Assembly: GCA_016200915.1 (NCBI GenBank)
Contig: JACQDV010000003.1
Span: forward strand, 1-64,000
From: Sphingobacteriales bacterium
GTDB lineage: Bacteria; Bacteroidota; Bacteroidia; Chitinophagales; Chitinophagaceae
Length of the DNA stretch: 64,000 nucleotides
Direction: 5' to 3'
Part shown: piece by piece, positions 1 through 64,000 of the stretch
Layout: each line of letters starts with the position of its first letter
How positions within the stretch are numbered: position 1 is the stretch's first letter
Notes under the pieces: model-generated
Databases searched by the model: none
Seen by the model: the letters and a program-made list of their open reading frames with translations, nothing else
What the model was told of the DNA's origin: nothing
Position numbers and translations under genes: made by a program

Positions 1-136
1 ACATAGTCCATTGGATTGTTTTCACAAAAAACTCAAATTTTACGCATAGCACTATCATACTTTTTTCAACAAGCCTTAATAACTAGAATTTCTTCCGAAC
101 ACCTGTGGTCAGGCGACCAACAACGGCATCTGTCAC
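1..136. other. Left edge, no gene seen
   Basis: No coding region, RNA gene or clear hairpin could be supported here. The stretch is AT-rich and lies downstream of the minus-strand gene that ends at 137, so it may hold that gene's 3' untranslated region. Confidence 0.5.
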
Positions 137-550
137 CTATTCATCTCTGTTTAAATCAAAATCGTCTTTAGGTTCTTCTTTCGATTTGCCCAGCGTAATT
201 TCTTTGCCATGTTCATTTTGCTGTTTTAATGTCCAGCTATCAGTCATGGTTGTTTCCAACCATAAGTTGCCTGCCTTGCGGAATATTTGTGTAGTAATGC
301 CAAATTTTTCAAGGAAATCATTTTCAAGGTCCCTCACCCTCGTATCTTCATTGATTTCAATTTCGGCAGACTCTTTCTTCTTCCATATCTGGCCAATAGT
401 ACTATGAGGTAAAATTAATTTATTGAGACCATACATCTTCTCCAGCACTGTTCCGTTTTTAAAAAACTCCAGTTTAAGAAAAGGAAACAGTCCGTTAAAG
501 GCTAACTGCAAATCCCTTACTGACATGCTTTCGGTAATCAGCAATTTCAT
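137..550 (-). CDS. Conserved hypothetical protein, 137 aa
   Basis: I do not recognise a named family. The protein is soluble, with no signal peptide or membrane segment. It opens MKLLITESMSVRDLQLAF, which resembles the start of small cytoplasmic Bacteroidota proteins, and ends in a strongly acidic, Lys/Glu/Asp-rich tail finishing DLNRDE. It lies 111 bp downstream of the ric gene on the same strand and has its own -7-like element at 574-581, so it is probably transcribed on its own, or only partly with the nos operon. Function is unknown. Confidence 0.6.
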   Translation of the reverse strand: MKLLITESMSVRDLQLAFNGLFPFLKLEFFKNGTVLEKMYGLNKLILPHSTIGQIWKKKESAEIEINEDTRVRDLENDFLEKFGITTQIFRKAGNLWLETTMTDSWTLKQQNEHGKEITLGKSKEEPKDDFDLNRDE

Positions 551-573
551 TTCTTTCTGCTTAGTCGTGTAAA

Positions 574-581
574 CAAAATTA
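574..581 (-). promoter_or_regulatory. Bacteroidota -7 promoter element
   Basis: Read on the minus strand the bases are TAATTTTG, an exact match to the Bacteroidota TAnnTTTG element. It sits 23 nt upstream of the ATG of the 137-aa gene. No TTTG element was seen at the expected -33 distance. Confidence 0.4.
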
Positions 582-661
582 TACGTTCACCCTGCCGGTA
601 ATACTGATAATGACTACAGGCCGAAATGATTTTCATCAAGTTAGCAGCTTATGCTGACTTA

Positions 662-1396
662 TTAATTAGCGCTGCTTTGTGTTAACTTTTCAATTAACGC
701 AATAGCCTTTGAAAACAATAAATTATTCTCCAGGTGTACATGCTGGTGCAGGTCTGCTTCAAATGCCTGCAGCGATGCAAAACTTAATCTGTAAGTAGTG
801 CATGCATCAGCCGGAGGTGTGTAATTACTCGTAAGTATTCTTATTTGTTCCAGTAATTCACCCGCATGTTCATGCTCCTGCTCCATCATGCTTACTGGTG
901 CAGTTATATATGTGTGGTTGCGACCAATTGCATGAGCTCCTTCTTTTTCTAATGTTTCTAATTCTTTTATTCTTGGAAACAATACCAGTTCTTCTTTTTG
1001 CATATGATGCATCAGTTCTTCCTTTACCTCATGAAACAGGCTGAATACTTTCAGCATTTCAGGATGTCGTTCTCCATGTTTAGCAGCTACTTTTTGTAAC
1101 CAGGTATATAACTGTGGTGATTCATTGAGTACATATGCATGATGTGTATTAACGATATAATCAATCAGTGCAGAGACAGTATATTTATCAAAATCAACAA
1201 TAGGATTACCTCCGGCTATCACTTCTTCCAGTGTGCTTACTACTTCATTTACCGATACATGGTTTTCGTCACAGGCTTGTTGCAGGGAACGTTTTCCTTT
1301 GCAGCAAAAATCAAGATGGTATTTTTCAAATACAGAAGCAGTGCGAAAATTGGACTTAACGATTTTTGCTAAGCTTTCATTTGCTAAGTTGTTCAT
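662..1396 (-). CDS. ric: Iron-sulfur cluster repair di-iron protein (RIC/ScdA/YtfE family)
   Basis: RIC proteins are cytoplasmic di-iron proteins that help restore iron-sulfur clusters damaged by nitric oxide or oxidants. The 244 residues show the family's two parts. The N-terminal ScdA_N (DUF542) domain carries the signature HLDFCCKGKRSLQQAC near residues 26-42. The C-terminal hemerythrin-like domain has the expected His/Glu ligands: HH near 83, the HxxxH-type cluster around LMHHMQKEE, then QEHEHAGE and HQHVHLENN. Length is usual. The gene starts 16 bp after nosY on the same strand, so it is probably the last gene of the nos operon. That context fits protection against NO formed during denitrification; the link is inferred from position. 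Confidence 0.9.
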   Translation of the reverse strand: MNNLANESLAKIVKSNFRTASVFEKYHLDFCCKGKRSLQQACDENHVSVNEVVSTLEEVIAGGNPIVDFDKYTVSALIDYIVNTHHAYVLNESPQLYTWLQKVAAKHGERHPEMLKVFSLFHEVKEELMHHMQKEELVLFPRIKELETLEKEGAHAIGRNHTYITAPVSMMEQEHEHAGELLEQIRILTSNYTPPADACTTYRLSFASLQAFEADLHQHVHLENNLLFSKAIALIEKLTQSSAN

Positions 1397-1412
1397 ACAA
1401 TACTTTTTAAGT

Positions 1413-2180
1413 TTATAAATCTTTCTTTTTAAAATAGCGAACGGCTAACCATACAGGAATTATTATCCATAACAGCATTACGCCGGTAACTAATGCCATG
1501 CCGGCAGTGCTGCCAAAGAAATCTTTGTACAAAGCACCGGTATAACCCATCAAAGCACTTACATCCATTTTTAGCATGATGAAAATGCGGCCAAGGTCAA
1601 GCGGGTTGAGGAAGGATAATGCTAATGTTACTTTTTCCAATGGATAATCACTGAAGCTGAACAGGATTAATAAAATCAATCCATCGTAAATGAGTGCGAA
1701 ATAAAACCATACTAATAAAACAGAGCCTATGCCTCTTGCTTTATCTCTTGCTTTAACGGATACTGCAAAAGCCAGTGATGTAAATATCATGGTTAATGCT
1801 AAACCTGTAAGCAACATCGTAATGCCGGTGTCAGTAGGAGAGAAGATTAATACCGGAATACCGGCGCCAATTAAAAAAGCTGCTAATAAAGAAATAGTAA
1901 CGCCTGCATATTCTGCTATGATAATACGGGTGCGGCTCATAGGCTGTGATAACATCAGTTCAATAAATTCATACGAATTGTAATAGTGAATAGTGCTGAA
2001 TACTAAACTGATTAAGGGTAATACAATCAGGATGATGTTTAATAAACTCAATAAGGCTTTACCGCTGTTTTCTTCCATTCGGAACATGCTAAAAGAAACT
2101 ATGAGTAAAAAGAGTGTGTAAGCAATTACAATTTTGCTTCTGAGTATATCGTATAATATATAGCGGGTGAGTTTGAGCAT
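1413..2180 (-). CDS. nosY: NosY-like ABC transporter permease
   Basis: This 255-residue integral membrane protein has about six hydrophobic segments, at roughly 15-35, 43-65, 93-113, 121-142, 149-175 and 230-248. It shows the pattern of ABC-2 permeases of the NosY type, including SYEFIELMLSQPMSRTRI between the second and third segments. With NosF (2 bp upstream) and NosD it forms the transporter needed to assemble the copper centres of nitrous oxide reductase. What it moves is still debated; a sulfur compound has been proposed for related systems. The close spacing supports translation coupled to nosF. Confidence 0.85.
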   Translation of the reverse strand: MLKLTRYILYDILRSKIVIAYTLFLLIVSFSMFRMEENSGKALLSLLNIILIVLPLISLVFSTIHYYNSYEFIELMLSQPMSRTRIIIAEYAGVTISLLAAFLIGAGIPVLIFSPTDTGITMLLTGLALTMIFTSLAFAVSVKARDKARGIGSVLLVWFYFALIYDGLILLILFSFSDYPLEKVTLALSFLNPLDLGRIFIMLKMDVSALMGYTGALYKDFFGSTAGMALVTGVMLLWIIIPVWLAVRYFKKKDL

Positions 2181-2182
2181 GG

Positions 2183-2950
2183 TTAAATAGTTTTTTTGTT
2201 GCTGTTCAAATGAAATACTTTATCAATCCAGTCATTACCTGGCTGTTCACCTTTCATAATTCTTGCTATGGCTTTACTGATTTTTATTTCACCGGTTTCT
2301 TCCTGTAATGTTTCTGCTTCTTTCAGAAAGATGAGTTTGCCTTCCTGCATATACATTACATGTGTGGTGAATTCTTCCAAATCACTTAGTATATGTGAGG
2401 TGATGAGAATGAGTTTGTTTTTCTTTTTTTCTGCGATGATTTTTTCTTTTAGTATTTCAGATGATAAAGGGTCAAGACCGGCAGTAGGTTCATCCAAAAT
2501 CAAAATATCAGGATTAAATAAAAACGCCAGGGCGGCACTCACTTTTTGCCTCGTACCGCCGCTGAGCGTCCGCATAGGTTTTTCAAATATTTTTTCCAGG
2601 TCATATTTTTTTAATAGCTCTTCATCCAGCACCATATCTTTTGCATTGCGGATATCCTTCATCATCGCAAACAAATGACCAATCTTCATGTTATCAGGAT
2701 AACGGCCTATCTGCGGCATATAACCAATATTGCTGCGGTAAGAAGGGTCTCCGTTGATTTGTGTATTGTTCACAAATATTTTTCCGCTGTCTGCTTTTAC
2801 CATTCCTAAAATGGATTTAATCAAGGTTGTTTTACCTGAGCCGTTAGGGCCAATGAGTGAAACAACCTGCCCGTTGTTGAAGATGGCATTGATATCATCT
2901 AATGCCTGGAGTTTTTTGAATCGCTTGCTGATATGTTCAATACGAATCAT
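2183..2950 (-). CDS. nosF: NosF-like ABC transporter ATPase
   Basis: This 255-residue ATPase has all ABC motifs: Walker A GPNGSGKTT near residue 34, a Q-loop after it, the signature LSGGTRQKVSAALAF near 130, Walker B ILILDEPTAGLDP near 150, and the switch His in ITSHILSDLE. It should energise the NosY permease during NosZ maturation. Its start codon overlaps the end of nosD by 4 nt, and its stop lies 2 nt before nosY, a tightly coupled nosD-nosF-nosY unit. Confidence 0.9.
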   Translation of the reverse strand: MIRIEHISKRFKKLQALDDINAIFNNGQVVSLIGPNGSGKTTLIKSILGMVKADSGKIFVNNTQINGDPSYRSNIGYMPQIGRYPDNMKIGHLFAMMKDIRNAKDMVLDEELLKKYDLEKIFEKPMRTLSGGTRQKVSAALAFLFNPDILILDEPTAGLDPLSSEILKEKIIAEKKKNKLILITSHILSDLEEFTTHVMYMQEGKLIFLKEAETLQEETGEIKISKAIARIMKGEQPGNDWIDKVFHLNSNKKTI

Positions 2951-4173
2951 AATTTAAACGCTTTTATAGATGGTTTTGTATCTGCTAAGTTTTCAGGTGT
3001 TAAACTGGGGATAGCTTTTTCCGCTTTGTCTAATAAGGAAACAATAAAGCTCCGGAGTAAAATCAAAGTGCTGGGATTTTGTTCACTGATCATACTGTAC
3101 ATGCTCACGGGGTGATAAGGCACATCTCCTTTTCCATCTTTATTCATATCGTAGCCTTCGTATTTATCCCAATAGTTATTATCAAAATTGTTGAGTACTA
3201 AGGAACCGTTCGTTCCCACATCAAAACTGTTTTGAATAAAATTATTTTCATGAAAATTATTATCGTTACAGCTGGCCTGTATTTTAACTGCCCAGCCGTT
3301 CTCTTTAAAAATATTTTTATTGATTTCAATACGGCTCGTGCCTTCCAGGTGAAGAGCTACTGTGTTTTTGAAAAAAGTATTGCCGCTGATATAACTGTCG
3401 CTGATATCTTTTAATAAAATGCCATAAGCTGATGGTCCCCAATTTTGTTCAAAGCGGTTTCCCTGCATAATTACTTTTTTGGAATACATCACAGCCACAC
3501 CGGCTCCGTTATTTAGAAAAGTATTATTCAGGTAAGTATCATCATTAGAGAACATGAAGTGAATACCATAACGGATGTTCAACTCACTGAAATTCTTTTT
3601 AACGGTGGAAAAGGTTACAAACTCAAAGTAAATACCGTCACGGTGCCCTTGTATATGATTGTTTTCAATTAAGGCATGATTGCTTTTCCATAAATGAATA
3701 CCATTGCCGGTTAACTGTTCAGATTTAGGATTTCCCTTTATGCTGTTGTTGCGTACAACAGCGTAGGATGTATTGGAAAGATGAATAGCAAAATAGGCGT
3801 TGTATATCGTATTGTTTTCAATTGTTATATTGCTAGCGTCAATCACTTTAATGGAAGCATAATCATTCATGGCGGAATAACCGGAGTTCTGAAAGCTGAT
3901 TCCTTTAATGGTGATGTTCTTTCCGCTAACAGTAAATATCTCGTATTTATTTTCTCCGTCGAGAACAGGATTGTTTTGACCAATGATGGCGATGGATTTT
4001 TGAATAACGATGTTGCCTTCTTTATACAAACCTTTTGTAATAATAACGGTATCACCATCTTTGGCAGAGGCAATGGCTTTTTTTATGGAAACTGCCGGAC
4101 CGGTTGTAATGGTATGGGCATAGCAGTTGAGTGCTGATAAAAGAAATAGTAATATGGTAATTCTCCTTTTCAA
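2947..4173 (-). CDS. nosD: NosD, periplasmic copper-site maturation protein
   Basis: NosD is a periplasmic right-handed beta-helix protein that works with NosF and NosY in assembling the Cu centres of N2O reductase. The 408 residues begin with a Sec signal peptide (cut near NCYAHT, residue 20) and then run through many parallel beta-helix rungs with N-rich turns, such as IENNTIYNAYFAIHLSNTS and IENNHIQGHRDGIYF. The region near residues 340-355, DNNYWDKYEGYDMNKDGKGD, is typical of NosD-family proteins. The length is usual. It overlaps nosF by 4 nt and follows the NosL-type fusion gene by 81 bp, a gap that contains a hairpin. Confidence 0.9.
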   Translation of the reverse strand: MKRRITILLFLLSALNCYAHTITTGPAVSIKKAIASAKDGDTVIITKGLYKEGNIVIQKSIAIIGQNNPVLDGENKYEIFTVSGKNITIKGISFQNSGYSAMNDYASIKVIDASNITIENNTIYNAYFAIHLSNTSYAVVRNNSIKGNPKSEQLTGNGIHLWKSNHALIENNHIQGHRDGIYFEFVTFSTVKKNFSELNIRYGIHFMFSNDDTYLNNTFLNNGAGVAVMYSKKVIMQGNRFEQNWGPSAYGILLKDISDSYISGNTFFKNTVALHLEGTSRIEINKNIFKENGWAVKIQASCNDNNFHENNFIQNSFDVGTNGSLVLNNFDNNYWDKYEGYDMNKDGKGDVPYHPVSMYSMISEQNPSTLILLRSFIVSLLDKAEKAIPSLTPENLADTKPSIKAFKL

Positions 4174-4197
4174 AATGTTTTGTTTTCTTGTTTTAAA

Positions 4198-4242
4198 GCT
4201 GATGAATAATGTTGGTTTTAGCTGGTTTGTTTATTCATCAGC
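4198..4242 (-). repeat. Inverted repeat between nosD and the NosL fusion gene
   Basis: Perfect 12-bp arms, GCTGATGAATAA at 4198-4209 and TTATTCATCAGC at 4231-4242, are separated by 21 nt. No T-run follows on the minus strand beyond the TTTTCTTGTTTT upstream of nosD, so this may be an RNA processing or partial termination hairpin that sets the level of the downstream nosDFY part. The role is inference. Confidence 0.5.
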
Positions 4243-4254
4243 CGGCTAACTGTT

Positions 4255-5274
4255 CTATTGCAGTTTGCTGTACACTTCATCCCAATGCATCACTTTCCCT
4301 TTTCCATCACTGTTCATCTTTTCTGCTTCAGCCTGTGAAGTAAAGGCTGCAGCATTACTGTTCATAGGAGTTTTAAGAGCGGCGCTTACGTAAAAGAAAG
4401 TTTTATCGGCCTCAATAAAATCGTTTTCTTTATTATAGTTGATGAATACTTTTTTGCTGATGTTTTTTTCATCAACACTTCCCGACTTTAAAAATCGAAC
4501 CATGCAAATGACATCATCAAACATATACACTTTGCCTTTGGTAGTAATTACTTCACCGCCAAACTTAGGATCAACAAATCCCATTTTGCAGGTGTAACAA
4601 TCATCTTTGCCTAAAGTAATAGGGTGCGGATTAGTTGAGCAGGATGTAAAGAGAAGCATTAATCCTGCCATTGCTGCTGTAGCTGTTGAAACGGGTAATT
4701 TCTTTTTTGCCTTATACCAGGCGGTAAAAAATATTAAAAAAGCAAGAACACCTGCAATCACCACTATCCATCCGCCAATATCGGGAGTTGAGTAAGCATC
4801 AAAATTTAATAAGCGTTTGTGACCAATTAACGGAGGCTGATAACCCATACCCGGCACTTTAATTGGAGCATCGGGGTTAAGGTCGTGTCCATAAGCATAT
4901 CCCCATTTCCAGAAATCATACATAGCCAATGCACCGCCAATGATAGAAAGTAACAGGTATGCAGCTAATATTTTCCTGTTACCTGTAATAGCAGCAATTA
5001 AAACCACCACAATAAAGAAGCCAACAATGTATATGAGGTACGAAAACTCTGGAAACATTTCAACACTGATGTGCTTCATACCAATGTAGTGATTCAATCC
5101 ATTAATGATATCTACATCACCGGTTAATTTGGTTAACCATATTTTCATAGTTAAACCTTCAGGATATTGGGGGGCAAACAAATCTATTCTCCATACCGGT
5201 ACAAAAAAAGTTCCAATCAATGCTAAGGAAGCAAAGGCCATCAGTATCCGGGATATGGTGCTTAACTTTTTCAT
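4255..5274 (-). CDS. nosL: NosB-like membrane protein fused to NosL copper lipoprotein domain
   Basis: The 339 residues have two parts. Residues 1-190 form a membrane protein with about four segments (near 10-28, 80-98, 102-119 and 168-186), which could be the NosB-type membrane protein of clade II nos clusters; that name is an inference. Residues 200-339 are NosL, a copper chaperone for NosZ, with CYTCKM at 226-231 and a further Cys-Met at 257-258. Between them, residues 189-212 read as an intact lipoprotein signal: basic KKK, a hydrophobic stretch and the lipobox LFTSC with Cys212. The fused form would hold the NosL domain at the outer face of the inner membrane. It lies between the fasciclin gene and nosD in the nos operon. 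Confidence 0.8.
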   Translation of the reverse strand: MKKLSTISRILMAFASLALIGTFFVPVWRIDLFAPQYPEGLTMKIWLTKLTGDVDIINGLNHYIGMKHISVEMFPEFSYLIYIVGFFIVVVLIAAITGNRKILAAYLLLSIIGGALAMYDFWKWGYAYGHDLNPDAPIKVPGMGYQPPLIGHKRLLNFDAYSTPDIGGWIVVIAGVLAFLIFFTAWYKAKKKLPVSTATAAMAGLMLLFTSCSTNPHPITLGKDDCYTCKMGFVDPKFGGEVITTKGKVYMFDDVICMVRFLKSGSVDEKNISKKVFINYNKENDFIEADKTFFYVSAALKTPMNSNAAAFTSQAEAEKMNSDGKGKVMHWDEVYSKLQ

Positions 5275-5298
5275 TTTAATTTTTTATAACACTAATTG

Positions 5299-5364
5299 AA
5301 ACGAATTACACGAATTGATTATACTGTTATGGATATTAATTTGTGCAACCCGTGTAATTCGTTT
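5299..5364. repeat. Inverted period-9 short repeat array
   Basis: Perfect 14-bp arms lie at 5299-5312 (AAACGAATTACACG) and 5351-5364 (its reverse complement), 38 nt apart. Each half is built from 9-nt steps, for example ACGAATTAC-ACGAATTGA on the left and AACCCGTGT-AATTCGTTT on the right. It fills the gap between the fasciclin gene and the NosL fusion gene and is one of several short-period arrays in this window. In RNA it would fold into a long hairpin. Confidence 0.65.
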
Positions 5365-5373
5365 AATCATGAT

Positions 5374-5940
5374 TTATTTTTTTGCAGGAGGTAACAACAC
5401 TCCGTCAATTACATGAATGATACCATTGGTTGCAGGGATAGAAGCTACAACATGAGCTGTTCCATTAACTGTTACTTTTCCATCTTTCACACTTAGAGTG
5501 ATATTATCACCATTGGCCATATTAATTACCTGGCCATCCAGCAAATTCTCTGCTTTATATACTGCCACTGCTACGTGGTATTGTAAAATATTTTGCAGGT
5601 CTGCTTTTTTATCATCTTTCATCAAACCATCCACAGTTCCTGCAGGAAGTTTATCAAACGCTGCATTGGTTGGTGCAAACACAGTAAACGGACCAGCGTT
5701 TGAAAGAGCTGTTACCAGTTCGGCTTGCTTCAATGCAGCTACTAATGTTGTATGGTCTTTTGAACCTACTGCAATTTTTACAACATCTTTTTGTGATTCA
5801 TCATCTTTTACTGCTTCTTGTCCACCGGCAGCAGGAGTGGTTGTGTTATCTGTTGTTTTGGTTTCAGTGGTAGCATTGTTGTTACAGGAAATCATCAATA
5901 CTATTAGTAATAATGCAAACAGTTTATTTAAATGTTTCAT
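5374..5940 (-). CDS. Fasciclin-domain lipoprotein
   Basis: The 188 residues begin with a lipoprotein signal (lipobox LMISC, Cys19), then a Thr/Ala-rich linker to about residue 50 and one complete fasciclin (FAS1) domain. The two conserved FAS1 motifs are visible: GPFTVFAPTNAAFDKLP near 102-118, and the terminal stretch ATNGIIHVIDGVLLPP. FAS1 domains generally mediate adhesion or protein contacts at the cell surface. Here the gene is placed within the nos operon, 58 bp after nosZ and before the NosL fusion, so a role at the N2O reductase maturation or electron-transfer site is possible, though no direct evidence is visible. Confidence 0.85.
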   Translation of the reverse strand: MKHLNKLFALLLIVLMISCNNNATTETKTTDNTTTPAAGGQEAVKDDESQKDVVKIAVGSKDHTTLVAALKQAELVTALSNAGPFTVFAPTNAAFDKLPAGTVDGLMKDDKKADLQNILQYHVAVAVYKAENLLDGQVINMANGDNITLSVKDGKVTVNGTAHVVASIPATNGIIHVIDGVLLPPAKK

Positions 5941-5961
5941 AACAATCGTTTTAGTATGATA

Positions 5962-5990
5962 AAGGCAACTCCTTTTGCAGGAGCTGCCTT
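5962..5990 (-). terminator. Hairpin after nosZ
   Basis: On the minus strand AAGGCAGCTCCT, loop GCAAA and AGGAGTTGCCTT pair over 12 bp with one G-U pair. It starts 8 nt after the nosZ stop codon. No strong T-run follows, so it may stabilise the nosZ 3' end or reduce read-through into the fasciclin gene rather than stop transcription fully. Confidence 0.5.
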
Positions 5991-5998
5991 CGATTTAT

Positions 5999-7990
5999 TT
6001 ATTTAGATGGAGCTGGTGCAGGTTCAGGATTTGTTTTTCCGGTACTGAATGTGATAGGCACATTAGAACCAGCGGCACTTACCCGGATATAACCCTGCAT
6101 TTCCTGGTGCAGCGCAGAGCAGAAGTCTGTACAATACATTGGATATACCCCTGGCTTTTCTGGTTTCCATGACAGTGTTTGTGTTTCACCGGGCATAATG
6201 AGTAATTCAGCATTGTTGGCGCCTTTTACAGCAAAGCCATGCGGAACGTCCCAATCCTGTTCAAGATTAGTTACATGGAAGTAAACCACATCACCCATTT
6301 TTACCCCTTCAATATTATCAGGAGTAAAGTGTGAACGGATGGCTGTCATATACACATGCACTTCATTTCCTTTACGTTCTACTCTTGCGTTTTTATCACC
6401 AATAGTAGCATAAGGATTGGCATTCTCTTCGATCTTGTAGATTTTCTGGGAATTCTTCATTATTAAATCAGCAGGAATGGCTTCTGCATAGTGCGGTTCA
6501 CCAATAGTGGGGAAGTCAAGAATCAGTTTCATTTTATCGCCACTGATGTCGTATAACTGTGCACTTTGAGCCAATTCCGGGCCTGTGGGCAGGTAACGGT
6601 CCTTAGTGATTTTATTATAAGCAATCAAATATTTGCCCCATGGTTTTTTAGTAGGCCCACCCGGAACACTTAAGTGACCAACAGAATAATAAGTAGGCAC
6701 CCTGTCCAGTACTTTCAGGTCTTTTATATTCCATTTTACTACTTCAGATGAAACAAAGAAAGAAGTATAGGCATTACCGTTGGCATCAAATTCTGTATGC
6801 AAAGGGCCAAGACCTGGTTTTTGCACCTCACCATGTAATACGGCATCATATTTCAATACAGGGATACCTTCATAATCGCCATCAAAATTTTTGCTGGCAA
6901 TAGCCTGTTGAATTTTAGTAAAAGAGAAAACAGGAATTACAGCAGCGAGTTTACCGCTACCAACAATGTATTCACCAGTAGGATCAGTATCACAACCATG
7001 AGGAGATTTAGGACAAGGCATAAAGTAAACCATATCCGGACAATCTTTTGGATCAAGCACAGTTACTTCATTCTCTATTGTAGAAGAAGCCATATGTTTT
7101 TTCTCATCGTACAGGTTGTGTGCATATTTTACAGATTGTTTTTGTCCTTTACCGGCAGCTAAATATTCTTCCGCTTTCTTCCAGTTAACACAAAGAATAA
7201 AGTCTTTGTCTTTTTGAGAAGCATTTACTTCTAATAAAGTGTTTGCTCTTTCGGAGTTATAACAACTGAAGAACATCCATCCGTGAGATTTTCCTTTACC
7301 GGCTCTTGCTAAGTCAAAGTTTACGCCGGGTAATAAAATCTGGAAATTAATTTTCATGCCACCTGTATTTTTATCAACAGCGATAAAGCTTACGGTGCCA
7401 CGGAAATTTTGTTTGTAAGTGTTAATGGGTACATCATCGTTACTGTTATCCATCGGTATGCTAAATCTTGTTCCGGCTACTACATATTCTGAATTTTCAG
7501 TAATAAAAGGAGAGGAGTGGTTACCGGCACTATTGGGTATTTCGATGATTTCAGCAGTGCGGAATGTTTTCAGGTCAACACGGGCAATACGTGGAGTGTT
7601 ATTACCATTACCAAACACCCAGCGTCCGTCCTGTACCCCATCTGTTTCTGATAATGCAATGTGATGCAGGTCATCCCAGGGAACAAAACCATGAGAAGTG
7701 TTAAGCATTGCTTTTGTTTCTTCACTGTATCCATATCCTTTTTCAGGGTCAACAGAAAATACAGGGATTACACGGAACAATCTTCCCGAAGGTATGCCAT
7801 ACACACTCATTTGTCCGCTAAAACCACCGGAAACAAAATCGTAAAATTCGTCGTACTTACCCGGAGCTACATACGTTTTCTGTGCAGCATCGCCGCTTAC
7901 AGCCGATTCAACTCCTTTGGGTTTACATGCCGGGGCTAAAAAGCTTATTATTATAATAGCCAGCAGCAGTTTGGAGAAAGCATGTTTCAT
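5999..7990 (-). CDS. nosZ: Nitrous oxide reductase, clade II (Sec-dependent)
   Basis: NosZ reduces N2O to N2 in the periplasm as the last step of denitrification. The 663 residues start with a Sec-type or lipoprotein-like signal (ending APACKP near residue 22) and not a twin-arginine signal, which marks clade II. A seven-bladed propeller domain carries the Cu_Z histidine motifs, including DDLHHIALSETDG near 103 and SPHGCDTDPTGEY in the middle. The C-terminal cupredoxin domain has the Cu_A motif with Cys620, Cys624 and His628 in CTDFCSALH, and an upstream His in VPHGFAVKG. The downstream nosL-D-F-Y genes supply the maturation functions and the upstream cytochrome c a likely electron donor. Confidence 0.96.
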   Translation of the reverse strand: MKHAFSKLLLAIIIISFLAPACKPKGVESAVSGDAAQKTYVAPGKYDEFYDFVSGGFSGQMSVYGIPSGRLFRVIPVFSVDPEKGYGYSEETKAMLNTSHGFVPWDDLHHIALSETDGVQDGRWVFGNGNNTPRIARVDLKTFRTAEIIEIPNSAGNHSSPFITENSEYVVAGTRFSIPMDNSNDDVPINTYKQNFRGTVSFIAVDKNTGGMKINFQILLPGVNFDLARAGKGKSHGWMFFSCYNSERANTLLEVNASQKDKDFILCVNWKKAEEYLAAGKGQKQSVKYAHNLYDEKKHMASSTIENEVTVLDPKDCPDMVYFMPCPKSPHGCDTDPTGEYIVGSGKLAAVIPVFSFTKIQQAIASKNFDGDYEGIPVLKYDAVLHGEVQKPGLGPLHTEFDANGNAYTSFFVSSEVVKWNIKDLKVLDRVPTYYSVGHLSVPGGPTKKPWGKYLIAYNKITKDRYLPTGPELAQSAQLYDISGDKMKLILDFPTIGEPHYAEAIPADLIMKNSQKIYKIEENANPYATIGDKNARVERKGNEVHVYMTAIRSHFTPDNIEGVKMGDVVYFHVTNLEQDWDVPHGFAVKGANNAELLIMPGETQTLSWKPEKPGVYPMYCTDFCSALHQEMQGYIRVSAAGSNVPITFSTGKTNPEPAPAPSK

Positions 7991-8019
7991 AAAGAAATAT
8001 TTAGTGATTATGGTGAGAA

Positions 8020-8511
8020 TTATTTTACGCCGTCGTTTTTACGCATGAACTCATATACATGTCTTGCATCATCATCAGTAAGACTTTGGTTAGGCATACG
8101 AACCAAGCATGTTTCAAGCAATGCCTGCGCTTGTGGATCATTAGCCAGCATCTCATCTGTATTGGTGGCAAAATTCATGATCCATTCAGGAGTACGTCTG
8201 GAGGTTACACCTTTCCAACCAGGACCAACTAATTTTTCGTCAGTAAGACGGTGGCAGCTCATACATTTGGTATCATATATTTTATTACCTGCATCGGCCA
8301 TGGCTTTATCTAATGTAGCAGGAATATCCACTTTAGTAAATTTGCCAATACCTCTTTTATTATCCTTTTCCTTTTGGGCATTGTCAGTAGTAGTAGCAGC
8401 TGGCTGAGTTGTTTCAGTAGTTTTCTTTTCTCCCCCGCTACCACAGGCAATTAAGGTGATGATTGTTCCGCTTAATAAAAGTGTTAAGATGGTTATCTGT
8501 TTTAGTTTCAT
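8020..8511 (-). CDS. Monohaem cytochrome c lipoprotein, first gene of nos operon
   Basis: The 163 residues begin with a lipoprotein signal (LIAC, Cys23) and a Thr/Ala/Lys-rich linker. They end with a class I cytochrome c domain: haem-binding CMSCH at 83-87 and a probable axial Met139 in CLVRMPNQS. It lies 29 bp upstream of nosZ, so the two are very likely co-transcribed. The obvious role is passing electrons from the quinol/cytochrome pool to NosZ, as proposed for cytochromes in clade II nos clusters. The promoter region just upstream carries an FNR-like box. Confidence 0.88.
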   Translation of the reverse strand: MKLKQITILTLLLSGTIITLIACGSGGEKKTTETTQPAATTTDNAQKEKDNKRGIGKFTKVDIPATLDKAMADAGNKIYDTKCMSCHRLTDEKLVGPGWKGVTSRRTPEWIMNFATNTDEMLANDPQAQALLETCLVRMPNQSLTDDDARHVYEFMRKNDGVK

Positions 8512-8545
8512 CGTAAATAAGTTTTTAATGTTTGATAAAAAGACG

Positions 8546-8567
8546 TTGACCTCTTTTATGAGGTCAA
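8546..8567. promoter_or_regulatory. Perfect palindrome, candidate operator
   Basis: TTGACCTC (8546-8553) and GAGGTCAA (8560-8567) form perfect 8-bp arms around TTTTAT. The palindrome overlaps the minus-strand -7 element at 8565-8572 and the predicted start of transcription of the cytochrome c-nosZ operon. A protein bound here would block that promoter, so it is a candidate repressor site, perhaps for the adjacent Rrf2 protein. The binding protein is not known from the sequence. Confidence 0.55.
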
Positions 8568-8572
8568 AAGTA
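8565..8572 (-). promoter_or_regulatory. -7 element of the cytochrome c-nosZ promoter
   Basis: Minus-strand TACTTTTG matches TAnnTTTG exactly. Transcription would start near 8560, giving a leader of about 50 nt before the cytochrome c ATG. There is no -33 TTTG; instead an FNR-like box is centred 36.5 nt from the G of this element. Confidence 0.55.
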
Positions 8573-8594
8573 TTCCTGATAAAATAAGAGGCGG

Positions 8595-8608
8595 TTGAGT
8601 ATCATCAA
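8595..8608 (-). promoter_or_regulatory. FNR/CRP-type box for the nos operon
   Basis: TTGAG-TATC-ATCAA matches the FNR/Dnr consensus TTGAT-N4-ATCAA at 9 of 10 positions. The box is extended to GTTGA/TCAAC by one further pair. Its centre (8601.5) lies about 41 nt upstream of the start predicted from the -7 element at 8565-8572, the usual place for class II activation by this family. Activation in low oxygen or by NO is inferred. Confidence 0.55.
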
Positions 8609-8616
8609 CACTATAA

Positions 8617-8630
8617 ATGATATTTATCAA
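8617..8630 (+). promoter_or_regulatory. FNR/CRP-type box for the Rrf2 gene
   Basis: ATGAT-ATTT-ATCAA matches TTGAT-N4-ATCAA at 9 of 10 positions. Its centre (8623.5) is 36.5 nt from the G of the plus-strand -7 element at 8653-8660, the same distance as for the box serving the divergent operon. Confidence 0.5.
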
Positions 8631-8652
8631 CCGGAAGATTAAATGGGCCTTA

Positions 8653-8660
8653 TATTTTTG
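8653..8660 (+). promoter_or_regulatory. -7 element of the Rrf2 promoter
   Basis: TATTTTTG matches TAnnTTTG exactly and ends 4 nt before the chosen ATG at 8665. A transcript from it would start at or next to the ATG, that is, leaderless. Confidence 0.45.
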
Positions 8661-8664
8661 GCCA

Positions 8665-9096
8665 ATGGTATTTTCAAAATCTTTTGGGTATGCCCTGCGT
8701 AGTATATTGTACGTAGTGATGATAAATGAAAACCAATCCCGTGTGCAAATACAGGAGGTGGCGGATAATTTGCAGATACCCAAACATTTTTTGGGGAAGA
8801 TCATGAAGATGCTGGCCAAAGAAAAAATCATTGACTCGGTGAAGGGACCATTTGGCGGATTTTCTGTTAATGACGGCACCACTTCAATACCACTTATACG
8901 ATTAATGGAATTGACTGATGGGTTAGAACAGTTTCAGGAATGTTCTCTTCGTTTAAGAAAATGTAATGCTGATAAGCCCTGTCCCATGCATCACCGCATT
9001 GCACAAAACAGGAATGAATTAATTGCAATGTTTTCTTCTACTACGGTGGGTGACTTAATAAAAAGTGATGATAAAGATTTTATTTACTCCATTTAA
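8665..9096 (+). CDS. Rrf2-family transcription regulator with three cysteines
   Basis: The 143 residues form an Rrf2-type winged-helix regulator: MVFSKSFGYALRSILYV at the start, a recognition helix region near VADNLQIPKHFLGKIM, and the wing GPFGGFSV. Cys93, Cys100 and Cys106 make the C-x6-C-x5-C arrangement that binds an iron-sulfur cluster in NsrR, IscR and RsrR. I chose the start at 8665, not 8617, because homologues begin with this MVFSK-type sequence and because the earlier ATG lies inside an FNR-like box. Divergent placement from the nosZ operon suggests an NsrR-like sensor of NO or redox state acting on it; that is inference. Confidence 0.85.
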   Translation: MVFSKSFGYALRSILYVVMINENQSRVQIQEVADNLQIPKHFLGKIMKMLAKEKIIDSVKGPFGGFSVNDGTTSIPLIRLMELTDGLEQFQECSLRLRKCNADKPCPMHHRIAQNRNELIAMFSSTTVGDLIKSDDKDFIYSI

Positions 9097-9479
9097 TCCC
9101 CAATAAAATCATCGAGGTCTCTTCTTTCTTTTTTGGTGGGACGACCAATTTTGCTTTTTCTTTTGCCGGTATGAAAAACAGCAGCCTGGTATTGTAATCG
9201 TTGAATTTCTTCTTCAGGTGTAATATCAATATAAAATTTTATGGCTTCGCTATATTGAACACGACTATGTAAAAGCCCGGTTACTTTTATTTTCCATCGT
9301 TTAGCTTCTGTTTTTATTTCGTATTCATCGCCTATATGAACTTGCTTTGCTGCTTTGGAGGCTGCACCATCACATTTTACTTTGCCGGTATCACAGGCAG
9401 CTGCTGCCAGTGTTCTTGTTTTGAAAAGACGAATAGCCCAGAGATATTTATCGAGACGGAGTTTTTCTTTGTCAGGCAT
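9093..9479 (-). CDS. S4-domain RNA-binding protein, Hsp15-like
   Basis: The 128 residues hold an N-terminal S4 domain, with LRLDKYLWAIRLFKTRTLAAAACDTGKV spanning the first two helices and the typical hairpin region. A basic C-terminal tail (KRKSKIGRPTKKERRDLDDF) follows. This is the layout of Hsp15 (HslR), a protein that binds stalled or free 50S subunits with tRNA-linked nascent chains. It overlaps the end of the AbiEii-type gene by 8 nt and converges with the Rrf2 gene, overlapping its 3' end by 4 nt. Confidence 0.85.
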   Translation of the reverse strand: MPDKEKLRLDKYLWAIRLFKTRTLAAAACDTGKVKCDGAASKAAKQVHIGDEYEIKTEAKRWKIKVTGLLHSRVQYSEAIKFYIDITPEEEIQRLQYQAAVFHTGKRKSKIGRPTKKERRDLDDFIGD

Positions 9480-10101
9480 TAAAGTTGTAGTTGTTCACTT
9501 CATTATAAATATGACTTTTAATTTCTTCCCATTTTGGGAACTCAGTAATAAGTTCAGGCTGCTCTTGCATATCAGTATCCTCATAAAATTGAAGGCTCCG
9601 TAAAGCCATCCAGGAATTATCGGATTTGAACTTATAATCGTAAAATGACAGCATCTCTTTAAGTGAGAAAATTTTTAGAAGAGAAAAAATGTCGTAAAAA
9701 TCTTTTTTACTTCCCCTCCCGCATATCGCATTTAATTTCATAGCGGCAATATCTTCTTTTGAAAACAGCCGGATATTATCCAGCGTTAGTATTGGTTTTA
9801 TAAGCAAATGACGGGAATGATTAACGAAATCGCATTTTATATTGTTGATAAAACAGAAAATAAAGGCATTGGAAGTTTTTCTGACATCAATCTGATTAAA
9901 TGAATTTTCAAGATAAAGGCTTGTTTCATACATGTCAGTTTGATTAAAAGCAAACAGATCAATGTCAATACTCTTTCTGTGGCCAAGATGCAAGGCGAGT
10001 GCAGTTCCTCCCGCTAAAGCAAAATTTTGTAACTGTTCAGATGCTGAAAAACTCAGAAGCAGGTGCCTCACTGGCTCACTTATAGTATTGAGATGGAGCA
10101 T
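9472..10101 (-). CDS. AbiEii-type nucleotidyltransferase (toxin-like)
   Basis: The 209 residues belong to the AbiEii/AbiGii nucleotidyltransferase family. The active-site motif GGTALALHLGHRKSIDIDLF at about 32-51 has the GG and DxD residues of the fold. The helical motif SKEDIAAMKLNAICGRGSKKDFYD (about 114-137) is also diagnostic. AbiEii toxins transfer nucleotides to tRNA or other targets and pair with an antitoxin in abortive phage defence. The upstream 91-aa gene overlaps it by 26 nt and is the probable partner. Many chromosomal members are not proven toxins, so a TA function is inferred. Confidence 0.85.
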   Translation of the reverse strand: MLHLNTISEPVRHLLLSFSASEQLQNFALAGGTALALHLGHRKSIDIDLFAFNQTDMYETSLYLENSFNQIDVRKTSNAFIFCFINNIKCDFVNHSRHLLIKPILTLDNIRLFSKEDIAAMKLNAICGRGSKKDFYDIFSLLKIFSLKEMLSFYDYKFKSDNSWMALRSLQFYEDTDMQEQPELITEFPKWEEIKSHIYNEVNNYNFNA

Positions 10102-10351
10102 GCATCTGGCTTTTAGGGATATTAAAATAGTTTGAGCAGAAGTTATGAGTTATATGGTCTAAATCCCTGCACTGCCTGATTATATTAACCAATTCTTCTT
10201 TTGGATAGTAATTCATAACTATCCTCACATCATTCATTCCTCCTCTTACAAATACACGTTCTACAATAAAAACACGATTCCTCTTCCAATCCAGCTTTTC
10301 AGGATTAACATCCCAAAACAGATTTTTATTTAAAGCATCTGAAACTTTCAT
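10076..10351 (-). CDS. Small DUF6922-like protein, putative antitoxin partner
   Basis: The 91 residues begin MKVSDALNKNLFWDVNPEKL. I take this Met (10351) because the longer open frame upstream runs into the dipeptidase gene and has an implausible hydrophobic N-terminus. The FWDVNPEKLDWKRN...ERVFVRGG pattern resembles DUF6922, a small domain often found just before AbiEii-type genes in Bacteroidota. The 26-nt overlap with the toxin-like gene indicates translational coupling. The family assignment is from memory of the pattern and moderate. Confidence 0.65.
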   Translation of the reverse strand: MKVSDALNKNLFWDVNPEKLDWKRNRVFIVERVFVRGGMNDVRIVMNYYPKEELVNIIRQCRDLDHITHNFCSNYFNIPKSQMHAPSQYYK

Positions 10352-10412
10352 AACATAAAAATAAAAAAATCCCCTCAGTATTTCTAAGGGTAGTATTATT
10401 AGCAGAATAAAA

Positions 10413-11777
10413 TCAAATTTCTGCAAAAAATCGATGGAAGTAAGGAATCGTTTCAATCCCTTTATAGTAATTCTCAATATTATATTTTTCATTGGGAGAA
10501 TGAAGATTGTCGTTATCCAATCCAAAACCCATGAAAATAATTTTAATACCTAACTCTTTTTCTAAGATTGAACAAATAGGAATGCTTCCACCACCACGAA
10601 CAGGAATAGGAGCTTTGCCAAAAGTTGTTTCCACTGCTTTGGAAGCTGCTTTGTAACCTTTGCTGTCAATAGGGGTCATATAAGGTTCGCCGCCATGGTG
10701 TTCAAAAGCTTCTACTGTTACACAAGAGGGAGCAATAGAACGGAAATGATTCAGCAATAATTCCGTCATCTTTGATGATGTTTGATTGGGAACCAATCTT
10801 GCAGAAATCTTTGCATGAGCTTTTGCCGGTAAAACAGTTTTTGCACCTTCACCTGTATAACCACCCCAAATACCATTTAATTCCAATGTTGGTCTTATAC
10901 CGGTTCTTTCATAAGTGGTAAATCCTTTTTCGCCCCATAATTCTTTAATACCAATTTCATCTTTGTATTCTTTTTCATTGAAAGGAGCTTTGTTGATGAG
11001 TGCTCTTTCTTCGGCTCCGGCAACCACTACGTCATCATAAAATCCAGGAATGGTGATATGATTATTTTCATCATGAACAGAAGCAATCATTTTTGAAAGA
11101 ACAGTAATTGGATTGGCAACAGCACCACCATAAGTTCCACTATGTAAATCACGACCCGAAGCCGTTACTACTACTTCAATATAACTCAATCCACGAACGC
11201 CGGTATCCAATGATGGAGTTTCCATGCTCAGCATAGAACTATCGCTGATCAAGATCACATCTGCTTTTAATAACTCTTTATTGGCAGCAACAAATTTTCC
11301 GAGATTAGGTGAACCAACTTCTTCTTCTCCTTCAATTAAAAATTTAATGTTGGTTGCCATGGTATTTGTCTGTACTAAAGTTTCCATTGCTTTTACATGC
11401 ATATAGAATTGTCCTTTATCATCAGCAGAGCCACGGGCAAACACTTTTCCATCTTTAATTACAGGATCAAACGGGCCACTATGCCACAATTCTAATGGTT
11501 CAACCGGTTGAACATCGTAGTGACCGTACACTAAAACGGTTGGCTTGGATGAATCAATAATTTTTTCACCATAAACAACAGGATGGCCTTCGGTTGGCAT
11601 TACTACTGCTTTATCAGCACCTGCTTTTAATAAACTTTCTTTTACAGCTTCAGCACATTTCAGCATATCCCGCTTATGTTCGCTCTTAGCACTTACTGAA
11701 GGAATTCTGAGAAGGTCAAGCATTTCGTTAAGAAAACGTTCTTTGTTCTTTTCCTGGTAATCTTTCCAAACTTGCAT
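10413..11777 (-). CDS. M20-family dipeptidase
   Basis: The 454 residues form an M20 metallopeptidase. Zinc-ligand motifs are VLVYGHYDVQPVEP (near 80-93), FARGSADDKGQFYMH (near 115), the catalytic EGEEEVGSPN near 150, and the final His in NLHSPNEKYNIENYYKGIE. A lid domain is inserted in the middle. These cytoplasmic enzymes hydrolyse dipeptides. I chose the start at 11777 (MQVWKDYQEKNKERFL), which matches the family N-terminus; the preceding in-frame stretch is Ser/His-rich and overlaps a candidate small RNA region. Confidence 0.9.
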   Translation of the reverse strand: MQVWKDYQEKNKERFLNEMLDLLRIPSVSAKSEHKRDMLKCAEAVKESLLKAGADKAVVMPTEGHPVVYGEKIIDSSKPTVLVYGHYDVQPVEPLELWHSGPFDPVIKDGKVFARGSADDKGQFYMHVKAMETLVQTNTMATNIKFLIEGEEEVGSPNLGKFVAANKELLKADVILISDSSMLSMETPSLDTGVRGLSYIEVVVTASGRDLHSGTYGGAVANPITVLSKMIASVHDENNHITIPGFYDDVVVAGAEERALINKAPFNEKEYKDEIGIKELWGEKGFTTYERTGIRPTLELNGIWGGYTGEGAKTVLPAKAHAKISARLVPNQTSSKMTELLLNHFRSIAPSCVTVEAFEHHGGEPYMTPIDSKGYKAASKAVETTFGKAPIPVRGGGSIPICSILEKELGIKIIFMGFGLDNDNLHSPNEKYNIENYYKGIETIPYFHRFFAEI

Positions 11778-11915
11778 AACGTTAATTGAATGAGATTGAA
11801 AAATATAAGACAACGAAAGTAGGGATTTTCGATTTACAGAATGATGATGGTAGGATGGCCTTTTAAGAAAACATTTGCTTTTGCAAAGCCGCATTTGTCA
11901 GTATGCAGACAGTCT

Positions 11916-12024
11916 TAGTATTTACAGAAGTGGAACTTTGAGTTCTACTTTCATGAGTTGGTAAAACCATTTCGGTTTTAGGGTTAAGTGAGCACGGTGT
12001 TTTTACACCGTGCTTTATTATTTG
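11916..12024 (+). ncRNA. Candidate small RNA with three hairpins and a terminator
   Basis: Three stem-loops follow one another on the plus strand. The first pairs 11927-11937 with 11941-11951 around TTG. The second is TAAAACC (11962-11968) with GGTTTTA (11974-11980). The third is AGCACGGTGT (11991-12000), loop TTTT, ACACCGTGCT (12005-12014). The last is followed by TTATTATTT, as in an intrinsic terminator. A TTTG at 11894-11897 and a weak -7-like TAGTATTT at 11916-11923 would start transcription just at the first hairpin. No plus-strand gene lies upstream that would need this terminator. The RNA would be about 95 nt; I recognise no known family. Confidence 0.45.
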
Positions 12025-12102
12025 TGCAAAAGTTTGTTGAAGCTTTAACACTTATTAACGGAACATCACCTATAAATTTGCGAAGCGATTGTTTAAGCTA
12101 CA

Positions 12103-12155
12103 TCAGCCTTTGTTGGTCTTATTACCTGTGTGTAAATAGTTCCGGCAAAGGCTGA
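12103..12155 (+). repeat. Inverted repeat, 14-bp stem with G-U pairs on the plus strand
   Basis: TCAGCCTTTG (12103-12112) and CAAAGGCTGA (12146-12155) pair perfectly. Four more pairs, two of them G-U, extend the stem inward on plus-strand RNA only. A TAAATTTG promoter-like element lies at 12073-12080. It could be a second small RNA or the 3' structure of the minus-strand gene ending at 12163. Confidence 0.4.
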
Positions 12156-12162
12156 GCCTATT

Positions 12163-12687
12163 TTAGTACTTACGTGAACGGAACAGGCGGGGCAAACCAA
12201 GAAGTATATACAAAATAGCAAACCCTGCTAAGGCAAATTTGATGGCGGCACACACAAAGGTTGCCAGTGTAGTAAACACATCATAATTACCATCCAGCGT
12301 TCGCAGCATTAAAATGTTTTCGATGATATCGAACCCTCCGGCGGCTAAGCCCATATAGGCAAAATTCTTTCCGGCTTTCTTCTGCCATCTCTGGCTGTGG
12401 TAGCGGATTTTGCGGCAGGCTGCAAACAGAAATAAGCTATAAAAGAAAATAAAAATGAAATCGAGGTAAATATTTTTACGGGCTATAGTAAGCCGATTTA
12501 TATTGGCATCGGGTTTCCACGCATCCAGTACGGTTTGAGCCTCTTCTTTTGTTTTGGCAAACTCAAAGCTTACAATTTTTAACGGAGTGTTTTCTGTTTT
12601 TAAATCACTTCCCTGCTTTTGAAGAACAAAAATCATAATAACAGTTCCCAGGAATAAAGGCAATAAAACTTTCCAGTTGTAATTCAT
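12163..12687 (-). CDS. Hypothetical membrane protein, 174 aa
   Basis: I do not recognise a named family. The protein has a membrane segment near residues 7-22, a soluble loop of about 50 residues, and further hydrophobic segments near 73-90, 107-123 and 137-163. The C-terminus is basic (RLFRSRKY). The GFDIIENILMLRTLDG stretch in the third loop looks conserved in character. An exact TAnnTTTG element on the minus strand at 12710-12717 gives it its own promoter with a short leader. Confidence 0.7.
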   Translation of the reverse strand: MNYNWKVLLPLFLGTVIMIFVLQKQGSDLKTENTPLKIVSFEFAKTKEEAQTVLDAWKPDANINRLTIARKNIYLDFIFIFFYSLFLFAACRKIRYHSQRWQKKAGKNFAYMGLAAGGFDIIENILMLRTLDGNYDVFTTLATFVCAAIKFALAGFAILYILLGLPRLFRSRKY

Positions 12688-12709
12688 CCTTCCAATTTGA
12701 ATGAAGGCG

Positions 12710-12717
12710 CAAACGTA
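12710..12717 (-). promoter_or_regulatory. -7 promoter element
   Basis: Minus-strand TACGTTTG matches TAnnTTTG exactly, 22 nt upstream of the ATG of the 174-aa membrane protein. No -33 element seen. Confidence 0.35.
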
Positions 12718-12758
12718 GTAATTTTTTAAAAAAGTGTATCAGAAATTTTTGAAAGATA

Positions 12759-13514
12759 TTATAAACTTTGTTCAAAACGGTTTTGTATAAATTCCCAGTT
12801 CACCACTTTCCACCATTGATCAATATAATCGGCTCTTTTGTTTTGATATTTTAAATAATAGGCATGTTCCCATACATCTAAACCCAGTACCGGGAAACCT
12901 TTTAAATCAGAAATATCCATTAACGGATTATCCTGGTTAGGAGTGGAGCCAATTTTTAATTTTTTATCAGGAGTTAATACGAGCCATGCCCAGCCACTTC
13001 CAAATCTCGATTTGGCCGCATCATTAAACTGTGTTTTAAAAGCATCAAATGAATTGAAACTTTCGTTGATTGCCTTCAGTAATTTTCCGGAAGCGGTTCC
13101 TTCACCATTTGCCTTCATGCTCTTCCAGAATAATTCATGATTATAGTGACCACCGCCATTATTCCGCATTTTAGTAGAGTACTTAGAAACTTTTGCTAAT
13201 ACATCTTCCAATGGAGTTTTTAAATCAACAGCCTCTGCCTGTGCTGCTTCTTTTAAATTTTTACTGTAAGCAGCAGCATGTTTGGTATAATGTATTTCCA
13301 TTGTCATTGCATCAATGGATGGTTCTAAATCTTTATAGGCATATGCTAATGGAGTTTGATCAAAACCTGTAGGAAGCACAGGCATTCCTTCATCTTTCTT
13401 TACAAATGAACTTAACACTATTTCAGCAGAAGAAGCCGCAATGGCAGTTACTATACCTGCTTTAGTTGTATCAGCAATAAATTGACGGCGGGATGATTTA
13501 TGTTGTTTGCTCAT
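12759..13514 (-). CDS. Superoxide dismutase (Fe/Mn), Tat-exported
   Basis: The 251 residues are a complete iron/manganese superoxide dismutase behind a twin-arginine signal. SSRRQFIADTTKAG at residues 7-20 and the hydrophobic stretch to about 37 indicate folded export to the periplasm. Metal ligands are His75 (EIHYTKH), His126 (HYNHELFW), Asp213 and His217 (LDVWEHAYY). The enzyme would convert superoxide to peroxide and oxygen outside the cytoplasm. It stands alone, 38 bp after the LptF/G gene start region's neighbour on the same strand. Confidence 0.93.
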   Translation of the reverse strand: MSKQHKSSRRQFIADTTKAGIVTAIAASSAEIVLSSFVKKDEGMPVLPTGFDQTPLAYAYKDLEPSIDAMTMEIHYTKHAAAYSKNLKEAAQAEAVDLKTPLEDVLAKVSKYSTKMRNNGGGHYNHELFWKSMKANGEGTASGKLLKAINESFNSFDAFKTQFNDAAKSRFGSGWAWLVLTPDKKLKIGSTPNQDNPLMDISDLKGFPVLGLDVWEHAYYLKYQNKRADYIDQWWKVVNWEFIQNRFEQSL

Positions 13515-13552
13515 ATAATAAATTTAGATTCAAAAGTTACGTCATTTATTTG

Positions 13553-15019
13553 TTAAGCGATTGTTTTCTCTCTTTTCCTTCTGCTAATAGTATTTACTGC
13601 CCATGATAAATAAGGTTTGATTTTTTTTGACAGCCGGTAATAATATTCTTTATTAAATAGCTGAGAGTCGTGCATGGCTTTATAAGTAAGAAAAAAGCCA
13701 ATAGGTATTAATACGAAAGTAGAAAGCCACATACCGGAGAATGCATTAAATACATCCTGCTTGGCTAATTTTTCACCAAATGTATTCAGCAGGTGGAAAA
13801 CAATAAAGAAAATCAGTGCAAACACAAATGGCAGGCCTATGCCTCCTTTGCGGATGATTGATCCGAGTGGTGCCCCAATTAAGAACAATACCAAACAAGC
13901 TAAAGACAGTGCAAACTTTCGATGCCATTCTATTTTGTGCAATTGAAGTTGTTTTAGTCGCTCTGTGTACTCTGCACTTCTTGTTTCGTTAATGTTTTTT
14001 ACTGACGCAAGCTGACCCTGTGCCCTTGTAATGGTTGCATAGCGGGTGGAGTCTGCAATAATTTCATTAATTGATTTAAAAGATTCTTTATAAAGTTTGC
14101 TGCTATCCCAGCTTTTAAGGGTAAGCTTTGAAAAATTAAAAAGATTGCTGATGTTAGAACGGTTTTGTATTTGAAAACTGTCAAATGTTTTATTAAGCGA
14201 ATCGATAGTAGTGGACAGTTGGCGTACACTTAACATTTGATAAAAGTTTTTGAAGGTGGAATCGTCATAATTCAATCTTGCCAGTGCACTTAAGTCAAAA
14301 ACTTTTTGATAATTTTTAAAACCGAGGCGAATATATTCAGTTCCATTGTTATTACTGCTATTACCTCTTTCCTGGTAACGCCAGCCATTTTTCAGATCGA
14401 ACAACAATTTTTTCTTATCAGGTGAAACCGACATGGTTCCTTTTTCAGCTACAATAATATTATCCTGCAGTTCGTAACTATGTTCGTAGATAATAACGTT
14501 CTCTAAATTTTTTCCTTCTTTATCTTTCTTTGCAACCTTCATGGTGTAACCGGGAATACCATCATAAAAAACACCTTCCTTTAAATCGAATGCAGGTTTG
14601 CTGAAACGGATATTGGTAAGCTGTGTTTTCATTCTCAAATTAGCTACAGGAATTATATAGTTATTAAAAAGAAAAGCAATACCGCAAATGACTACTGCCA
14701 CAACAAATAAAGGACGCATAAATCGTAATAATGGGATGCCGGCTGATTTGATGGCTACTAATTCAAATGTTTCACCCAAATTTCCAAAGGTCATAATAGA
14801 TGCCAGCAACATTCCCAACGGAAAGGCTAAGGGAACCAATGTGGCAGAAACATAACCGATGAGCTTGGTAATGGTAAAGAAATCCAGTCCTTTTCCAACA
14901 AGATCATCAATGTATAACCAGAAGAACTGCATTACTAATACAAACAGGGTAATAAAGAAGGTGGCCACAAATGGACCAATAAAAGCTTTAATTATAAGTT
15001 TATCTAACTTTTTAATCAC
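13553..15019 (-). CDS. LptF/LptG-family permease
   Basis: The 488 residues have the YjgP/YjgQ architecture: three N-terminal membrane segments (near 15-35, 60-80 and 100-120), a large periplasmic jellyroll-like domain with coiled-coil-like inserts (about 130-350), and three C-terminal segments (near 365-385, 392-412 and 420-445). LptF and LptG form the inner-membrane part of the machine that extracts lipopolysaccharide and passes it across the periplasm. One gene alone cannot say whether this is LptF or LptG. It diverges from the 210-aa gene with only 37 bp between them. Confidence 0.88.
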   Translation of the reverse strand: MIKKLDKLIIKAFIGPFVATFFITLFVLVMQFFWLYIDDLVGKGLDFFTITKLIGYVSATLVPLAFPLGMLLASIMTFGNLGETFELVAIKSAGIPLLRFMRPLFVVAVVICGIAFLFNNYIIPVANLRMKTQLTNIRFSKPAFDLKEGVFYDGIPGYTMKVAKKDKEGKNLENVIIYEHSYELQDNIIVAEKGTMSVSPDKKKLLFDLKNGWRYQERGNSSNNNGTEYIRLGFKNYQKVFDLSALARLNYDDSTFKNFYQMLSVRQLSTTIDSLNKTFDSFQIQNRSNISNLFNFSKLTLKSWDSSKLYKESFKSINEIIADSTRYATITRAQGQLASVKNINETRSAEYTERLKQLQLHKIEWHRKFALSLACLVLFLIGAPLGSIIRKGGIGLPFVFALIFFIVFHLLNTFGEKLAKQDVFNAFSGMWLSTFVLIPIGFFLTYKAMHDSQLFNKEYYYRLSKKIKPYLSWAVNTISRRKREKTIA

Positions 15020-15056
15020 CTGTATTAATGTAATTTAGCTATGGAAATTTTTATCT

Positions 15057-15689
15057 ATGAGCGGAACAAAAATACAGCTTTCATCGGTTGAAAAAGAACT
15101 GGTGCAAAACAGTGATTGGATTTTAACAAAGCGGAGTATTATTGAAAAAGTGTACACTTTGTTTGGAGATTTATCAGAAAAATATACTGCTATCGTTGAT
15201 AAAGCTGATTTACCAATTGAAATCAAATCAGCATCGCCAAAAATTTCAAGAGGGGAAAACTATCATGGACTTCCATATGTGGTATTAGATTATCCGAGAG
15301 TTTTTGATAAAGAAAATGTTTTCGCCATCCGCACTTTATTCTGGTGGGGAAACTTTTTCAGCAGTACCGTTCACGTGAAAGGCAAATACAAAAATCAGTT
15401 TGCAAATGTTATTCAATCAAACTACCAGCAACTATCGGCAACAGGTTATGCTGTTTGTATAAATGATGATGAATGGGATTTTCGGTTTACTGAAAACAAT
15501 TTCAAATCAATAAATGAATTATCTGTCAGCGAATGGGAACATATAATAACTGCAGGAACTTTTATCAAGCTATCCATAAAAATTCCGTTAACACAATGGG
15601 ATAGTGTGGCAGATGAATTAATTAATTTTTTTAAACTGAATTTACAATTGACAGAAATTAATTCCCCAGGCGGTGAAACAAATCTTTAA
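15057..15689 (+). CDS. Conserved hypothetical protein, 210 aa
   Basis: I do not recognise a named family. The protein is soluble, with no signal peptide, a helical N-terminus (SSVEKELVQNSDWILTKRSIIEKVYTLF) and aromatic-rich strands such as ENYHGLPYVVLDYPRVF and RTLFWWGNFFSSTVHV. It may be one of the small cytoplasmic proteins common in Chitinophagaceae. Its 3' end overlaps the convergent START-domain gene by 32 bp. Confidence 0.65.
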   Translation: MSGTKIQLSSVEKELVQNSDWILTKRSIIEKVYTLFGDLSEKYTAIVDKADLPIEIKSASPKISRGENYHGLPYVVLDYPRVFDKENVFAIRTLFWWGNFFSSTVHVKGKYKNQFANVIQSNYQQLSATGYAVCINDDEWDFRFTENNFKSINELSVSEWEHIITAGTFIKLSIKIPLTQWDSVADELINFFKLNLQLTEINSPGGETNL

Positions 15690-16038
15690 CCTGGTAACCC
15701 CATAACTGGCTCTGATCTTTAATATCTTTTTTATCAGCAAAATCTTTTATCACCAATATTGTTTGATTGGTTACTTCAGATTTTTCAATGCGGAATTCAA
15801 AATATTCATCTTTGGCAGCATGCAACCAGCGGTAACGCACAAATTTTTCTTCTTCAGTTTCTAACAACTGTGCTTTGTCTTCTGAACCGTTCCAGTTAAA
15901 ACTGTATATGCCATCTTTCTCATCCACTTTATCGGCAAACCATTCCTGTAAACCCGCAGGTGTGTATAAAAAATCATACAAAATTGCTGGCGAACATCTT
16001 ACCGGATACTCTAACGTGTACAAAACTTTCTTACTCAT
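15658..16038 (-). CDS. START-like (SRPBCC) domain protein
   Basis: The 126 residues fit a single SRPBCC/AHSA1-like fold: a first strand YTLEYPVRCSPAILYDFL, the conserved LQEWFADKVDE motif, central strands around RYRWLHAAKDEYFEFRIE and a C-terminal helix LWGYQVKDLFHRLG. Such proteins bind hydrophobic ligands or act as partners, but no substrate can be read here. A short version, near the lower end for the family. It converges on the 210-aa gene. Confidence 0.8.
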   Translation of the reverse strand: MSKKVLYTLEYPVRCSPAILYDFLYTPAGLQEWFADKVDEKDGIYSFNWNGSEDKAQLLETEEEKFVRYRWLHAAKDEYFEFRIEKSEVTNQTILVIKDFADKKDIKDQSQLWGYQVKDLFHRLGN

Positions 16039-16328
16039 CCTTTCTATTGTGTATTGAATCGGTGATTCTGTTTTTCAATGTAATACGTGCAAGTATAACA
16101 AATAATTTGAGTTACGGAAATATTTTTTATACCAGTTCTTGTTTAAAAAATATACATTTAAATTAAACAAAATAAGATAAGAGGAGCTACCAAGTATTTA
16201 TACTTAAATTTTTATTTGGCTGATATGTGAAAAAAAAATAATTTACACCTATACTTAAGCGCATAAACCTGCGTTTATAGTAAGAATTTTAACCAATTCA
16301 TAACTATCCAATAACCAAAACCACGCCC
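16039..16328. other. rpoD upstream region
   Basis: This gap must hold the promoter of rpoD and of the divergent START-domain gene, but no exact TAnnTTTG element was found near the rpoD start. A short hairpin, ATAAAC (16263-16268) and GTTTAT (16273-16278), lies about 60 nt before rpoD. Nothing else is seen. Confidence 0.4.
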
Positions 16329-16334
16329 ATGAGC

Positions 16335-17201
16335 ATGCGTCAGCTTAAGATTACCAAATCTATCACCAACAGGGAGTCTCAAAGTCTTGAGAAATATCTC
16401 CAGGAGATTGGAAAAGTTGAACTTATTTCCCCCGAAGAAGAAGTTAGATTAGCCACCCTTATAAAGCAGGGTGATCAACGGGCTTTGGATCGTTTAACCA
16501 AAGCTAATCTTCGTTTTGTGGTATCCGTAGCCAAACAGTACCAGAACCAGGGATTGAGTTTGCCCGATTTAATTAATGAAGGAAATCTGGGTTTGATAAA
16601 AGCTGCCCAGCGTTTTGATGAAACACGAGGTTTCAAATTCATTTCGTATGCTGTATGGTGGATCCGCCAGAGTATTTTACAAGCTTTGGCTGAACAGGCA
16701 AGGATTGTTCGTCTCCCTTTAAATAAAGTAGGATTAAGTAACCGTATTAATAAAGCATATTCAGCGCTGGAGCAGGAGTTTGAAAGGGAGCCAACCCCGG
16801 AAGAACTGGCTGAAGTATTAAATATGGAGACCGAAGAAGTAGCCGCAACATTAGGTGTTGGTGGTCGTCATATCAGCATGGATCAACCTTTAGCTGAAGG
16901 GGAAGACAATACACTGGTAGATGTTATGGAAAATCCAAATGCAGTAGCTACAGATGAAGAGCTGGATCACAATGAATCTTTAAGATTAGAAATAACCCGT
17001 TCGCTTAAAACGTTAACCGACCGTCAGCAAGATGTTATTTGTTTCTTCTTTGGTATAGGTGTTGACCATCCTATGAGCCTGGAAGATATTGGGGAAAAAT
17101 TCAATCTTACCCGTGAAAGGGTTCGCCAAATCAAAGACAAAGCGATTACCAAATTACGTACGAATAACCGTTGCCGTCAATTAAGAGGATTCCTCGGCTA
17201 A
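16335..17201 (+). CDS. rpoD: Primary RNA polymerase sigma factor, Bacteroidota type
   Basis: The 288 residues are the compact primary sigma-70 of Bacteroidota, lacking region 1.1. Region 1.2 ([23 protein letters not shown]), region 2 with [15 protein letters not shown] and the -10-binding [12 protein letters not shown], region 3, and region 4 with [17 protein letters not shown] and [14 protein letters not shown] are all present. It recognises the TAnnTTTG-type promoters seen across this window. An alternative Met is two codons upstream (16329). The next gene, ffh, starts 128 bp later after two hairpins. Confidence 0.95.
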
Positions 17202-17218
17202 AAATATTTTTCAAGGCG

Positions 17219-17226
17219 TATCTTTG
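17219..17226 (+). promoter_or_regulatory. -7 promoter element upstream of ffh
   Basis: TATCTTTG matches TAnnTTTG exactly. Transcription would start near 17231 and include both hairpins in the ffh leader. No clear -33 TTTG is present. Confidence 0.4.
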
Positions 17227-17234
17227 CCAACCTT

Positions 17235-17267
17235 AAAGTGAATATAGCATGATGTTATATTCACTTT
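17235..17267 (+). promoter_or_regulatory. Leader hairpin 1 upstream of ffh
   Basis: Perfect 12-bp arms AAAGTGAATATA (17235-17246) and TATATTCACTTT (17256-17267) close a 9-nt loop, followed by TCGTTTG. It could end rpoD transcription or shape the ffh leader. Confidence 0.5.
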
Positions 17268-17283
17268 TCGTTTGATAGCAACC

Positions 17284-17309
17284 CTGACGGCGGTTGTAAA
17301 CCCCGTCAG
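17284..17309 (+). promoter_or_regulatory. Leader hairpin 2 upstream of ffh
   Basis: CTGACGG (17284-17290) and CCGTCAG (17303-17309) form a 7-bp GC-rich stem around a 12-nt loop, ending 20 nt before the ffh ATG. It could affect access to the start site. Confidence 0.45.
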
Positions 17310-17329
17310 CGGTTAGAAAAGAAAATGAT

Positions 17330-18655
17330 ATGTTCAACAGTTTACAAGAGAAATTAGAATCAGCCTTCAAGCAGCTTAAAGGCCAGGGAAGAATTACTGA
17401 GCTAAACATTGCTTCCACCGTAAAAGAAATTCGCCGTGCATTGGTAGATGCGGATGTTAACTTTAAAATTGCCAAAGAGTTTACCGATAAAGTAAAAGAC
17501 AAAGCGGTTGGTGAAAAAGTAATTAATGCCGTATCTCCGGGTCAGTTAATGGTGAAGATCGTTAAAGATGAACTGGCTGACTTAATGGGTGGAACAGAAA
17601 GTGAATTGGATCTGAAAGGAAATCCAACCGTAATATTAATTGCAGGTTTGCAGGGTAGTGGTAAAACAACTTTCAGCGGTAAGCTGGCCAATTACCTGAG
17701 AACAAAAAAAGGGAAATCTCCATTGCTGGTAGCAGCGGATATTTATCGTCCGGCTGCGATTGACCAGTTGCAAGTATTGGGATCACAAATAAATGTGGAT
17801 GTATATAGCGAACCGGAGAATAAAGATGCAGTTGCTATTACTCAAAATGCGATCAAAGAAGCAAAGTCAAAAAATAAAAATGTAGTCATCATAGATACTG
17901 CCGGACGTTTGGCTGTAGATGAAGTGATGATGGCTGAAGTGGCTAATATTAAATCAGCCGTTTCTCCCAATGAAATATTGTTTGTTGTTGACTCAATGAC
18001 GGGTCAGGATGCGGTAAATACAGCCAAAGCATTCAATGATCGGTTGAATTTTACCGGTGTTATCTTAACCAAATTAGATGGTGATACAAGAGGTGGTGCG
18101 GCATTATCCATTAAATACACAGTTAATAAGCCCATCAAGTTTGTAAGCAGTGGGGAGAAGATGGAAACGCTGGATGTATTTTATCCCGAAAGGATGGCAC
18201 AGCGTATCCTCGGTATGGGTGATATTACTTCGCTGGTTGAAAAAGCACAGGAACAATTTGATGAAGAGCAGGCGAAGAAGCTTGAGAAAAAAATCCGCAA
18301 GAACCAATTTGATTTTGCTGATTTCAAAACCCAACTGGAACAAATAAAAAAGATGGGAAATCTCAAAGATTTGCTCGGGATGATTCCAGGAATGGGTAAG
18401 GCAGTAAAGGATTTAGACATCAGCGACGATGCATTCAAAGGAGTAGAATCTATCATCAACTCCATGACACCATTTGAAAGAGCCAATCCTGATGTGATTG
18501 ATCAAAAACGCCGCATCCGTATTGCAAAAGGAAGTGGCAAAGACCTCTCGGAAGTGAACCAGTTTATGAAGCAGTTTGAGCAAATGAAGGACATGATGAA
18601 GATGATGAACAAGATGCCCATGGGTGGCCGGATGCCCGGTTTGGGAAGACGATAA
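17330..18655 (+). CDS. ffh: Signal recognition particle GTPase
   Basis: Ffh binds signal sequences of nascent membrane and secreted proteins and docks with FtsY. The 441 residues show the N domain (1-95), the G domain with P-loop GLQGSGKTT at 106-114, DTAGR near 191 and TKLDGDTRGG near 247, and a Met-rich M domain ending MMKMMNKMPMGGRMPG. The length is usual. The gene follows rpoD on the same strand and has two hairpins in its leader. Confidence 0.96.
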   Translation: MFNSLQEKLESAFKQLKGQGRITELNIASTVKEIRRALVDADVNFKIAKEFTDKVKDKAVGEKVINAVSPGQLMVKIVKDELADLMGGTESELDLKGNPTVILIAGLQGSGKTTFSGKLANYLRTKKGKSPLLVAADIYRPAAIDQLQVLGSQINVDVYSEPENKDAVAITQNAIKEAKSKNKNVVIIDTAGRLAVDEVMMAEVANIKSAVSPNEILFVVDSMTGQDAVNTAKAFNDRLNFTGVILTKLDGDTRGGAALSIKYTVNKPIKFVSSGEKMETLDVFYPERMAQRILGMGDITSLVEKAQEQFDEEQAKKLEKKIRKNQFDFADFKTQLEQIKKMGNLKDLLGMIPGMGKAVKDLDISDDAFKGVESIINSMTPFERANPDVIDQKRRIRIAKGSGKDLSEVNQFMKQFEQMKDMMKMMNKMPMGGRMPGLGRR

Positions 18656-18684
18656 GTTGTTAGTTTAAAAAGTATTATTTTTGA

Positions 18685-18715
18685 TTTGTTGATTAGGCTC
18701 AGATACTTATCTTTG
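18685..18715 (+). promoter_or_regulatory. Bacteroidota promoter for rpsP
   Basis: A -33 TTTG (18685-18688) and a -7 TATCTTTG (18708-18715) are separated by 19 nt, a full match to the Bacteroidota consensus. It gives a leader of about 45 nt before rpsP. Confidence 0.65.
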
Positions 18716-18762
18716 CCGACCTTATAACCCTATTTGTTCACGCATTTAAATGTTTATTTAAG

Positions 18763-19206
18763 ATGCCAGTTAAAATCAGATTGCAGCGTCACGGCTCAAA
18801 AAAACGCCCTTTTTACTTCATTGTAGTGGCTGATGCCCGTGCTCCCCGGGATGGTAAATTCATTCAAAAGATCGGTACGTACAACCCACTGACTGTTCCG
18901 GCGTCAATCAACATTGACCGCCAGAAATCATTGGATTGGTTACAGAAAGGTGCACAACCTACTGACACCGTTAGAAGAATTTTATCATTCAAAGGAGTAC
19001 TTTACCTCAAGCACTTACTGCGTGGTGTAAAACTTGGTTTGTTTGATGAAGCTACTGCTATGGACAAGTTTATGAAATGGAGCCAGGAACATGACTCCAG
19101 CGTAGACCGTCGCCAAACGGAACACAAACGTGCAAGAATTGCCCGCAGAAGTGAACCGGTGGTAAAAAAAGTAGCTAGCAGTGATGATGCTAAAACAGAA
19201 GAATAA
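18763..19206 (+). CDS. rpsP: 30S ribosomal protein S16
   Basis: S16 is a primary assembly protein of the small ribosomal subunit. The N-terminal 80 residues match the family, with [21 protein letters not shown] and [13 protein letters not shown]. At 147 residues the protein is longer than the usual 80-90, because of a Lys/Arg-rich C-terminal extension ending in SSDDAKTEE; such extensions are common in Bacteroidota. rimM follows after a terminator. Confidence 0.96.
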
Positions 19207-19234
19207 CCAACTACTCTGTTAAATCAAACTTTTT

Positions 19235-19267
19235 AAAGCCTTTCCGTTTACGGAAGGGCTTTTTTTA
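19235..19267 (+). terminator. Intrinsic terminator after rpsP
   Basis: AAAGCCTTTCCG (19235-19246), loop TTTA and CGGAAGGGCTTT (19251-19262) form a 12-bp stem followed by a run of T. It lies 28 nt after the rpsP stop and 23 nt before rimM, so rimM probably depends on read-through or another start. Confidence 0.85.
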
Positions 19268-19289
19268 ATCTGCCAATAGTATTTAACCG

Positions 19290-19805
19290 ATGACTCAATA
19301 CTTTAAAATAGGAAAATTGGTTGCCACATTTGGTGTGGATGGGAAATTGGTATTAAAACACAGCCTTGGGAAAAAAACTTCTTTAAAAAGGTTAGAAACA
19401 ATTTTCCTGGAAGAACGTAAAGACTCCTTTCTTCCTTATTTTATTGAAAACACCACTATTAAAACTGATTCAGAGATTTATATCAAACTCGAAGGAACCA
19501 ATACTAAAGAAGCCGCACACAAGCTTACTCAAAAAGAAGTATGGCTGGCAGAAGTTGATTTTAAAAAGTTTGCAGCCAAATCTTCGCCTATTTCTTTACT
19601 CGGCTTTCATTTGATTAATGAAGGCGAAGATATTGGTGAAATATTAGAAGTGATTGAGCAACCTATGCAGGTGCTTTGTAAAATAATGCTGAACGATAAT
19701 GAAGCATTAATCCCTTTGCATGAGGAAACATTGCAAAAAGTTGATAAAAAGAAAAAAGAAATACACGTTATACTTCCCGAAGGCTTGTTAGATATTTACC
19801 GGTAA
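19290..19805 (+). CDS. rimM: Ribosome maturation factor RimM
   Basis: RimM helps mature the 30S head, binding S19. The 171 residues have the N-terminal barrel (YFKIGKLVATFGVDGKLVLKH) and the C-terminal PRC-barrel with the LLGFHLINEGEDIGEILEV stretch. The length is usual. In many bacteria rpsP-rimM-trmD-rplS form one operon; here trmD does not follow and the next gene is an unrelated glycosidase. Confidence 0.92.
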   Translation: MTQYFKIGKLVATFGVDGKLVLKHSLGKKTSLKRLETIFLEERKDSFLPYFIENTTIKTDSEIYIKLEGTNTKEAAHKLTQKEVWLAEVDFKKFAAKSSPISLLGFHLINEGEDIGEILEVIEQPMQVLCKIMLNDNEALIPLHEETLQKVDKKKKEIHVILPEGLLDIYR

Positions 19806-19944
19806 ATGCCTCGAATCAATTCGCTCTGCTACTATCATCTTTTATTATTTTAATAAACCTGTCAGTTCCAAAAAAATCTCAATTACATTAAGGTTTTCGC
19901 TTCTTCCTAAATACCTAACTTTAGCTACTGTTTAAGTAATTTTT

Positions 19945-22614
19945 ATGAAAAAGCTTTTTATATTCCTAACTGCCTCTTTAATGACCATGCACATTCTTGC
20001 ACAAACTCCGTTATACCAGTCAAAAGAATTTTCTGTCTATCACGATAAAGTAATACAGGATAAAAACGAAGCCAAAATTCTTTCGCAGGTACATATTGTA
20101 AGTAATTATCAAAGTCCGGCCAATATGTTTCAGTCGGCGGATATCAGTTTCAAATTTGCAATCAACGGAAAAGATAACGAAATGCTTTCCGGCCAGGATC
20201 ATCATTTCAGCGTTAAGATTGAGAATGGAAAATCAATAACACCCATCATCAAATTTGGTGAACAATTGAAAGAAGCTGCATCAGGTGAATATCTTCAGCC
20301 CAATACTTCGCTCACCATTCGATTGGATATGCGGGAAGTACAGAAACAATTCAATGAAAAAGGATACTTCACCACGTTCAAAGGCGATAAAATTTATAAA
20401 GAAGATTTTAAAGGTGTATTTGTGGCAGGTGGCACCGCTCCTATGTTTTGGGATTTTGATAACCTCGTTAATCGTCATGAATTAAGATTGACAGATGAAG
20501 ACGGTGACGGCATTTTTGAAACCACCATGATCTTAAATAAACAATCAGATCAAAAGCAAACCGATGCGGAATGGAAGATGGTGAAAGACGCTACTGCTTT
20601 TCCTCAATATAAATCCCCTTACCTGATTGCTGATGCTTTGTATAATATGTCGTTGGAAGAAATGATAAAAGCAGTGGAACCCGACAGCACATTCAGAACG
20701 GGTAAGGAGTGGGCCGGTGTATGGACAAGAGATATCAGCTACAGTATTATTTTATCCATGGCTCACCTGCAACCGGAAGTGGCAAAGAAAAGTTTATTGC
20801 GGAAAGTGAATAAGAAAAAAAGAATTATACAGGATACCGGAACAGGTGGTGCTTATCCTGCATCAACAGACAGAATGATATGGGCGGTTGCAGCATATGA
20901 AGTGTATAAAGCAACAGGCGATAAAGATTGGTTGCAATTAGCCTATACCATCATTAAAAATTCTATTGAAGATGATATGCATAATGTGTATGATGCAGAA
21001 ACAGGAATGGTAAAAGGTGAATCATCTTTCTTAGACTGGCGTGAACAAACTTATCCGAAATGGATGCAACCGGCAGATATTTTTGAGAGTGAATGTTTGG
21101 GTACCAATGCTGTGCATTACCAGGCAAATATTGTATTAAGTGAAATGGCAAAATTGCTGAAGCATCCCGACGTGGCAACTAAACATGCTTTGGCTGCAAA
21201 GAAAATTAAAGACGGAATTAATAAATATTTATGGTTACCCGATAAAGGTTATTATGGTCAGTTTTTGTATGGAAGAAATTTTAAAATGGTTTCTCCAAGA
21301 TCAGAAGCATTAGGGGAAGCCTTATGTATTGTGTTTGGCATTGCAGATGATAAGAAAGCAAAACAAATTATAGCTTCTACTCCATTAACAGCTTTTGGTA
21401 TTAATTGTATTTATCCTAATATTCCAAACATACCGCCTTACCACAATAATGCAGTGTGGCCATTTGTACAAACTTATTGGTTATGGGCTGCAGCTAAAGT
21501 TGGAAATGAAGCAGCGGTGAATGAAAGTTTTTTTGATATCTATCGCCCAGCAGCATTGTTCTTAACGAACAAAGAAAATTTTGTTGCTGAGAATGGAGAT
21601 TTTGCCGGTACTGTTATCAACTCCAGTAATATGTTGTGGAGTTTATCTGGTAATATCAGTTTAGTGCATAAAGTATTGTTCGGAATAAAATTTCAATCAG
21701 AAAGTTTATTGTTTCAGCCATATGTACCAAAAGTATTTGATGGCAAAAGAAGTCTTACCAATTTTAAATACCGGAATGCTATACTAAATATAGAAATGGA
21801 AGGTTATGGTAATGGCATCAAATCATTTTTGGTAGATGGGAAAGAGAATGTGAAACATGTCATTCCCGGTAATTTAAAAGGTGCTCATTCCATTAAGATA
21901 ATATTAAATAATCAGCAGGGCACAGGCAATAAGATCAATAAGGTGACAAACTATTTCACTTTGCCTGCACCTAATATTGCTTTAAATGGAAATGAATTAT
22001 CATGGGGAGCTATTGCCGGAGCAAAGAAATATAATATCAGTAAAAATGGAAAGTGGTTATCTCAAACAGGCGATACTAAATTCAGCATCACCGATAAAAA
22101 TTATGGGGAATATACAGTGACAGCAGTTGATGAGAATGGTGTGGAATCATTTGCTGGCGAACCTGTGGTTAGTGTAAGCAATGCTGCTGTTCAAACTTAT
22201 GATGCAGAAAAATATGCAACAAAAGCAATACACAATTACAAAGGGTTTACTGGTGATGGTTTTATTGAGATCAATACTTCAGAAAACAGGACAGTGACGA
22301 TACCTGTAAATATTGCAGAAGATGGAGTTTATGTAATTGACTTTCGCTATGCAAATGGGAATGGTCCAACCAATACGGAAAATAAATGTGCCATTAGAAC
22401 ACTATCAGTTAATGGACAGCAAAAAGGAACGTTGGTATTTCCTCAAAGAGGAAAAGGTGAATGGAGCAACTGGGGTTACAGTAATGCTGTAAAAGTATTT
22501 TTAAAGAAAGGCGATCATAAGGTGATATTGTTTTTTGAAGATGCTAATGATAATATGAATGGCGATATCAACCAGGCCATGCTCGATAATATGCGGGTGA
22601 TTAAAATAAACTGA
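19945..22614 (+). CDS. Secreted six-hairpin glycosidase-like protein
   Basis: The 889 residues start with a Sec signal (cut near HILAQ, residue 20). Residues 20-215 look like beta-sandwich modules. A middle part of about 400 residues (about 215-610) looks like an (alpha/alpha)6 catalytic barrel, with WAGVWTRDISYSIILSMAHL, GGAYPASTDRMIWAVAAYEVY and YHNNAVWPFVQTYWLWAAAK, as in rhamnosidase- or glucosidase-related six-hairpin enzymes. The last 120 residues resemble a carbohydrate-binding module. The catalytic acids and the exact GH family cannot be fixed from the sequence alone. The protein is probably periplasmic or at the surface; no T9SS sorting domain was seen. A HAD hydrolase gene starts 9 bp later. 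Confidence 0.75.
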   Translation: MKKLFIFLTASLMTMHILAQTPLYQSKEFSVYHDKVIQDKNEAKILSQVHIVSNYQSPANMFQSADISFKFAINGKDNEMLSGQDHHFSVKIENGKSITPIIKFGEQLKEAASGEYLQPNTSLTIRLDMREVQKQFNEKGYFTTFKGDKIYKEDFKGVFVAGGTAPMFWDFDNLVNRHELRLTDEDGDGIFETTMILNKQSDQKQTDAEWKMVKDATAFPQYKSPYLIADALYNMSLEEMIKAVEPDSTFRTGKEWAGVWTRDISYSIILSMAHLQPEVAKKSLLRKVNKKKRIIQDTGTGGAYPASTDRMIWAVAAYEVYKATGDKDWLQLAYTIIKNSIEDDMHNVYDAETGMVKGESSFLDWREQTYPKWMQPADIFESECLGTNAVHYQANIVLSEMAKLLKHPDVATKHALAAKKIKDGINKYLWLPDKGYYGQFLYGRNFKMVSPRSEALGEALCIVFGIADDKKAKQIIASTPLTAFGINCIYPNIPNIPPYHNNAVWPFVQTYWLWAAAKVGNEAAVNESFFDIYRPAALFLTNKENFVAENGDFAGTVINSSNMLWSLSGNISLVHKVLFGIKFQSESLLFQPYVPKVFDGKRSLTNFKYRNAILNIEMEGYGNGIKSFLVDGKENVKHVIPGNLKGAHSIKIILNNQQGTGNKINKVTNYFTLPAPNIALNGNELSWGAIAGAKKYNISKNGKWLSQTGDTKFSITDKNYGEYTVTAVDENGVESFAGEPVVSVSNAAVQTYDAEKYATKAIHNYKGFTGDGFIEINTSENRTVTIPVNIAEDGVYVIDFRYANGNGPTNTENKCAIRTLSVNGQQKGTLVFPQRGKGEWSNWGYSNAVKVFLKKGDHKVILFFEDANDNMNGDINQAMLDNMRVIKIN

Positions 22615-22623
22615 TCTTATTTT

Positions 22624-23325
22624 ATGCTTAAAGCAATTATATGGGACTATGACGGCACACTGGTAGATACCAGGCATAAGAATTTAAATGTCACCCGTTC
22701 TATCATTTCATTTGTAACAGGTAAGCCTGCTCAAACTTTTCCGGTGCTGGAAAGTGTTGCTGTATATGATGCTGCTAATATAAGAGCACCTAACTGGCGG
22801 GTTTTGTATAAAGAAGAATTTGGATTGAATGATGAACAAACCAGTTATGCCGGTTCACTCTGGACAGAATATCAATTGAAAGATAATACTGCTATCAACT
22901 TTTTTAACGGTATCAGTGAAGTGATACATTCACTTGGTGAATATGGACATGGAGTAGTTTCTCAAAATTCAAAACAAAATATTACTGAAGTATTAGGAAG
23001 GGAAGGGGTGAATCAGTTCTTTAAGATCATTATTGGTTATGAAGAAGTATCCTTTGCTTTTCAAAAACCTCATCCGGAAGGATTGCTGCAATGCATTAAG
23101 CAATTAACCAGGTTAGATGATGAATGTTTTATCCTGTACATCGGCGATCATGAAACAGATGCTACCTGTGCTTACAATGCCAATAATCAACTTTCCCGTA
23201 AAGCAGTGTATAGTGTTGGAGCTTTTTATGAAAAGCAAGATCATTCTAACAATTGGAAAATAAAACCTGATTTTAAAGTTACTCACCCCAATGAAATTTT
23301 GGATATAGTGAACGCTTTACAATAA
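22624..23325 (+). CDS. HAD-family hydrolase
   Basis: The 233 residues show all HAD motifs: motif I WDYDGTLVD with Asp8 and Asp10, motif II in VVSQNSK, motif III Lys in FQKPHPEG, and motif IV GDHETDAT. A helical cap follows motif I, as in phosphoglycolate phosphatase-like and beta-phosphoglucomutase-like enzymes. It lies 9 bp after the glycosidase gene and is probably co-transcribed, which hints at a role with a sugar phosphate, but the substrate is unknown. Confidence 0.85.
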   Translation: MLKAIIWDYDGTLVDTRHKNLNVTRSIISFVTGKPAQTFPVLESVAVYDAANIRAPNWRVLYKEEFGLNDEQTSYAGSLWTEYQLKDNTAINFFNGISEVIHSLGEYGHGVVSQNSKQNITEVLGREGVNQFFKIIIGYEEVSFAFQKPHPEGLLQCIKQLTRLDDECFILYIGDHETDATCAYNANNQLSRKAVYSVGAFYEKQDHSNNWKIKPDFKVTHPNEILDIVNALQ

Positions 23326-23350
23326 GATGCTTAGAATAGGTTGAACTTTC

Positions 23351-23875
23351 TCAATAATATATTCTGAATGCCGGTGCATAACCAATTAAAAAACCGTTAG
23401 ATGTATAAATGCCTTCCATTAATTCTATCCATTTAACTTCACTGTAAAACTTACCGGTATCCATATCAAGAAACCAGTCCTGGTAAATTTTTATTTCGGG
23501 CATATATTGGGTTAGTCTTTCTTGTTTTATTAGTGAGTCTTTTATGTTCCCATTTATGTCATAAACAGCAACAGTATCAACAGGTTTATTCCAGGTATAG
23601 ATTTCTTTTCCGGGAATTGGCTTCTCAGTAGCAATATCGGTTGCAATAATTTCTCCTTTTTCAATCAGATGCAGAATAAGATCAGGAATGTTAGTGCCTA
23701 TATGTATCGTTAACGCTGGTTTATTTTTTGGGAGAGATTTAATTAGCCATTCACATTCAGAGGCTTTTAATGAAGTGGTATCATGTCTTATCAGAATGGA
23801 ATTAGAGTTTTTGCTTTGTCCTGAAGCGGACATCGAAAAGAAGGTTATAACAAATGAGAAAATATAATTTTTCAT
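23351..23875 (-). CDS. Hypothetical secreted protein, 174 aa
   Basis: A clear Sec signal (cut near MSASGQS, residue 19) precedes a 155-residue domain of unknown family with mixed charge. It ends with an aromatic-rich stretch, TSNGFLIGYAPAFRIYY. No lipobox. It converges with the HAD gene and has no evident operon partner. Confidence 0.6.
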   Translation of the reverse strand: MKNYIFSFVITFFSMSASGQSKNSNSILIRHDTTSLKASECEWLIKSLPKNKPALTIHIGTNIPDLILHLIEKGEIIATDIATEKPIPGKEIYTWNKPVDTVAVYDINGNIKDSLIKQERLTQYMPEIKIYQDWFLDMDTGKFYSEVKWIELMEGIYTSNGFLIGYAPAFRIYY

Positions 23876-23942
23876 AAGTAATAAACGAAATGAGAAGTCT
23901 TTATTGCACTTAAAATGTTAAACATATTAAAATGCTTGATAC

Positions 23943-24410
23943 CTATGATCCTGATTGAATAAAATCGGCGAGCAATTTCATACGGAAATAAAGATTACTA
24001 AGCTTGATGGAAACTTTTTGTTCTATCTTTTTAATATTACCACCATTCAGCTGTTTAATGTTTTTCAACTCCTGTATCTTTTCATCAATCTTATCAGTAA
24101 GTTTTTCTGTTGTCCAGCCGAGATAGCGTTTGTTTCTATCTTCTTTTATATGTGAAGCAGCTATCTTTCCTTGCCTGAGTTTATTGAAATTAAAATTCTC
24201 TTTTACGGCATTACGGATGGCAGAGTTGGATAACAGGTCAATCACATTTTCATAGGGTGTATTATCCATGAATGCATTTTTGAAAACATTCAGGTTATCC
24301 CGCAATTCTGTTAGCAATTGTTTTTTATGAACATCATTGGTCTTTGATTTTTTATACAGGAAACCGATGAGGTTTTGTAGTGGTGCGATTGTTGAACTAA
24401 GCCATTGCAT
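23943..24410 (-). CDS. Hypothetical helical protein, 155 aa
   Basis: Soluble, Lys/Asn-rich and predicted mostly helical, with coiled-coil-like stretches near KIDEKIQELKNIKQL and FRMKLLADFI at the C-terminus. No known family recognised and no membrane segment. It stands alone on the minus strand. Confidence 0.55.
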   Translation of the reverse strand: MQWLSSTIAPLQNLIGFLYKKSKTNDVHKKQLLTELRDNLNVFKNAFMDNTPYENVIDLLSNSAIRNAVKENFNFNKLRQGKIAASHIKEDRNKRYLGWTTEKLTDKIDEKIQELKNIKQLNGGNIKKIEQKVSIKLSNLYFRMKLLADFIQSGS

Positions 24411-24554
24411 GAAATAAAAATAAGAAGTATGGCGCTAAGAGAAAAGCAAAATGATGAATAGAATTATCAACAGTATAAGTGTGCGACGCCAATGCAGCTT
24501 AATAGAAATACCAAATTTTGCTCCAAAAAATCTTCTGTATAACCACCGACAGGG

Positions 24555-24586
24555 TTTGCAACCGCTGTCCGGGTTTTTGTAACTTG
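24555..24586 (+). promoter_or_regulatory. Possible dinB promoter
   Basis: TTTG at 24555-24558 and TAACTTG at 24580-24586 are 21 nt apart. The -7 part is one T short of the consensus and ends 7 nt before the dinB ATG, so this is a weaker candidate. Confidence 0.3.
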
Positions 24587-24593
24587 CATATTC

Positions 24594-25742
24594 ATGGAAA
24601 AAAAGCCACAACGAATTATTGCCCACTTCGACCTCGATTCATTTTTTGTATCGGTGGAAGTATTGAATGATCCTTCGTTGAAGGGTAAACCTGTTGTGGT
24701 GGGCGGAAGAGAAAGAGGTGTGGTGGCTGCCTGCAGTTACGAAGCAAGAAAATTCGGAATTCATTCTGCCATGCCAATGAAAACGGCTTTGAAACTTTGT
24801 CCCAATCTTATTGTGGTGAGTGGTATGCGGGGTGAGTACAGTAAATTTTCAAGATGGGTTACGGATATTATTGCTGCCAAAGCACCTTTGTTTGAAAAAG
24901 CTTCGATTGATGAATTTTACCTGGATATGACCGGCATGGGTAAGTTTTTCAATCCTTATCAATGGACAATTGATCTGCGGCAGGAAATCATTGACGCCAC
25001 ACAACTTCCTATATCATTTGGATTGGGCAGTAATAAAATGATTGCCAAGATGGCCACCAATGAAGCAAAACCCAATGGCTATTTGCATATTCCTTTTGGA
25101 AAAGAAAAAGAATTTTTGGCACCATTGAAGGTGAATAAAATTCCGGGAGTGGGAGAGAGCACTTATTCCAATTTGCTGCAACTGGGGATTGAAACCATTA
25201 AAGACTTAAGTGAACGCAATCCCGATGAACTTGAAAAACAATTGGGAAAGTATGGAGGTGATCTATGGAATAAATCTCAGGGATTTCATTACAGCGAAGT
25301 AGTTGCTTATCATGAAGCCAAATCTGTTTCTACTGAAAATACGTTTGAAGAAAATAAATCGGATATAAATTTTTTGTTGAGTGAAGTAGTGCGAATGACG
25401 GAGAAGATTGCTTTTGAACTGAGACAGGATGATAAAACCGCTGGTTGTGTTGCAGTGAAAATTCGGTATCCTGATTTTGAAACTACTTCAAGACAAACCA
25501 CCATTCCCTATACTTTTTGCGATGATGAATTAATTCCGGTGGCAAAGGACTTATTTAATAAGTTATGGCGAAAGGGGCAGCCAGTGCGGCTGTTAGGTGT
25601 TCGTTTAAGTGAATTGACAGATGGTGCCATGCAAACCAATTTATTTACTAACTTAGAAAAGAAAACCCAACTCTATAAAGCTATTGATGAAGTAAAGAAC
25701 CGTTTCGGCAGAGACTCCCTTACGAAAGCCACCACAAAATAA
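24594..25742 (+). CDS. dinB: DNA polymerase IV
   Basis: A Y-family translesion polymerase of 382 residues. Catalytic residues are Asp13 in FDLDSFF and Asp106-Glu107 in SIDEFYLD. The steric region GGRERGVVAACSYEAR and the helix-hairpin motif IPGVGESTYSNLLQLGI are present, and the little-finger domain runs from about 245. The length is usual. No beta-clamp motif is obvious at the C-terminus. Confidence 0.92.
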   Translation: MEKKPQRIIAHFDLDSFFVSVEVLNDPSLKGKPVVVGGRERGVVAACSYEARKFGIHSAMPMKTALKLCPNLIVVSGMRGEYSKFSRWVTDIIAAKAPLFEKASIDEFYLDMTGMGKFFNPYQWTIDLRQEIIDATQLPISFGLGSNKMIAKMATNEAKPNGYLHIPFGKEKEFLAPLKVNKIPGVGESTYSNLLQLGIETIKDLSERNPDELEKQLGKYGGDLWNKSQGFHYSEVVAYHEAKSVSTENTFEENKSDINFLLSEVVRMTEKIAFELRQDDKTAGCVAVKIRYPDFETTSRQTTIPYTFCDDELIPVAKDLFNKLWRKGQPVRLLGVRLSELTDGAMQTNLFTNLEKKTQLYKAIDEVKNRFGRDSLTKATTK

Positions 25743-25780
25743 AGTTCTGTATTATAGTCCACCAAACAAGTAGGATATAT

Positions 25781-25788
25781 TATATTTG
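25781..25788 (+). promoter_or_regulatory. -7 promoter element of the peroxiredoxin gene
   Basis: TATATTTG matches TAnnTTTG exactly, 27 nt upstream of the chosen ATG. Confidence 0.45.
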
Positions 25789-25815
25789 CATTCATCACCA
25801 TTTAAATTTTTTGTT

Positions 25816-26454
25816 ATGAGTTTACGATTAGGGGACGATGCTCCCAACTTTAAAGCAACAACCACCGAAGGCGAAATTGATTTTCATGAATATTTAGGCA
25901 ATGGCTGGGGTATTTTATTTTCTCATCCGGCAGATTATACCCCGGTATGTACCACAGAGCTTGGTAAAACAGCTTTGCTCAAGGAAGAGTTTGCCAGACG
26001 CAATACCAAAGTGCTGGCCGTAAGTGTTGACCCGCTGGATAAACATTTTGGCTGGCGCAATGATATTAACGAAACACAACACTGTAATGTTGATTTCCCC
26101 ATTATTGCTGATGAAGACAGAACAGTTGCCTTATTGTATGATATGATTCATCCCAACGCATCATTGACACAAACCGTTCGTTCTTTATTTATTATCGGAC
26201 CAGATAAGAAAGTAAAACTGATAATTACTTATCCTGCTTCAACCGGAAGAAATTTCCATGAAGTATTGAGAGTGCTTGATTCATTGCAATTAACAGCCGG
26301 TTTTAGTGTGGCTACCCCTGCTGACTGGAAGCATGGTGAAAATGTAATTGTAGTACCTGCGGTAAGTACAGAAGATGCGATTAAGAAATTCCCGAAAGGA
26401 GTGGAGATTGTAAAACCATATTTACGTTATACACCACAACCTAATTTGAATTAG
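25816..26454 (+). CDS. 1-Cys peroxiredoxin (Prx6 type)
   Basis: The 212 residues belong to the Prx6 group, which reduces hydrogen peroxide and organic peroxides. The peroxidatic Cys45 sits in PADYTPVCTTELG, and the C-terminal dimerisation region (residues 165-212) has the DWKHGENVIVVP motif. I chose the ATG at 25816 because the upstream open frame overlaps the promoter and lacks an ATG. The gene is single, with a short-period inverted array just after it. Confidence 0.92.
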   Translation: MSLRLGDDAPNFKATTTEGEIDFHEYLGNGWGILFSHPADYTPVCTTELGKTALLKEEFARRNTKVLAVSVDPLDKHFGWRNDINETQHCNVDFPIIADEDRTVALLYDMIHPNASLTQTVRSLFIIGPDKKVKLIITYPASTGRNFHEVLRVLDSLQLTAGFSVATPADWKHGENVIVVPAVSTEDAIKKFPKGVEIVKPYLRYTPQPNLN

Positions 26455-26476
26455 AGAAGGCGCAGATTTTTTTACT

Positions 26477-26528
26477 AAGAGGTTAAAGGAGTGAAAGAGG
26501 AAAAAAGTATTCTCTCCTTTAATCTCTT
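26477..26528. repeat. Inverted short-period array between convergent genes
   Basis: Left half AAGAGGTTAAAGGAG (26477-26491) matches the reverse complement of the right half at 26514-26528 at 14 of 15 positions. Both halves continue with an 8-nt step. It lies between the peroxiredoxin gene and the convergent RluA-type gene and would fold as a hairpin ending both transcripts. Confidence 0.6.
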
Positions 26529-26543
26529 TTTCTCTTTTAGCTC

Positions 26544-27266
26544 TTAGCTTTTCCATTTACGCAACTGGTTAAGCAATGCCCGTAAATCTTTGGGTGGTTC
26601 GGCTATAATATTTACTTCCTTTCCATCAGCATCTTTAAAAATTAATTGATGAGAGTGCAGGGCTAAGCGATTGAGTATAGGTTTTTCCTCTTCCTCTTTT
26701 TTAGAAAGATGAAATTTCTTTTTGAAGGAAGATAGCAAAACTGGTTTACCATCTCCATAAGTTTCATCACAAACAATAGAATGACCAATGTGCTGCATGT
26801 GAATTCTTATCTGGTGTGTACGTCCGGTATGTATTTGAAATTTTACCCAGCTGAATAAACCAAGATATTCCAGCACTTCATAATCAGTAATTGAATTTTT
26901 TCCTTTGCGGTGAACAACCATTTTTCCTTTTATTACGGGATGTTCGGCAATAGCAGATTCAATCGTTCCTGTTTTATTAGGTATAGAACCATTTACTAAA
27001 CCGAGGTAAAACTTTTGTACTTCTCTTCCTTCAAATAATTGAGAAAGATATTTGTGAGTGGATTCATTTTTGGCAAATACAATCACACCGCTCGTATCAC
27101 GGTCAAGACGGTGAACAACAAATATTCTCCCATATTTATTATTCAGTATTTCTTTGAGAGACGTTTCTTTTTGTTCACGGTCGGGAACAGTTAACAGGCC
27201 AGCCGGTTTGCTGACAGCAATTAAATCATCATTCTCAAAAAGAATTTCCAGTAGTTCTCTGCTCAC
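26544..27266 (-). CDS. RluA-family pseudouridine synthase
   Basis: The 240 residues contain the RluA signature HRLDRDTSGVIVFAKN with the catalytic Asp near residue 55, then IQIHTGRTHQIRIHMQHIGHSI. There is no S4 domain. It isomerises uridine in rRNA or tRNA; the target cannot be told. It starts 5 nt after the preceding pseudouridine synthase gene, so the two are an operon. Confidence 0.9.
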   Translation of the reverse strand: MSRELLEILFENDDLIAVSKPAGLLTVPDREQKETSLKEILNNKYGRIFVVHRLDRDTSGVIVFAKNESTHKYLSQLFEGREVQKFYLGLVNGSIPNKTGTIESAIAEHPVIKGKMVVHRKGKNSITDYEVLEYLGLFSWVKFQIHTGRTHQIRIHMQHIGHSIVCDETYGDGKPVLLSSFKKKFHLSKKEEEEKPILNRLALHSHQLIFKDADGKEVNIIAEPPKDLRALLNQLRKWKS

Positions 27267-27271
27267 GATAC

Positions 27272-28297
27272 TTAATTTTTAACCGGTGATTTTTTGGTGA
27301 AAGAAGCATTCATGAATTTCAGCAAACGAATTTCTTTTTCATTGAGGAAACGCCATTTGCCCCGGTCAACATTTTTCTTGGTGAGGTTGGCGTACATTAC
27401 CCTGTCAAGGTTGCGGACATCATAGCCCAGCGCTTCAAATATGCGGCGAACAATGCGGTTGCGTCCGCTGTGTATTTCTATACCAACAATGCTTTTATCT
27501 TTTTGATCATAAGCTAATGAATCAGGAGCAATAAAGCCATCATCGAGATTGATGCCAGACAATATTTTGTCAAAATCTTTTTTCAGCAATGGTTTATCTA
27601 ATCTTACTTCATAAATCTTTTTCACCTGGAAACTGGGATGCGATAGTTTTTGAGCTAATTCTCCATCATTCGTCAGCAATAAAACACCGGTAGTATTGCG
27701 GTCTAATCTGCCAACAGGATATACTCTTTCGGGAGTAGCATGTTTTATAATATCAATTACTGTCCTCCTTCCCTGCGGATCGGTAGTGGAAGTAATATAA
27801 TCTTTTGGTTTATTGAGTAAGATATAAACAAGGTTACGCTGTAAATGAATTTTTTTGCCATTCACTTTTATTTCTTCACTGCCATTTACTTTAAATCCAG
27901 GCTCAGTAATAACCTTCCCGTTTACTGTTACCTTTCCTTCCTTTACTAATTCAGCTGCTTCCCGTCTTGCACTGATGCCGCAATGAGCAATATATTTGTT
28001 GAGCGGCATTTGTTCATTGGTAACTTCACGGGTTATTTCTGGTCGCTTAATGTTTTTGGCTTTATAGCTTTGATTGTCTTCACCGGAAGAACGTTGGCCG
28101 TTGTTTGTTGGCCGTTGATTGTTGCCTGTTGCCAATTGCCTGCTGCTTATTGCCCGTTCTCTTGCTTCCGCTTTCTTCTTTTCAAAATAAGCTTCTCTTT
28201 CTTTTTTGATTTTTCTTTTCTCCTGCTTTAGCTGTTCTTTCTTTTTGGCACCTGCCACTTTGGGTTTAATAAATTTCTGAAAGCCTTGTTTGCTCAT
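27272..28297 (-). CDS. RsuA/RluB-family pseudouridine synthase with heptad-repeat insert
   Basis: The 341 residues have a very basic N-terminal extension (1-50, KKKEQLKQEKRKIKKERE), then an S4 domain near 98-150 (PLNKYIAHCGISARREAAELVKEGK), then the RsuA/RluB catalytic domain with YPVGRLDRNTTGVLLLTNDG holding the catalytic Asp and GRNRIVRRIFEALGY. Residues 49-69 are encoded by nine 7-nt repeat units at 28092-28154, giving an unusual Gln/Asn-rich segment between the extension and the S4 domain. Confidence 0.9.
   Translation of the reverse strand: MSKQGFQKFIKPKVAGAKKKEQLKQEKRKIKKEREAYFEKKKAEARERAISSRQLATGNNQRPTNNGQRSSGEDNQSYKAKNIKRPEITREVTNEQMPLNKYIAHCGISARREAAELVKEGKVTVNGKVITEPGFKVNGSEEIKVNGKKIHLQRNLVYILLNKPKDYITSTTDPQGRRTVIDIIKHATPERVYPVGRLDRNTTGVLLLTNDGELAQKLSHPSFQVKKIYEVRLDKPLLKKDFDKILSGINLDDGFIAPDSLAYDQKDKSIVGIEIHSGRNRIVRRIFEALGYDVRNLDRVMYANLTKKNVDRGKWRFLNEKEIRLLKFMNASFTKKSPVKN
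28092..28154 (-). repeat. Nine 7-nt repeat units inside a pseudouridine synthase gene
   Basis: Read on the plus strand, consecutive 7-nt steps are CGTTGGC, CGTTGTT, TGTTGGC, CGTTGAT, TGTTGCC, TGTTGCC, AATTGCC, TGCTGCT and TATTGCC. The total of 63 nt is exactly 21 codons, so the reading frame is kept. Confidence 0.8.
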
Positions 28298-28471
28298 GTG
28301 AAGTAGTTTGCTGTTTTACAACAGTAGTGATGAATGCGGCGAAGATAGGCAAAGATGGGTTGCTAAATAAAAAGCATTTTTCTTTTATATTTCAATCAAA
28401 CAAAATACATTTATAATGTAACATTTATTATTACGCTAATCTTATGTATCCAAAACCCTTTTACCGGGCTC

Positions 28472-31400
28472 ATGCATAAATTTTCCGGGTATTTTTTATG
28501 GTGCGTTCTCATTTCTTCCTGCAGGCAATCAAACGATGCAACAAAAGAAGCCATGCCTGCTTTGTATGAAGATGCCGTTACATATAGACTGGATACGATA
28601 AAAGGTTACGGCATGAATCCACTAACCGGTGATTCCATCAAACCTTTGGTCAATTCAAATGGAGATACCATTGTTACAGGAATTCCATTTCCCATTAAAA
28701 GTCAGCAGAAGAAATCGCCGGGGTTAAAAAATTTTTCTGTTCATAAAGAAGAAACAGAACATAGTGTTGTTATTGAAAACATTTCACATCCATTATATGG
28801 ACAGCCTGAAAAAAAAGCGGCAAAGGCTGAAGTGCTCAGTGCTGTTAAATTATCTGCTGATAAAGATTCTGTCATTCTGCCCGGCTCTTATTATATTCTG
28901 GTTACTAAAAAAAAGCTGGAGGTAACCATTAAGAAAACACCTGTACATGAGCCCCGACCGGTAAAAATACAACCGATGTGGTATAAGGATAATGCGCTGA
29001 TAGATATTCAATATCTTGACATAGGTCAGGGTTTGCAATATTCATACATCAACTCTATTTGCCAGGATAAAAACGGTTATATATGGATTGCTTCTGATTA
29101 CGGTCTTAGTAAATACGATGGTACTTACCTTACTACCTATACGGAAAAAGAAGGGCTGCCAGATAAAATAATAACTCATATAACAACTGATGATCAGAAC
29201 AGGTTATGGATATCAACCATTAAAGGAGTTTGTGTATTTGATGGAAATAGTTTTTTACAATTTAGCGATAATGAAAAACTGCTCTCTTCCTTTTCCGGGA
29301 GGATAATAAAAGACAGCAAGGGTAAAATGTGGGTTGAGCTTGAAGGGAAAGGATTGCTTTGTGTTGAGGGCAAAAAATTTACGATATATAATTCCTATAA
29401 TAATTTTCAGGAAGTGGTATCTCCGGATAAGGTGATAGATGAAAATGGTTTTTTATGGTTTAATACTCCCGGCGGTATTATAAATTATAACAACAACCGA
29501 TACAGTTATTTTAACCCCGGCTCACATATACTTGAAAGAATAACAGCTGTAAGAGAAGATAAAAAAGGTAATGCATGGTTCATCTCCTATAATTATGGTG
29601 TCACCAAATTTGACGGGAGTTATTTTACACATTACGAAAAGAAAAATGGTTTATCGGATAATGCCATTATATCATTAACGGTTGATAAGATGGATAATGT
29701 TTGGATTGGAACCCGTTACAACGGACTTAATAAATTTGATGGGAGCACCTTCACTATCTATACAAAAGAACAGGGCTTATCTGAAAATAAAATTATTTGT
29801 TCCATGCATGATGGTCAGGGAAATATCTGGATTGGAACTGCTGGCGGTGGCATTAATAAGCTAAATGAAAATGGATTTACAGAAATTATTCCATTAACCG
29901 AATTTAAAAACAGCCGTATACGGCCCATTATTAAAGACAAAAGAGGAGACTTGTGGTTTGGCACAGAAGCGTCTGAATTATATTCATTTGATGGTTCAAA
30001 ATTGACAAAGCACCTGGAAAGAAATATTAATAATATACAGGGATTCCGTTCGGCAATTATGGATAAGGATAATAATCTCTGGTTCGGTAAACATGAGGGT
30101 GGTGGAATATATAAATATGACTATAAACAGCTTTGTTACTATTCTACTGAAAATATTGAGTCATCTATGCTTTCGTTGTTTGAAGACAATAACCGCACCA
30201 TGTGGATGGGTACGTCACTTGACGGGGCAGGGGCTTTTAATGGAAGCATAATAAATTACTACAATGAAGCATTTGGTTTTTCAGGTAACAGGGTATTTGT
30301 AGTAAGACAGGATAAAAAAAATAATTTATGGTTTGGAACAGAAGAGGGGGGATTGGTGAAGTATGATGGAAAAATGTTTACGGTATTTTCTGAAAAGCAG
30401 GGATTATTTGCTAAAAGTATTACTTCTATAACCGAAGATGAAAAAGGGAACTTGTGGTTAGGTACACTAGATGCAGGATTGTGTAAGTTTGATACCCGCC
30501 TGAAGGACTCAACCGGACAGGGCAGTAGCTTTACTTACTATGGTGAAAAACAGGGGCTGGCTTTTAATGCTGTATGGTCGTTAAAAGAAGACGCTAATGG
30601 TCAGATATGGGTGGGCACTGATAATGGTCTTTCTGTTTTAGTTCCTCAAAAAGATTCAGCCGGCGGTAACAATAAAAGTTACAAGGTTTACAGTTTTGGT
30701 TTGCAGGATGGATTAAAGGCAACGGATTTTAATTTGAACGGGGTTTGTATTGATAATGATAACCGCATCTGGTGGGGAACCGGCAAGGCTTTAATCACCC
30801 GTGACCTTAATACATCTTTTAATACGTATAAGCCTTATTCGTTAAACATTAAGCGTATTGAAATAAATGATGCGTTCTGCGATTTCAAGAACCTTTCAGC
30901 ATCCCTAAAAAATAAAATCCGCTTTGACAGTGTGGCGGCTTATCAAAACTATCCTGCACAGTTATCATTGCCGTATAACTTCAACCATCTTACGTTTCAT
31001 TTTGCCGCTATCGAATGGCAGTCTCCGCATAAAATAAAATACAGTTACCGCTTAATTGGTTCAGATAATAAATGGAGCAACCCATCTTCACAAACCACTG
31101 CTGATTTCAGGAACCTTTCTTATGGCGCCTATGAATTGCAGGTAAAAGCCATTGGCGAATCAAATGAGTGGACGGATGCATTTACGTATAAGTTTTCCAT
31201 CCGCCCCGCCTGGTGGCAAACCTGGTGGTTTAAAATAATTGCCTTCTTATTATCTGTGTTTACCCTGTTTTTGATTACCCGGTTTATTTACCTCCTCCGC
31301 TTACGAAAACAAAAGGCACAGCTCGAAAAACAATTAGCGGTTCAGTTAGAACGGCAACGTATATCAGCCGAAATGCATGATGATATTGGTGCCGGTTTAT

Positions 31401-31945
31401 CGGGTGTGCGGTTGCTTACGGAACTCACCAAAAATAAAATCAAAGATGAAAGGGCTTCTGGTGATATGGAGAAAATATATCAATCCGTGGGTGATATTTC
31501 CGCCCGGATGAAAGAAGTGATATGGAGCCTCAATGCAGAGAATGATAACCTTGATAACCTTATTCATTTTTTGGTGAAACAGGTAAAAGCGCAATTAGAA
31601 CATTATCCTGCCGAAGTAAAAATAAATATCCCTGCATCTGTTCCCGTTATATCTGTGAGTGGTGAAGCAAGAAGAAATATTTATCTCGCAGTAAAAGAAG
31701 CTGTAAATAATATCATTAAACATTCAGGTACTGCTAAAGTGGAGTTAGAAATTACTTGTGATGAGCAGTTAAAAATTTCCATTGCTGATAATGGCAAAGG
31801 TGTAAACCCGGATAGTATAAATGATGCCGGTAATGGATTAAAAAATATGCGGCAACGGATGAAAACACTGGGGGGAAAAATGGAAATAAAAAATACGAAT
31901 GGGTTTATAATAACATTTGAAATTCCCTTAACAAAAGAAATATGA
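28472..31945 (+). CDS. Two-component sensor kinase with periplasmic propeller (HisKA_3 type)
   Basis: The 1157 residues start with a lipoprotein-like signal (ISSC, Cys17). Residues about 175-790 are a string of Reg_prop repeats with the pattern GNIWIGT-GGGINKL forming a periplasmic propeller. A Y_Y_Y domain (about 830-910) and one membrane segment (about 918-940) follow. The cytoplasmic part has a NarL-type H-box, RISAEMHDDIGAGLSG with His969, and an HATPase domain ending NGLKNMRQRMKTLGG. It should sense an external, possibly glycan, signal and phosphorylate the response regulator whose gene overlaps its end by 4 nt. There is no receiver domain. Confidence 0.92.
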   Translation: MHKFSGYFLWCVLISSCRQSNDATKEAMPALYEDAVTYRLDTIKGYGMNPLTGDSIKPLVNSNGDTIVTGIPFPIKSQQKKSPGLKNFSVHKEETEHSVVIENISHPLYGQPEKKAAKAEVLSAVKLSADKDSVILPGSYYILVTKKKLEVTIKKTPVHEPRPVKIQPMWYKDNALIDIQYLDIGQGLQYSYINSICQDKNGYIWIASDYGLSKYDGTYLTTYTEKEGLPDKIITHITTDDQNRLWISTIKGVCVFDGNSFLQFSDNEKLLSSFSGRIIKDSKGKMWVELEGKGLLCVEGKKFTIYNSYNNFQEVVSPDKVIDENGFLWFNTPGGIINYNNNRYSYFNPGSHILERITAVREDKKGNAWFISYNYGVTKFDGSYFTHYEKKNGLSDNAIISLTVDKMDNVWIGTRYNGLNKFDGSTFTIYTKEQGLSENKIICSMHDGQGNIWIGTAGGGINKLNENGFTEIIPLTEFKNSRIRPIIKDKRGDLWFGTEASELYSFDGSKLTKHLERNINNIQGFRSAIMDKDNNLWFGKHEGGGIYKYDYKQLCYYSTENIESSMLSLFEDNNRTMWMGTSLDGAGAFNGSIINYYNEAFGFSGNRVFVVRQDKKNNLWFGTEEGGLVKYDGKMFTVFSEKQGLFAKSITSITEDEKGNLWLGTLDAGLCKFDTRLKDSTGQGSSFTYYGEKQGLAFNAVWSLKEDANGQIWVGTDNGLSVLVPQKDSAGGNNKSYKVYSFGLQDGLKATDFNLNGVCIDNDNRIWWGTGKALITRDLNTSFNTYKPYSLNIKRIEINDAFCDFKNLSASLKNKIRFDSVAAYQNYPAQLSLPYNFNHLTFHFAAIEWQSPHKIKYSYRLIGSDNKWSNPSSQTTADFRNLSYGAYELQVKAIGESNEWTDAFTYKFSIRPAWWQTWWFKIIAFLLSVFTLFLITRFIYLLRLRKQKAQLEKQLAVQLERQRISAEMHDDIGAGLSGVRLLTELTKNKIKDERASGDMEKIYQSVGDISARMKEVIWSLNAENDNLDNLIHFLVKQVKAQLEHYPAEVKINIPASVPVISVSGEARRNIYLAVKEAVNNIIKHSGTAKVELEITCDEQLKISIADNGKGVNPDSINDAGNGLKNMRQRMKTLGGKMEIKNTNGFIITFEIPLTKEI

Positions 31946-32565
31946 TAAGTATTGCTGTAATTGAAGACAACGCAGAATTCAGGCAGGCATTAGAAACAAT
32001 TATTAAAAGCGAAAACGATTTTATGTTAACCGCATCTTTTGACAGTGCGGAAAAAGCCTTGCCTTCTATACAGGCTAAACCAGTTGATATTGTAATTACA
32101 GACATTAGCCTGCCCGGCATGCGGGGTGTTGAACTGATAGTTCAGTTAAAACAAAAATTACCACAAACACAGTTTATGGTTTGCACGATACATGATGATG
32201 ATGAAACAGTGTTTGAAGCGTTGAAATGCGGCGCATCAGGTTACCTGGTTAAAGAACCCATTACTGTGGAAGAAATTGTAAAAGCCATCCGTGATTTATA
32301 CAATGGCGGTTCGCCGATGAGTCCTTTTATTGCAAGAAAAGTTATCAGCAGTTTTCAAAAATCAATAGTTACCGATGAAAACTCTTTATTAAGCAGCCGG
32401 GAAAAAGAAGTGCTGGAATTACTGTCAAAAGGTTTGCTGTATAAAGAAATTGCAGAACGGCTCGGTGTAACACACGAAACGGTAAAAAAACACCTCAAGA
32501 ATATTTATCAGAAACTGCATGTACAGAACAAGATTGAAGCTATCAATAAATTTAAACTCCTATAG
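31942..32565 (+). CDS. NarL/LuxR-type response regulator
   Basis: The 207 residues have a receiver domain (1-120) with the phosphorylatable Asp54 in VITDISLPG and the acidic pair Glu8-Asp9, and a C-terminal LuxR/GerE helix-turn-helix (143-207) with SREKEVLELLSKG and THETVKKHLKNIYQKL. The ATG overlaps the kinase stop as ATGA, so the two are translationally coupled. Its stop is followed, after exactly 3 nt, by a GAAA-tetraloop hairpin that is repeated three more times downstream. Confidence 0.93.
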   Translation: MISIAVIEDNAEFRQALETIIKSENDFMLTASFDSAEKALPSIQAKPVDIVITDISLPGMRGVELIVQLKQKLPQTQFMVCTIHDDDETVFEALKCGASGYLVKEPITVEEIVKAIRDLYNGGSPMSPFIARKVISSFQKSIVTDENSLLSSREKEVLELLSKGLLYKEIAERLGVTHETVKKHLKNIYQKLHVQNKIEAINKFKLL

Positions 32566-32568
32566 TGC

Positions 32569-32586
32569 ATTCCCCGAAAGGGGAAT
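32569..32586 (+). terminator. GAAA-tetraloop hairpin, copy 1
   Basis: ATTCCCC-GAAA-GGGGAAT, 3 nt after the response regulator stop codon and followed by TGTTTTTT. This looks like an intrinsic terminator or attenuator. The identical hairpin recurs at 32846, 37064 and 37341. Confidence 0.75.
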
Positions 32587-32644
32587 TGTTTTTTAAAATG
32601 TACCACTCCATTTTTACAGGCTTTTTATAACCCGTTACACTTTA

Positions 32645-32842
32645 ATGAAAGAATCTGTTCATCCGCTTACCGAAAGAGAGAAGGAAGTAATGCAGTTACT
32701 GGCCCTGGGTTTAACGTATGAAAAAATAGCGATACAGATGGAAGTAAGCCATCAGACCATAAAGATGCATTTGAAAAATATTTACAGTAAACTGCATGTG
32801 CAGAATAAGATTGAAGCATTGCAAAAAGTAAAACTTATTTGA
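32645..32842 (+). CDS. Solo LuxR-type helix-turn-helix protein, 65 aa
   Basis: The whole protein is one GerE/LuxR DNA-binding domain, LTEREKEVMQLLALGLTYEKIA and VSHQTIKMHLKNIYSKLHVQNK, with no receiver or sensor part. It closely resembles the C-terminal 65 residues of the response regulator upstream, and even more the solo protein at 37140-37337. It probably arose by duplication of the HTH end plus its hairpin. It may compete for, or cooperate at, the same sites; that is inference. The secreted LRR-lipase gene starts 187 bp later. Confidence 0.85.
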   Translation: MKESVHPLTEREKEVMQLLALGLTYEKIAIQMEVSHQTIKMHLKNIYSKLHVQNKIEALQKVKLI

Positions 32843-32845
32843 TGT

Positions 32846-32863
32846 ATTCCCCGAAAGGGGAAT
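32846..32863 (+). terminator. GAAA-tetraloop hairpin, copy 2
   Basis: Identical ATTCCCC-GAAA-GGGGAAT, again exactly 3 nt after the stop of the solo HTH gene, followed by TGTTTGCG. The T-run is shorter than in copy 1. Confidence 0.7.
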
Positions 32864-33029
32864 TGTTTGCGCTGAAAAATAAATATATTTTTAATTCAAC
32901 CTTTATTAGGGCTATTTCCTTTATAAAACCCAATCATTTACTGTTTAATACCGCCTTTTTTCGGTTAACTATTTTCAATTTGCTTATTTTAATAACACAT
33001 TTATTAATAATAACACTAAAGTTTATTTC

Positions 33030-36000
33030 ATGAAAAATTATTCTATATACAAGTTTATTATTCCAAAAAAATGTTTCTTTTCCTGGGTAATTACAATAAC
33101 TCTCTTGCTTTCTGGTTCTTTAAATTTAAATGCCCAGTTTTGGGTTAGGACACAGGATTCGTTAGAGCTTGTTAAATTTTTTTATGCTACAGGTGGGCCT
33201 AATTGGACAAATAAAACAGGATGGTTACAAGGGCCAGCAAGAACCTGGTATGGTGTTGGAGTGGGGATTTTAAATAATGTCCATACGATTAGTTTGCCGA
33301 ACAATAATCTAACCGGTCAAATTCCAGACCTAAAGATGGATTTTGGTCTTCAAACTTTAGACCTTACCAATAATAAGTTAACTGGTAATATACCAGACTT
33401 TACTGGCGGTGATGCTCTTGGGGGTATAACATACCTTTATTTAGATTCAAACCAGCTTAGCGGGATTCCAAATTTTACAGGAAAGAGGTATGAGAAAATA
33501 AAAATTCAATATAATAAGTTATCCGGGAACCTGCCTGCATTTTCACTTCCAAACCTAACTGATTTGATGTTAAAATCAAATCAGTTAACCGGACTTAGCA
33601 ATCTCAATTGCCCTGCCCTCACTTATATTGACCTTGATTCAAATAAACTTACCGGCAGTTTACCAAATTTTAACCTTCCCAGTTTAAGGAGTTTACAAAT
33701 TAACGCCAATCAACTAACCGGTAGCATACCACCTTTAAACCTGCCTGAATTAACAGGATTGGGTTTAAAATCAAACAAACTAACTGGCAGCATTCCGTAT
33801 TTAAATCTTCCCAAGAGCATCTCTATCGATTTCTCAAACAATCAATTATCAGGTGGCATTGCACAGGTAAATCTTAATAGTATGGTTGGCTTAAACCTTA
33901 CTAATAACCGGCTCAATTTTGACAGTATGGAATATATTTATTCCCGCTATTTCAGTGTATTTTTTTATCCGCAGGCCAATATTAAAATTAACAGTAAAAA
34001 TAATTTGTTATCTGTTAATGCAGGAGGCACCTTATCTAAAAACACATATGTATGGTTTCAAAAACAACCTGACAGTTCATCTTTTAAAGGGTTTAAACAA
34101 GCGGTGGGCGACTCTACTTTAAATAACCCACCGCCCGGCAGTTATTATGCAATGGTTACTAATTCGGCTTCGCCTTTGTTAATTTTATTTAGTGATACGG
34201 TGAGCATTGGTCTTCAACTTAAGCTCAGTAACCCCAACTCTTCTATGATTAATCCCGATGGCTCACTTGATTCTAATTTAGCGTTATTAGATTTTAGCAG
34301 ACCTGTGCTTGGAGCCGTTACTGACGGCGTCACTAAAATATTATTAGTGGCTGAAACATTAGATTCATTAAAATTTTCCATTGCTAACTCCAAAGACGGT
34401 TGGTTGAGTAAACTTACTGACCAATATAATCTGCAGGGCAACCTGATTGTTAAACCGAGAAATGGAAAAGTAGTTGCAGTATATACCGTTCCGGATGGTT
34501 ATGGCATAAACAACCCCCGTGGAGGAAGGTCTATAACGGTTAATGTGTACAATGCAAAAGATCAAACCCTGCTGCAGAATGTAACTATTAAACTTAAAAC
34601 TCCCCCGGTTGTGTTAGTGCATGGGATGTGGTCAAGACCTGAAGCATGGGTAGAGGGAGGATTTGAAGATAAGTTGATAAACGAAAAATTTGGGTTACCC
34701 TACCTGGTAAATTATGAAAAAGATAATTTCCGGACTTTTAATCCTGATTCATCGGAAAGTAAAGTGGTTACAGATGCTATAATGGACCAAATAACTTTTG
34801 CTTTAAACGCATCCAATTATGATGGGTATTTAGCAACACAGGTAGATGTAGTTGGCCATAGCTTAGGAGGGTTAATGACAAGAAGCCTTTCGCAAAAAGA
34901 TGGGTTCACCCGCAGGGAAAATTATAAAAAAGGGTTTATTCATAAATTAATAACCCTGGGAACACCACACAGAGGTTCACCATTTGGCCCCGAGTTATAT
35001 AATAGCAGAGACTTACCTGTAAAAATCTTAGGCTTAAACGCCGGAAAACTTTCTGATATTTTTGCCGGCCATAATATGCGTATTGGAAATGTGCATAAAG
35101 ACTTTGGCAATCAGTCTGCAGGTATAAAAGCTTTAAAACAAACATTGCCCTTTAAAACATTTGCAATAACGGCCAATTATAAAGGAGATGGTATTTTGCC
35201 CGGTCAAATAAAAGGATATATAGCATTAAATGCATTAATTAAAGTTGTTCTTGGTAAATCATTGGATGAAGTAATGTATCCAAATACTTCCTGCCCCCAG
35301 GTTCCTTTGGAACATGATTTAATTGTACCATTAAGCAGTCAAAAAGGTTATATAAGTAAGGATACCATATTTTATAATACGGGTCACTCAGGTCCGGCAA
35401 ATATTACTGAAACAAACAGCCCGGAAGTTCAGGATAAAGTAGTACGATTATTATTGTCTGATGATACAACAGCTTTTGACAGAGGATTCCCCGCACCATC
35501 CAGTTTTCCATTAGATTGTAATACAGCAAATCAAAGAACAACGCAAAACGTCATTAATAATACATTAAGACAAGCTGATTTAAATGGGGACCAGGCTATC
35601 AAAATCAGTTCTCCGGTAAGAGGAACGGTTTATTCTAATAATAGTGGAGCTAACATTACATTGTCAATTGATGTTTCAGGTGGAGCCGTGGTAAAGGATG
35701 CCATTTTAATGATTAAAGAACTGGGATGGTTTTCATTATCTCCAACACCGCCTTACTCAGTAAGTTTTACTTTACCTCCGTATGCACCAGTTGGTAAAAT
35801 AAATTTACTTGTGCTGGCAAGGGATACATCGGGTTTACTTTTGGCCGACACCTCCCATATAGTATTAACGCCTACACAGCAATTTCTTGGATTAAGAGTA
35901 GAACCTCAAAGCATAAAATTAGATTCCTCAATTCGTTCAATTTCGCTTTTTGTTGAAGGATATTATTATTCAAGTGCCGGAGGAGTTCACCGTTACAATA

Positions 36001-36893
36001 TGGCGGATATCAGTACAGGTACCACATACTCCAATCAAAAAAATAATACCATATTTAAAGTTGACCAAACAGGAGTAGTATCTGCTGTAAGCCCGGGAAC
36101 AGATACGCTGATAGTGAAGAATGGTACTGAACTTATAAAAGTACCAGTGGTGGTTGATAATAATTTTTCTGCCGCTAAATTTTTTAATAATATTATTGAT
36201 TTCCCTGCTATTGCTAATAAAACTATTGGAGATAATCCAATTGTTTTATCAGCCAGTGCATCTTCCGGCGATGCAATTACGTTTTCGCTGGTATCTGGCC
36301 CCGCTGTAATTAATAATCATATAGTCAGTTTTACAGGTACAGGTAAAGTAACTGTTAAAGCATCCCAGGCAGGTAATGTATATTTTTCCGCGGCAACGGA
36401 TGTAAGTCAAACATTTTGTGTAAAGCCAGTAAAACCATTTATTACTCAAAGTGGAAATAAACTATTTTCAAGTGTACTTTCAGGGAATCAATGGTACTTA
36501 AACAATGTTCCTGTTATTGGGGCTACAGATTCGGTATTTATCCCGTCCATTTCCGGCAACTATGCATTGGATGTTACGCAAAATACATGCACCAGCAATC
36601 GGTCAGAATCCATTGCTTACGTTGTTACAGCTATAAATAACATCGTCAATGATAAGCGGGTTAACATTCTCCCTAACCCGGTACACAACAAAATGTATGT
36701 GATAAATGGTATAACAGAAAAAACATTGTCAATAATTATTTATGACATTACCGGGAAAGTGATTTATAAACAGAATGGATTCAGGAATAATTTAGAAATA
36801 GATTTCAGTCAGTATGCGAATTCAACTTATTTGATTGATATAAAAGATGCGAAAATGAATTTAATCCTGCGTAAAATTATTATTAAACAGTAA
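33030..36893 (+). CDS. Giant secreted leucine-rich-repeat / lipase-like protein with T9SS sorting domain
   Basis: The 1287 residues start with a signal peptide (to about residue 35). A plant-type leucine-rich-repeat region (about 85-310) has the pattern LTGSIP-LNLP-LTGL. An alpha/beta-hydrolase domain (about 520-770) has VVLVHGMW near 526 as oxyanion region and the nucleophile elbow VVGHSLGG with Ser611. Ig-like stretches (about 860-1190) and a C-terminal type IX sorting domain (about 1210-1287, with ILPNPVHNKMYV) follow. It should be exported across the outer membrane by the T9SS and held at the surface or released. The substrate of the esterase/lipase part is unknown. Confidence 0.88.
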   Translation: MKNYSIYKFIIPKKCFFSWVITITLLLSGSLNLNAQFWVRTQDSLELVKFFYATGGPNWTNKTGWLQGPARTWYGVGVGILNNVHTISLPNNNLTGQIPDLKMDFGLQTLDLTNNKLTGNIPDFTGGDALGGITYLYLDSNQLSGIPNFTGKRYEKIKIQYNKLSGNLPAFSLPNLTDLMLKSNQLTGLSNLNCPALTYIDLDSNKLTGSLPNFNLPSLRSLQINANQLTGSIPPLNLPELTGLGLKSNKLTGSIPYLNLPKSISIDFSNNQLSGGIAQVNLNSMVGLNLTNNRLNFDSMEYIYSRYFSVFFYPQANIKINSKNNLLSVNAGGTLSKNTYVWFQKQPDSSSFKGFKQAVGDSTLNNPPPGSYYAMVTNSASPLLILFSDTVSIGLQLKLSNPNSSMINPDGSLDSNLALLDFSRPVLGAVTDGVTKILLVAETLDSLKFSIANSKDGWLSKLTDQYNLQGNLIVKPRNGKVVAVYTVPDGYGINNPRGGRSITVNVYNAKDQTLLQNVTIKLKTPPVVLVHGMWSRPEAWVEGGFEDKLINEKFGLPYLVNYEKDNFRTFNPDSSESKVVTDAIMDQITFALNASNYDGYLATQVDVVGHSLGGLMTRSLSQKDGFTRRENYKKGFIHKLITLGTPHRGSPFGPELYNSRDLPVKILGLNAGKLSDIFAGHNMRIGNVHKDFGNQSAGIKALKQTLPFKTFAITANYKGDGILPGQIKGYIALNALIKVVLGKSLDEVMYPNTSCPQVPLEHDLIVPLSSQKGYISKDTIFYNTGHSGPANITETNSPEVQDKVVRLLLSDDTTAFDRGFPAPSSFPLDCNTANQRTTQNVINNTLRQADLNGDQAIKISSPVRGTVYSNNSGANITLSIDVSGGAVVKDAILMIKELGWFSLSPTPPYSVSFTLPPYAPVGKINLLVLARDTSGLLLADTSHIVLTPTQQFLGLRVEPQSIKLDSSIRSISLFVEGYYYSSAGGVHRYNMADISTGTTYSNQKNNTIFKVDQTGVVSAVSPGTDTLIVKNGTELIKVPVVVDNNFSAAKFFNNIIDFPAIANKTIGDNPIVLSASASSGDAITFSLVSGPAVINNHIVSFTGTGKVTVKASQAGNVYFSAATDVSQTFCVKPVKPFITQSGNKLFSSVLSGNQWYLNNVPVIGATDSVFIPSISGNYALDVTQNTCTSNRSESIAYVVTAINNIVNDKRVNILPNPVHNKMYVINGITEKTLSIIIYDITGKVIYKQNGFRNNLEIDFSQYANSTYLIDIKDAKMNLILRKIIIKQ

Positions 36894-36979
36894 AGAAGGA
36901 ATTAAAGTCAATTATCCATTTACATTAGGTTAATTTGTTAAAAGATAGCCATACACATAAATATGAGTCAATAAACAAT

Positions 36980-37060
36980 AAAAAACATCTCAAGAATATT
37001 TACCAGAAACTGCATGTACAGAATAAGATTGAAGCATTAAATAAATTTAAACTGCTCTAG
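36980..37060 (+). pseudogene. Remnant of a response regulator C-terminus
   Basis: In frame these 27 codons read KKHLKNIYQKLHVQNKIEAL then NKFKLL and stop, nearly the same as the last residues of the response regulator ending at 32565. No start codon or domain precedes them. The remnant, its hairpin and the following solo HTH gene copy the order found at 32485-32863, so this is the scar of a segmental duplication. Confidence 0.85.
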
Positions 37061-37063
37061 TAC

Positions 37064-37081
37064 ATTCCCCGAAAGGGGAAT
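37064..37081 (+). terminator. GAAA-tetraloop hairpin, copy 3
   Basis: ATTCCCC-GAAA-GGGGAAT, 3 nt after the stop of the regulator remnant, followed by TGTTTTTT. It is kept intact although the gene before it is only a fragment. Confidence 0.75.
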
Positions 37082-37139
37082 TGTTTTTTAAGATAAGTGC
37101 ATACATTTTTACACTGTTTTTTAACCCGTCAAATTTTTA

Positions 37140-37337
37140 ATGAAAGAATCTATTCATTTACTCACAGATAGGGAAAAGGAAGTAATACAATTATTGGCCC
37201 TGGGCTTAACCTACGAAAAGATAGCCATGCAAATGGATGTAAGCCATCAAACCGTAAAGATGCATCTTAAAAATATTTACCGTAAGCTCAATGTCCAGAA
37301 CAAGATTGAAGCCCTGCAAAAAGTAAAACTAATATAG
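37140..37337 (+). CDS. Solo LuxR-type helix-turn-helix protein, 65 aa, second copy
   Basis: Nearly identical to the protein at 32645-32842, differing at about nine residues, mostly conservative, with the same length and ends. The HTH core VSHQTVKMHLKNIYRKLNVQNK is intact. It stands 79 nt after the truncated regulator remnant and 199 nt before the second giant secreted protein, mirroring the arrangement of the first copy. Function is probably transcriptional control of the neighbouring giant gene; inference. Confidence 0.85.
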   Translation: MKESIHLLTDREKEVIQLLALGLTYEKIAMQMDVSHQTVKMHLKNIYRKLNVQNKIEALQKVKLI

Positions 37338-37340
37338 CCT

Positions 37341-37358
37341 ATTCCCCGAAAGGGGAAT
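37341..37358 (+). terminator. GAAA-tetraloop hairpin, copy 4
   Basis: ATTCCCC-GAAA-GGGGAAT, 3 nt after the stop of the second solo HTH gene, followed by TGTTTCC. Confidence 0.7.
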
Positions 37359-37536
37359 TGTTTCCTCATAAATTTTATTTCATTTTTACAGCATTGAATA
37401 AAAAGGATGTTTTTCCCTTTTATTTTCCCGCCATTTTCCTGTTGAATACCATCTGACTTATTAATTACTTGCCGTTTTATTAATACCAACTATACCTGTA
37501 AGTCATCAGCACATTTATCATTCCAAAACCTGTAAA

Positions 37537-40500
37537 ATGAAGAAATTACTTTCATTCCTTGTTGTAATGGTTATTACTGTTACGCTTTTTGCCCAAACAA
37601 CTTATTATGTAAATGATAACAGCACATCAGGTGATGTGTTCACTTCCGCAATTGGTAACAACTCTAATGCCGGGACAGCCGCAGCTCCATTTGCCACCTT
37701 GCAATATGCAGTTAATGCAGTAGCAGAAGGTGATATTATTAATGTAGATGCTGGCACATATATAGGACAGGTAACAATAAATAAAGGGTTAACTATAATT
37801 GGTGCAGGACAAAACCTGACATTTATTACAAATGCTGCTCAGCTTATTGCACCAGCAGGGTCATTTGCTGAATATGCTTTAATTCAAACAACACAAGGTA
37901 TAGGTGATGTACATATCAGGGATCTCACAGCCACTAACGGTACAAATGGTGACGGGCACACGATCATGATACAAAGTGGGGGCAGTGTAAAGAATTGTAC
38001 CTTATTAAATGGCGGTCAGGGAATTTTCTTTCGTATTGAATCTGCAATTAAAACTGCGTTGATGGAAAATAATACTATTCAACCTACGGGCATTGGTATT
38101 AACTGCGAGGGATCAGGATTAACTGCCCTTATCCGGAATAACACAATTACAAAAAGTACAGAATTTTATTCTGGTATTTTTGCCGGTCTGGATTTTGGAC
38201 CGCTGCCATCATTAACTGTTACAAACAATATCATTAATAATTATGCTTCTTATGGTATAGGCATTTTAGCTGCCAGCTTTAATGGTACAATCAATTACAA
38301 CAGCCTTACGGGAGCAGGCATTGCCATTAACAGAAATGGTAACGGAGGCAATACATTATCGGCAACTTGCAATTGGTTTGGTTCTTCAAATGCCGGAACG
38401 GTTGTTTCAAAAATAAGCGGAACGATTAACTATACCCCTTTTCTTACCGATGGAACAGATGCCAGCAGCAATGTTGGTTTTCAGCCAGCCGGCGCATGTG
38501 GAACCGGCAATACCTATTATGTAAATGATAACAATCTTAGCGGAAATATCTTCACAACGGCTGTTGGCAATAATGCCAATGCAGGAACAGCATCAGCCCC
38601 TTTTGCTACTATACAATATGCAGTAGACATTGCAGCCGCCAATGATGTTATTTATGTGGATGCAGGCACCTATACTGAGCAGGTAACCACTACAAAAGGA
38701 ATAACTATTATTGGTGCCGGACAAAATCTAACTTCAATTCTGAAGCCGGCAATAACAGTAGCACCGCCCGGCTCATTTACAGAACAGGGTGTAATTCAAA
38801 CAGCACAAAATATTGGTGATGTGAACATCAAAGATCTGTCTGTAACCGGTGATTATAATGTGGGTGTAACACCTATCATCATACAAAGCAGTGGTAGCGT
38901 TCGAAACTGTAAGTTGCAAAGTGGTAACCAGGGATTGTTTATAAGAATTGATGCTGCAACCAACCCGGGTTCAAAAATATTTTTAATTGAAGGCAATATT
39001 ATTGAGGCCGAGTATATAGCTGTTAATGTAGAAGGTACTGCTTTAAATGCAACTTTAAATAATAATACGCTGAGGGCTTTTAACGGATTTTCCGTAGGTG
39101 TCTTTGCAGGAATGGATTTTGGCCCTATTGGACGGATAACAGCAACCAATAATTTATTCAACTCATACCTCACATCAGGTATATGGGTAAATGCATCTAA
39201 TGCAAGCATTACACAAAATGCATTTACTGGCACAGGATCGTCTGCAATTAACCGAACAGGTGGAGCTAATGTTACTGCTAACTGTAACTGGTATGGCGCA
39301 GCTAATGCTTCTTCAATTGTACCAAAGGTCAATGCCGGAGTAAATTATTTTCCATGGTATGTTGATGGAACAGATCAAAGCCCGGTAGCAGGATTTCAAC
39401 ATACTTCAGAATCATGCGGCTCCGGGGGCAATGTGCTATATGTAAATGATAATAGTACAAGTGGTGACATCTTTACAACTACAACAGGTAATGATGCGAA
39501 TGCAGGTACATCACCTACCTCGCCATTGGCAACAATTGATGCAGCGCTTACAAAGGCATCAGCCGGTACATCTATTTATGTAGACGCAGGAACTTACTCA
39601 CAGAGTCTCGTTATCGGCAAACAGGTTCAGATAATTGGAACAAATTATAGCATATCACCCAATAGCTCAGCTGATCCTTTAGTACTAAATCCTTCACGTA
39701 ATGCGGAATCAATAATTGAAAATTCAAGTTGGACGATTGGCGCTGATGGCATAAGCCTTACGGGTTTAACGTTTAATCCATTAAGCAATAATGCAGTTGT
39801 ACTTAACGGTAATTCATTTGGAAATATTAATATGAACAGAAACAGAGTGAGATTGAGTAATTTGTTCCCTGCATTCATCTTTAACGGTGCCGGTACCAGT
39901 GCAATAACTTTTTCAGGAATTACCAACTGGGGACTAACTGTTTCAGAAAACAGGTTTGAGAAAGAAGATGCATCTTCCGGTACTTCAATGCGAGTAAACC
40001 GATTTGGCAATGTGAATATTTATAACAATTCATTTGTAGTAACAGGTGCCACTGCGAGAACACAAACATGTATGAATACAGGATCAGCTGGCCTTGTACC
40101 TTATTTATTCATCAACAATAACACATTTGATAAGGCATCAACAGCGATAAACTCAGGCAACCTGGCTTATACCTATATAACAAATAATAAATTCATCAAT
40201 ACCAATACAGCGCTTATTGGCAATAATCTTTCTACTGAATCATCTGATGTTTTCTTCCAGAACAATACGCTGGATGGTAGCGGTGGTATTGTTCCCTTTG
40301 TACAATACACACGCCAGGCAGGTGATGCTGTGGGAGCTTCTTCTTCTTTTACAGCAGAAAATAATACAGTTAGTGGGACGGCAGTTGCCGGTACTACAAC
40401 ATTGCTGGGAAGTATGAATTTAATTTTTGCAAACAGTGTATTAAATCAGTCATTAACCGTTCGCAATAATAAGATCAGCTATAACGGAGACCTCAGTACA

Positions 40501-43500
40501 GTGGAAGGTCAATTTATAAGACCTATAATGATAAGAGGTAATTTGAAAAACTCAGTGGTTGAAAAAAATGAAATTACTTTAAGCGGTACTAACCTGCAAC
40601 CAAGAAACCCGGCAAATATTTTACCGGTATGTCCTGCTATTACTTTATATACAGAGAATGGGTCGGCCGCCTTTTTACAACCAGGTTCTGTAATTAATAT
40701 TCTGAATAATAAAGTAAACGGATTCAAACATTCCTTTGTGGCGTTTGATGCCGGCACAGGTACGGGTGCTAATGATGCATATACTGGTTTTGGCAATATT
40801 CCAGCAGGAGTTACTGTAAACGTCAACAATAATAGTTTTACAGGTGATTCTATATCCATCAATAATGGCACAGTGGGTCAGCCAGTACTGGCTACTTGTA
40901 ACTGGTATGGTTCTGCTGATGCGGCAGTAGTTATTCCAAAGATCAGTGGTATTGCAACTTATGGTTCCTGGTTAACTAACGGAACAGATAATAATATTGC
41001 CACAGGTTTTCAACCAGTATCAAATACTTGTAATGGCCGGCAGAATAAATTTTATGTAAATGATGGTAGCCAGACGGATGATGTATTTACTACGGCGGTT
41101 GGTAATGATGCCAACAGCGGTGTTCCTTCTTCACCTTTATTAACTATTAATGCTGCTCTTACAAAAGCATCAGCCGGTGATACAATTTATGTGGATGCCG
41201 GAACATATGCAAATGCGGATATTACTATTGGAAAATCCATTACACTATTGGGTACAAATTATCTCACCAATCCTAATGATGGTACAAATCCATTAAATGC
41301 TGCAGGAAGAACTGCTGAAGCGAACATAAGCAATACCATCTGGACAATTGGCTTCAGCGACATCAGGATAAAAGGATTTACGTTTGACCCGCAAAGTAAA
41401 ACAGCATTGGCTCAATCCAATAACACACTGGATTTTGATAATATAGAAGTTTCTAATAACATCTTCCTTGTTAAAAGTGTAGCGATCCCCGTTAGTTTAA
41501 TTGGCAAACAACAACTGCCTTTAGTAACATTCAATTATTCAATCACCAATAACAGGTTTGTAAAATCAGTTGGGGGTAATGGTTCCAATATATCTATGGC
41601 AGGTATTGATGGAATTCTTATTTCAGGTAACACATTTACAACTACTGGCGGTGTGGCAGATTGGACACAAAATGCTTATACTGGCTTTGGTGGTTTCAGA
41701 AACAATAATTTTGTTATCTCAAACAATACAGCTTACCGTCCACGATTTGCTTTTCAAGGGTTAAATGCTGTTAAAGCCCAGGTTAGTTTAAATAAAATAA
41801 CAGAAGCGGTAAGATTTCAACTTGACTTTAATGGCATCAACGTTCCCACTGAAATTAATATCACAGATAATAATGTTACGATTGCTAATTCGAATGGAGC
41901 CCCTGCTCTTAGTTATAGTAAATCAAACGGCACAGACCTGAGTAGTCCTAATATTGCCCGTATTGAGAGAAATAATTTTACAGTGGATGGAACCGGATGG
42001 TCATTAGTGCCGCAGGCATTGATAGCGCCTACTATTGATAATTTATCAGCTAATACACAGGTGTTCATCAGGGATAATAAGTTGAATATAACCGGCAACT
42101 TTAGTACACAGTCTGATCCGGGCAATTATGTATCTGCTATTCGTTTTCTTAACAACAGCAGACAGGTAGTAGTTGAAAGAAATGAAATGCAGTTCAGTGC
42201 AACTAACTATGGCACTTCAAACAAGTTTGGTATTGGTATTTTATATGCAGGATTACAACCCGGTACTAGTTTTGATTTTCTAAATAATAAATTTTCAGGA
42301 TTCTCAACTTCAATCGGTGTCCAAAATAATGGGAATAATAATAATTATGGCGAATTGCCTGCGGGTGTTATACTCAACATTAATAACAACAGCTTTACAG
42401 GTGATGTAACGAGTATTAACAACGGCACAACAGGACAATCTGCCACTGCATCCTGCAACTGGTATGGTTCTGCTGCAGCACAAAACTTTATTAGTAAACT
42501 CACCTTGCCAACAGTAGATCCAGTTCCCTGGTTAACTAACGGAACAGACAATGATGTGGCAACAGGATTTCAACAGGTGCCGGGCAGTTGTGATGGTTAT
42601 CCAACTTTAATAACACTGGATAGTTATACCAATGTAACCTGCAATGGCGCAGCAAACGGAACCATTAATATTACTACTACTAATGGTAAAGCGCCATTCA
42701 TTTATACATGGACAAAAGACGGCGATGCCAACTTTATTTCGCATGATGAAGACCCAACCGGTTTGGCGCCGGGTGTTTATCATTTAGCTATGGTGGATGG
42801 CAATGGTTCAAATATTTACATTACTGCTGTTGATGCGAATGGGCCGGGCACTATTGTTGTAACCATTACAGAGCCGCCTGTATTAACAGCCTCTGCTACC
42901 GGCACAAACAATAATTGCTTTGGTCAAACCACTGGTACTGCAACAGTATCTGTAAGTGGTGGAACTTCTTCTTATACTTATTTATGGAGTAATGGCGCAA
43001 CTACACAAAGCATCAGCAATCTTAGTGCAGCAATTTATTCAGTAATTGTTACCGATGCCAATGGTTGTACTGCCACTACTTCGTATGAAGTAACAGAGCC
43101 ACCTGCTCTTTCTGCATCTGCTACAGGAAGCAATGTAAACTGCAATGGTGGAAGCGATGGTTCAGCTTCTGTATCTGTGAGTGGCGGTACTTCTTCTTAT
43201 ACTTATTTATGGAGTAATGGCGCTACCACTCAAAGCATCAGTAATCTTAGTGCAGCAATTTACTCTGTTACGGTTACCGATGCTAATGGATGTACAGCAA
43301 CTTCTTCTTATGAAGTAACACAACCACCTGTTCTCTCAGCATCTGCAACCGGCACTAATGTAAGCTGCAATAGTGGAAGCGATGGTTCAGCTTCTGTATC
43401 TGTAAGTGGCGGTACTTCTTCTTATACTTATTTATGGAGTAATGGCGCTACCACTCAAAGCATCAGTAATCTTGCAGCAGCAACATATAATGTTACAGTA

Positions 43501-45603
43501 ACAGATGCAAAGGGATGTACAGCAACTTCTTCTTATGAAGTAACACAACCACCTGTTCTTACTGCATCTGCAACAGGTACTAATGTAAACTGCAATGGTG
43601 GAAATAACGGTTCTGCAACTGTTTCTATAAATGGCGGTACTTCTTCTTATACATATTTATGGAGTAATGGCGCAACCACTCAAAGCATCATCAATCTTGC
43701 AGCAGCAACATATAATGTTACAGTAACAGATGCAAAGGGATGTACTGTTACAACATCATACACAGTCACTCAACCAACATTACTTAAAGTAACAATGACT
43801 GGAACAACTGCCGCCTGTAATGGAAGTTCAACGGCTACGCCTTCAGGTGGTGTTGCACCATATACTTACCTGTGGAGTAACGGACGCACCACACAAACCA
43901 TCAGCAATGTGCCTGCAGGAACATATACAGTAACGGTAAAAGACGCAAATAACTGTACTGTTTCCGGTTCATTCACCATTACCGGTAACTCTTCTATCAA
44001 TCCAACCACTTCGCTTGTATCAGTGAGTTGCTTTGGCGGTAATAATGGAAGTATTACAGTAACCGGTTCGGGTGGCACTGCTCCTTTTACTTACAATTTA
44101 AATGGATCAGCATTTCAAAGCAGTAATGTGTTCAGCAATCTTACGGCCGGTGTGTATATTGTTGGTGTAAAAGATGCAACGGGTTGTTCTGATTTTGTTA
44201 CAAGGACCATTACACAACCTGCATTGTTAACGGCAGTGCTTGACAGTACCCGTAAAACATGTTTTGGTGCAAACAGCGGAAGAATCTTTGTATCAATTAC
44301 CGGCGGTACAGGAGCAAAAACCTATAGCTGGACAGGGCCAAATGGTTATACCTCCACTGCACAAAGCCCTAACAATTTGTTTGCAGGAAATTATTCTTTA
44401 CTGGTAACAGATACCAGGGGATGCACTGCAACACTCAATGCAACCGTTGCATCGTTTGGTGAAATAGTTATTACATCATCAATCACCAATGTTTTGTGCA
44501 GGGGTTCTTTAACCGGCGCTATTAACATTACTGTAAGCGGTGGTACAGGCAGCGGCTTTAATTATAGCTGGACAGGTGCAGTTACTTCAACGAGCGAAGA
44601 CCTTTTAAATATCGGTGCATCTAACAATTATAACGTACGTATTACAGATATTGGAAGTGGCTGCTTTATAAACAGAACATTTGCAGTAACACAACCTGCC
44701 GCCAATCTTTCAGTAAGCGTAACATCAACAAATGTTACAGGCTGTACCAGACCTGGTGTAATAACAGCAACAGGTGCCGGTGGCACAGCTCCTTATTCTT
44801 ATAATATTAACGGCGGGGCCTACCAGTTATCCGGCACATTTAACGGATTATATGCTGGTAATTATACCATTGGTGTTCGTGATGCAAACGGATGTACAGC
44901 ATCAACATCAAGGACTATTACCGACAATGGAAGTGATGCTTATGAAAGTAATAACAGCCGTAATCAATCTAAACCAATTTCAATTGGCACAACAATCAAT
45001 GCGAGAATTGCAGTGGGCACTGATATTGCTGACTGGTTTACATTTACCACACCTGCAGGCGGTGGTTCAGTAACATACAGTTTAATTGTAACCCATCCAT
45101 CCGTTAATTACACATTCGATTTATATCCGGGAACAGGTAATGGCGGACCTATTGCTCCGTCAGCAGTTATCAGTTCAACGAGGAAAGATTACCTGCTGGC
45201 TCCGGGCACTGCATACCGCATCAGTGTTACAAGTGCAACGCTTTCATATACCTGTTACAATCTCAGTATTTCAACGGCAATTCCTGTGGCATTAAGAATT
45301 ACTTTACCACCGGCAATACAAAAAGAAACAAATAAACTGACTGTAACAGATGTACTCCGTTCAGCAGTATATCCTAACCCCCATCATGGTTCATTTGCAT
45401 TGCGTATTGAATCATCAGTAAGTGGAGAAGCAATAGTAGAAATTATCTCTGTTACCGGTCAGCGGATTGAGCAGCGAAAACTGATGGTAACAAAAGGCGC
45501 TTATAATATTGTGCGGTTTACCAATATGCGTCAGCCGGCATTACTGTACAGGGTAACAGTAGGAAAAGAAGTGATTAACGGGAAAATAATCGGCGCTAAC
45601 TGA
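37537..45603 (+). CDS. Giant secreted beta-helix / SprB-repeat protein with T9SS sorting domain
   Basis: The 2688 residues begin with a signal peptide (cut near TLFAQ, residue 20). Four related modules follow (about 20-325, 326-630, 631-1168 and 1169-1690). Each opens with YYVNDN- or FYVND-type sequence and APFATIQYAV, runs through parallel beta-helix rungs, and ends CNWYGSA--V--K followed by LTNGTD. Residues about 1780-2090 are SprB-type repeats with CNGGSDGSASVSVSGG and YLWSNGATTQSI, then more divergent repeats, a PPC-like beta domain (about 2470-2570) and a type IX sorting domain (YPNPHHGSFALRIES to the end). SprB is the mobile adhesin of gliding Bacteroidota, so surface adhesion is a fair inference; the beta-helix modules could bind or cut polysaccharide. 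Confidence 0.88.
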   Translation: MKKLLSFLVVMVITVTLFAQTTYYVNDNSTSGDVFTSAIGNNSNAGTAAAPFATLQYAVNAVAEGDIINVDAGTYIGQVTINKGLTIIGAGQNLTFITNAAQLIAPAGSFAEYALIQTTQGIGDVHIRDLTATNGTNGDGHTIMIQSGGSVKNCTLLNGGQGIFFRIESAIKTALMENNTIQPTGIGINCEGSGLTALIRNNTITKSTEFYSGIFAGLDFGPLPSLTVTNNIINNYASYGIGILAASFNGTINYNSLTGAGIAINRNGNGGNTLSATCNWFGSSNAGTVVSKISGTINYTPFLTDGTDASSNVGFQPAGACGTGNTYYVNDNNLSGNIFTTAVGNNANAGTASAPFATIQYAVDIAAANDVIYVDAGTYTEQVTTTKGITIIGAGQNLTSILKPAITVAPPGSFTEQGVIQTAQNIGDVNIKDLSVTGDYNVGVTPIIIQSSGSVRNCKLQSGNQGLFIRIDAATNPGSKIFLIEGNIIEAEYIAVNVEGTALNATLNNNTLRAFNGFSVGVFAGMDFGPIGRITATNNLFNSYLTSGIWVNASNASITQNAFTGTGSSAINRTGGANVTANCNWYGAANASSIVPKVNAGVNYFPWYVDGTDQSPVAGFQHTSESCGSGGNVLYVNDNSTSGDIFTTTTGNDANAGTSPTSPLATIDAALTKASAGTSIYVDAGTYSQSLVIGKQVQIIGTNYSISPNSSADPLVLNPSRNAESIIENSSWTIGADGISLTGLTFNPLSNNAVVLNGNSFGNINMNRNRVRLSNLFPAFIFNGAGTSAITFSGITNWGLTVSENRFEKEDASSGTSMRVNRFGNVNIYNNSFVVTGATARTQTCMNTGSAGLVPYLFINNNTFDKASTAINSGNLAYTYITNNKFINTNTALIGNNLSTESSDVFFQNNTLDGSGGIVPFVQYTRQAGDAVGASSSFTAENNTVSGTAVAGTTTLLGSMNLIFANSVLNQSLTVRNNKISYNGDLSTVEGQFIRPIMIRGNLKNSVVEKNEITLSGTNLQPRNPANILPVCPAITLYTENGSAAFLQPGSVINILNNKVNGFKHSFVAFDAGTGTGANDAYTGFGNIPAGVTVNVNNNSFTGDSISINNGTVGQPVLATCNWYGSADAAVVIPKISGIATYGSWLTNGTDNNIATGFQPVSNTCNGRQNKFYVNDGSQTDDVFTTAVGNDANSGVPSSPLLTINAALTKASAGDTIYVDAGTYANADITIGKSITLLGTNYLTNPNDGTNPLNAAGRTAEANISNTIWTIGFSDIRIKGFTFDPQSKTALAQSNNTLDFDNIEVSNNIFLVKSVAIPVSLIGKQQLPLVTFNYSITNNRFVKSVGGNGSNISMAGIDGILISGNTFTTTGGVADWTQNAYTGFGGFRNNNFVISNNTAYRPRFAFQGLNAVKAQVSLNKITEAVRFQLDFNGINVPTEINITDNNVTIANSNGAPALSYSKSNGTDLSSPNIARIERNNFTVDGTGWSLVPQALIAPTIDNLSANTQVFIRDNKLNITGNFSTQSDPGNYVSAIRFLNNSRQVVVERNEMQFSATNYGTSNKFGIGILYAGLQPGTSFDFLNNKFSGFSTSIGVQNNGNNNNYGELPAGVILNINNNSFTGDVTSINNGTTGQSATASCNWYGSAAAQNFISKLTLPTVDPVPWLTNGTDNDVATGFQQVPGSCDGYPTLITLDSYTNVTCNGAANGTINITTTNGKAPFIYTWTKDGDANFISHDEDPTGLAPGVYHLAMVDGNGSNIYITAVDANGPGTIVVTITEPPVLTASATGTNNNCFGQTTGTATVSVSGGTSSYTYLWSNGATTQSISNLSAAIYSVIVTDANGCTATTSYEVTEPPALSASATGSNVNCNGGSDGSASVSVSGGTSSYTYLWSNGATTQSISNLSAAIYSVTVTDANGCTATSSYEVTQPPVLSASATGTNVSCNSGSDGSASVSVSGGTSSYTYLWSNGATTQSISNLAAATYNVTVTDAKGCTATSSYEVTQPPVLTASATGTNVNCNGGNNGSATVSINGGTSSYTYLWSNGATTQSIINLAAATYNVTVTDAKGCTVTTSYTVTQPTLLKVTMTGTTAACNGSSTATPSGGVAPYTYLWSNGRTTQTISNVPAGTYTVTVKDANNCTVSGSFTITGNSSINPTTSLVSVSCFGGNNGSITVTGSGGTAPFTYNLNGSAFQSSNVFSNLTAGVYIVGVKDATGCSDFVTRTITQPALLTAVLDSTRKTCFGANSGRIFVSITGGTGAKTYSWTGPNGYTSTAQSPNNLFAGNYSLLVTDTRGCTATLNATVASFGEIVITSSITNVLCRGSLTGAINITVSGGTGSGFNYSWTGAVTSTSEDLLNIGASNNYNVRITDIGSGCFINRTFAVTQPAANLSVSVTSTNVTGCTRPGVITATGAGGTAPYSYNINGGAYQLSGTFNGLYAGNYTIGVRDANGCTASTSRTITDNGSDAYESNNSRNQSKPISIGTTINARIAVGTDIADWFTFTTPAGGGSVTYSLIVTHPSVNYTFDLYPGTGNGGPIAPSAVISSTRKDYLLAPGTAYRISVTSATLSYTCYNLSISTAIPVALRITLPPAIQKETNKLTVTDVLRSAVYPNPHHGSFALRIESSVSGEAIVEIISVTGQRIEQRKLMVTKGAYNIVRFTNMRQPALLYRVTVGKEVINGKIIGAN
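42868..43790 (+). repeat. Exact 225-bp tandem repeats in the giant adhesin gene
   Basis: A recognisable landmark (the codons for the start of GGTSSYTYLWSNGATTQSI) recurs at 42958, 43183, 43408 and 43633, spaced exactly 225 bp, or 75 codons. The units are nearly identical in DNA, which points to recent amplification or ongoing homogenisation by recombination. Confidence 0.85.
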
Positions 45604-45632
45604 TATAACCATTTACCATAATTATTCTATGC

Positions 45633-45662
45633 AGGGCACAGTTTTCGGACTGTGCCTTTTTT
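45633..45662 (+). terminator. Intrinsic terminator after the giant adhesin gene
   Basis: GGCACAGT (45635-45642), loop TTTCGG and ACTGTGCC (45649-45656), followed by TTTTTTATTT. It ends the plus-strand transcription block. Confidence 0.85.
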
Positions 45663-45680
45663 ATTTAATTTTTTTGTTGA

Positions 45681-46736
45681 TTAATGGATGGCTTCTTTAT
45701 TTGCTAACTGTCCGCAGGCGGCATCGATATCCTTGCCACGACTTCTGCGAAGGCGGGCATTTACACGGTTCTTTTCCAGATGTTTCATGAATTGTTCAAC
45801 TGTATCCTCATCTGGTTTTGCAAAAGTTGCTAAATCGATGGGATTATATTCAATGATATTAATCAAATCGGCAGGAACCTGGCGGTAGATTTTAATTAAT
45901 TCATCAGCATCTTTAATAGAGTCATTAAAATCTTTAAAGAGAATGTATTCGAAAGTGATTTTGTTACCGGTTTGTTTGTAAAAGTAATTCAATGCTTCAA
46001 TCAGTGATTTGATATCATTCGTATCATTGATCGGCATAATCTCATGACGTTTGGCATCATTTGCCGCATGTAGTGATAAAGCTAATTTGAACCGCACTTT
46101 ATCATCTCCTAATTGTTTAATCATTTTAGCCACACCGGCAGTTGATACTGTGATCCGCTTCGGACTCATACCCAATCCTTCCGGTGAAGTGATCTTATCA
46201 ATGGCTTTCAATACATTTTTATAATTGAGTAATGGCTCACCCATTCCCATGAAAACAATATTGGTGAGTTTTTTATCATACACTCTTTCACTTTGCTGGT
46301 TGATGAGTACCACCTCATCATAAATCTCATCAAAATCCAAATTGCGTTTACGGTCCATATAACCGGTGGCGCAAAATTTACAACTAAGAGAACAACCAAT
46401 TTGAGAAGAAACACAGGCTGTTTTTCTTTCATCAGTAGGTATCAGCACACCTTCCACTAAATGACCATCAAAAGTTTTGAATCTTGATTTTATAGTGCCA
46501 TCGGCTGAATACTGAGTGGCATCAACTTTCAATGCAGGAAAAGAAAATTCATCAGCCAGTTTAGCCCTGAGCTCTTTACTCAGGTTAGTCATATCATCAA
46601 AACTTAGCGCATGTTTTTGCCAGAGCCATTCATACATCTGCTTGCTGCGGAATTTCTTTTCATTTATACTTTCGAAATACTGTTCTATCTCCTGCAGACT
46701 CAGTTCACGGATATTTTTCTTCCCTGTTTTTAACAT
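45681..46736 (-). CDS. rlmN: 23S rRNA (adenine-2503-C2)-methyltransferase RlmN
   Basis: A radical SAM enzyme of 351 residues that methylates A2503 of 23S rRNA and often A37 of tRNA. The cluster-binding cysteines are Cys115, Cys119 and Cys122 in CSLSCKFCATG. The methyl-carrying Cys341 is in DAACGQL. The length is usual. The minus-strand -7 element at 46741-46748 ends 4 nt before the ATG, so the message may be leaderless. Confidence 0.95.
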   Translation of the reverse strand: MLKTGKKNIRELSLQEIEQYFESINEKKFRSKQMYEWLWQKHALSFDDMTNLSKELRAKLADEFSFPALKVDATQYSADGTIKSRFKTFDGHLVEGVLIPTDERKTACVSSQIGCSLSCKFCATGYMDRKRNLDFDEIYDEVVLINQQSERVYDKKLTNIVFMGMGEPLLNYKNVLKAIDKITSPEGLGMSPKRITVSTAGVAKMIKQLGDDKVRFKLALSLHAANDAKRHEIMPINDTNDIKSLIEALNYFYKQTGNKITFEYILFKDFNDSIKDADELIKIYRQVPADLINIIEYNPIDLATFAKPDEDTVEQFMKHLEKNRVNARLRRSRGKDIDAACGQLANKEAIH

Positions 46737-46740
46737 GGCG

Positions 46741-46748
46741 CAAAGTTA
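46741..46748 (-). promoter_or_regulatory. -7 promoter element directly before rlmN
   Basis: Minus-strand TAACTTTG matches TAnnTTTG exactly and its last base is 5 nt upstream of the first base of the rlmN ATG. The start of transcription should fall at or very near the ATG. Confidence 0.45.
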
Positions 46749-46831
46749 CCCCAATAGAGCTAAAGGGGAATAATTTTTTGAGTTACGCTGTTCTGCTATC
46801 TTGCAATATATTTTCATAATAAGCTTGATAT

Positions 46832-48031
46832 ATGAAAACAGTTTATGTGATTGATGCAGTAAGAACACCCATTGGCCGCTATGGTGGGGCATTATGCAAT
46901 GTTCGTCCGGATGATTTACTGGCGAATATAATAAAAGCATTGTTGCAACGCAATGCTTCTGTTGATGTAAATGCGATTGAAGAAGTAATTGCTGGCGCCG
47001 CTAATCAATCCGGTGAAGACAATCGTAATGTAGCAAGAATGGCGGCATTGTTAGCAGGATTGCCGGTAACGGTTGCCGGTGTTACCGTAAATCGTCTATG
47101 TGCCAGCGGACTGCAAGCGATTATGGATGCGGCTAAAGGAATTATGTGCAATCAGGGCGAACTGTTTATTGCAGGAGGAACAGAGAGTATGACAAGAGCT
47201 CCATTTGTACTGCCGAAGTCCACTTCGGCATATCAAAGGGTAAATGAAATGTTTGATACTACGCTTGGCTGGCGAATGCTTAATAAAAAATTAGCAGAGC
47301 AATATTATCCATATTCCATGGGTGAAACTGCAGAGAATGTGGCGAAGCAATGGAATATTTCGAGAGAAGAACAGGATGCTTTTGCACTGGCTTCACAACA
47401 AAAATATTTTACCGCATTGGAAGCTGGTAGATGGAATAATGAGATAGTGGCAGTAGAAACAGAATCAGCGAAAGGTGATAAAGTGTTGGTATCAGCAGAT
47501 GAGCATCCACGTCAAACTTCATTGGAAAAATTAGCTGCTTTAAAACCAGCTTTTGCAAAAGATGGTACTGTTACGGCAGGTAATTCATCCGGTATTAATG
47601 ACGGAACTGCTGCTATGTTATTGGCCAGTGAAGAAGCGGTTAAAAAATATAATTTAAAACCAATTGTTAAGATTGTTTCCATGGCCGTCGCCGGAGTTGA
47701 CCCTTCCATTATGGGGATTGGTCCGGTGCCTGCCACACAAAAAGCATTACAACGGGCCGGACTTACAGTTGAGGATTTAGATTTAGTAGAATTGAATGAA
47801 GCATTTGCTTCACAATCGTTGGCCTGTATAAAAGATTTAGGATTAGATGCTGCCAAAGTAAATGTGAATGGTGGTGCAATAGCTCTCGGTCATCCGTTAG
47901 GTTGCAGCGGCGTAAGAATTTCCACGACACTTTTACATGAAATGAAAAGACGTAACGCTAAATATGGATTAGCCACTATGTGTGTAGGAGTGGGGCAAGG
48001 GGCTGCAGTAATTTTTCAGAACCTGGATTAG
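46832..48031 (+). CDS. Acetyl-CoA acyltransferase (thiolase)
   Basis: The 399 residues are a degradative thiolase that cleaves 3-oxoacyl-CoA. The acyl-accepting Cys90 is in NRLCASGLQAI, the NEAFA motif near 327 and GHPLGCSG near 354 carry the catalytic His, and Cys384 is in CVGVGQGAA. The layout is closest to 3-oxoadipyl-CoA thiolase (PcaF/PaaJ) by impression, for example PVPATQKALQRAGL, but general fatty-acid thiolase is possible. The gene is monocistronic. Confidence 0.9.
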   Translation: MKTVYVIDAVRTPIGRYGGALCNVRPDDLLANIIKALLQRNASVDVNAIEEVIAGAANQSGEDNRNVARMAALLAGLPVTVAGVTVNRLCASGLQAIMDAAKGIMCNQGELFIAGGTESMTRAPFVLPKSTSAYQRVNEMFDTTLGWRMLNKKLAEQYYPYSMGETAENVAKQWNISREEQDAFALASQQKYFTALEAGRWNNEIVAVETESAKGDKVLVSADEHPRQTSLEKLAALKPAFAKDGTVTAGNSSGINDGTAAMLLASEEAVKKYNLKPIVKIVSMAVAGVDPSIMGIGPVPATQKALQRAGLTVEDLDLVELNEAFASQSLACIKDLGLDAAKVNVNGGAIALGHPLGCSGVRISTTLLHEMKRRNAKYGLATMCVGVGQGAAVIFQNLD

Positions 48032-48056
48032 ATTGATTTAATGGATTGAGAGGAAA

Positions 48057-49562
48057 TTAAAATGAATGATGAAGCAAGTCAGTAAAGCCGATTGTTACCT
48101 GTTCACCCTTTACCAGGTTTTTTACATTACAGGTTTCACTTTCTAATTCTTTTGTTCCGAGTATAACAGCATAAGGAATATTTTTCTTTTCGGCATACTT
48201 AAACTGTTTATCAAACTTAGCATTCTCGTGATATAATTCGCAACGAACACCTTTGCTGCGGAGTTGCTGCATCAGTTCAAATGATTTTTTGCTTTCCGCT
48301 TCACCAAGATTAAAGAATAATACCTGTGTTCCTGTATGTACATCAGCAGGGAATAATTTTAATTCCTCCATCACATCATAAATCCTATCGACACCAAATG
48401 AAACACCTACGCCTGGAACATTGGGTACACCAAACAAACCGGTAAGATCATCATACCGTCCGCCACCACCGATGCTGCCCATTTGGGCATTCAATGCTTT
48501 TACTTCATAAATAACACCGGTATAATAATTCAATCCTCTCGCTAATGTGAAATCAAGTTGACAGTTGACGGTTGACGGTTGACAGTATTCGATAATAAAG
48601 CTTAATTCTTCAATTCCTTTTTTACCAGCATCAGTATGACCAAGCAAATTGGTGATGTGAGTTAATTTTTCGGCATTTGTTCCACTAATGCTTAAATAAT
48701 CTTCAATGATCTTTACCTGCCATTCATTCAATCCTCTTTGAACTAATTCTTCTTTTACTTTGTCTAATCCTATCTTATCTAATTTATCAATGGCAATAGT
48801 AATATCAATCATTTTATCCGCACCACCACATACTTCAGCTAAAGCAGTTAATATTTTGCGGCTGTTCAATTTTATTTCAACCGCTACACCTAATCGTTTA
48901 AAAACTTCTGCATAAATATTAGCCAACTCCACTTCATTGATTAGCGAATAACTTCCCACTACATCTGCATCACACTGGTAAAACTCACGGTATCTTCCTT
49001 TCTGCGGTCTGTCGGCTCTCCACACAGGTTGCATCTGGTAGCGTTTGAAAGGGAAACTTAGTTTGCCATGATTCATCGCTACATATCTTGCAAAAGGAAT
49101 TGTTAAGTCGTATCTAAGTGCTTTGCTTGAAACTTCTTGTTTCAAATACGGAAGATATTTGGAGCTATCATCTTTCGATTTTAATAAATCTTCTGCGATA
49201 CTTTCTAAAACTTCTGGATTAATTTCCCAAAATGGAGATTCAAAAGGTGAGTTTTCCTCCGAGTGCCCAGTTCGTCGTGAAAGCTCTTTAGATACTTCAT
49301 TGTAATACTTTAGATATTCTCCTAAGGAAACAAAAAAATCTTTACTAAAAGGATTGCCAGAATCAAGAATTCTAAAGATAAGTTTGTCACCTTCTTCTCC
49401 ATACTTACCCATCAGTGTTTCCAGGTTTTCCATAGCGGGTGTTTCCAATGGCTCATAACCATACACTTCAAACACATTTCTGATCGTTTGAAAAATATAT
49501 TGTCTTTTTCTTACTACCTCAGCTGAAAAATCTCTTGTGCCCTGCGGAATACTCGGTTTCAT
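48057..49562 (-). CDS. hisS: Histidyl-tRNA synthetase with short repeat-derived insert
   Basis: The 501 residues charge tRNA-His. Class II motifs are present: motif 1 IFQTIRNVFEVYGYEPLETPAMEN, motif 2 RYQMQPVWRADRPQKGRYREFYQCD, the His-specific LARGLNYYTGVIYEV and GGGGRYDDLTG. The C-terminal anticodon-binding domain follows. Just before LARGLNYY about nine extra residues (CQPSTVNCQ) are encoded by four 7-nt repeat units at 48557-48584. The length is a little above the common 420-470, as in other Bacteroidota HisRS. Confidence 0.94.
   Translation of the reverse strand: MKPSIPQGTRDFSAEVVRKRQYIFQTIRNVFEVYGYEPLETPAMENLETLMGKYGEEGDKLIFRILDSGNPFSKDFFVSLGEYLKYYNEVSKELSRRTGHSEENSPFESPFWEINPEVLESIAEDLLKSKDDSSKYLPYLKQEVSSKALRYDLTIPFARYVAMNHGKLSFPFKRYQMQPVWRADRPQKGRYREFYQCDADVVGSYSLINEVELANIYAEVFKRLGVAVEIKLNSRKILTALAEVCGGADKMIDITIAIDKLDKIGLDKVKEELVQRGLNEWQVKIIEDYLSISGTNAEKLTHITNLLGHTDAGKKGIEELSFIIEYCQPSTVNCQLDFTLARGLNYYTGVIYEVKALNAQMGSIGGGGRYDDLTGLFGVPNVPGVGVSFGVDRIYDVMEELKLFPADVHTGTQVLFFNLGEAESKKSFELMQQLRSKGVRCELYHENAKFDKQFKYAEKKNIPYAVILGTKELESETCNVKNLVKGEQVTIGFTDLLHHSF
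48557..48586 (-). repeat. Four 7-nt repeat units inside hisS
   Basis: GTTGACA, GTTGACG, GTTGACG and GTTGACA follow each other on the plus strand, then GT. The block lies in a surface loop of HisRS just before the active-site LARGLNYY motif. Confidence 0.75.
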
Positions 49563-49568
49563 TTATTT

Positions 49569-49652
49569 GTTTGTGGTTTGTAGTTTGTTGTTGTTAATTG
49601 CGCCATTGCGTCATTTTCAAATTTTCACATTTGCATATTTCTTAATTATCAT
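49569..49652. repeat. Period-7 then period-8 short repeat array, running into coding sequence
   Basis: GTTTGTG, GTTTGTA, GTTTGTT (49569-49589) are followed by 8-nt steps ATTGCGCC, ATTGCGTC, ATTTTCAA, ATTTTCAC, ATTTGCAT (49597-49636) and two more. The phosphatase stop codon (49617) lies inside the array, so the array encodes the last residues of that protein. Confidence 0.7.
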
Positions 49653-50084
49653 GTCACATGCTTTATCAATCATCTTAAATACTTCATGAAATCCCGGCTC
49701 TGCACCAAACCACGGATCGGGTACTGCACGGTTTTGTCCCGGGAAAATTTCATTCAGCAGCAGATCAACTTTATTTTCATTCCAATTCTTACCGCTTATT
49801 CTTCTTACATCATTATAATTACTGCTGTCCATCACATAAATAAAATCAAACATTTCAAAATCTTCTTTTACAAATTGCCTTGCACTTTGTTTGCTTATAT
49901 CAATGCCATTCAATTTAGCTACTTTCTGACTCAATCGGTGAGGTGGTTCACCTGTATGATATGCACCCGTACCGGCACTTTCCACACTCCACTGTAAACC
50001 TGCCTGCCATGCTTTATGTTGTAAAATTCCTTCTGCCAGCGGACTTCTGCAAATATTACCGAGGCATACCATCAAAATCTTCAT
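49617..50084 (-). CDS. Low-molecular-weight protein-tyrosine phosphatase
   Basis: The 155 residues contain the LMW-PTP active site VCLGNICRSPLAEG with Cys7 and Arg13 and the general-acid motif DPWFG near 122. It removes phosphate from tyrosine residues; in bacteria this often concerns exopolysaccharide kinases. The last ten or so residues (KKYANVKI) are encoded by a short-period repeat array, so the natural C-terminus may have been altered. A TAnnTTTG element ends 5 nt before the ATG. Confidence 0.92.
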   Translation of the reverse strand: MKILMVCLGNICRSPLAEGILQHKAWQAGLQWSVESAGTGAYHTGEPPHRLSQKVAKLNGIDISKQSARQFVKEDFEMFDFIYVMDSSNYNDVRRISGKNWNENKVDLLLNEIFPGQNRAVPDPWFGAEPGFHEVFKMIDKACDMIIKKYANVKI

Positions 50085-50089
50085 GGTGG

Positions 50090-50097
50090 CAAAAGTA
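50090..50097 (-). promoter_or_regulatory. -7 promoter element directly before the phosphatase gene
   Basis: Minus-strand TACTTTTG matches TAnnTTTG exactly, with its last base 6 nt from the first base of the ATG. This is another probable leaderless start. Confidence 0.4.
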
Positions 50098-50103
50098 ATG
50101 GAT

Positions 50104-50174
50104 AGCTGCGAGTCACGAGCTATGAGCTATGAGAAAATACTCGAAGCTCGAAGCTGACAACTCGCAACTTATGG
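50104..50174. repeat. Inverted period-7 short repeat array
   Basis: Left units AGCTGCG, AGTCACG, AGCTATG, AGCTATG (50104-50131) and right units CTCGAAG, CTCGAAG, CTGACAA, CTCGCAA, CTTATGG (50140-50174) surround AGAAAATA. Left units repeat GAG and right units repeat CTC, so the halves are inverted. Confidence 0.75.
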
Positions 50175-50214
50175 AATTGTGTGGAGGCATGCATCTGTAT
50201 AAAAAAGTACAGCC

Positions 50215-51051
50215 ATGACAACCCAAAACATTTTAACCGCCGATGTGCTCGACATTGTATTTGAAAATCGTAACAAAGATTATGGAGCATACACACTCCG
50301 TAAGTATTACGACAAGCGATTGATGCATTCGCTTGGTATCATGTTATTATCAGTAGGTTCATTGATCTTATTGTCTTTTCGCTTTGAAAAAAAGACGACA
50401 ATAAAAGATGATAAGCCTAAAGCTACTGTTCAACTCATTCAATTAATACCTGATCAACCTAAGGAAATTAAAGAACCGGAAAAGGTTATTGAAAAACCAG
50501 TTCCCGCATCAAAACCTTTGGCTTCTGTAAAAGCTAGAGACAATATTGTTATTGTGCCGGATAATAAAGTCACAGATAATGATAAAGTTCCCGATCAAAC
50601 AGAGATGGAAAATAAAGTAGTGAGTACTGTAAACAGTGGTGGTGATAATCCAAATGGGCAAGTAGTAAAACCGGGTGATAATAATAATGGTAACGGCAAT
50701 TTAGTTGGTGATGAAGAACCATTGGATCCTAAAACTGCTATTGATTATGCAGATGAGCCACCAACTTATCCCGGCGGAATAGAGGCATTGCAAAATTTCT
50801 TGCGCAAGAACTTGCGTACACCTGATGAATTAGAAGCAGGACAGGATGTATCGGTTAAAGTAAAATTTGTGGTAAGTAATGATGGCGAAATGTATGGATA
50901 TGAAGTGGTGCAGAGTGCCGGTAATGCTTTTAATGAAGAAGTGCTGAGAGTATTAAAGAAAATGCCCAAATGGAACCCTGGTAAATATAAAGGCCATGCG
51001 GTTTCGGTTTACTATATTATACCTGTGAAATTCCAGGGAGTAGAAGAATAA
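50215..51051 (+). CDS. Energy transducer TonB-family protein
   Basis: The 278 residues have a cytoplasmic start (DVLDIVFENRNKDYGAYTLRKYY), one membrane segment near 37-55, a Pro/Lys- and Asn-rich periplasmic linker (about 75-170), and a C-terminal TonB domain (about 180-278) with YPGGIEALQNFLRKNL and VVQSAGNAFNEEVLRVLKKMPKWNPG. It passes inner-membrane energy to outer-membrane transporters. ExbB/ExbD are not next to it. The following genes, a PstS-like lipoprotein and a TPR protein, lie on the same strand. Confidence 0.92.
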   Translation: MTTQNILTADVLDIVFENRNKDYGAYTLRKYYDKRLMHSLGIMLLSVGSLILLSFRFEKKTTIKDDKPKATVQLIQLIPDQPKEIKEPEKVIEKPVPASKPLASVKARDNIVIVPDNKVTDNDKVPDQTEMENKVVSTVNSGGDNPNGQVVKPGDNNNGNGNLVGDEEPLDPKTAIDYADEPPTYPGGIEALQNFLRKNLRTPDELEAGQDVSVKVKFVVSNDGEMYGYEVVQSAGNAFNEEVLRVLKKMPKWNPGKYKGHAVSVYYIIPVKFQGVEE

Positions 51052-51163
51052 CAATTTAAGGCTGTCCACACCGGGCAGCTTTATTATTACCACTATGTGA
51101 CAGAACTGCGAAACAAACAATGATAATTTTCATAACTTGCCCAACTCACTTTCCATTAGAAAA

Positions 51164-51403
51164 ATGAATACTGAAGAATCAAGAGACAGACGACAGCATC
51201 AGCAAGGCAAAATGCAGGCTATTCTCGATTATACTGTTGGGGTAGCAACCATATTATTGGGGCTGTTTATTTTTTTCATCAAAAAATTCCCGGTTGAGTT
51301 TGAATTTAAAGAACCAGCAATTGCTAATACATTTGCAGGTTTAAGCATCTTATATGGAGCCTGGCGTATTTATAGAGGGATTAAAAAATCGAGAGCCAAT
51401 TAA
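51164..51403 (+). CDS. Small membrane protein, 79 aa
   Basis: Two membrane segments, near residues 20-40 and 52-70, separated by FKEPAIANTFAG, and a charged N-terminus (EESRDRRQHQQGKMQ). No family name recognised. I chose the ATG at 51164, since the upstream in-frame start would add nine residues with no ribosome-binding context. It lies between the TonB gene and the PstS-like gene, ending 12 bp before the latter. Confidence 0.7.
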   Translation: MNTEESRDRRQHQQGKMQAILDYTVGVATILLGLFIFFIKKFPVEFEFKEPAIANTFAGLSILYGAWRIYRGIKKSRAN

Positions 51404-51415
51404 TTGAAATTAAGG

Positions 51416-52378
51416 ATGGGTATTTTAACGAAATTTTTAGGAAAAGGGATATACTTGTTACTGCTACTTTCAGTCTTTTTGATAACAGTTGAAAGTTGCA
51501 GGAGTAAACGAATAGATGTTAGTAAAATCCCGACTGATACTGATACTAAGGGATCAATCAAAATAAGTGTGGATGAATCTTTTAAGCCGGTGATTGATGA
51601 ACAAATAAAGGTCTTTGAAAGTACATACCCCGAAGCACACATTACTGTGGAGTACAAACCGGAAGCAGATTGTTTCCGTGATTTAGATAGTGCAGACACA
51701 AGAATGATAATTGTAACCAGGGAGCCGGATTCACAGGAGAAAGTATATTATCATGATAAACTGCAATACAATCTTAGTTACGGAATAGTTGCCAGAGATG
51801 CCATTGCCGTTGTAGTGAACAGAAATACTCCTGATTCCGTTTTTTCAAGAGAGGATTTGAGAAAAATATTAGATGGCAGCTCCGGACAAAAATACCAGGT
51901 TGTGTTTGACGGATTGAAAGCTACCGGTACTGTTCGATATGCCATTGATTCTATTTTGAATGGTAAAAAGTTTGATACCAGTGTGGTTAAAGCAGTGGAG
52001 AACAGCCAGGAGGTGATCAATTATGTTGCTGCTAATACCAACGCCATCGGAATGGTTGGTGTTAGCTGGATTGGCAACCCCGAAGATCCCGAACAGGTGA
52101 AGATGCTGGAAAAAGTAAATATCGCCATGATCAAGTGTGAAACTTGTTTGGAAGAAGAGAAAAATATTTGTCTGAAACCTACACAACGATTCATACTTTC
52201 ACGGCAGTATCCCTTTACAAGAGGTTTGTATTATATTGCCAAAGAGAATTATGCAGGTCTTGGCAGGGGGTTTGCAGAATTTATGTGGCAGGACAAGGGG
52301 CAATTAATCTTTAAAAGAGCTTATCTTGCTCCCGCACATTTGCCATTTATAATTAGAAAAACAAAAATTAATAAATAA
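51416..52378 (+). CDS. PstS-like substrate-binding lipoprotein
   Basis: The 320 residues begin with a lipoprotein signal (TVESC, Cys28) and then a phosphate-binding-protein-like fold: GSIKISVDESFKPVIDEQIKVFESTYPEA, RDAIAVVVNRNTPDSVFSREDLRKILDG and YPFTRGLYYI. No pstCAB genes are near, so it may not be a phosphate importer. A similar lipoprotein next to TonB and TPR genes occurs in related bacteria and may serve surface sensing or scavenging; that is recollection. A TTG four codons upstream is an alternative start. Confidence 0.82.
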   Translation: MGILTKFLGKGIYLLLLLSVFLITVESCRSKRIDVSKIPTDTDTKGSIKISVDESFKPVIDEQIKVFESTYPEAHITVEYKPEADCFRDLDSADTRMIIVTREPDSQEKVYYHDKLQYNLSYGIVARDAIAVVVNRNTPDSVFSREDLRKILDGSSGQKYQVVFDGLKATGTVRYAIDSILNGKKFDTSVVKAVENSQEVINYVAANTNAIGMVGVSWIGNPEDPEQVKMLEKVNIAMIKCETCLEEEKNICLKPTQRFILSRQYPFTRGLYYIAKENYAGLGRGFAEFMWQDKGQLIFKRAYLAPAHLPFIIRKTKINK

Positions 52379-52415
52379 ATTTATCGCACTAAATATTTAA
52401 ACAACAGGATTCAAC

Positions 52416-54200
52416 ATGAAAAGGAAAGCCAGCTTAGTTGCAGCCATATTGTTAACAGGTAAGTTATTATTCGCCCAGTCGGTGGATGATGCAAAGCGTT
52501 TGATTTATTATGAACGTTTTAAAAGTGCTAAAGACATGCTGCAGGGGATTGTTAGCAGTACGCCAAACAATGCAGATGCAGTTTATTATTTGGGACAAGC
52601 TTTAATTGGGCTGGAAGATATAGCCGGTGCCAAAAAAGTTTACCAGGATGGATTGGCAGCTAATCCCAGTGCAGCCATATTACATGTTGGTCTTGGCCAT
52701 GTTTATTATTTTGAAAATAAACCTAATGATGCAAAGGCTGAATTTGAAGGAGCCATCACTGCAACAGGAGGCAAGAATGCAATGGTATTAAATGCTATTG
52801 CACATGCAACTGCTGATACTAAGATTGGTGATTTTAATTATGGTGTTGAAAAAGCAAAACAGGCCATTGATGTGGCTAAGAAAAAAGTAGAGGCAGATTA
52901 CTACGTTAACTTAGGCGATAATTACCGGGCCTTGATTATGGGTGGCGATGCCAAACAGGCTTTTGATGCAGCCCTGGCGATTAATCCTAAACTGGCTGAA
53001 GCAAAATATAAGTCAGGAAAAATTTACGAAACACAAAATAATAAGGACATATTTCTGCCAATGTATGAAGAAGCCACCCAAATGGATCCAAATTATGCTC
53101 CTGCATGGAGAGCCTTGTATGTTTACTGGTATTTTCGTGATGTGACAAAAGCAGAAGGTTATTTTGAAAATTATGTAAAGGTCTCTGATCAGGATGAGCG
53201 TTTGGAATATGATCGGATTGATTTAAAATATGCACAGGAAAAATATGATGAGGCTATCTCCAGTGCCAATGCATTAGCCGCTAAATTAGGTAGTGGTACA
53301 AAAGCAAGATTATACCGTTTACTTGGTTATGCTTTCATGAAAAAGAATGATTTCAATACTGCGAAATCTAATTTCGTGACGTTCCTGCAGAAAGCAAAAC
53401 CAGATGAAGTAACTTCCCGTAACTATGCTGATATAGCTAAAACAATTGGCAGCATAGCAGGTAGTGAAAAAGATGCATTTCAGTATTATCAAAAAGCAAT
53501 TGATACAGATACTTTACCAAAGAATAAAAGTGATTTGGCAAAGCAGGCTGCCGATTTAGCCAAAAAACTGGGAGATCCATTATTATCAATTGAATGGATG
53601 AGCAAGTCTTATAACCTTGCAAAAAACCCATCCAATGTGGATCTTTATAACCTGGGCAGGGCTTACTTAGATGCGGGATTATTTACACAATGTGACAGCA
53701 TTGGTAATTTATATTCTACTAAATACCCTAACCATACTTATGGATATTATTTGAGAGCATTGGCAAACTGGCGGGTAGATACTACTATGGAACTCGGCTC
53801 GGCAAATCCATATTTTCAGAAGTTGATTGATGTGGGAGCTGCTGACAGTATCGGTAATAAATCTCAGTTGAAATTGGCTTATCGTTATTTTGTTGGCTAT
53901 TATGCTACCGTTAAAAGAGATTATGAAACAGCGAAATCTTACTGTAATAAAATATTAAACTTATTTCCTGGCGATGCCGATGCCACAGACTTATTAAAAC
54001 GATTGGATACACCATCTCCTGCTCCTAAAAAAGGTGCCAAAGGAAATGCGGTTTTAGATAATCCGGTTGGGGATACAAATGTTGTTGCATCGTCTTCTAC
54101 TGAAAATAATAAACCAACTAAACCCGCAGCAAAAACTCCGGCTTCAAAAAGCACTACTGTAAAAAAAACAGTAAAAAAAAAGGCTGACGCCTTAGTTTAG
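52416..54200 (+). CDS. Secreted tetratricopeptide-repeat protein
   Basis: The 594 residues have a signal peptide (cut near LLFAQS, residue 21) and about ten TPR-type helical repeats up to about residue 530, for example YYLGQALIGLEDIAGAKKVY and LHVGLGHVYYFENKPNDAKA. A low-complexity Pro/Lys/Thr-rich tail ends in KKTVKKKADALV. It is probably periplasmic or outer-membrane-linked and acts as a scaffold. It is the last gene of the TonB cluster and is followed by a strong terminator. Confidence 0.85.
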   Translation: MKRKASLVAAILLTGKLLFAQSVDDAKRLIYYERFKSAKDMLQGIVSSTPNNADAVYYLGQALIGLEDIAGAKKVYQDGLAANPSAAILHVGLGHVYYFENKPNDAKAEFEGAITATGGKNAMVLNAIAHATADTKIGDFNYGVEKAKQAIDVAKKKVEADYYVNLGDNYRALIMGGDAKQAFDAALAINPKLAEAKYKSGKIYETQNNKDIFLPMYEEATQMDPNYAPAWRALYVYWYFRDVTKAEGYFENYVKVSDQDERLEYDRIDLKYAQEKYDEAISSANALAAKLGSGTKARLYRLLGYAFMKKNDFNTAKSNFVTFLQKAKPDEVTSRNYADIAKTIGSIAGSEKDAFQYYQKAIDTDTLPKNKSDLAKQAADLAKKLGDPLLSIEWMSKSYNLAKNPSNVDLYNLGRAYLDAGLFTQCDSIGNLYSTKYPNHTYGYYLRALANWRVDTTMELGSANPYFQKLIDVGAADSIGNKSQLKLAYRYFVGYYATVKRDYETAKSYCNKILNLFPGDADATDLLKRLDTPSPAPKKGAKGNAVLDNPVGDTNVVASSSTENNKPTKPAAKTPASKSTTVKKTVKKKADALV

Positions 54201-54224
54201 TAATAATAATAAATTATTATATAC

Positions 54225-54255
54225 ATCCCCCGCTCGTCGGGGGATTTTTGTTTTT
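54225..54255 (+). terminator. Intrinsic terminator between the TPR gene and nuoA
   Basis: ATCCCCC (54225-54231), loop GCTCGTC and GGGGGAT (54239-54245), followed by TTTTGTTTTT. It separates the TonB cluster from the nuo operon. Confidence 0.85.
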
Positions 54256-54263
54256 ATAATTTC

Positions 54264-54293
54264 TTGTTTTTCATTACTGCTACCTTATTTTTG
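54264..54293 (+). promoter_or_regulatory. Promoter of the nuo operon
   Basis: A -33-type TTG (54264-54266) and TATTTTTG (54286-54293) are 19 nt apart. The leader before the nuoA ATG at 54315 would be about 15-18 nt. Confidence 0.55.
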
Positions 54294-54314
54294 CGTTTCA
54301 GTAATAAGACCACT

Positions 54315-54722
54315 ATGGATTTATTCTTATTGCAAGTAACCAACCCTGCTCCCGAAGCCAGTACATCTGCGAATTACTTTCCGATAGGTATCCAGTTTTT
54401 GTTTGCCATAGTCTTTGTGGCAGTGATGATAGCCTTAACCCACTGGCTGGGGCCCAAGCGTAAAACGTCTGATAAATTAGCCAATTTTGAAAGTGGTATT
54501 GAACAGGTGGGTAATGCCCGTCAGCCTATGGCTATTAAATATTTTCTGGTAGCTATTTTGTTTGTATTATTTGATGTGGAAGTAATTTTCTTTTATCCAT
54601 ATGCTGTTAACTTTAAAACTTTAGGCTGGGGTGGATTTACTGCGGTGTTGATGTTTGTGGGTTTCTTCCTTGCCGGGTTTTATTATATCATTAAGAAAGG
54701 AGCGTTGGATTGGGAAGATTAA
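54315..54722 (+). CDS. nuoA: NADH-quinone oxidoreductase subunit A
   Basis: NuoA is a membrane subunit at the quinone-site end of complex I. The 135 residues have three membrane segments (near 22-42, 77-97 and 107-127) and the family motif SGIEQVGNARQPMAIKYFLVAILFVLFDVE. I chose the ATG at 54315 because it follows the promoter and matches the family start; the longer frame begins inside the -7 region. It is the first gene of the nuo operon that runs past the right edge. Confidence 0.93.
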   Translation: MDLFLLQVTNPAPEASTSANYFPIGIQFLFAIVFVAVMIALTHWLGPKRKTSDKLANFESGIEQVGNARQPMAIKYFLVAILFVLFDVEVIFFYPYAVNFKTLGWGGFTAVLMFVGFFLAGFYYIIKKGALDWED

Positions 54723-54729
54723 GACTCAA

Positions 54730-54823
54730 TGTGATAATTTGATAATGTGATGATGGAACTTTAAGTTGTTTATGTTGTTATAGGAGAGGTATTATCACAT
54801 TAGCAAATTATCCAATTATCAAA
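54730..54823. repeat. Inverted period-8 array between nuoA and nuoB
   Basis: Left units TGTGATAA, TTTGATAA, TGTGATGA (54730-54753) and right units TTATCACA, TTAGCAAA, TTATCCAA, TTATCAAA (54792-54823) are inverted copies of each other around a 38-nt centre. The first left unit is the exact reverse complement of the first right unit. Confidence 0.8.
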
Positions 54824-54832
54824 TTAAATTTT

Positions 54833-55423
54833 ATGTCACGTCCGGTTCAATATAATGTAACACCCATACCTGCAGATATTAATAATAGTCTGCAAGTAGC
54901 ACCTATGCCTAAAGGACATAGTGGTGAAGGTTTCTTTGCTACCAAATTAGAAAGTGTAGTGGGTTTGGCCCGTGCTAATTCTATATGGCCATTACCATTT
55001 GCCACTTCCTGTTGTGGTATTGAATTTATGGCTACTATGGGTTCGCATTATGATTTGGCAAGATTTGGAAGTGAAAGAGTAGGCTTCTCTCCCCGTCAAT
55101 GTGATTTGTTAATGGTGATGGGAACCATTGCTAAAAAGATGGGTCCCGTATTAAAGCAGGTGTATTTACAAATGGCCGAACCAAGATGGGTGATTGCTGT
55201 TGGTGCCTGCGCATCATCGGGTGGTATATTTGATACATACAGTGTTTTACAGGGTATTGACCAGGTTATACCAGTGGATGTATATGTGCCCGGTTGCCCG
55301 CCAAGACCGGAAGCAATTATAGACGGCGTAATGCGGATACAGGATTTAATTCATAACGAACCATTAAGAAGAAGGAATAGCGATCATTATAAAGCCTTAT
55401 TAGAAAGTTACGGAATACAGTAA
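54833..55423 (+). CDS. nuoB: NADH-quinone oxidoreductase subunit B
   Basis: NuoB holds the terminal 4Fe-4S cluster N2 that reduces quinone. The 196 residues carry the cluster cysteines in TSCCGIEFMATMG (Cys60-Cys61), GACASSGG and VPGCPPRPEAI. It joins NuoC, NuoD and NuoI in the connecting module. The N-terminal part is Pro-rich and variable. Confidence 0.95.
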   Translation: MSRPVQYNVTPIPADINNSLQVAPMPKGHSGEGFFATKLESVVGLARANSIWPLPFATSCCGIEFMATMGSHYDLARFGSERVGFSPRQCDLLMVMGTIAKKMGPVLKQVYLQMAEPRWVIAVGACASSGGIFDTYSVLQGIDQVIPVDVYVPGCPPRPEAIIDGVMRIQDLIHNEPLRRRNSDHYKALLESYGIQ

Positions 55424-55501
55424 TTTGAAAATTTGACAATTCGGCAATGTGCCAATGAAACCTGAGCCATTATCAAATCTTCAAATTTTCAAATTTTCAA
55501 A
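55424..55501. repeat. Inverted period-8 array between nuoB and nuoC
   Basis: Left units TTTGAAAA, TTTGACAA, TTCGGCAA, TGTGCCAA (55424-55455) and right units TTATCAAA, TCTTCAAA, TTTTCAAA, TTTTCAAA (55470-55501) fill the whole spacer, inverted around a 14-nt centre. Confidence 0.8.
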
Positions 55502-55506
55502 TTGAA

Positions 55507-56022
55507 ATGTTGACAAACGAACATATAAAGAATAAGTTGGTTGAAAAATTTGGTGATGCCCTCACTAATTTTTCTGAGCCTTATGGTATGCTCACATTTG
55601 AAGCACCAAAGGATTTGAATTTAAAAGTGATGCAGTTTCTTTTTGATGATGCTGAATTACGCTTTCAATTTTTAACTGATTTGCAGGCGGTGCATTATCC
55701 GGATGATAAAGGAAGAGAATTAGCAGTGGTTTATCACCTGCATAATTTGGCAGATAATATTCGTATTCGTTTTAAAGTGTTCACCAGCATTGAACAACCG
55801 GATGTATTTACTGCTACCAAATTATACGAATCGGCTAACTGGATGGAAAGAGAAACCTATGATTTCTTTGGAGTGAATTTTATTGGTCATCCAAATTTAA
55901 AGAGAGTGTTGAATGTAGATGAAATGGATTATTTCCCGATGCGCAAAGAATTTCCATTAGAAGACCAGACAAGAGTGGATAAGGATGATGAGATGTTTGG
56001 AAGAGGTGGAACCTATAATTAA
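55507..56022 (+). CDS. nuoC: NADH-quinone oxidoreductase subunit C
   Basis: The 171 residues match the 30-kDa subunit, with the signature ERETYDFFGVNFIGHPNLKRVL followed by the DYFPMRKEFPLE motif. It is a hydrophilic subunit of the connecting module and here separate from NuoD. The start follows a period-8 array by 5 nt. Confidence 0.94.
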   Translation: MLTNEHIKNKLVEKFGDALTNFSEPYGMLTFEAPKDLNLKVMQFLFDDAELRFQFLTDLQAVHYPDDKGRELAVVYHLHNLADNIRIRFKVFTSIEQPDVFTATKLYESANWMERETYDFFGVNFIGHPNLKRVLNVDEMDYFPMRKEFPLEDQTRVDKDDEMFGRGGTYN

Positions 56023-56026
56023 CTAA

Positions 56027-56091
56027 TTAGATAATAGCGCAATGGCGCAATGAATTGAGATATTGAGCAATTTTCAAATTATGCAATTAAC
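56027..56091. repeat. Period-8 array between nuoC and nuoD
   Basis: Steps such as TTAGATAA, TAGCGCAA, TGGCGCAA at the left and TTTTCAAA, TTATGCAA at the right give a continuous 8-nt rhythm over the whole spacer. Left and right halves are partly inverted (GCGCAATGGCGCAAT against ATTGAGATATTGAGC). Confidence 0.7.
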
Positions 56092-56094
56092 ATA

Positions 56095-57327
56095 ATGTCT
56101 GACGTACTGCATCCGCATATAAAACTACCGGAAGGTTCAATAGAGAAACAAACAACTACATTGAACCTGGGGCCAACACACCCCGCTACTCATGGTGTGT
56201 TTCAGAATATTCTTGAATTAGATGGTGAAAGAATTGTGTCTGCTGAACCAACTGTTGGTTATATCCACCGGGCATTTGAAAAAATAGCTGAGCGTCGTCC
56301 TTTATACCAGATTACTCCATTAACGGACAGATTAAATTATTGCTCATCACCTATTAATAATATGGGATGGCATTTAACCTGCGAAAAATTATTGGGTGTT
56401 AAAACTCCTAAACGGGTTGATTATTTACGCATCATCATAATGGAGCTGGCCCGTATCAGCGATCATTTAATTTGTAATTCTATTGTGGGTGTGGATACAG
56501 GTGCTTATACTGGTTTCCTGTATGTGATGCAATACCGTGAATTAATTTACGAGATATATGAAGAAGTATGTGGTTCCCGCCTTACAACTAATATTGGGCG
56601 TATTGGTGGTTTTGAACGCAATTTCACAAATACAGCGTTTGAAAAACTCGAGAAATTCTTAAGAGAATATCCTGCGGTACTGAAAGAGTTTGAAAACCTC
56701 TTTACACGTAATCGTATTTTCATGGAACGTACGATTGCCTGCGGTCCTATCAGTGCAGAAAGAGCATTGAATTATGGATTCACTGGTCCTAATCTTCGTG
56801 CAGCTGGTGTTGATTATGATGTTCGTGTCCATACACCTTATTCTTCTTATGAAGATTTTCAATTTGAAATTCCTGTTGGTACTACCGGTGATTGTTACGA
56901 CAGATATTTAGTTCGTAACCAGGAAATGTGGCAATCATTAAGTATTATCGAGCAAGCATATAAAAAAGTACAGGAGTTTAAAGGTGCTGAAGCAGAAGTG
57001 TATCATGCTGATGCTCCTGAATATTATTTACCGGAGAAGAAAGATGTATATACCAAGATGGAAGCATTGATATGGCATTTTAAAATCATCATGGGTGAAA
57101 CTGAAATTCCAAAAGGTGAAGTATATCAGAGTGTGGAAGGTGGTAACGGTGAGTTAGGATTTTATTTGATAAGTGATGGTGGACGTACACCATACCGTTT
57201 GCATTTCCGCAGGCCTTGTTTTATTTACTACCAGGCTTATCCGGAAATAGTAAAAGGAGCGATGCTGAGTGATGCAATTGTTACATTGAGTAGTTTGAAT
57301 TTGATAGCGGGAGAGATGGATACATAA
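56095..57327 (+). CDS. nuoD: NADH-quinone oxidoreductase subunit D
   Basis: The 49-kDa quinone-site subunit, 410 residues. Motifs are NLGPTHPATHGVFQNILELDGE, GYIHRAFEK, RIGGFERNF and the C-terminal PYRLHFRRPCF with SLNLIAGEMDT. It forms the quinone cavity with NuoB. The length is usual. Confidence 0.95.
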   Translation: MSDVLHPHIKLPEGSIEKQTTTLNLGPTHPATHGVFQNILELDGERIVSAEPTVGYIHRAFEKIAERRPLYQITPLTDRLNYCSSPINNMGWHLTCEKLLGVKTPKRVDYLRIIIMELARISDHLICNSIVGVDTGAYTGFLYVMQYRELIYEIYEEVCGSRLTTNIGRIGGFERNFTNTAFEKLEKFLREYPAVLKEFENLFTRNRIFMERTIACGPISAERALNYGFTGPNLRAAGVDYDVRVHTPYSSYEDFQFEIPVGTTGDCYDRYLVRNQEMWQSLSIIEQAYKKVQEFKGAEAEVYHADAPEYYLPEKKDVYTKMEALIWHFKIIMGETEIPKGEVYQSVEGGNGELGFYLISDGGRTPYRLHFRRPCFIYYQAYPEIVKGAMLSDAIVTLSSLNLIAGEMDT

Positions 57328-57334
57328 CCCCTGT

Positions 57335-57483
57335 CTCCCCAACTTGTTGGGGAGGAACTTAGTTAGCTATTGACTGAGTAGTTGCAGAGAGACAATATGG
57401 TGAGTAATGAAATGATGAAGATGAGGTAGAACAAAAAGTTTGGATTGGTGATGAAGCACCGTCCTTCTCCTCCAGGAGAAGGA
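57335..57483. repeat. Two palindromic elements between nuoD and nuoE
   Basis: CTCCCCAAC (57335-57343) with GTTGGGGAG (57346-57354), and TCCTTCTCCT (57462-57471) with AGGAGAAGGA (57474-57483), are perfect short palindromes with 2-nt centres. The second is followed by ATGAGGATGAGGTGA. The 202-bp gap holds no gene. These look like dispersed palindromic repeats rather than terminators, since no T-run follows and nuo transcription must continue. Confidence 0.6.
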
Positions 57484-57529
57484 ATGAGGATGAGGTGAAG
57501 AAAACATTGAACACAGATAACTTAAATAA

Positions 57530-58033
57530 ATGGCGATTCAGTTTAGCGATAAGAAATTAAATGAGGTAAAAGAAATTATTGCCCGTTATCCCGACGGCAA
57601 GCAGAAGAGTGCTTTGTTGCCGGTATTGCATTTGGCGCAGGAGGAATTTGGTGGATGGCTGAGCAGTGAAGCAATGGACTATGTAGCTTCTTTATTGAGT
57701 ATTGAGCCAATTGAAGTGTATGAAGTAGCTACTTTCTACAGCATGTATAATTTAAAGCCTGTTGGTAAATACCTATTTGAAGTTTGTCAAACAGGTCCTT
57801 GCATGATTAGTGGTAGTGATAATATTGTAGCATACATTTATGAAAAGCTCGGCATTAAACCGGGTGAAACAACAGCTGATGGAATGTTTACATTGAAAAC
57901 AGTAGAATGTTTAGGTGCCTGTGGTTATGCGCCAATGATGCAGCTAGGTAAATATTATAAAGAGCATTTGACTAAAGAAAAAGTAGATGCGATTATTGAA
58001 GAGTGCAGAAGGAATGCAGTAGCAAACAATTAA
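57530..58033 (+). CDS. nuoE: NADH-quinone oxidoreductase subunit E
   Basis: The 24-kDa subunit, 167 residues, with a thioredoxin-like 2Fe-2S domain whose cysteines lie in VCQTGPCMISG and ECLGACGYAPM. It works with NuoF in the NADH-oxidising module. Usual length. Confidence 0.94.
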   Translation: MAIQFSDKKLNEVKEIIARYPDGKQKSALLPVLHLAQEEFGGWLSSEAMDYVASLLSIEPIEVYEVATFYSMYNLKPVGKYLFEVCQTGPCMISGSDNIVAYIYEKLGIKPGETTADGMFTLKTVECLGACGYAPMMQLGKYYKEHLTKEKVDAIIEECRRNAVANN

Positions 58034-58054
58034 GATTCTAACTGAAGATATTAG

Positions 58055-59410
58055 ATGAGTAAAAAATTATTATTAGAAAAAGCACATGTAGAAAACATCC
58101 GCCTGTATGATGTGTACAGGAGAGAGGGTGGTTACCGTAGTGTGGAGAAGGCATTAAAAACCATGAGTCCCGACCAGGTGACAGAAGAAGTAAAGAAAAG
58201 CGGTTTGCGTGGTCGTGGTGGAGCCGGGTTCCCTGCGGGAATGAAATGGAGTTTCCTTGCTAAGCCGGAAGGAGTTCCCCGTTATCTCGTGTGCAATGCC
58301 GATGAATCTGAACCCGGAACTTTTAAGGACAGGTATTTGATGGAATTCATTCCTCACCTGTTGATTGAAGGATTAATTGTTTCTTCATTCGCACTCGGCA
58401 GCAGCAGAACGTACATCTACATCCGTGGTGAATATGCCTGGATTGTTGACATATTAGAACAAGCTATTGCTGAAGCAAAAAACAATGGCTGGCTTGGCAA
58501 AAATATTTTAGGAACCGGTTTTAATTGCGAGATTTATGTACAACGTGGAGCCGGTGCTTATATATGCGGTGAAGAGACAGCCTTACTGGAATCATTAGAA
58601 GGTAAAAGAGGTAACCCAAGATTAAAGCCTCCGTTCCCTGCGGTAAAAGGTTTATATGGCTGCCCAACAGTGGTAAACAACGTAGAGACTTTAGCGGCAG
58701 TAGTTCCTATCATCAATTTGGGTGGCGATGAATATGCAAAAATTGGTGTAGGACGTTCAACCGGTACAAAATTAATTTCTGCCTGTGGTAATATTAATAA
58801 ACCCGGTGTTTACGAAATTGATATGACCATCAGCGTAGAAGAGTTTATTTATAGCGATGAATACTGTGGAGGAATTAAAAACGGTAAACGTTTAAAGGCA
58901 TGTATTCCCGGTGGTTCATCTGTTCCTATTGTTCCTGCTAACTTATTATTGAAAACTGCTAAAGGTGAAACCCGTTACATGAACTATGAAAGTTTAAGTG
59001 ATGGTGGTTTCGCTACAGGTACAATGATGGGTAGCGGTGGATTCATTGTGCTGGATGAAGACCAATGTGTGGTTAAGAATACTTATACATTGGCGAGATT
59101 CTATCGTCATGAAAGTTGCGGACAATGTTCTCCTTGTCGTGAAGGAACAGGATGGATGGAAAAGATATTGTGGAATATTGAGAACGGAAAAGGTAAGATG
59201 AGTGATATTGATTTATTGTGGGATATTCAACGTAAGATAGAAGGTAATACTATTTGTCCGTTAGGTGATGCAGCGGCATGGCCGGTAGCAGCAGCGATAA
59301 GACATTTTAGAGATGAATTTGAATGGCATGTGCTGAACCCGGATAAATGTTTGACAGAAAATTATGGTTTGCGTCATTATGCAGACCCGATTCATGTGCC
59401 AGTGGCGTAG
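58055..59410 (+). CDS. nuoF: NADH-quinone oxidoreductase subunit F
   Basis: The NADH- and FMN-binding 51-kDa subunit, 451 residues: GLRGRGGAGFPAGMKWSF (NADH site), ADESEPGTFKDR, GAGAYICGEETALLESLEG (FMN site) and SCGQCSPCREGTGWM for the N3 4Fe-4S cluster. The gene is followed not by nuoG, as usual, but by an inserted GxxExxY gene. Confidence 0.95.
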   Translation: MSKKLLLEKAHVENIRLYDVYRREGGYRSVEKALKTMSPDQVTEEVKKSGLRGRGGAGFPAGMKWSFLAKPEGVPRYLVCNADESEPGTFKDRYLMEFIPHLLIEGLIVSSFALGSSRTYIYIRGEYAWIVDILEQAIAEAKNNGWLGKNILGTGFNCEIYVQRGAGAYICGEETALLESLEGKRGNPRLKPPFPAVKGLYGCPTVVNNVETLAAVVPIINLGGDEYAKIGVGRSTGTKLISACGNINKPGVYEIDMTISVEEFIYSDEYCGGIKNGKRLKACIPGGSSVPIVPANLLLKTAKGETRYMNYESLSDGGFATGTMMGSGGFIVLDEDQCVVKNTYTLARFYRHESCGQCSPCREGTGWMEKILWNIENGKGKMSDIDLLWDIQRKIEGNTICPLGDAAAWPVAAAIRHFRDEFEWHVLNPDKCLTENYGLRHYADPIHVPVA

Positions 59411-59418
59411 GTTCTATA

Positions 59419-59457
59419 CTTTGCGCCTCTTTGCGGTACTTTATGTTCTTTGCGGTT
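59419..59457. repeat. Left half of period-10 array flanking the GxxExxY gene
   Basis: Steps of about 10 nt, CTTTGCGCCT, CTTTGCGGTA, CTTTATGTT and CTTTGCGGTT, lie between the nuoF stop and the GxxExxY start. They are the inverse of the array at 59847-59889. Confidence 0.75.
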
Positions 59458-59469
59458 AAACCTCTTATC

Positions 59470-59847
59470 ATGACAGAAAACGAAATATCAAATATTGTGA
59501 TAGGACAGGCAATAGCTGTTCATTCACAACTTGGTCCGGGTCTTTTAGAATCGGTTTATGAAGAGTGTTTGAGTTATAAATTGATTAAGGCCGGACTAAA
59601 TATAGAAAAGCAAAAACCAATACCCTTGGTTTTTGAAGAAGTGAAATTAGAATTTGGGTTTAGGTGCGATATATTGGTAGAGAAGAAATTGATAATTGAA
59701 ATAAAAGCTGTAGAAGCATTGAATGATGTTCATCTTGCTCAGGTATTAACTTATCTGAAACTGACAAATGTAAAATTGGGATTGCTGATGAATTTTAATG
59801 TGGTCAGATTAAAAGATGGCATCAAAAGAGTAGTAAATAACTTATAA
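59470..59847 (+). CDS. GxxExxY protein inserted in the nuo operon
   Basis: The 125 residues match the GxxExxY family (PDDEXK_3): GPGLLESVYEECLSYKL near 29-45 gives the name motif, and FRCDILVEKKLIIEIKAVEAL carries the nuclease-like Asp...Glu-x-Lys core. The biochemical role of the family is not established. I chose the ATG at 59470; the longer frame runs through nuoF and the repeats. The gene has no link to complex I and sits exactly between inverted period-10 arrays, so it looks like an insertion. Confidence 0.9.
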   Translation: MTENEISNIVIGQAIAVHSQLGPGLLESVYEECLSYKLIKAGLNIEKQKPIPLVFEEVKLEFGFRCDILVEKKLIIEIKAVEALNDVHLAQVLTYLKLTNVKLGLLMNFNVVRLKDGIKRVVNNL

Positions 59848-59889
59848 ACCGCAAAGAACGCTGAGTTCTTCGCAAAGTTGCGCAAAGAG
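59847..59889. repeat. Right half of period-10 array flanking the GxxExxY gene
   Basis: AACCGCAAAG, AACGCTGAGTT, CTTCGCAAAG and TTGCGCAAAG start on the last base of the GxxExxY stop codon. AACCGCAAAG is the exact reverse complement of the last left unit, and GCGCAAAG of the first. Confidence 0.75.
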
Positions 59890-59894
59890 ATTAT

Positions 59895-61007
59895 ATGGCT
59901 GAAGAAAAGAAATTATTTAAAGTAACAATCGACAACATCACTATTGAAGTGGAGCCGGGAACTTCTATCCTGAATGCTGCCCGCAAAATTGGTGGCGATG
60001 TTGTTCCGCCGGCAATGTGCTATTACAGCAAGTTGAAAGATAGTGGTGGTAAATGTCGTACTTGCCTGGTGAGAGTGGCTGCCGGTTCGACTGCTGACCC
60101 AAGACCGATGCCTAAGTTGGTTGCGTCTTGTCGTACTAATGTAATGGATGGAATGATTGTGGAAAATATTACCAGTCCTGCAGTACAGGAAGCAAGAAAA
60201 GGTGTGGTGGAATTTTTATTAATCAATCACCCCTTAGATTGTCCTATCTGCGACCAGGCCGGTGAATGCCATTTACAGGATTTGAGTTACGAACATGGTG
60301 CAGAAGGAACGAGATACGAATTCAACAGAAGAACATTTAAGAAACATGACCTTGGTCCATATATTCAGTTACATATGACCCGTTGCATTCTTTGCTACCG
60401 TTGTGTGTTTACTGCTGACCAGGTTACCAATAAACGAGTGCATGGTGTGTTAGACAGAGGAGATCATTCAGAGATTGCCACCTATATTGAAAAGAATTTG
60501 AATAACGATTTTATCGGTAATGTAATTGATGTGTGCCCGGTTGGTGCATTAACTGATAAAACATTTCGTTTTAAAAATCGTGTTTGGTTTACCAAGCCGG
60601 TAGATGCTCATCGCAATTGCGATAAATGTTGTGGTGAAGTGCAATTGTGGATGCGTGGTGATGAAGTGTTCCGTGTAACTGCCCGTAAAGATGTATATGG
60701 TGAAGTAAAAGATAATAGCAAAGGTGGTCCCGGGTGGATATGTAATGAATGCCGTTTTGAGAAGAAGAATGCCAGTGATTGGGTGATTGAAGGATTGTCA
60801 GACATCAGCCGTCATTCTGTTATTTCACAGGGGAAATATCCCGGACTGGTGAAACCGAAAGAAACAGTAGTGGAAGTAATGAACGGGCATTCACCTAAAC
60901 TGATGATGAATATTCACAGTGTGAGTGAAGTAAACAAACCTGAAATTGAATTAAGTAAAATAGCCGGACCGGCACATTCATCTGATTTTAATTCAAACAA
61001 TGCATAA
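59895..61007 (+). CDS. nuoG: NADH-quinone oxidoreductase subunit G, short form
   Basis: At 370 residues this is far shorter than the 700-900 of typical NuoG. It keeps the 2Fe-2S domain (CYYSKLKDSGGKCRTCLV), the His-Cys cluster site (HPLDCPICDQAGECHLQD) and the 4Fe-4S site (CILCYRCV...CPVGAL), with an extra Cys-rich stretch CDKCCGEV...CNEC. It lacks the large molybdopterin-like domain. Short forms of this kind are usual in Bacteroidota as I recall. The stop overlaps the nuoH start by 8 nt. Confidence 0.92.
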   Translation: MAEEKKLFKVTIDNITIEVEPGTSILNAARKIGGDVVPPAMCYYSKLKDSGGKCRTCLVRVAAGSTADPRPMPKLVASCRTNVMDGMIVENITSPAVQEARKGVVEFLLINHPLDCPICDQAGECHLQDLSYEHGAEGTRYEFNRRTFKKHDLGPYIQLHMTRCILCYRCVFTADQVTNKRVHGVLDRGDHSEIATYIEKNLNNDFIGNVIDVCPVGALTDKTFRFKNRVWFTKPVDAHRNCDKCCGEVQLWMRGDEVFRVTARKDVYGEVKDNSKGGPGWICNECRFEKKNASDWVIEGLSDISRHSVISQGKYPGLVKPKETVVEVMNGHSPKLMMNIHSVSEVNKPEIELSKIAGPAHSSDFNSNNA

Positions 61008-62052
61008 CATGTTATTAGCAATAGACTGGTTATTGATTATAGAAAAATTTGTACTGATTGTAGTAGTGGTGCTGGTGGCATTGGGTATCGCTATGTACAG
61101 CACATGGGCTGAACGTAAGGTGGCAGCCGTTATGCAGGACAGAAGAGGTCCAAACCGTGCAGGTCCTTTTGGGTTGTTTCAACCTTTAGCAGATGGATTA
61201 AAATTATTTTTTAAAGAAGAGATCATTCCTAATACTTCCAATAAGTTTTTGTTTGTACTAGGACCGATGTTAGCAATGATGACAGCCATGTTAACCAGCG
61301 CTGTTATTCCATGGGGTGGAAAGTTTGAAATAGCCGGAAGAACCATTGACCTGCAAATTGCTGATGTAAACATTGGTATTCTCTTCGTATTTGGTGTGGT
61401 GAGTTTAGGTGTATATGGAATTATGATTGGCGGATGGGCCAGTAACAATAAGTTTTCATTAATGGCTGCCCTCCGTGCTGCTTCACAAATGATTTCTTAT
61501 GAACTGGCAATGGGGATTGCTATTATTGCACTGATGTTCATCACTGGTTCATTAAGACTGAGTGTGATTGTTGAACAGCAAATGAATCATACCTGGAATA
61601 TTATTTATCAGCCATTAGGGTTTTTAATATTCTTTATTTGTGCACTGGCTGAATGTAACCGTACACCATTTGATTTAGCCGAAGCAGAAAACGAATTGAA
61701 CTTTGGATATCACCAGGAATATTCATCAATGAAATTGGGCTTTTATCTTTTTGCTGAATACATCAATATGTTCATCAGTGGTGTGATAATGTCAACGTTG
61801 TTCTTTGGTGGTTATGATATTCCATTTATAAATGAAGCAGCTTACGGCAATGCGTGGTGGATTACACTGCTTGGAGTAGGTGCATTGTTTACGAAAGCCA
61901 TCATCTTTGTTTTAATATTCATGTGGATACGCTGGACCATTCCACGTTTCCGCTATGACCAGTTAATGAATTTAGGATGGAAAGCATTATTACCAATTGC
62001 ATTGGTTAATATGCTGATAACGGCAGCGGTAGTGTTGTGGTTTAATAAGTGA
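61000..62052 (+). CDS. nuoH: NADH-quinone oxidoreductase subunit H
   Basis: A membrane subunit of 350 residues that lines the quinone channel. Motifs are AERKVAAVMQDRRGPNRAGPFGLFQPLADGLKLF and the loop ECNRTPFDLAEAENEL. About eight membrane segments. The ATG at 61000 overlaps nuoG; a second at 61009 is also possible. The stop codon is part of a 7-nt repeat run. Confidence 0.95.
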   Translation: MHNMLLAIDWLLIIEKFVLIVVVVLVALGIAMYSTWAERKVAAVMQDRRGPNRAGPFGLFQPLADGLKLFFKEEIIPNTSNKFLFVLGPMLAMMTAMLTSAVIPWGGKFEIAGRTIDLQIADVNIGILFVFGVVSLGVYGIMIGGWASNNKFSLMAALRAASQMISYELAMGIAIIALMFITGSLRLSVIVEQQMNHTWNIIYQPLGFLIFFICALAECNRTPFDLAEAENELNFGYHQEYSSMKLGFYLFAEYINMFISGVIMSTLFFGGYDIPFINEAAYGNAWWITLLGVGALFTKAIIFVLIFMWIRWTIPRFRYDQLMNLGWKALLPIALVNMLITAAVVLWFNK

Positions 62053-62080
62053 GTTGTGAATAGTGAGTGGTGAGTAGAAT
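62049..62080. repeat. Period-7 run after nuoH
   Basis: GTTGTGA, ATAGTGA, GTGGTGA, GTAGAAT follow the nuoH stop codon (TGA, 62050-62052), which itself fits the run. The rest of the 121-bp spacer before nuoI shows nothing recognisable beyond a weak TTTCC/GGAA inverted pair near 62150. Confidence 0.5.
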
Positions 62081-62173
62081 TGTGAATGTACAAGAGTGCG
62101 ACGCAACAGAAGATAAATAGTGTTGATGTCGCTGAAAACATAAAATAAAAAATTTCCGATAAGGAATTTAAAT

Positions 62174-62728
62174 ATGCAAGCATTAACATCAAGAGCGAAA
62201 CAGGTTGACAGAAAGCCAATGAGTTTGGCGGAGAAGCTCTATTTGCCGGCAATTTTTAAAGGCATGGCCATTACAATGAGTCACGTTTTTAAAAAGAAGG
62301 CAACCATTAATTATCCTGAACAGAAGCGTCCTTTCAGCCCGGTGTTTCGTGGTTTACATATTTTAAACCGTGATGAGGAAGGCCGTGAACGTTGTACGGC
62401 TTGCGGATTGTGTGCAGTGGCTTGTCCGGCAGAAGCGATAACAATGGAAGGCGCAGAAAGACAACCCGGTGAAGAACATTTATACAGAGAAGAAAAATAT
62501 GCAGCTAAATATGAAATCAATATGCTGCGTTGTATATTCTGTGGTTTGTGTGAAGAGGCTTGTCCGAAAGATGCAATTTATTTAAGTGAAACATTTGCAC
62601 CATCTAATTTCAACCGGGCCAGTTTCATTTATGGTAAAGAGGAATTAAGAATTCCGCATCCGAAAGAAGATCCGGAAGGATATAAAAAAGCATTGGGCAA
62701 CCGTGCAAAAAATAAAGGCCGCAATTAG
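62174..62728 (+). CDS. nuoI: NADH-quinone oxidoreductase subunit I
   Basis: The 184-residue peripheral subunit carries two 4Fe-4S clusters, in CTACGLCAVACP and CIFCGLCEEACP, on the path from NuoG to NuoB. The C-terminal tail is basic and variable. Usual length. Confidence 0.95.
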   Translation: MQALTSRAKQVDRKPMSLAEKLYLPAIFKGMAITMSHVFKKKATINYPEQKRPFSPVFRGLHILNRDEEGRERCTACGLCAVACPAEAITMEGAERQPGEEHLYREEKYAAKYEINMLRCIFCGLCEEACPKDAIYLSETFAPSNFNRASFIYGKEELRIPHPKEDPEGYKKALGNRAKNKGRN

Positions 62729-62735
62729 CAAATAC

Positions 62736-62784
62736 GCAATAGCTCAATTGAGAAATTGAGCTATTGAGAAATTAAGTTATTGAT
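62736..62784. repeat. Inverted period-8 array between nuoI and nuoJ
   Basis: Perfect 13-bp arms CAATAGCTCAATT (62737-62749) and AATTGAGCTATTG (62754-62766) around GAGA, embedded in 8-nt steps GCAATAGC, TCAATTGA, GAAATTGA, GCTATTGA, GAAATTAA. It is the cleanest palindrome of this type in the window. Confidence 0.8.
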
Positions 62785-62789
62785 TTTTT

Positions 62790-63287
62790 ATGAACATTAC
62801 AGAAATATTGTTTTGGTTTTTGAGTGCTTTAGCAATTGCCAGTGCATTAATGGTGGTGCTGAGCAAGAACCCGGTGCATAGTGTTTTATGGCTTATCATG
62901 GTTTTCTTTGCTATCTCCGGTCATTATATTTTACTCAACGCTCAATTCTTATTTATCGTTAACCTGATTGTATATGCAGGTGCCATTATGGTATTGTTCC
63001 TGTTTGTCATCATGTTAATGAATTTGAATACTGATACTGAACCACAAAAAAATAAATGGTTGAAAGTAGCGGGTGTAGTAGCTGGTGGTTGTTTAATGCT
63101 GGTGTTTGTGGCTGCATTAAAAAGTTCGGGTACACAACAGGTACAAATGGGAGAGGGAAATATTGGTTTGATTGAAAATCTTGGTAAAGCATTGTTTAAT
63201 GAATATGTGTTGCCATTTGAAATAAGCAGTGTGTTGTTTTTGAGTGCGATGGTTGGTGCTGTGGTGATTGGAAAGAAAGGAGATTAA
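62790..63287 (+). CDS. nuoJ: NADH-quinone oxidoreductase subunit J
   Basis: A proton-pathway membrane subunit of 165 residues with five predicted segments and the conserved [22 protein letters not shown], site of the pi-bulge helix. Usual length. nuoK follows after 20 nt. Confidence 0.94.
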
Positions 63288-63307
63288 ATAATTTTCAAAT
63301 TATACAT

Positions 63308-63643
63308 ATGCCGATTTATAATTACATATATGTTGCGTTGACGTTGTTTTGTATTGGCGTAGCAGGTGTATTAACACGACGCAATGCGATTATCATTTTT
63401 ATGTGCATTGAGTTAATGCTGAATGCAGTGAATTTATTGCTGGTAGCTTTTTCCAAAATGCACTATGCTACTGCAGTAGCAAATGCACCGGGGACTACAG
63501 TGGGTACGGATGCACAACTGTTTGTATTTTTTATTATGGTGGTAGCAGCAGCTGAAGTAAGTGTGGGACTGGCTATTATTGTGATGATGTACCGCAATAC
63601 GCATTCAATCGATATTAATTTCTTAAACAGGTTAAAACATTAA
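63308..63643 (+). CDS. nuoK: NADH-quinone oxidoreductase subunit K
   Basis: The 111-residue antiporter-like small subunit with three membrane segments and the conserved Glu in [17 protein letters not shown] and in [19 protein letters not shown]. Usual length. Confidence 0.95.
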
Positions 63644-63664
63644 AGCCATCAGGCTCTCTGATAC

Positions 63665-64000
63665 ATGAGTAATATTTTAAGTTATATCTGGTTGGTTCCA
63701 TTACTTCCGCTGATCGGTTTTTTGATCAATGGGTTGGGGAGAAATTTTTTGAGCAAAGCGATGGTGAGCATAGTTGGTTGTGGCGTTCTGCTGGCTTCTT
63801 TTGTGGTAAGTGTTTACTTTTTTATGAGTGTGAAAGAAGGTAATCATGATGTAGTAAAATTGTTTGACTTTATTACTGCAGGCAAACTTTCTATTCCATT
63901 TGAATTCCAGGTAGATGCTTTGTCTTCTTTATTCTTACTGATCATTACAGGTGTTGGTTTTTTAATTCACCTGTATTCTACTGCATACATGCATGAAGAG
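63665..64000 (+). CDS. nuoL: NADH-quinone oxidoreductase subunit L, 5' part
   Basis: The ATG at 63665 opens 112 codons that run to the window's edge: MSNILSYIWLVPLLPLIGFL, a second hydrophobic segment near 35-53, and LSSLFLLIITGVGFLIHLYSTAYM, which matches the N-terminus of the large antiporter-like subunit NuoL. The gene is cut by the window; its remaining part and nuoM-N are expected downstream. Confidence 0.9.
   Translation, partial: MSNILSYIWLVPLLPLIGFLINGLGRNFLSKAMVSIVGCGVLLASFVVSVYFFMSVKEGNHDVVKLFDFITAGKLSIPFEFQVDALSSLFLLIITGVGFLIHLYSTAYMHEE

Follow-up and report, generated by a model that had tools for sequence, protein, structure and literature searches.

Four identical 18-nt palindromes in the 64,000-nucleotide stretch of DNA analysed here (the window) each follow the end of a LuxR-type helix-turn-helix (HTH) coding region, and the question is what they do there. 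The original prediction took them for hairpins that might act as an attenuator, a protein-binding site or a recombination site. Judging from sequence comparison, we propose that the repeated palindrome is most likely the DNA docking site of a response regulator (RR) and its two solo copies, and not an RNA hairpin.

The arrangement as predicted was confirmed in its coordinates. The exact 18-mer ATTCCCCGAAAGGGGAAT occurs on the forward strand at 32569, 32846, 37064 and 37341 (chance expectation 0.05 matches, with at most 3 mismatches allowed), and a scan of the whole genome (4,500,519 bases) gave zero exact copies beyond these four; all copies thus lie at this locus rather than after many unrelated genes. 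Every copy starts 3 nt past the stop that closes a LuxR-type HTH end, namely that of the RR (31942-32565), solo1 (32645-32842), a remnant of the RR end (to 37060) and solo2 (37140-37337). The features of the locus are as follows.

28472..31945, +: sensor histidine kinase, 1157 aa, with Reg_prop propeller, Y_Y_Y, HisKA_3 and HATPase_c (Pfam scan)
31942..32565, +: NarL-type RR, 207 aa, receiver plus GerE HTH (Pfam); predicted operator binder
32569..32586, +: candidate operator 1, followed by TTG-N20-CATTTTTAC; predicted solo1 promoter, +1 near 32621
32609..32617, +: -7-like box of promoter 1, CATTTTTAC
32645..32842, +: solo HTH 1, 65 aa, GerE/LuxR HTH (PF00196; Pfam)
32846..32863, +: candidate operator 2; predicted promoter of secreted protein 33030-36893
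32886-32894, +: -7-like box of promoter 2, TATTTTTAA
33030..36893, +: secreted protein 1, 1287 aa, with LRR, PGAP1/esterase-like domain and Por_Secre_tail (Pfam)
36980..37060, +: 26 in-frame C-terminal codons left over from the RR 3' end, the remaining HTH being absent (remnant; alignment)
37064..37081, +: candidate operator 3, followed by TTG-N20-CATTTTTAC; predicted solo2 promoter
37104..37112, +: -7-like box of promoter 3
37140..37337, +: solo HTH 2, 65 aa, GerE/LuxR HTH (PF00196; Pfam)
37341..37358, +: candidate operator 4, followed by TTG-N20-CATTTTTAC; predicted promoter of giant protein 37537-45603
37381..37389, +: -7-like box of promoter 4
37537..45603, +: giant secreted protein 2, 2688 aa, with beta-helix/DUF1565 region and 9 SprB repeat stretches

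Both domains of the RR (PF00072 and PF00196) score above the Pfam cut-off and its best match among solved structures is NarL (1a04, E 3.5e-26); the gene for the HisKA_3/HATPase_c kinase lies immediately upstream. Among solved structures, the solo is best matched by the DNA-binding domains of NarL (1je8, 8u3b), and the HTHs of the RR and both solos are alike. Each solo is followed by a large secreted protein, as had been claimed: Por_Secre_tail is above cut-off in protein 1, on which the assignment as T9SS cargo (by C-terminal sorting domain) rests, and sub-threshold in protein 2 (24.7 vs 27 bits). Elsewhere, among 195 family genomes, protein 1 has part-length matches only.

The claimed segmental duplication of regulator end, palindrome and solo is borne out by the alignment of 32485-32868 with 36980-37363 (84% identity over 0.38 kb), each copy of which carries two palindromes. 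Over its 26 C-terminal codons the remnant differs from the RR by 1 amino acid and 6 synonymous codons. The left edge of the duplication falls within the RR gene and not at a palindrome, whereas detectable identity between the segments falls off shortly past the second palindrome; an alignment of the leader regions in front of both secreted genes scores 43 (shuffles: mean 26, maximum 47), so that these leaders may be homologous. The two solos have diverged to a dS of 1.31 (dN/dS ~0.05) and yet the 18-mer is unchanged, in line with the expectation that it is better conserved than its neighbours. Common to all four copies in the window is also a TTGTTT over and past the palindrome end.

For the comparison with other genomes we used 24 operator sites from 12 genomes. 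Twenty of these were located via the palindrome or by reading downstream of RR and solo genes, without using the promoter box; the other four (a pair in L159 and single ones in L161 and L189) were retrieved by a pattern containing the box, so that only the 20 sites give a free test of it. The palindrome is laid out as inverted half-sites TTCCCCN-AA-NGGGGAA (7-2-7), with the central AA in 22/24 sites, the left T[TA]CCC in 20/24 and the right GGG[AT]A in 21/24. A TTG stands at its end in all 24 sites; in 23 of them a -7-like box, NANNTTTR, comes at an offset of exactly 22 nt from that end (19/20 among the sites found without the box). The form YANNTTTR occupies offset 22 in 22/24 sites, and in 21 of the 22 aligned sites, where 2000 shuffle runs reach at most 4/22. 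Mean pairwise identity is 0.90 for the arms plus TG and 0.81 for the box, against 0.34 for the spacer. By contrast, the site may lie anywhere between 0 and 177 nt past the upstream stop (3-177 nt for RR stops). When 394 family genomes were searched with 25 spacings allowed, the gap between TTG and box was exactly 20 in 10 of 12 matches (9 of these 10 places were already known and used to shape the pattern, G403 being new), and the reversed-pattern control gave zero gap-20 matches in these genomes. Five genomes that hold close relatives of the RR gave six matches, from 4/5 genomes, all with a gap of 20; two of the six were new.

The survey of sites covered 14 of 80 RR loci, with L068-L078 read downstream of the RR and L079, L080 and L085 checked. 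Among the RR homologs that are at least 63% identical (L068-L078) a site follows the RR in 7/11; it is absent after the RR in L074-L076 (a search of the L074 and L075 genomes found none), and L079, L080 and L085 gave zero sites at a level of at least 10 of 14. All 10 solos, from nine genomes, are followed by an operator, and 9 are also preceded by one (absent in front of the G051 solo). When 13 genomes, picked because they have RR relatives or sites already known, were searched with the operator, a previously unseen solo HTH flanked by two operators turned up in the RR-bearing genome G676. Around one G550 site no regulator was seen in the 2.3-kb locus. The solo tree, from which the G029 solo was omitted, contains no single well-supported solo clade and places the Ferruginibacter solos elsewhere.

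The box takes the form CANNTTTAC in 16/24 sites and TANNTTTG in 1/24. The usual box of the genome, TANNTTTGC, was found in 10 of 51 upstream regions (0.7 in shuffles) and CANNTTTAC in 0/51 ordinary upstream regions; this departure from the usual form leaves the sigma factor uncertain. In ordinary upstream regions the spacing from TTG to TANNTTTG shows no preference (at most 2 per spacing) and, for F. johnsoniae, a -33 motif is given as not identified (PMC7366714), so that the role of the TTG as -33 element is one that we infer. The operator centre is ~31 bp from the box and would lie at about -43.5 if the box is placed like the F. psychrophilum sigma-A box.

Taken together, the fixed geometry of TTG and box, the variable distance to the stop, the lack of compensatory changes, the broken stems and the patchy T-runs (see below) point to a DNA operator. 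The four promoters that bear it probably switch on the solos and the two large secreted proteins. In the mechanism that we propose, the kinase would phosphorylate the NarL-type RR, a dimer of which would sit on the operator and, placed much as in class II activation, recruit RNA polymerase, driving transcription of the solo HTH genes and of both secreted surface proteins. The solos, as copies of the RR DNA-binding domain without receiver that would be expressed from the same operator, would most likely occupy the same operators independently of phosphorylation, and thereby sustain or amplify their own expression and that of the adhesins. Binding, activation and feedback are all deduced from sequence here, and activation rather than repression, as well as the sign of the solo effect, is presumed. 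As a whole (promoter operator, activation by the RR, sustained or amplified expression through the solos) we hold this reading to be likely.

It might be argued, however, that the operator is real but that the receiver-less solos occupy it without activating, or that the RR represses, so that the adhesins come under negative feedback. The solo and adhesin promoters carry the same operator, and DegU and LiaR DNA-binding domains without receiver are described as binding less strongly than the full protein (PMC9263151); accordingly the solos could compete. In addition, NarL R178, reported to touch RNA polymerase alpha (its residue position was worked out here), is not conserved in these regulators. 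On the other hand, a site adjoining the -33 region together with an off-consensus -7 box would be more typical of activated promoters. Unphosphorylated NarL and VraR are moreover described as autoinhibited by the receiver (PMC9263151), and a copy without receiver would thus bind unhindered. Overall we regard such antagonism as possible but rather unlikely.

Within the activating reading, a further and still more tentative suggestion, unlikely in our view, is that operator, solo HTH and operator form a portable self-activating module, which, after the two-component system has turned it on, keeps itself and the downstream secreted gene on. If true, such a module would be a heritable surface-state switch, and its duplication would let unrelated surface genes be captured, for instance the 33030-36893 protein.

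Intrinsic termination of the regulator gene upstream is improbable as the main role of the palindrome, even though it lies directly past the stop codon and a terminator scan of the window (14 sites vs 4.0 in shuffles) picks up all four copies (the stem has all 7 pairs in copies 1, 3 and 4, and 5 pairs in copy 2). Folding lends support as well: copy 1 beats 200/200 shuffles and copies 2-4 reach z -1.8 to -2.4. The multi-genome comparison overrules both for terminator or attenuator as main role, given that the stem is intact in 14/24 sites and broken in 10/24, that a T-run (5 or more T among the 8 bases that come next) follows 13/24, and that among 22 distinct sites 0 pairs are altered on both sides. 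While the upstream stop moves, the arms, the TTG and the spacing to the -7 box stay constant, and the four copies per 4.5 Mb never have unrelated genes upstream, which likewise speaks against a terminator. Some copies may nonetheless terminate transcription as a side-role.

An RNA attenuator or leader structure controlling the downstream gene, as raised in the original prediction, is very improbable: the predicted hairpin is close to the start of the downstream transcription unit, but with a start past the -7 box it would fall outside that transcript, its stem bases vary without their partners and show no covariation, and T-runs are as patchy as stated above. A recombination site or mobile-element end behind the duplication, favoured by palindromes that flank the duplicated solo and by identity that ends shortly past the second one, is just as hard to maintain and was rejected on the genome-wide count (four copies, none elsewhere), the left edge away from the palindrome, and the same promoter position at loci of other genera that lack this duplication.

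The palindrome is thus in all likelihood functional, and of the functions first suggested for it protein binding is the one that fits. The further idea of a system that spawns regulator/surface-protein pairs holds in so far as the duplication put a second secreted gene by a site of the same kind, but similar HTHs and one operator at four promoters suggest a single local regulon that gained a target more than they suggest separate pairs.

The predicted operator most resembles NarL sites at the E. coli yeaR and ogt promoters. There, too, a NarL-family RR with GerE HTH recognizes inverted heptamers around 2 bp, at one site that lies directly ahead of the -35/-33 element and at near-equal distance to the -10/-7 box (PMC7419079 and PMC9314961). 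At ogt1052, an engineered promoter that is also highly active without nitrate, NarL is reported in the same papers to act from a 7-2-7 site located at -44.5, which puts it 32 bp ahead of the -10 element. Unlike in the NarL system, the half-site here is TTCCCCN, the promoter boxes are those of Bacteroidota, the regulon is local and made up of secreted proteins, and receiver-less solos are encoded between the operators. GerE of Bacillus (PDB 1fse, 74 residues) is likewise a short, stand-alone, GerE-only LuxR-type protein, but the solos resemble the HTH of the adjoining RR and sit beside it between its operators. They are not quorum-sensing LuxR solos, in that the autoinducer-binding N-terminal domain is absent and the 65-aa proteins match HTH/sigma region 4 models only (Pfam).

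On the target side, the likeness is with SprB-type T9SS adhesins of gliding Bacteroidota. SprB repeats occur in 5/12 target proteins scanned (one a contig-cut fragment) and a T9SS C-terminal signal above the Pfam cut-off in 4/12; the G001 target, split into two frames, was left out. For the sprB operon of F. psychrophilum, control through sigma54 and SM5 sites is reported (PMC9723704), whereas a dedicated local RR and operator are predicted here. PorXY also represents two-component control tied to T9SS. Unlike the system here, PorX concerns the secretion machinery. PorX is not known to be a NarL-type regulator.

The analysis predicts operator, promoter and target genes for a Reg_prop/Y_Y_Y two-component system in uncultured Ferruginibacter/Chitinophagaceae relatives, and would tie this system to giant SprB-repeat surface proteins. 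It also offers a clear case of an RR plus receiver-less copies under one predicted operator, a possible route to amplified or bistable adhesin expression. Among the titles and abstracts searched, mostly outside the subscription literature, none describing this arrangement of RR, solo and operator was found.

A few further matches were set apart from the 24 sites. Palindromes flanked by no TTG, left or right, in nine relatives (G008, G020, G037, G056, G084, G102, G114, G190 and G063) were judged unrelated by context. Two matches were put down to chance: the one in G264 (gap 27), where the frames read include no regulator, and the one in G494 (gap 17), which overlaps a long frame. A G242 match with a gap of 21 lies ~20 nt past the stop of a 148-aa LuxR-type HTH protein, with a gene shortly downstream, and may be a distant variant of the site.

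The 18-nt palindrome ATTCCCCGAAAGGGGAAT, originally read as a hairpin, is present in the window in four exact copies on the + strand (0.05 matches would be expected with up to 3 mismatches), and no further copy was found in the whole 4.5-Mb genome. As the original prediction stated, all four copies start 3 nt past the stop codon of a LuxR-type HTH end. We refer to them as putative operators 1 to 4; the gene order is as follows.

28472-31945, sensor kinase, first in the gene order
31942-32565, NarL-type response regulator (RR)
32569 (start), + strand, operator 1, followed by solo HTH 1
32846 (start), + strand, operator 2
33030-36893, secreted protein 1
36980-37060, RR-end remnant
37064 (start), + strand, operator 3, followed by solo HTH 2
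37341 (start), + strand, operator 4
37537-45603, secreted protein 2

The proposed segmental duplication also holds: 36980-37363 is a second copy of 32485-32868 at 84% identity. The RR-end remnant retains 26 in-frame RR codons with 6 synonymous differences and 1 non-synonymous difference from the RR, and such in-frame conservation is odd for a dead fragment.

Every copy in the window ends in TTG, and 20 nt beyond it lies an A/T-rich box resembling a -7 element (CATTTTTAC in copies 1, 3 and 4; TATTTTTAA in copy 2). With up to 3 mismatches allowed, this composite pattern matches the own genome at these four sites only.

Across genomes we show, at the level of sequence, a fixed geometry between operator and putative box. 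The pattern CCCCNNNNGGGGNATTG-N{8,32}-YANNTTTRC gave 12 matches in 8 of 394 family genomes, with a gap (TTG-to-box distance) of exactly 20 in 10 of the 12, and zero matches in the same genomes when reversed as a control; nine of the ten gap-20 places had been seen before and had shaped the pattern, the new one being in genome G403. A similar pattern yielded six matches, all with gap 20 and two of them new, in four of five genomes with close RR relatives. At the level of the order (396 genomes, partly overlapping with the family set) there were seven matches, one with gap 17 and six with gap 20 (five already seen in G000 and G029, one in G550). We also scored the palindrome arms alone, within some 300 nt after each of 26 gene ends. 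In 22 rows no fewer than 11 of the 14 arm positions matched, which about 0.5% of shuffled stretches achieve as their best score. One row duplicated another site and was replaced, giving an alignment of 22 distinct sites. YANNTTTR stands at offset 22 (counted from the palindrome end) in 21 of these and nowhere else in the aligned columns, against a maximum of 4 of 22 in 2000 shuffles; after dropping spacers more than 60% alike the count is 18 of 19. Averaged over pairs of sites, identity reaches 0.90 in the arms with TG and 0.81 in the box, compared with 0.69 in the four-base centre and 0.34 in the spacer. Two later sites from G676 bring the set to 24 sites in 12 genomes, 22 with YANNTTTR and 23 with NANNTTTR at offset 22. 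Four of the 24 came from a box-containing pattern; the 20 found independently of the box give 18 and 19, respectively, the YANNTTTR exceptions being L073 and the first G676 site.

All 24 sites carry TTG, 14 have all seven stem pairs intact and 13 are followed by a T-run; among the 22 aligned sites no stem pair is altered on both sides, and the site begins anywhere from 3 to 177 nt after the RR stop codon. The position of the element is tied to the downstream promoter rather than to the upstream gene. A terminator scan nonetheless lists all four window copies (copy 2 with a shorter stem only), and a side-role of the palindrome as a terminator is therefore possible.

According to PMC9723704 the sigma-A -7 box of F. 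psychrophilum spans -12 to -5. If this placement holds here, the palindrome centre would lie near -43.5, with predicted starts near 32621, 32898, 37116 and 37393. NarL is described in PMC7419079 and PMC9314961 as working from 7-2-7 sites: in the engineered ogt1052 promoter the site is at -44.5, given as 32 bp before the -10 element, and in yeaR a single site immediately precedes -35. The former distance compares with about 31 bp from operator centre to box in the window. Several features do not fit this picture. The residue with which NarL contacts alpha is not conserved here. The box of the operator promoters (window 32609-32617, 37104-37112 and 37381-37389, and related sites elsewhere) is conserved but off-consensus, reading CANNTTTAC in 16 of 24 sites. 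Of 51 upstream regions in this genome, 10 contain its usual box, TANNTTTGC (shuffles: 0.7), and none contains CANNTTTAC; with relatives added the counts are 14 and 4 of 106, versus 1.1 and 1.8. Since a merely weak promoter would not need a conserved deviation, the off-consensus box possibly marks a special sigma factor, an extra protein contact or activator dependence. Ordinary upstream regions showed no preferred TTG-to-box spacing, and for F. johnsoniae PMC7366714 gives a -33 motif as not identified.

The candidate binder is the RR. Homologs with at least 63% identity are found at 11 loci of the species-level collection, seven of which carry the site after the RR (L068, L069, L070, L071, L073, L077 and L078). 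Three without it, L074-L076, cluster in the HTH tree with support 89/88, below the starred level. Composite-operator matches with up to 3 mismatches occur in 9 of 13 genomes picked for RR relatives or known sites. At this threshold the genomes of L074, L075, L073 and G051 gave no match; the known sites of the latter two are more than 3 letters off the pattern. In G676, the genome of L072, the match lies on another contig, where an unlisted 59-aa solo HTH has an operator before it and a second one 6 nt after it; the operator search thus led to a solo gene missed by all protein searches. The protein downstream reads as having a signal peptide, with OMP_b-brl at E 0.009, below the cut-off. L072 is the fourth locus with no site after the RR; its contig ends about 290 nt past the RR in a frame read as a putative IS transposase start (6850-6916), which may explain why the operator-solo part is on another contig.

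An operator lies 0-6 nt past the stop of ten solos in nine genomes (two in the window, one each in G001, G029, G127, G473, G474, G477, G051 and G676) and in front of all except that of G051. The helix T-[VI]-K-[KM]-H-L-K-N-[IV]-Y is common to 9 of 10 aligned HTHs, and the solo's best solved matches are NarL DNA-binding domains. With a dS of 1.31 and a dN of 0.07 between them, solos 1 and 2 both seem to be kept by selection, old as the copies are.

Based on the operator geometry, the NarL site positions and the NarL matches of the solo, we propose that the kinase would phosphorylate the RR, which would bind the operator and drive transcription of solos and adhesins; binding and activation are both inferred. 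NarL and VraR are autoinhibited by their receiver (PMC9263151); the solos, which lack one, would then bind the same sites. We prefer amplification of expression by the solos to dampening, though the sequence would fit either. The parts are all of known kinds (NarL-type RR, 7-2-7 operator, T9SS cargo). Of their combination, with receiver-less regulator copies between the regulator's operators, ahead of giant surface proteins, no description was found in the literature listings searched.

A domain scan of twelve proteins downstream of operators found SprB repeats in five (window 37537, G029, G474, G477 and a contig-cut fragment in G476) and a T9SS signal above the cut-off in four (Por_Secre_tail in window 33030, G029 and G474; CHU_C in G127); in three (G476, G051 and G371) a contig or locus end cuts off the C-terminus. 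Secreted protein 1 combines LRR, an esterase-like domain (PGAP1/DUF676) and Por_Secre_tail. Among 195 family genomes it has part-length matches only, in 7 other genomes, with no full-length relative, and G001 (81% complete) has no match; it therefore looks like a newcomer under a duplicated promoter. A small lipoprotein-like family without a Pfam match follows the operator in G473 (L159 2815-3549) and at L073 (6735-7442), in differing gene orders.

Further observations concern single loci, the first two of which do not fit the proposed model. The G550 match (L163, C284:2462-2507) is an isolated composite site (gap 20) from a different family of the order, with no regulator in its 2.3-kb locus. 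G242 (L060, C12:859675-859721) has a gap-21 palindrome and box about 20 nt past a 148-aa LuxR-type HTH gene that belongs to another family; it may be a remote version of this design. Finally, the RR-to-operator interval of G001 (L021 4137-4290) contains an inverted repeat, AACCTCACAGGTCT ... AGACCTGTTAGGTTTT, and an apparent RR-end remnant with only weak short matches, which together may be what is left of a lost cassette.
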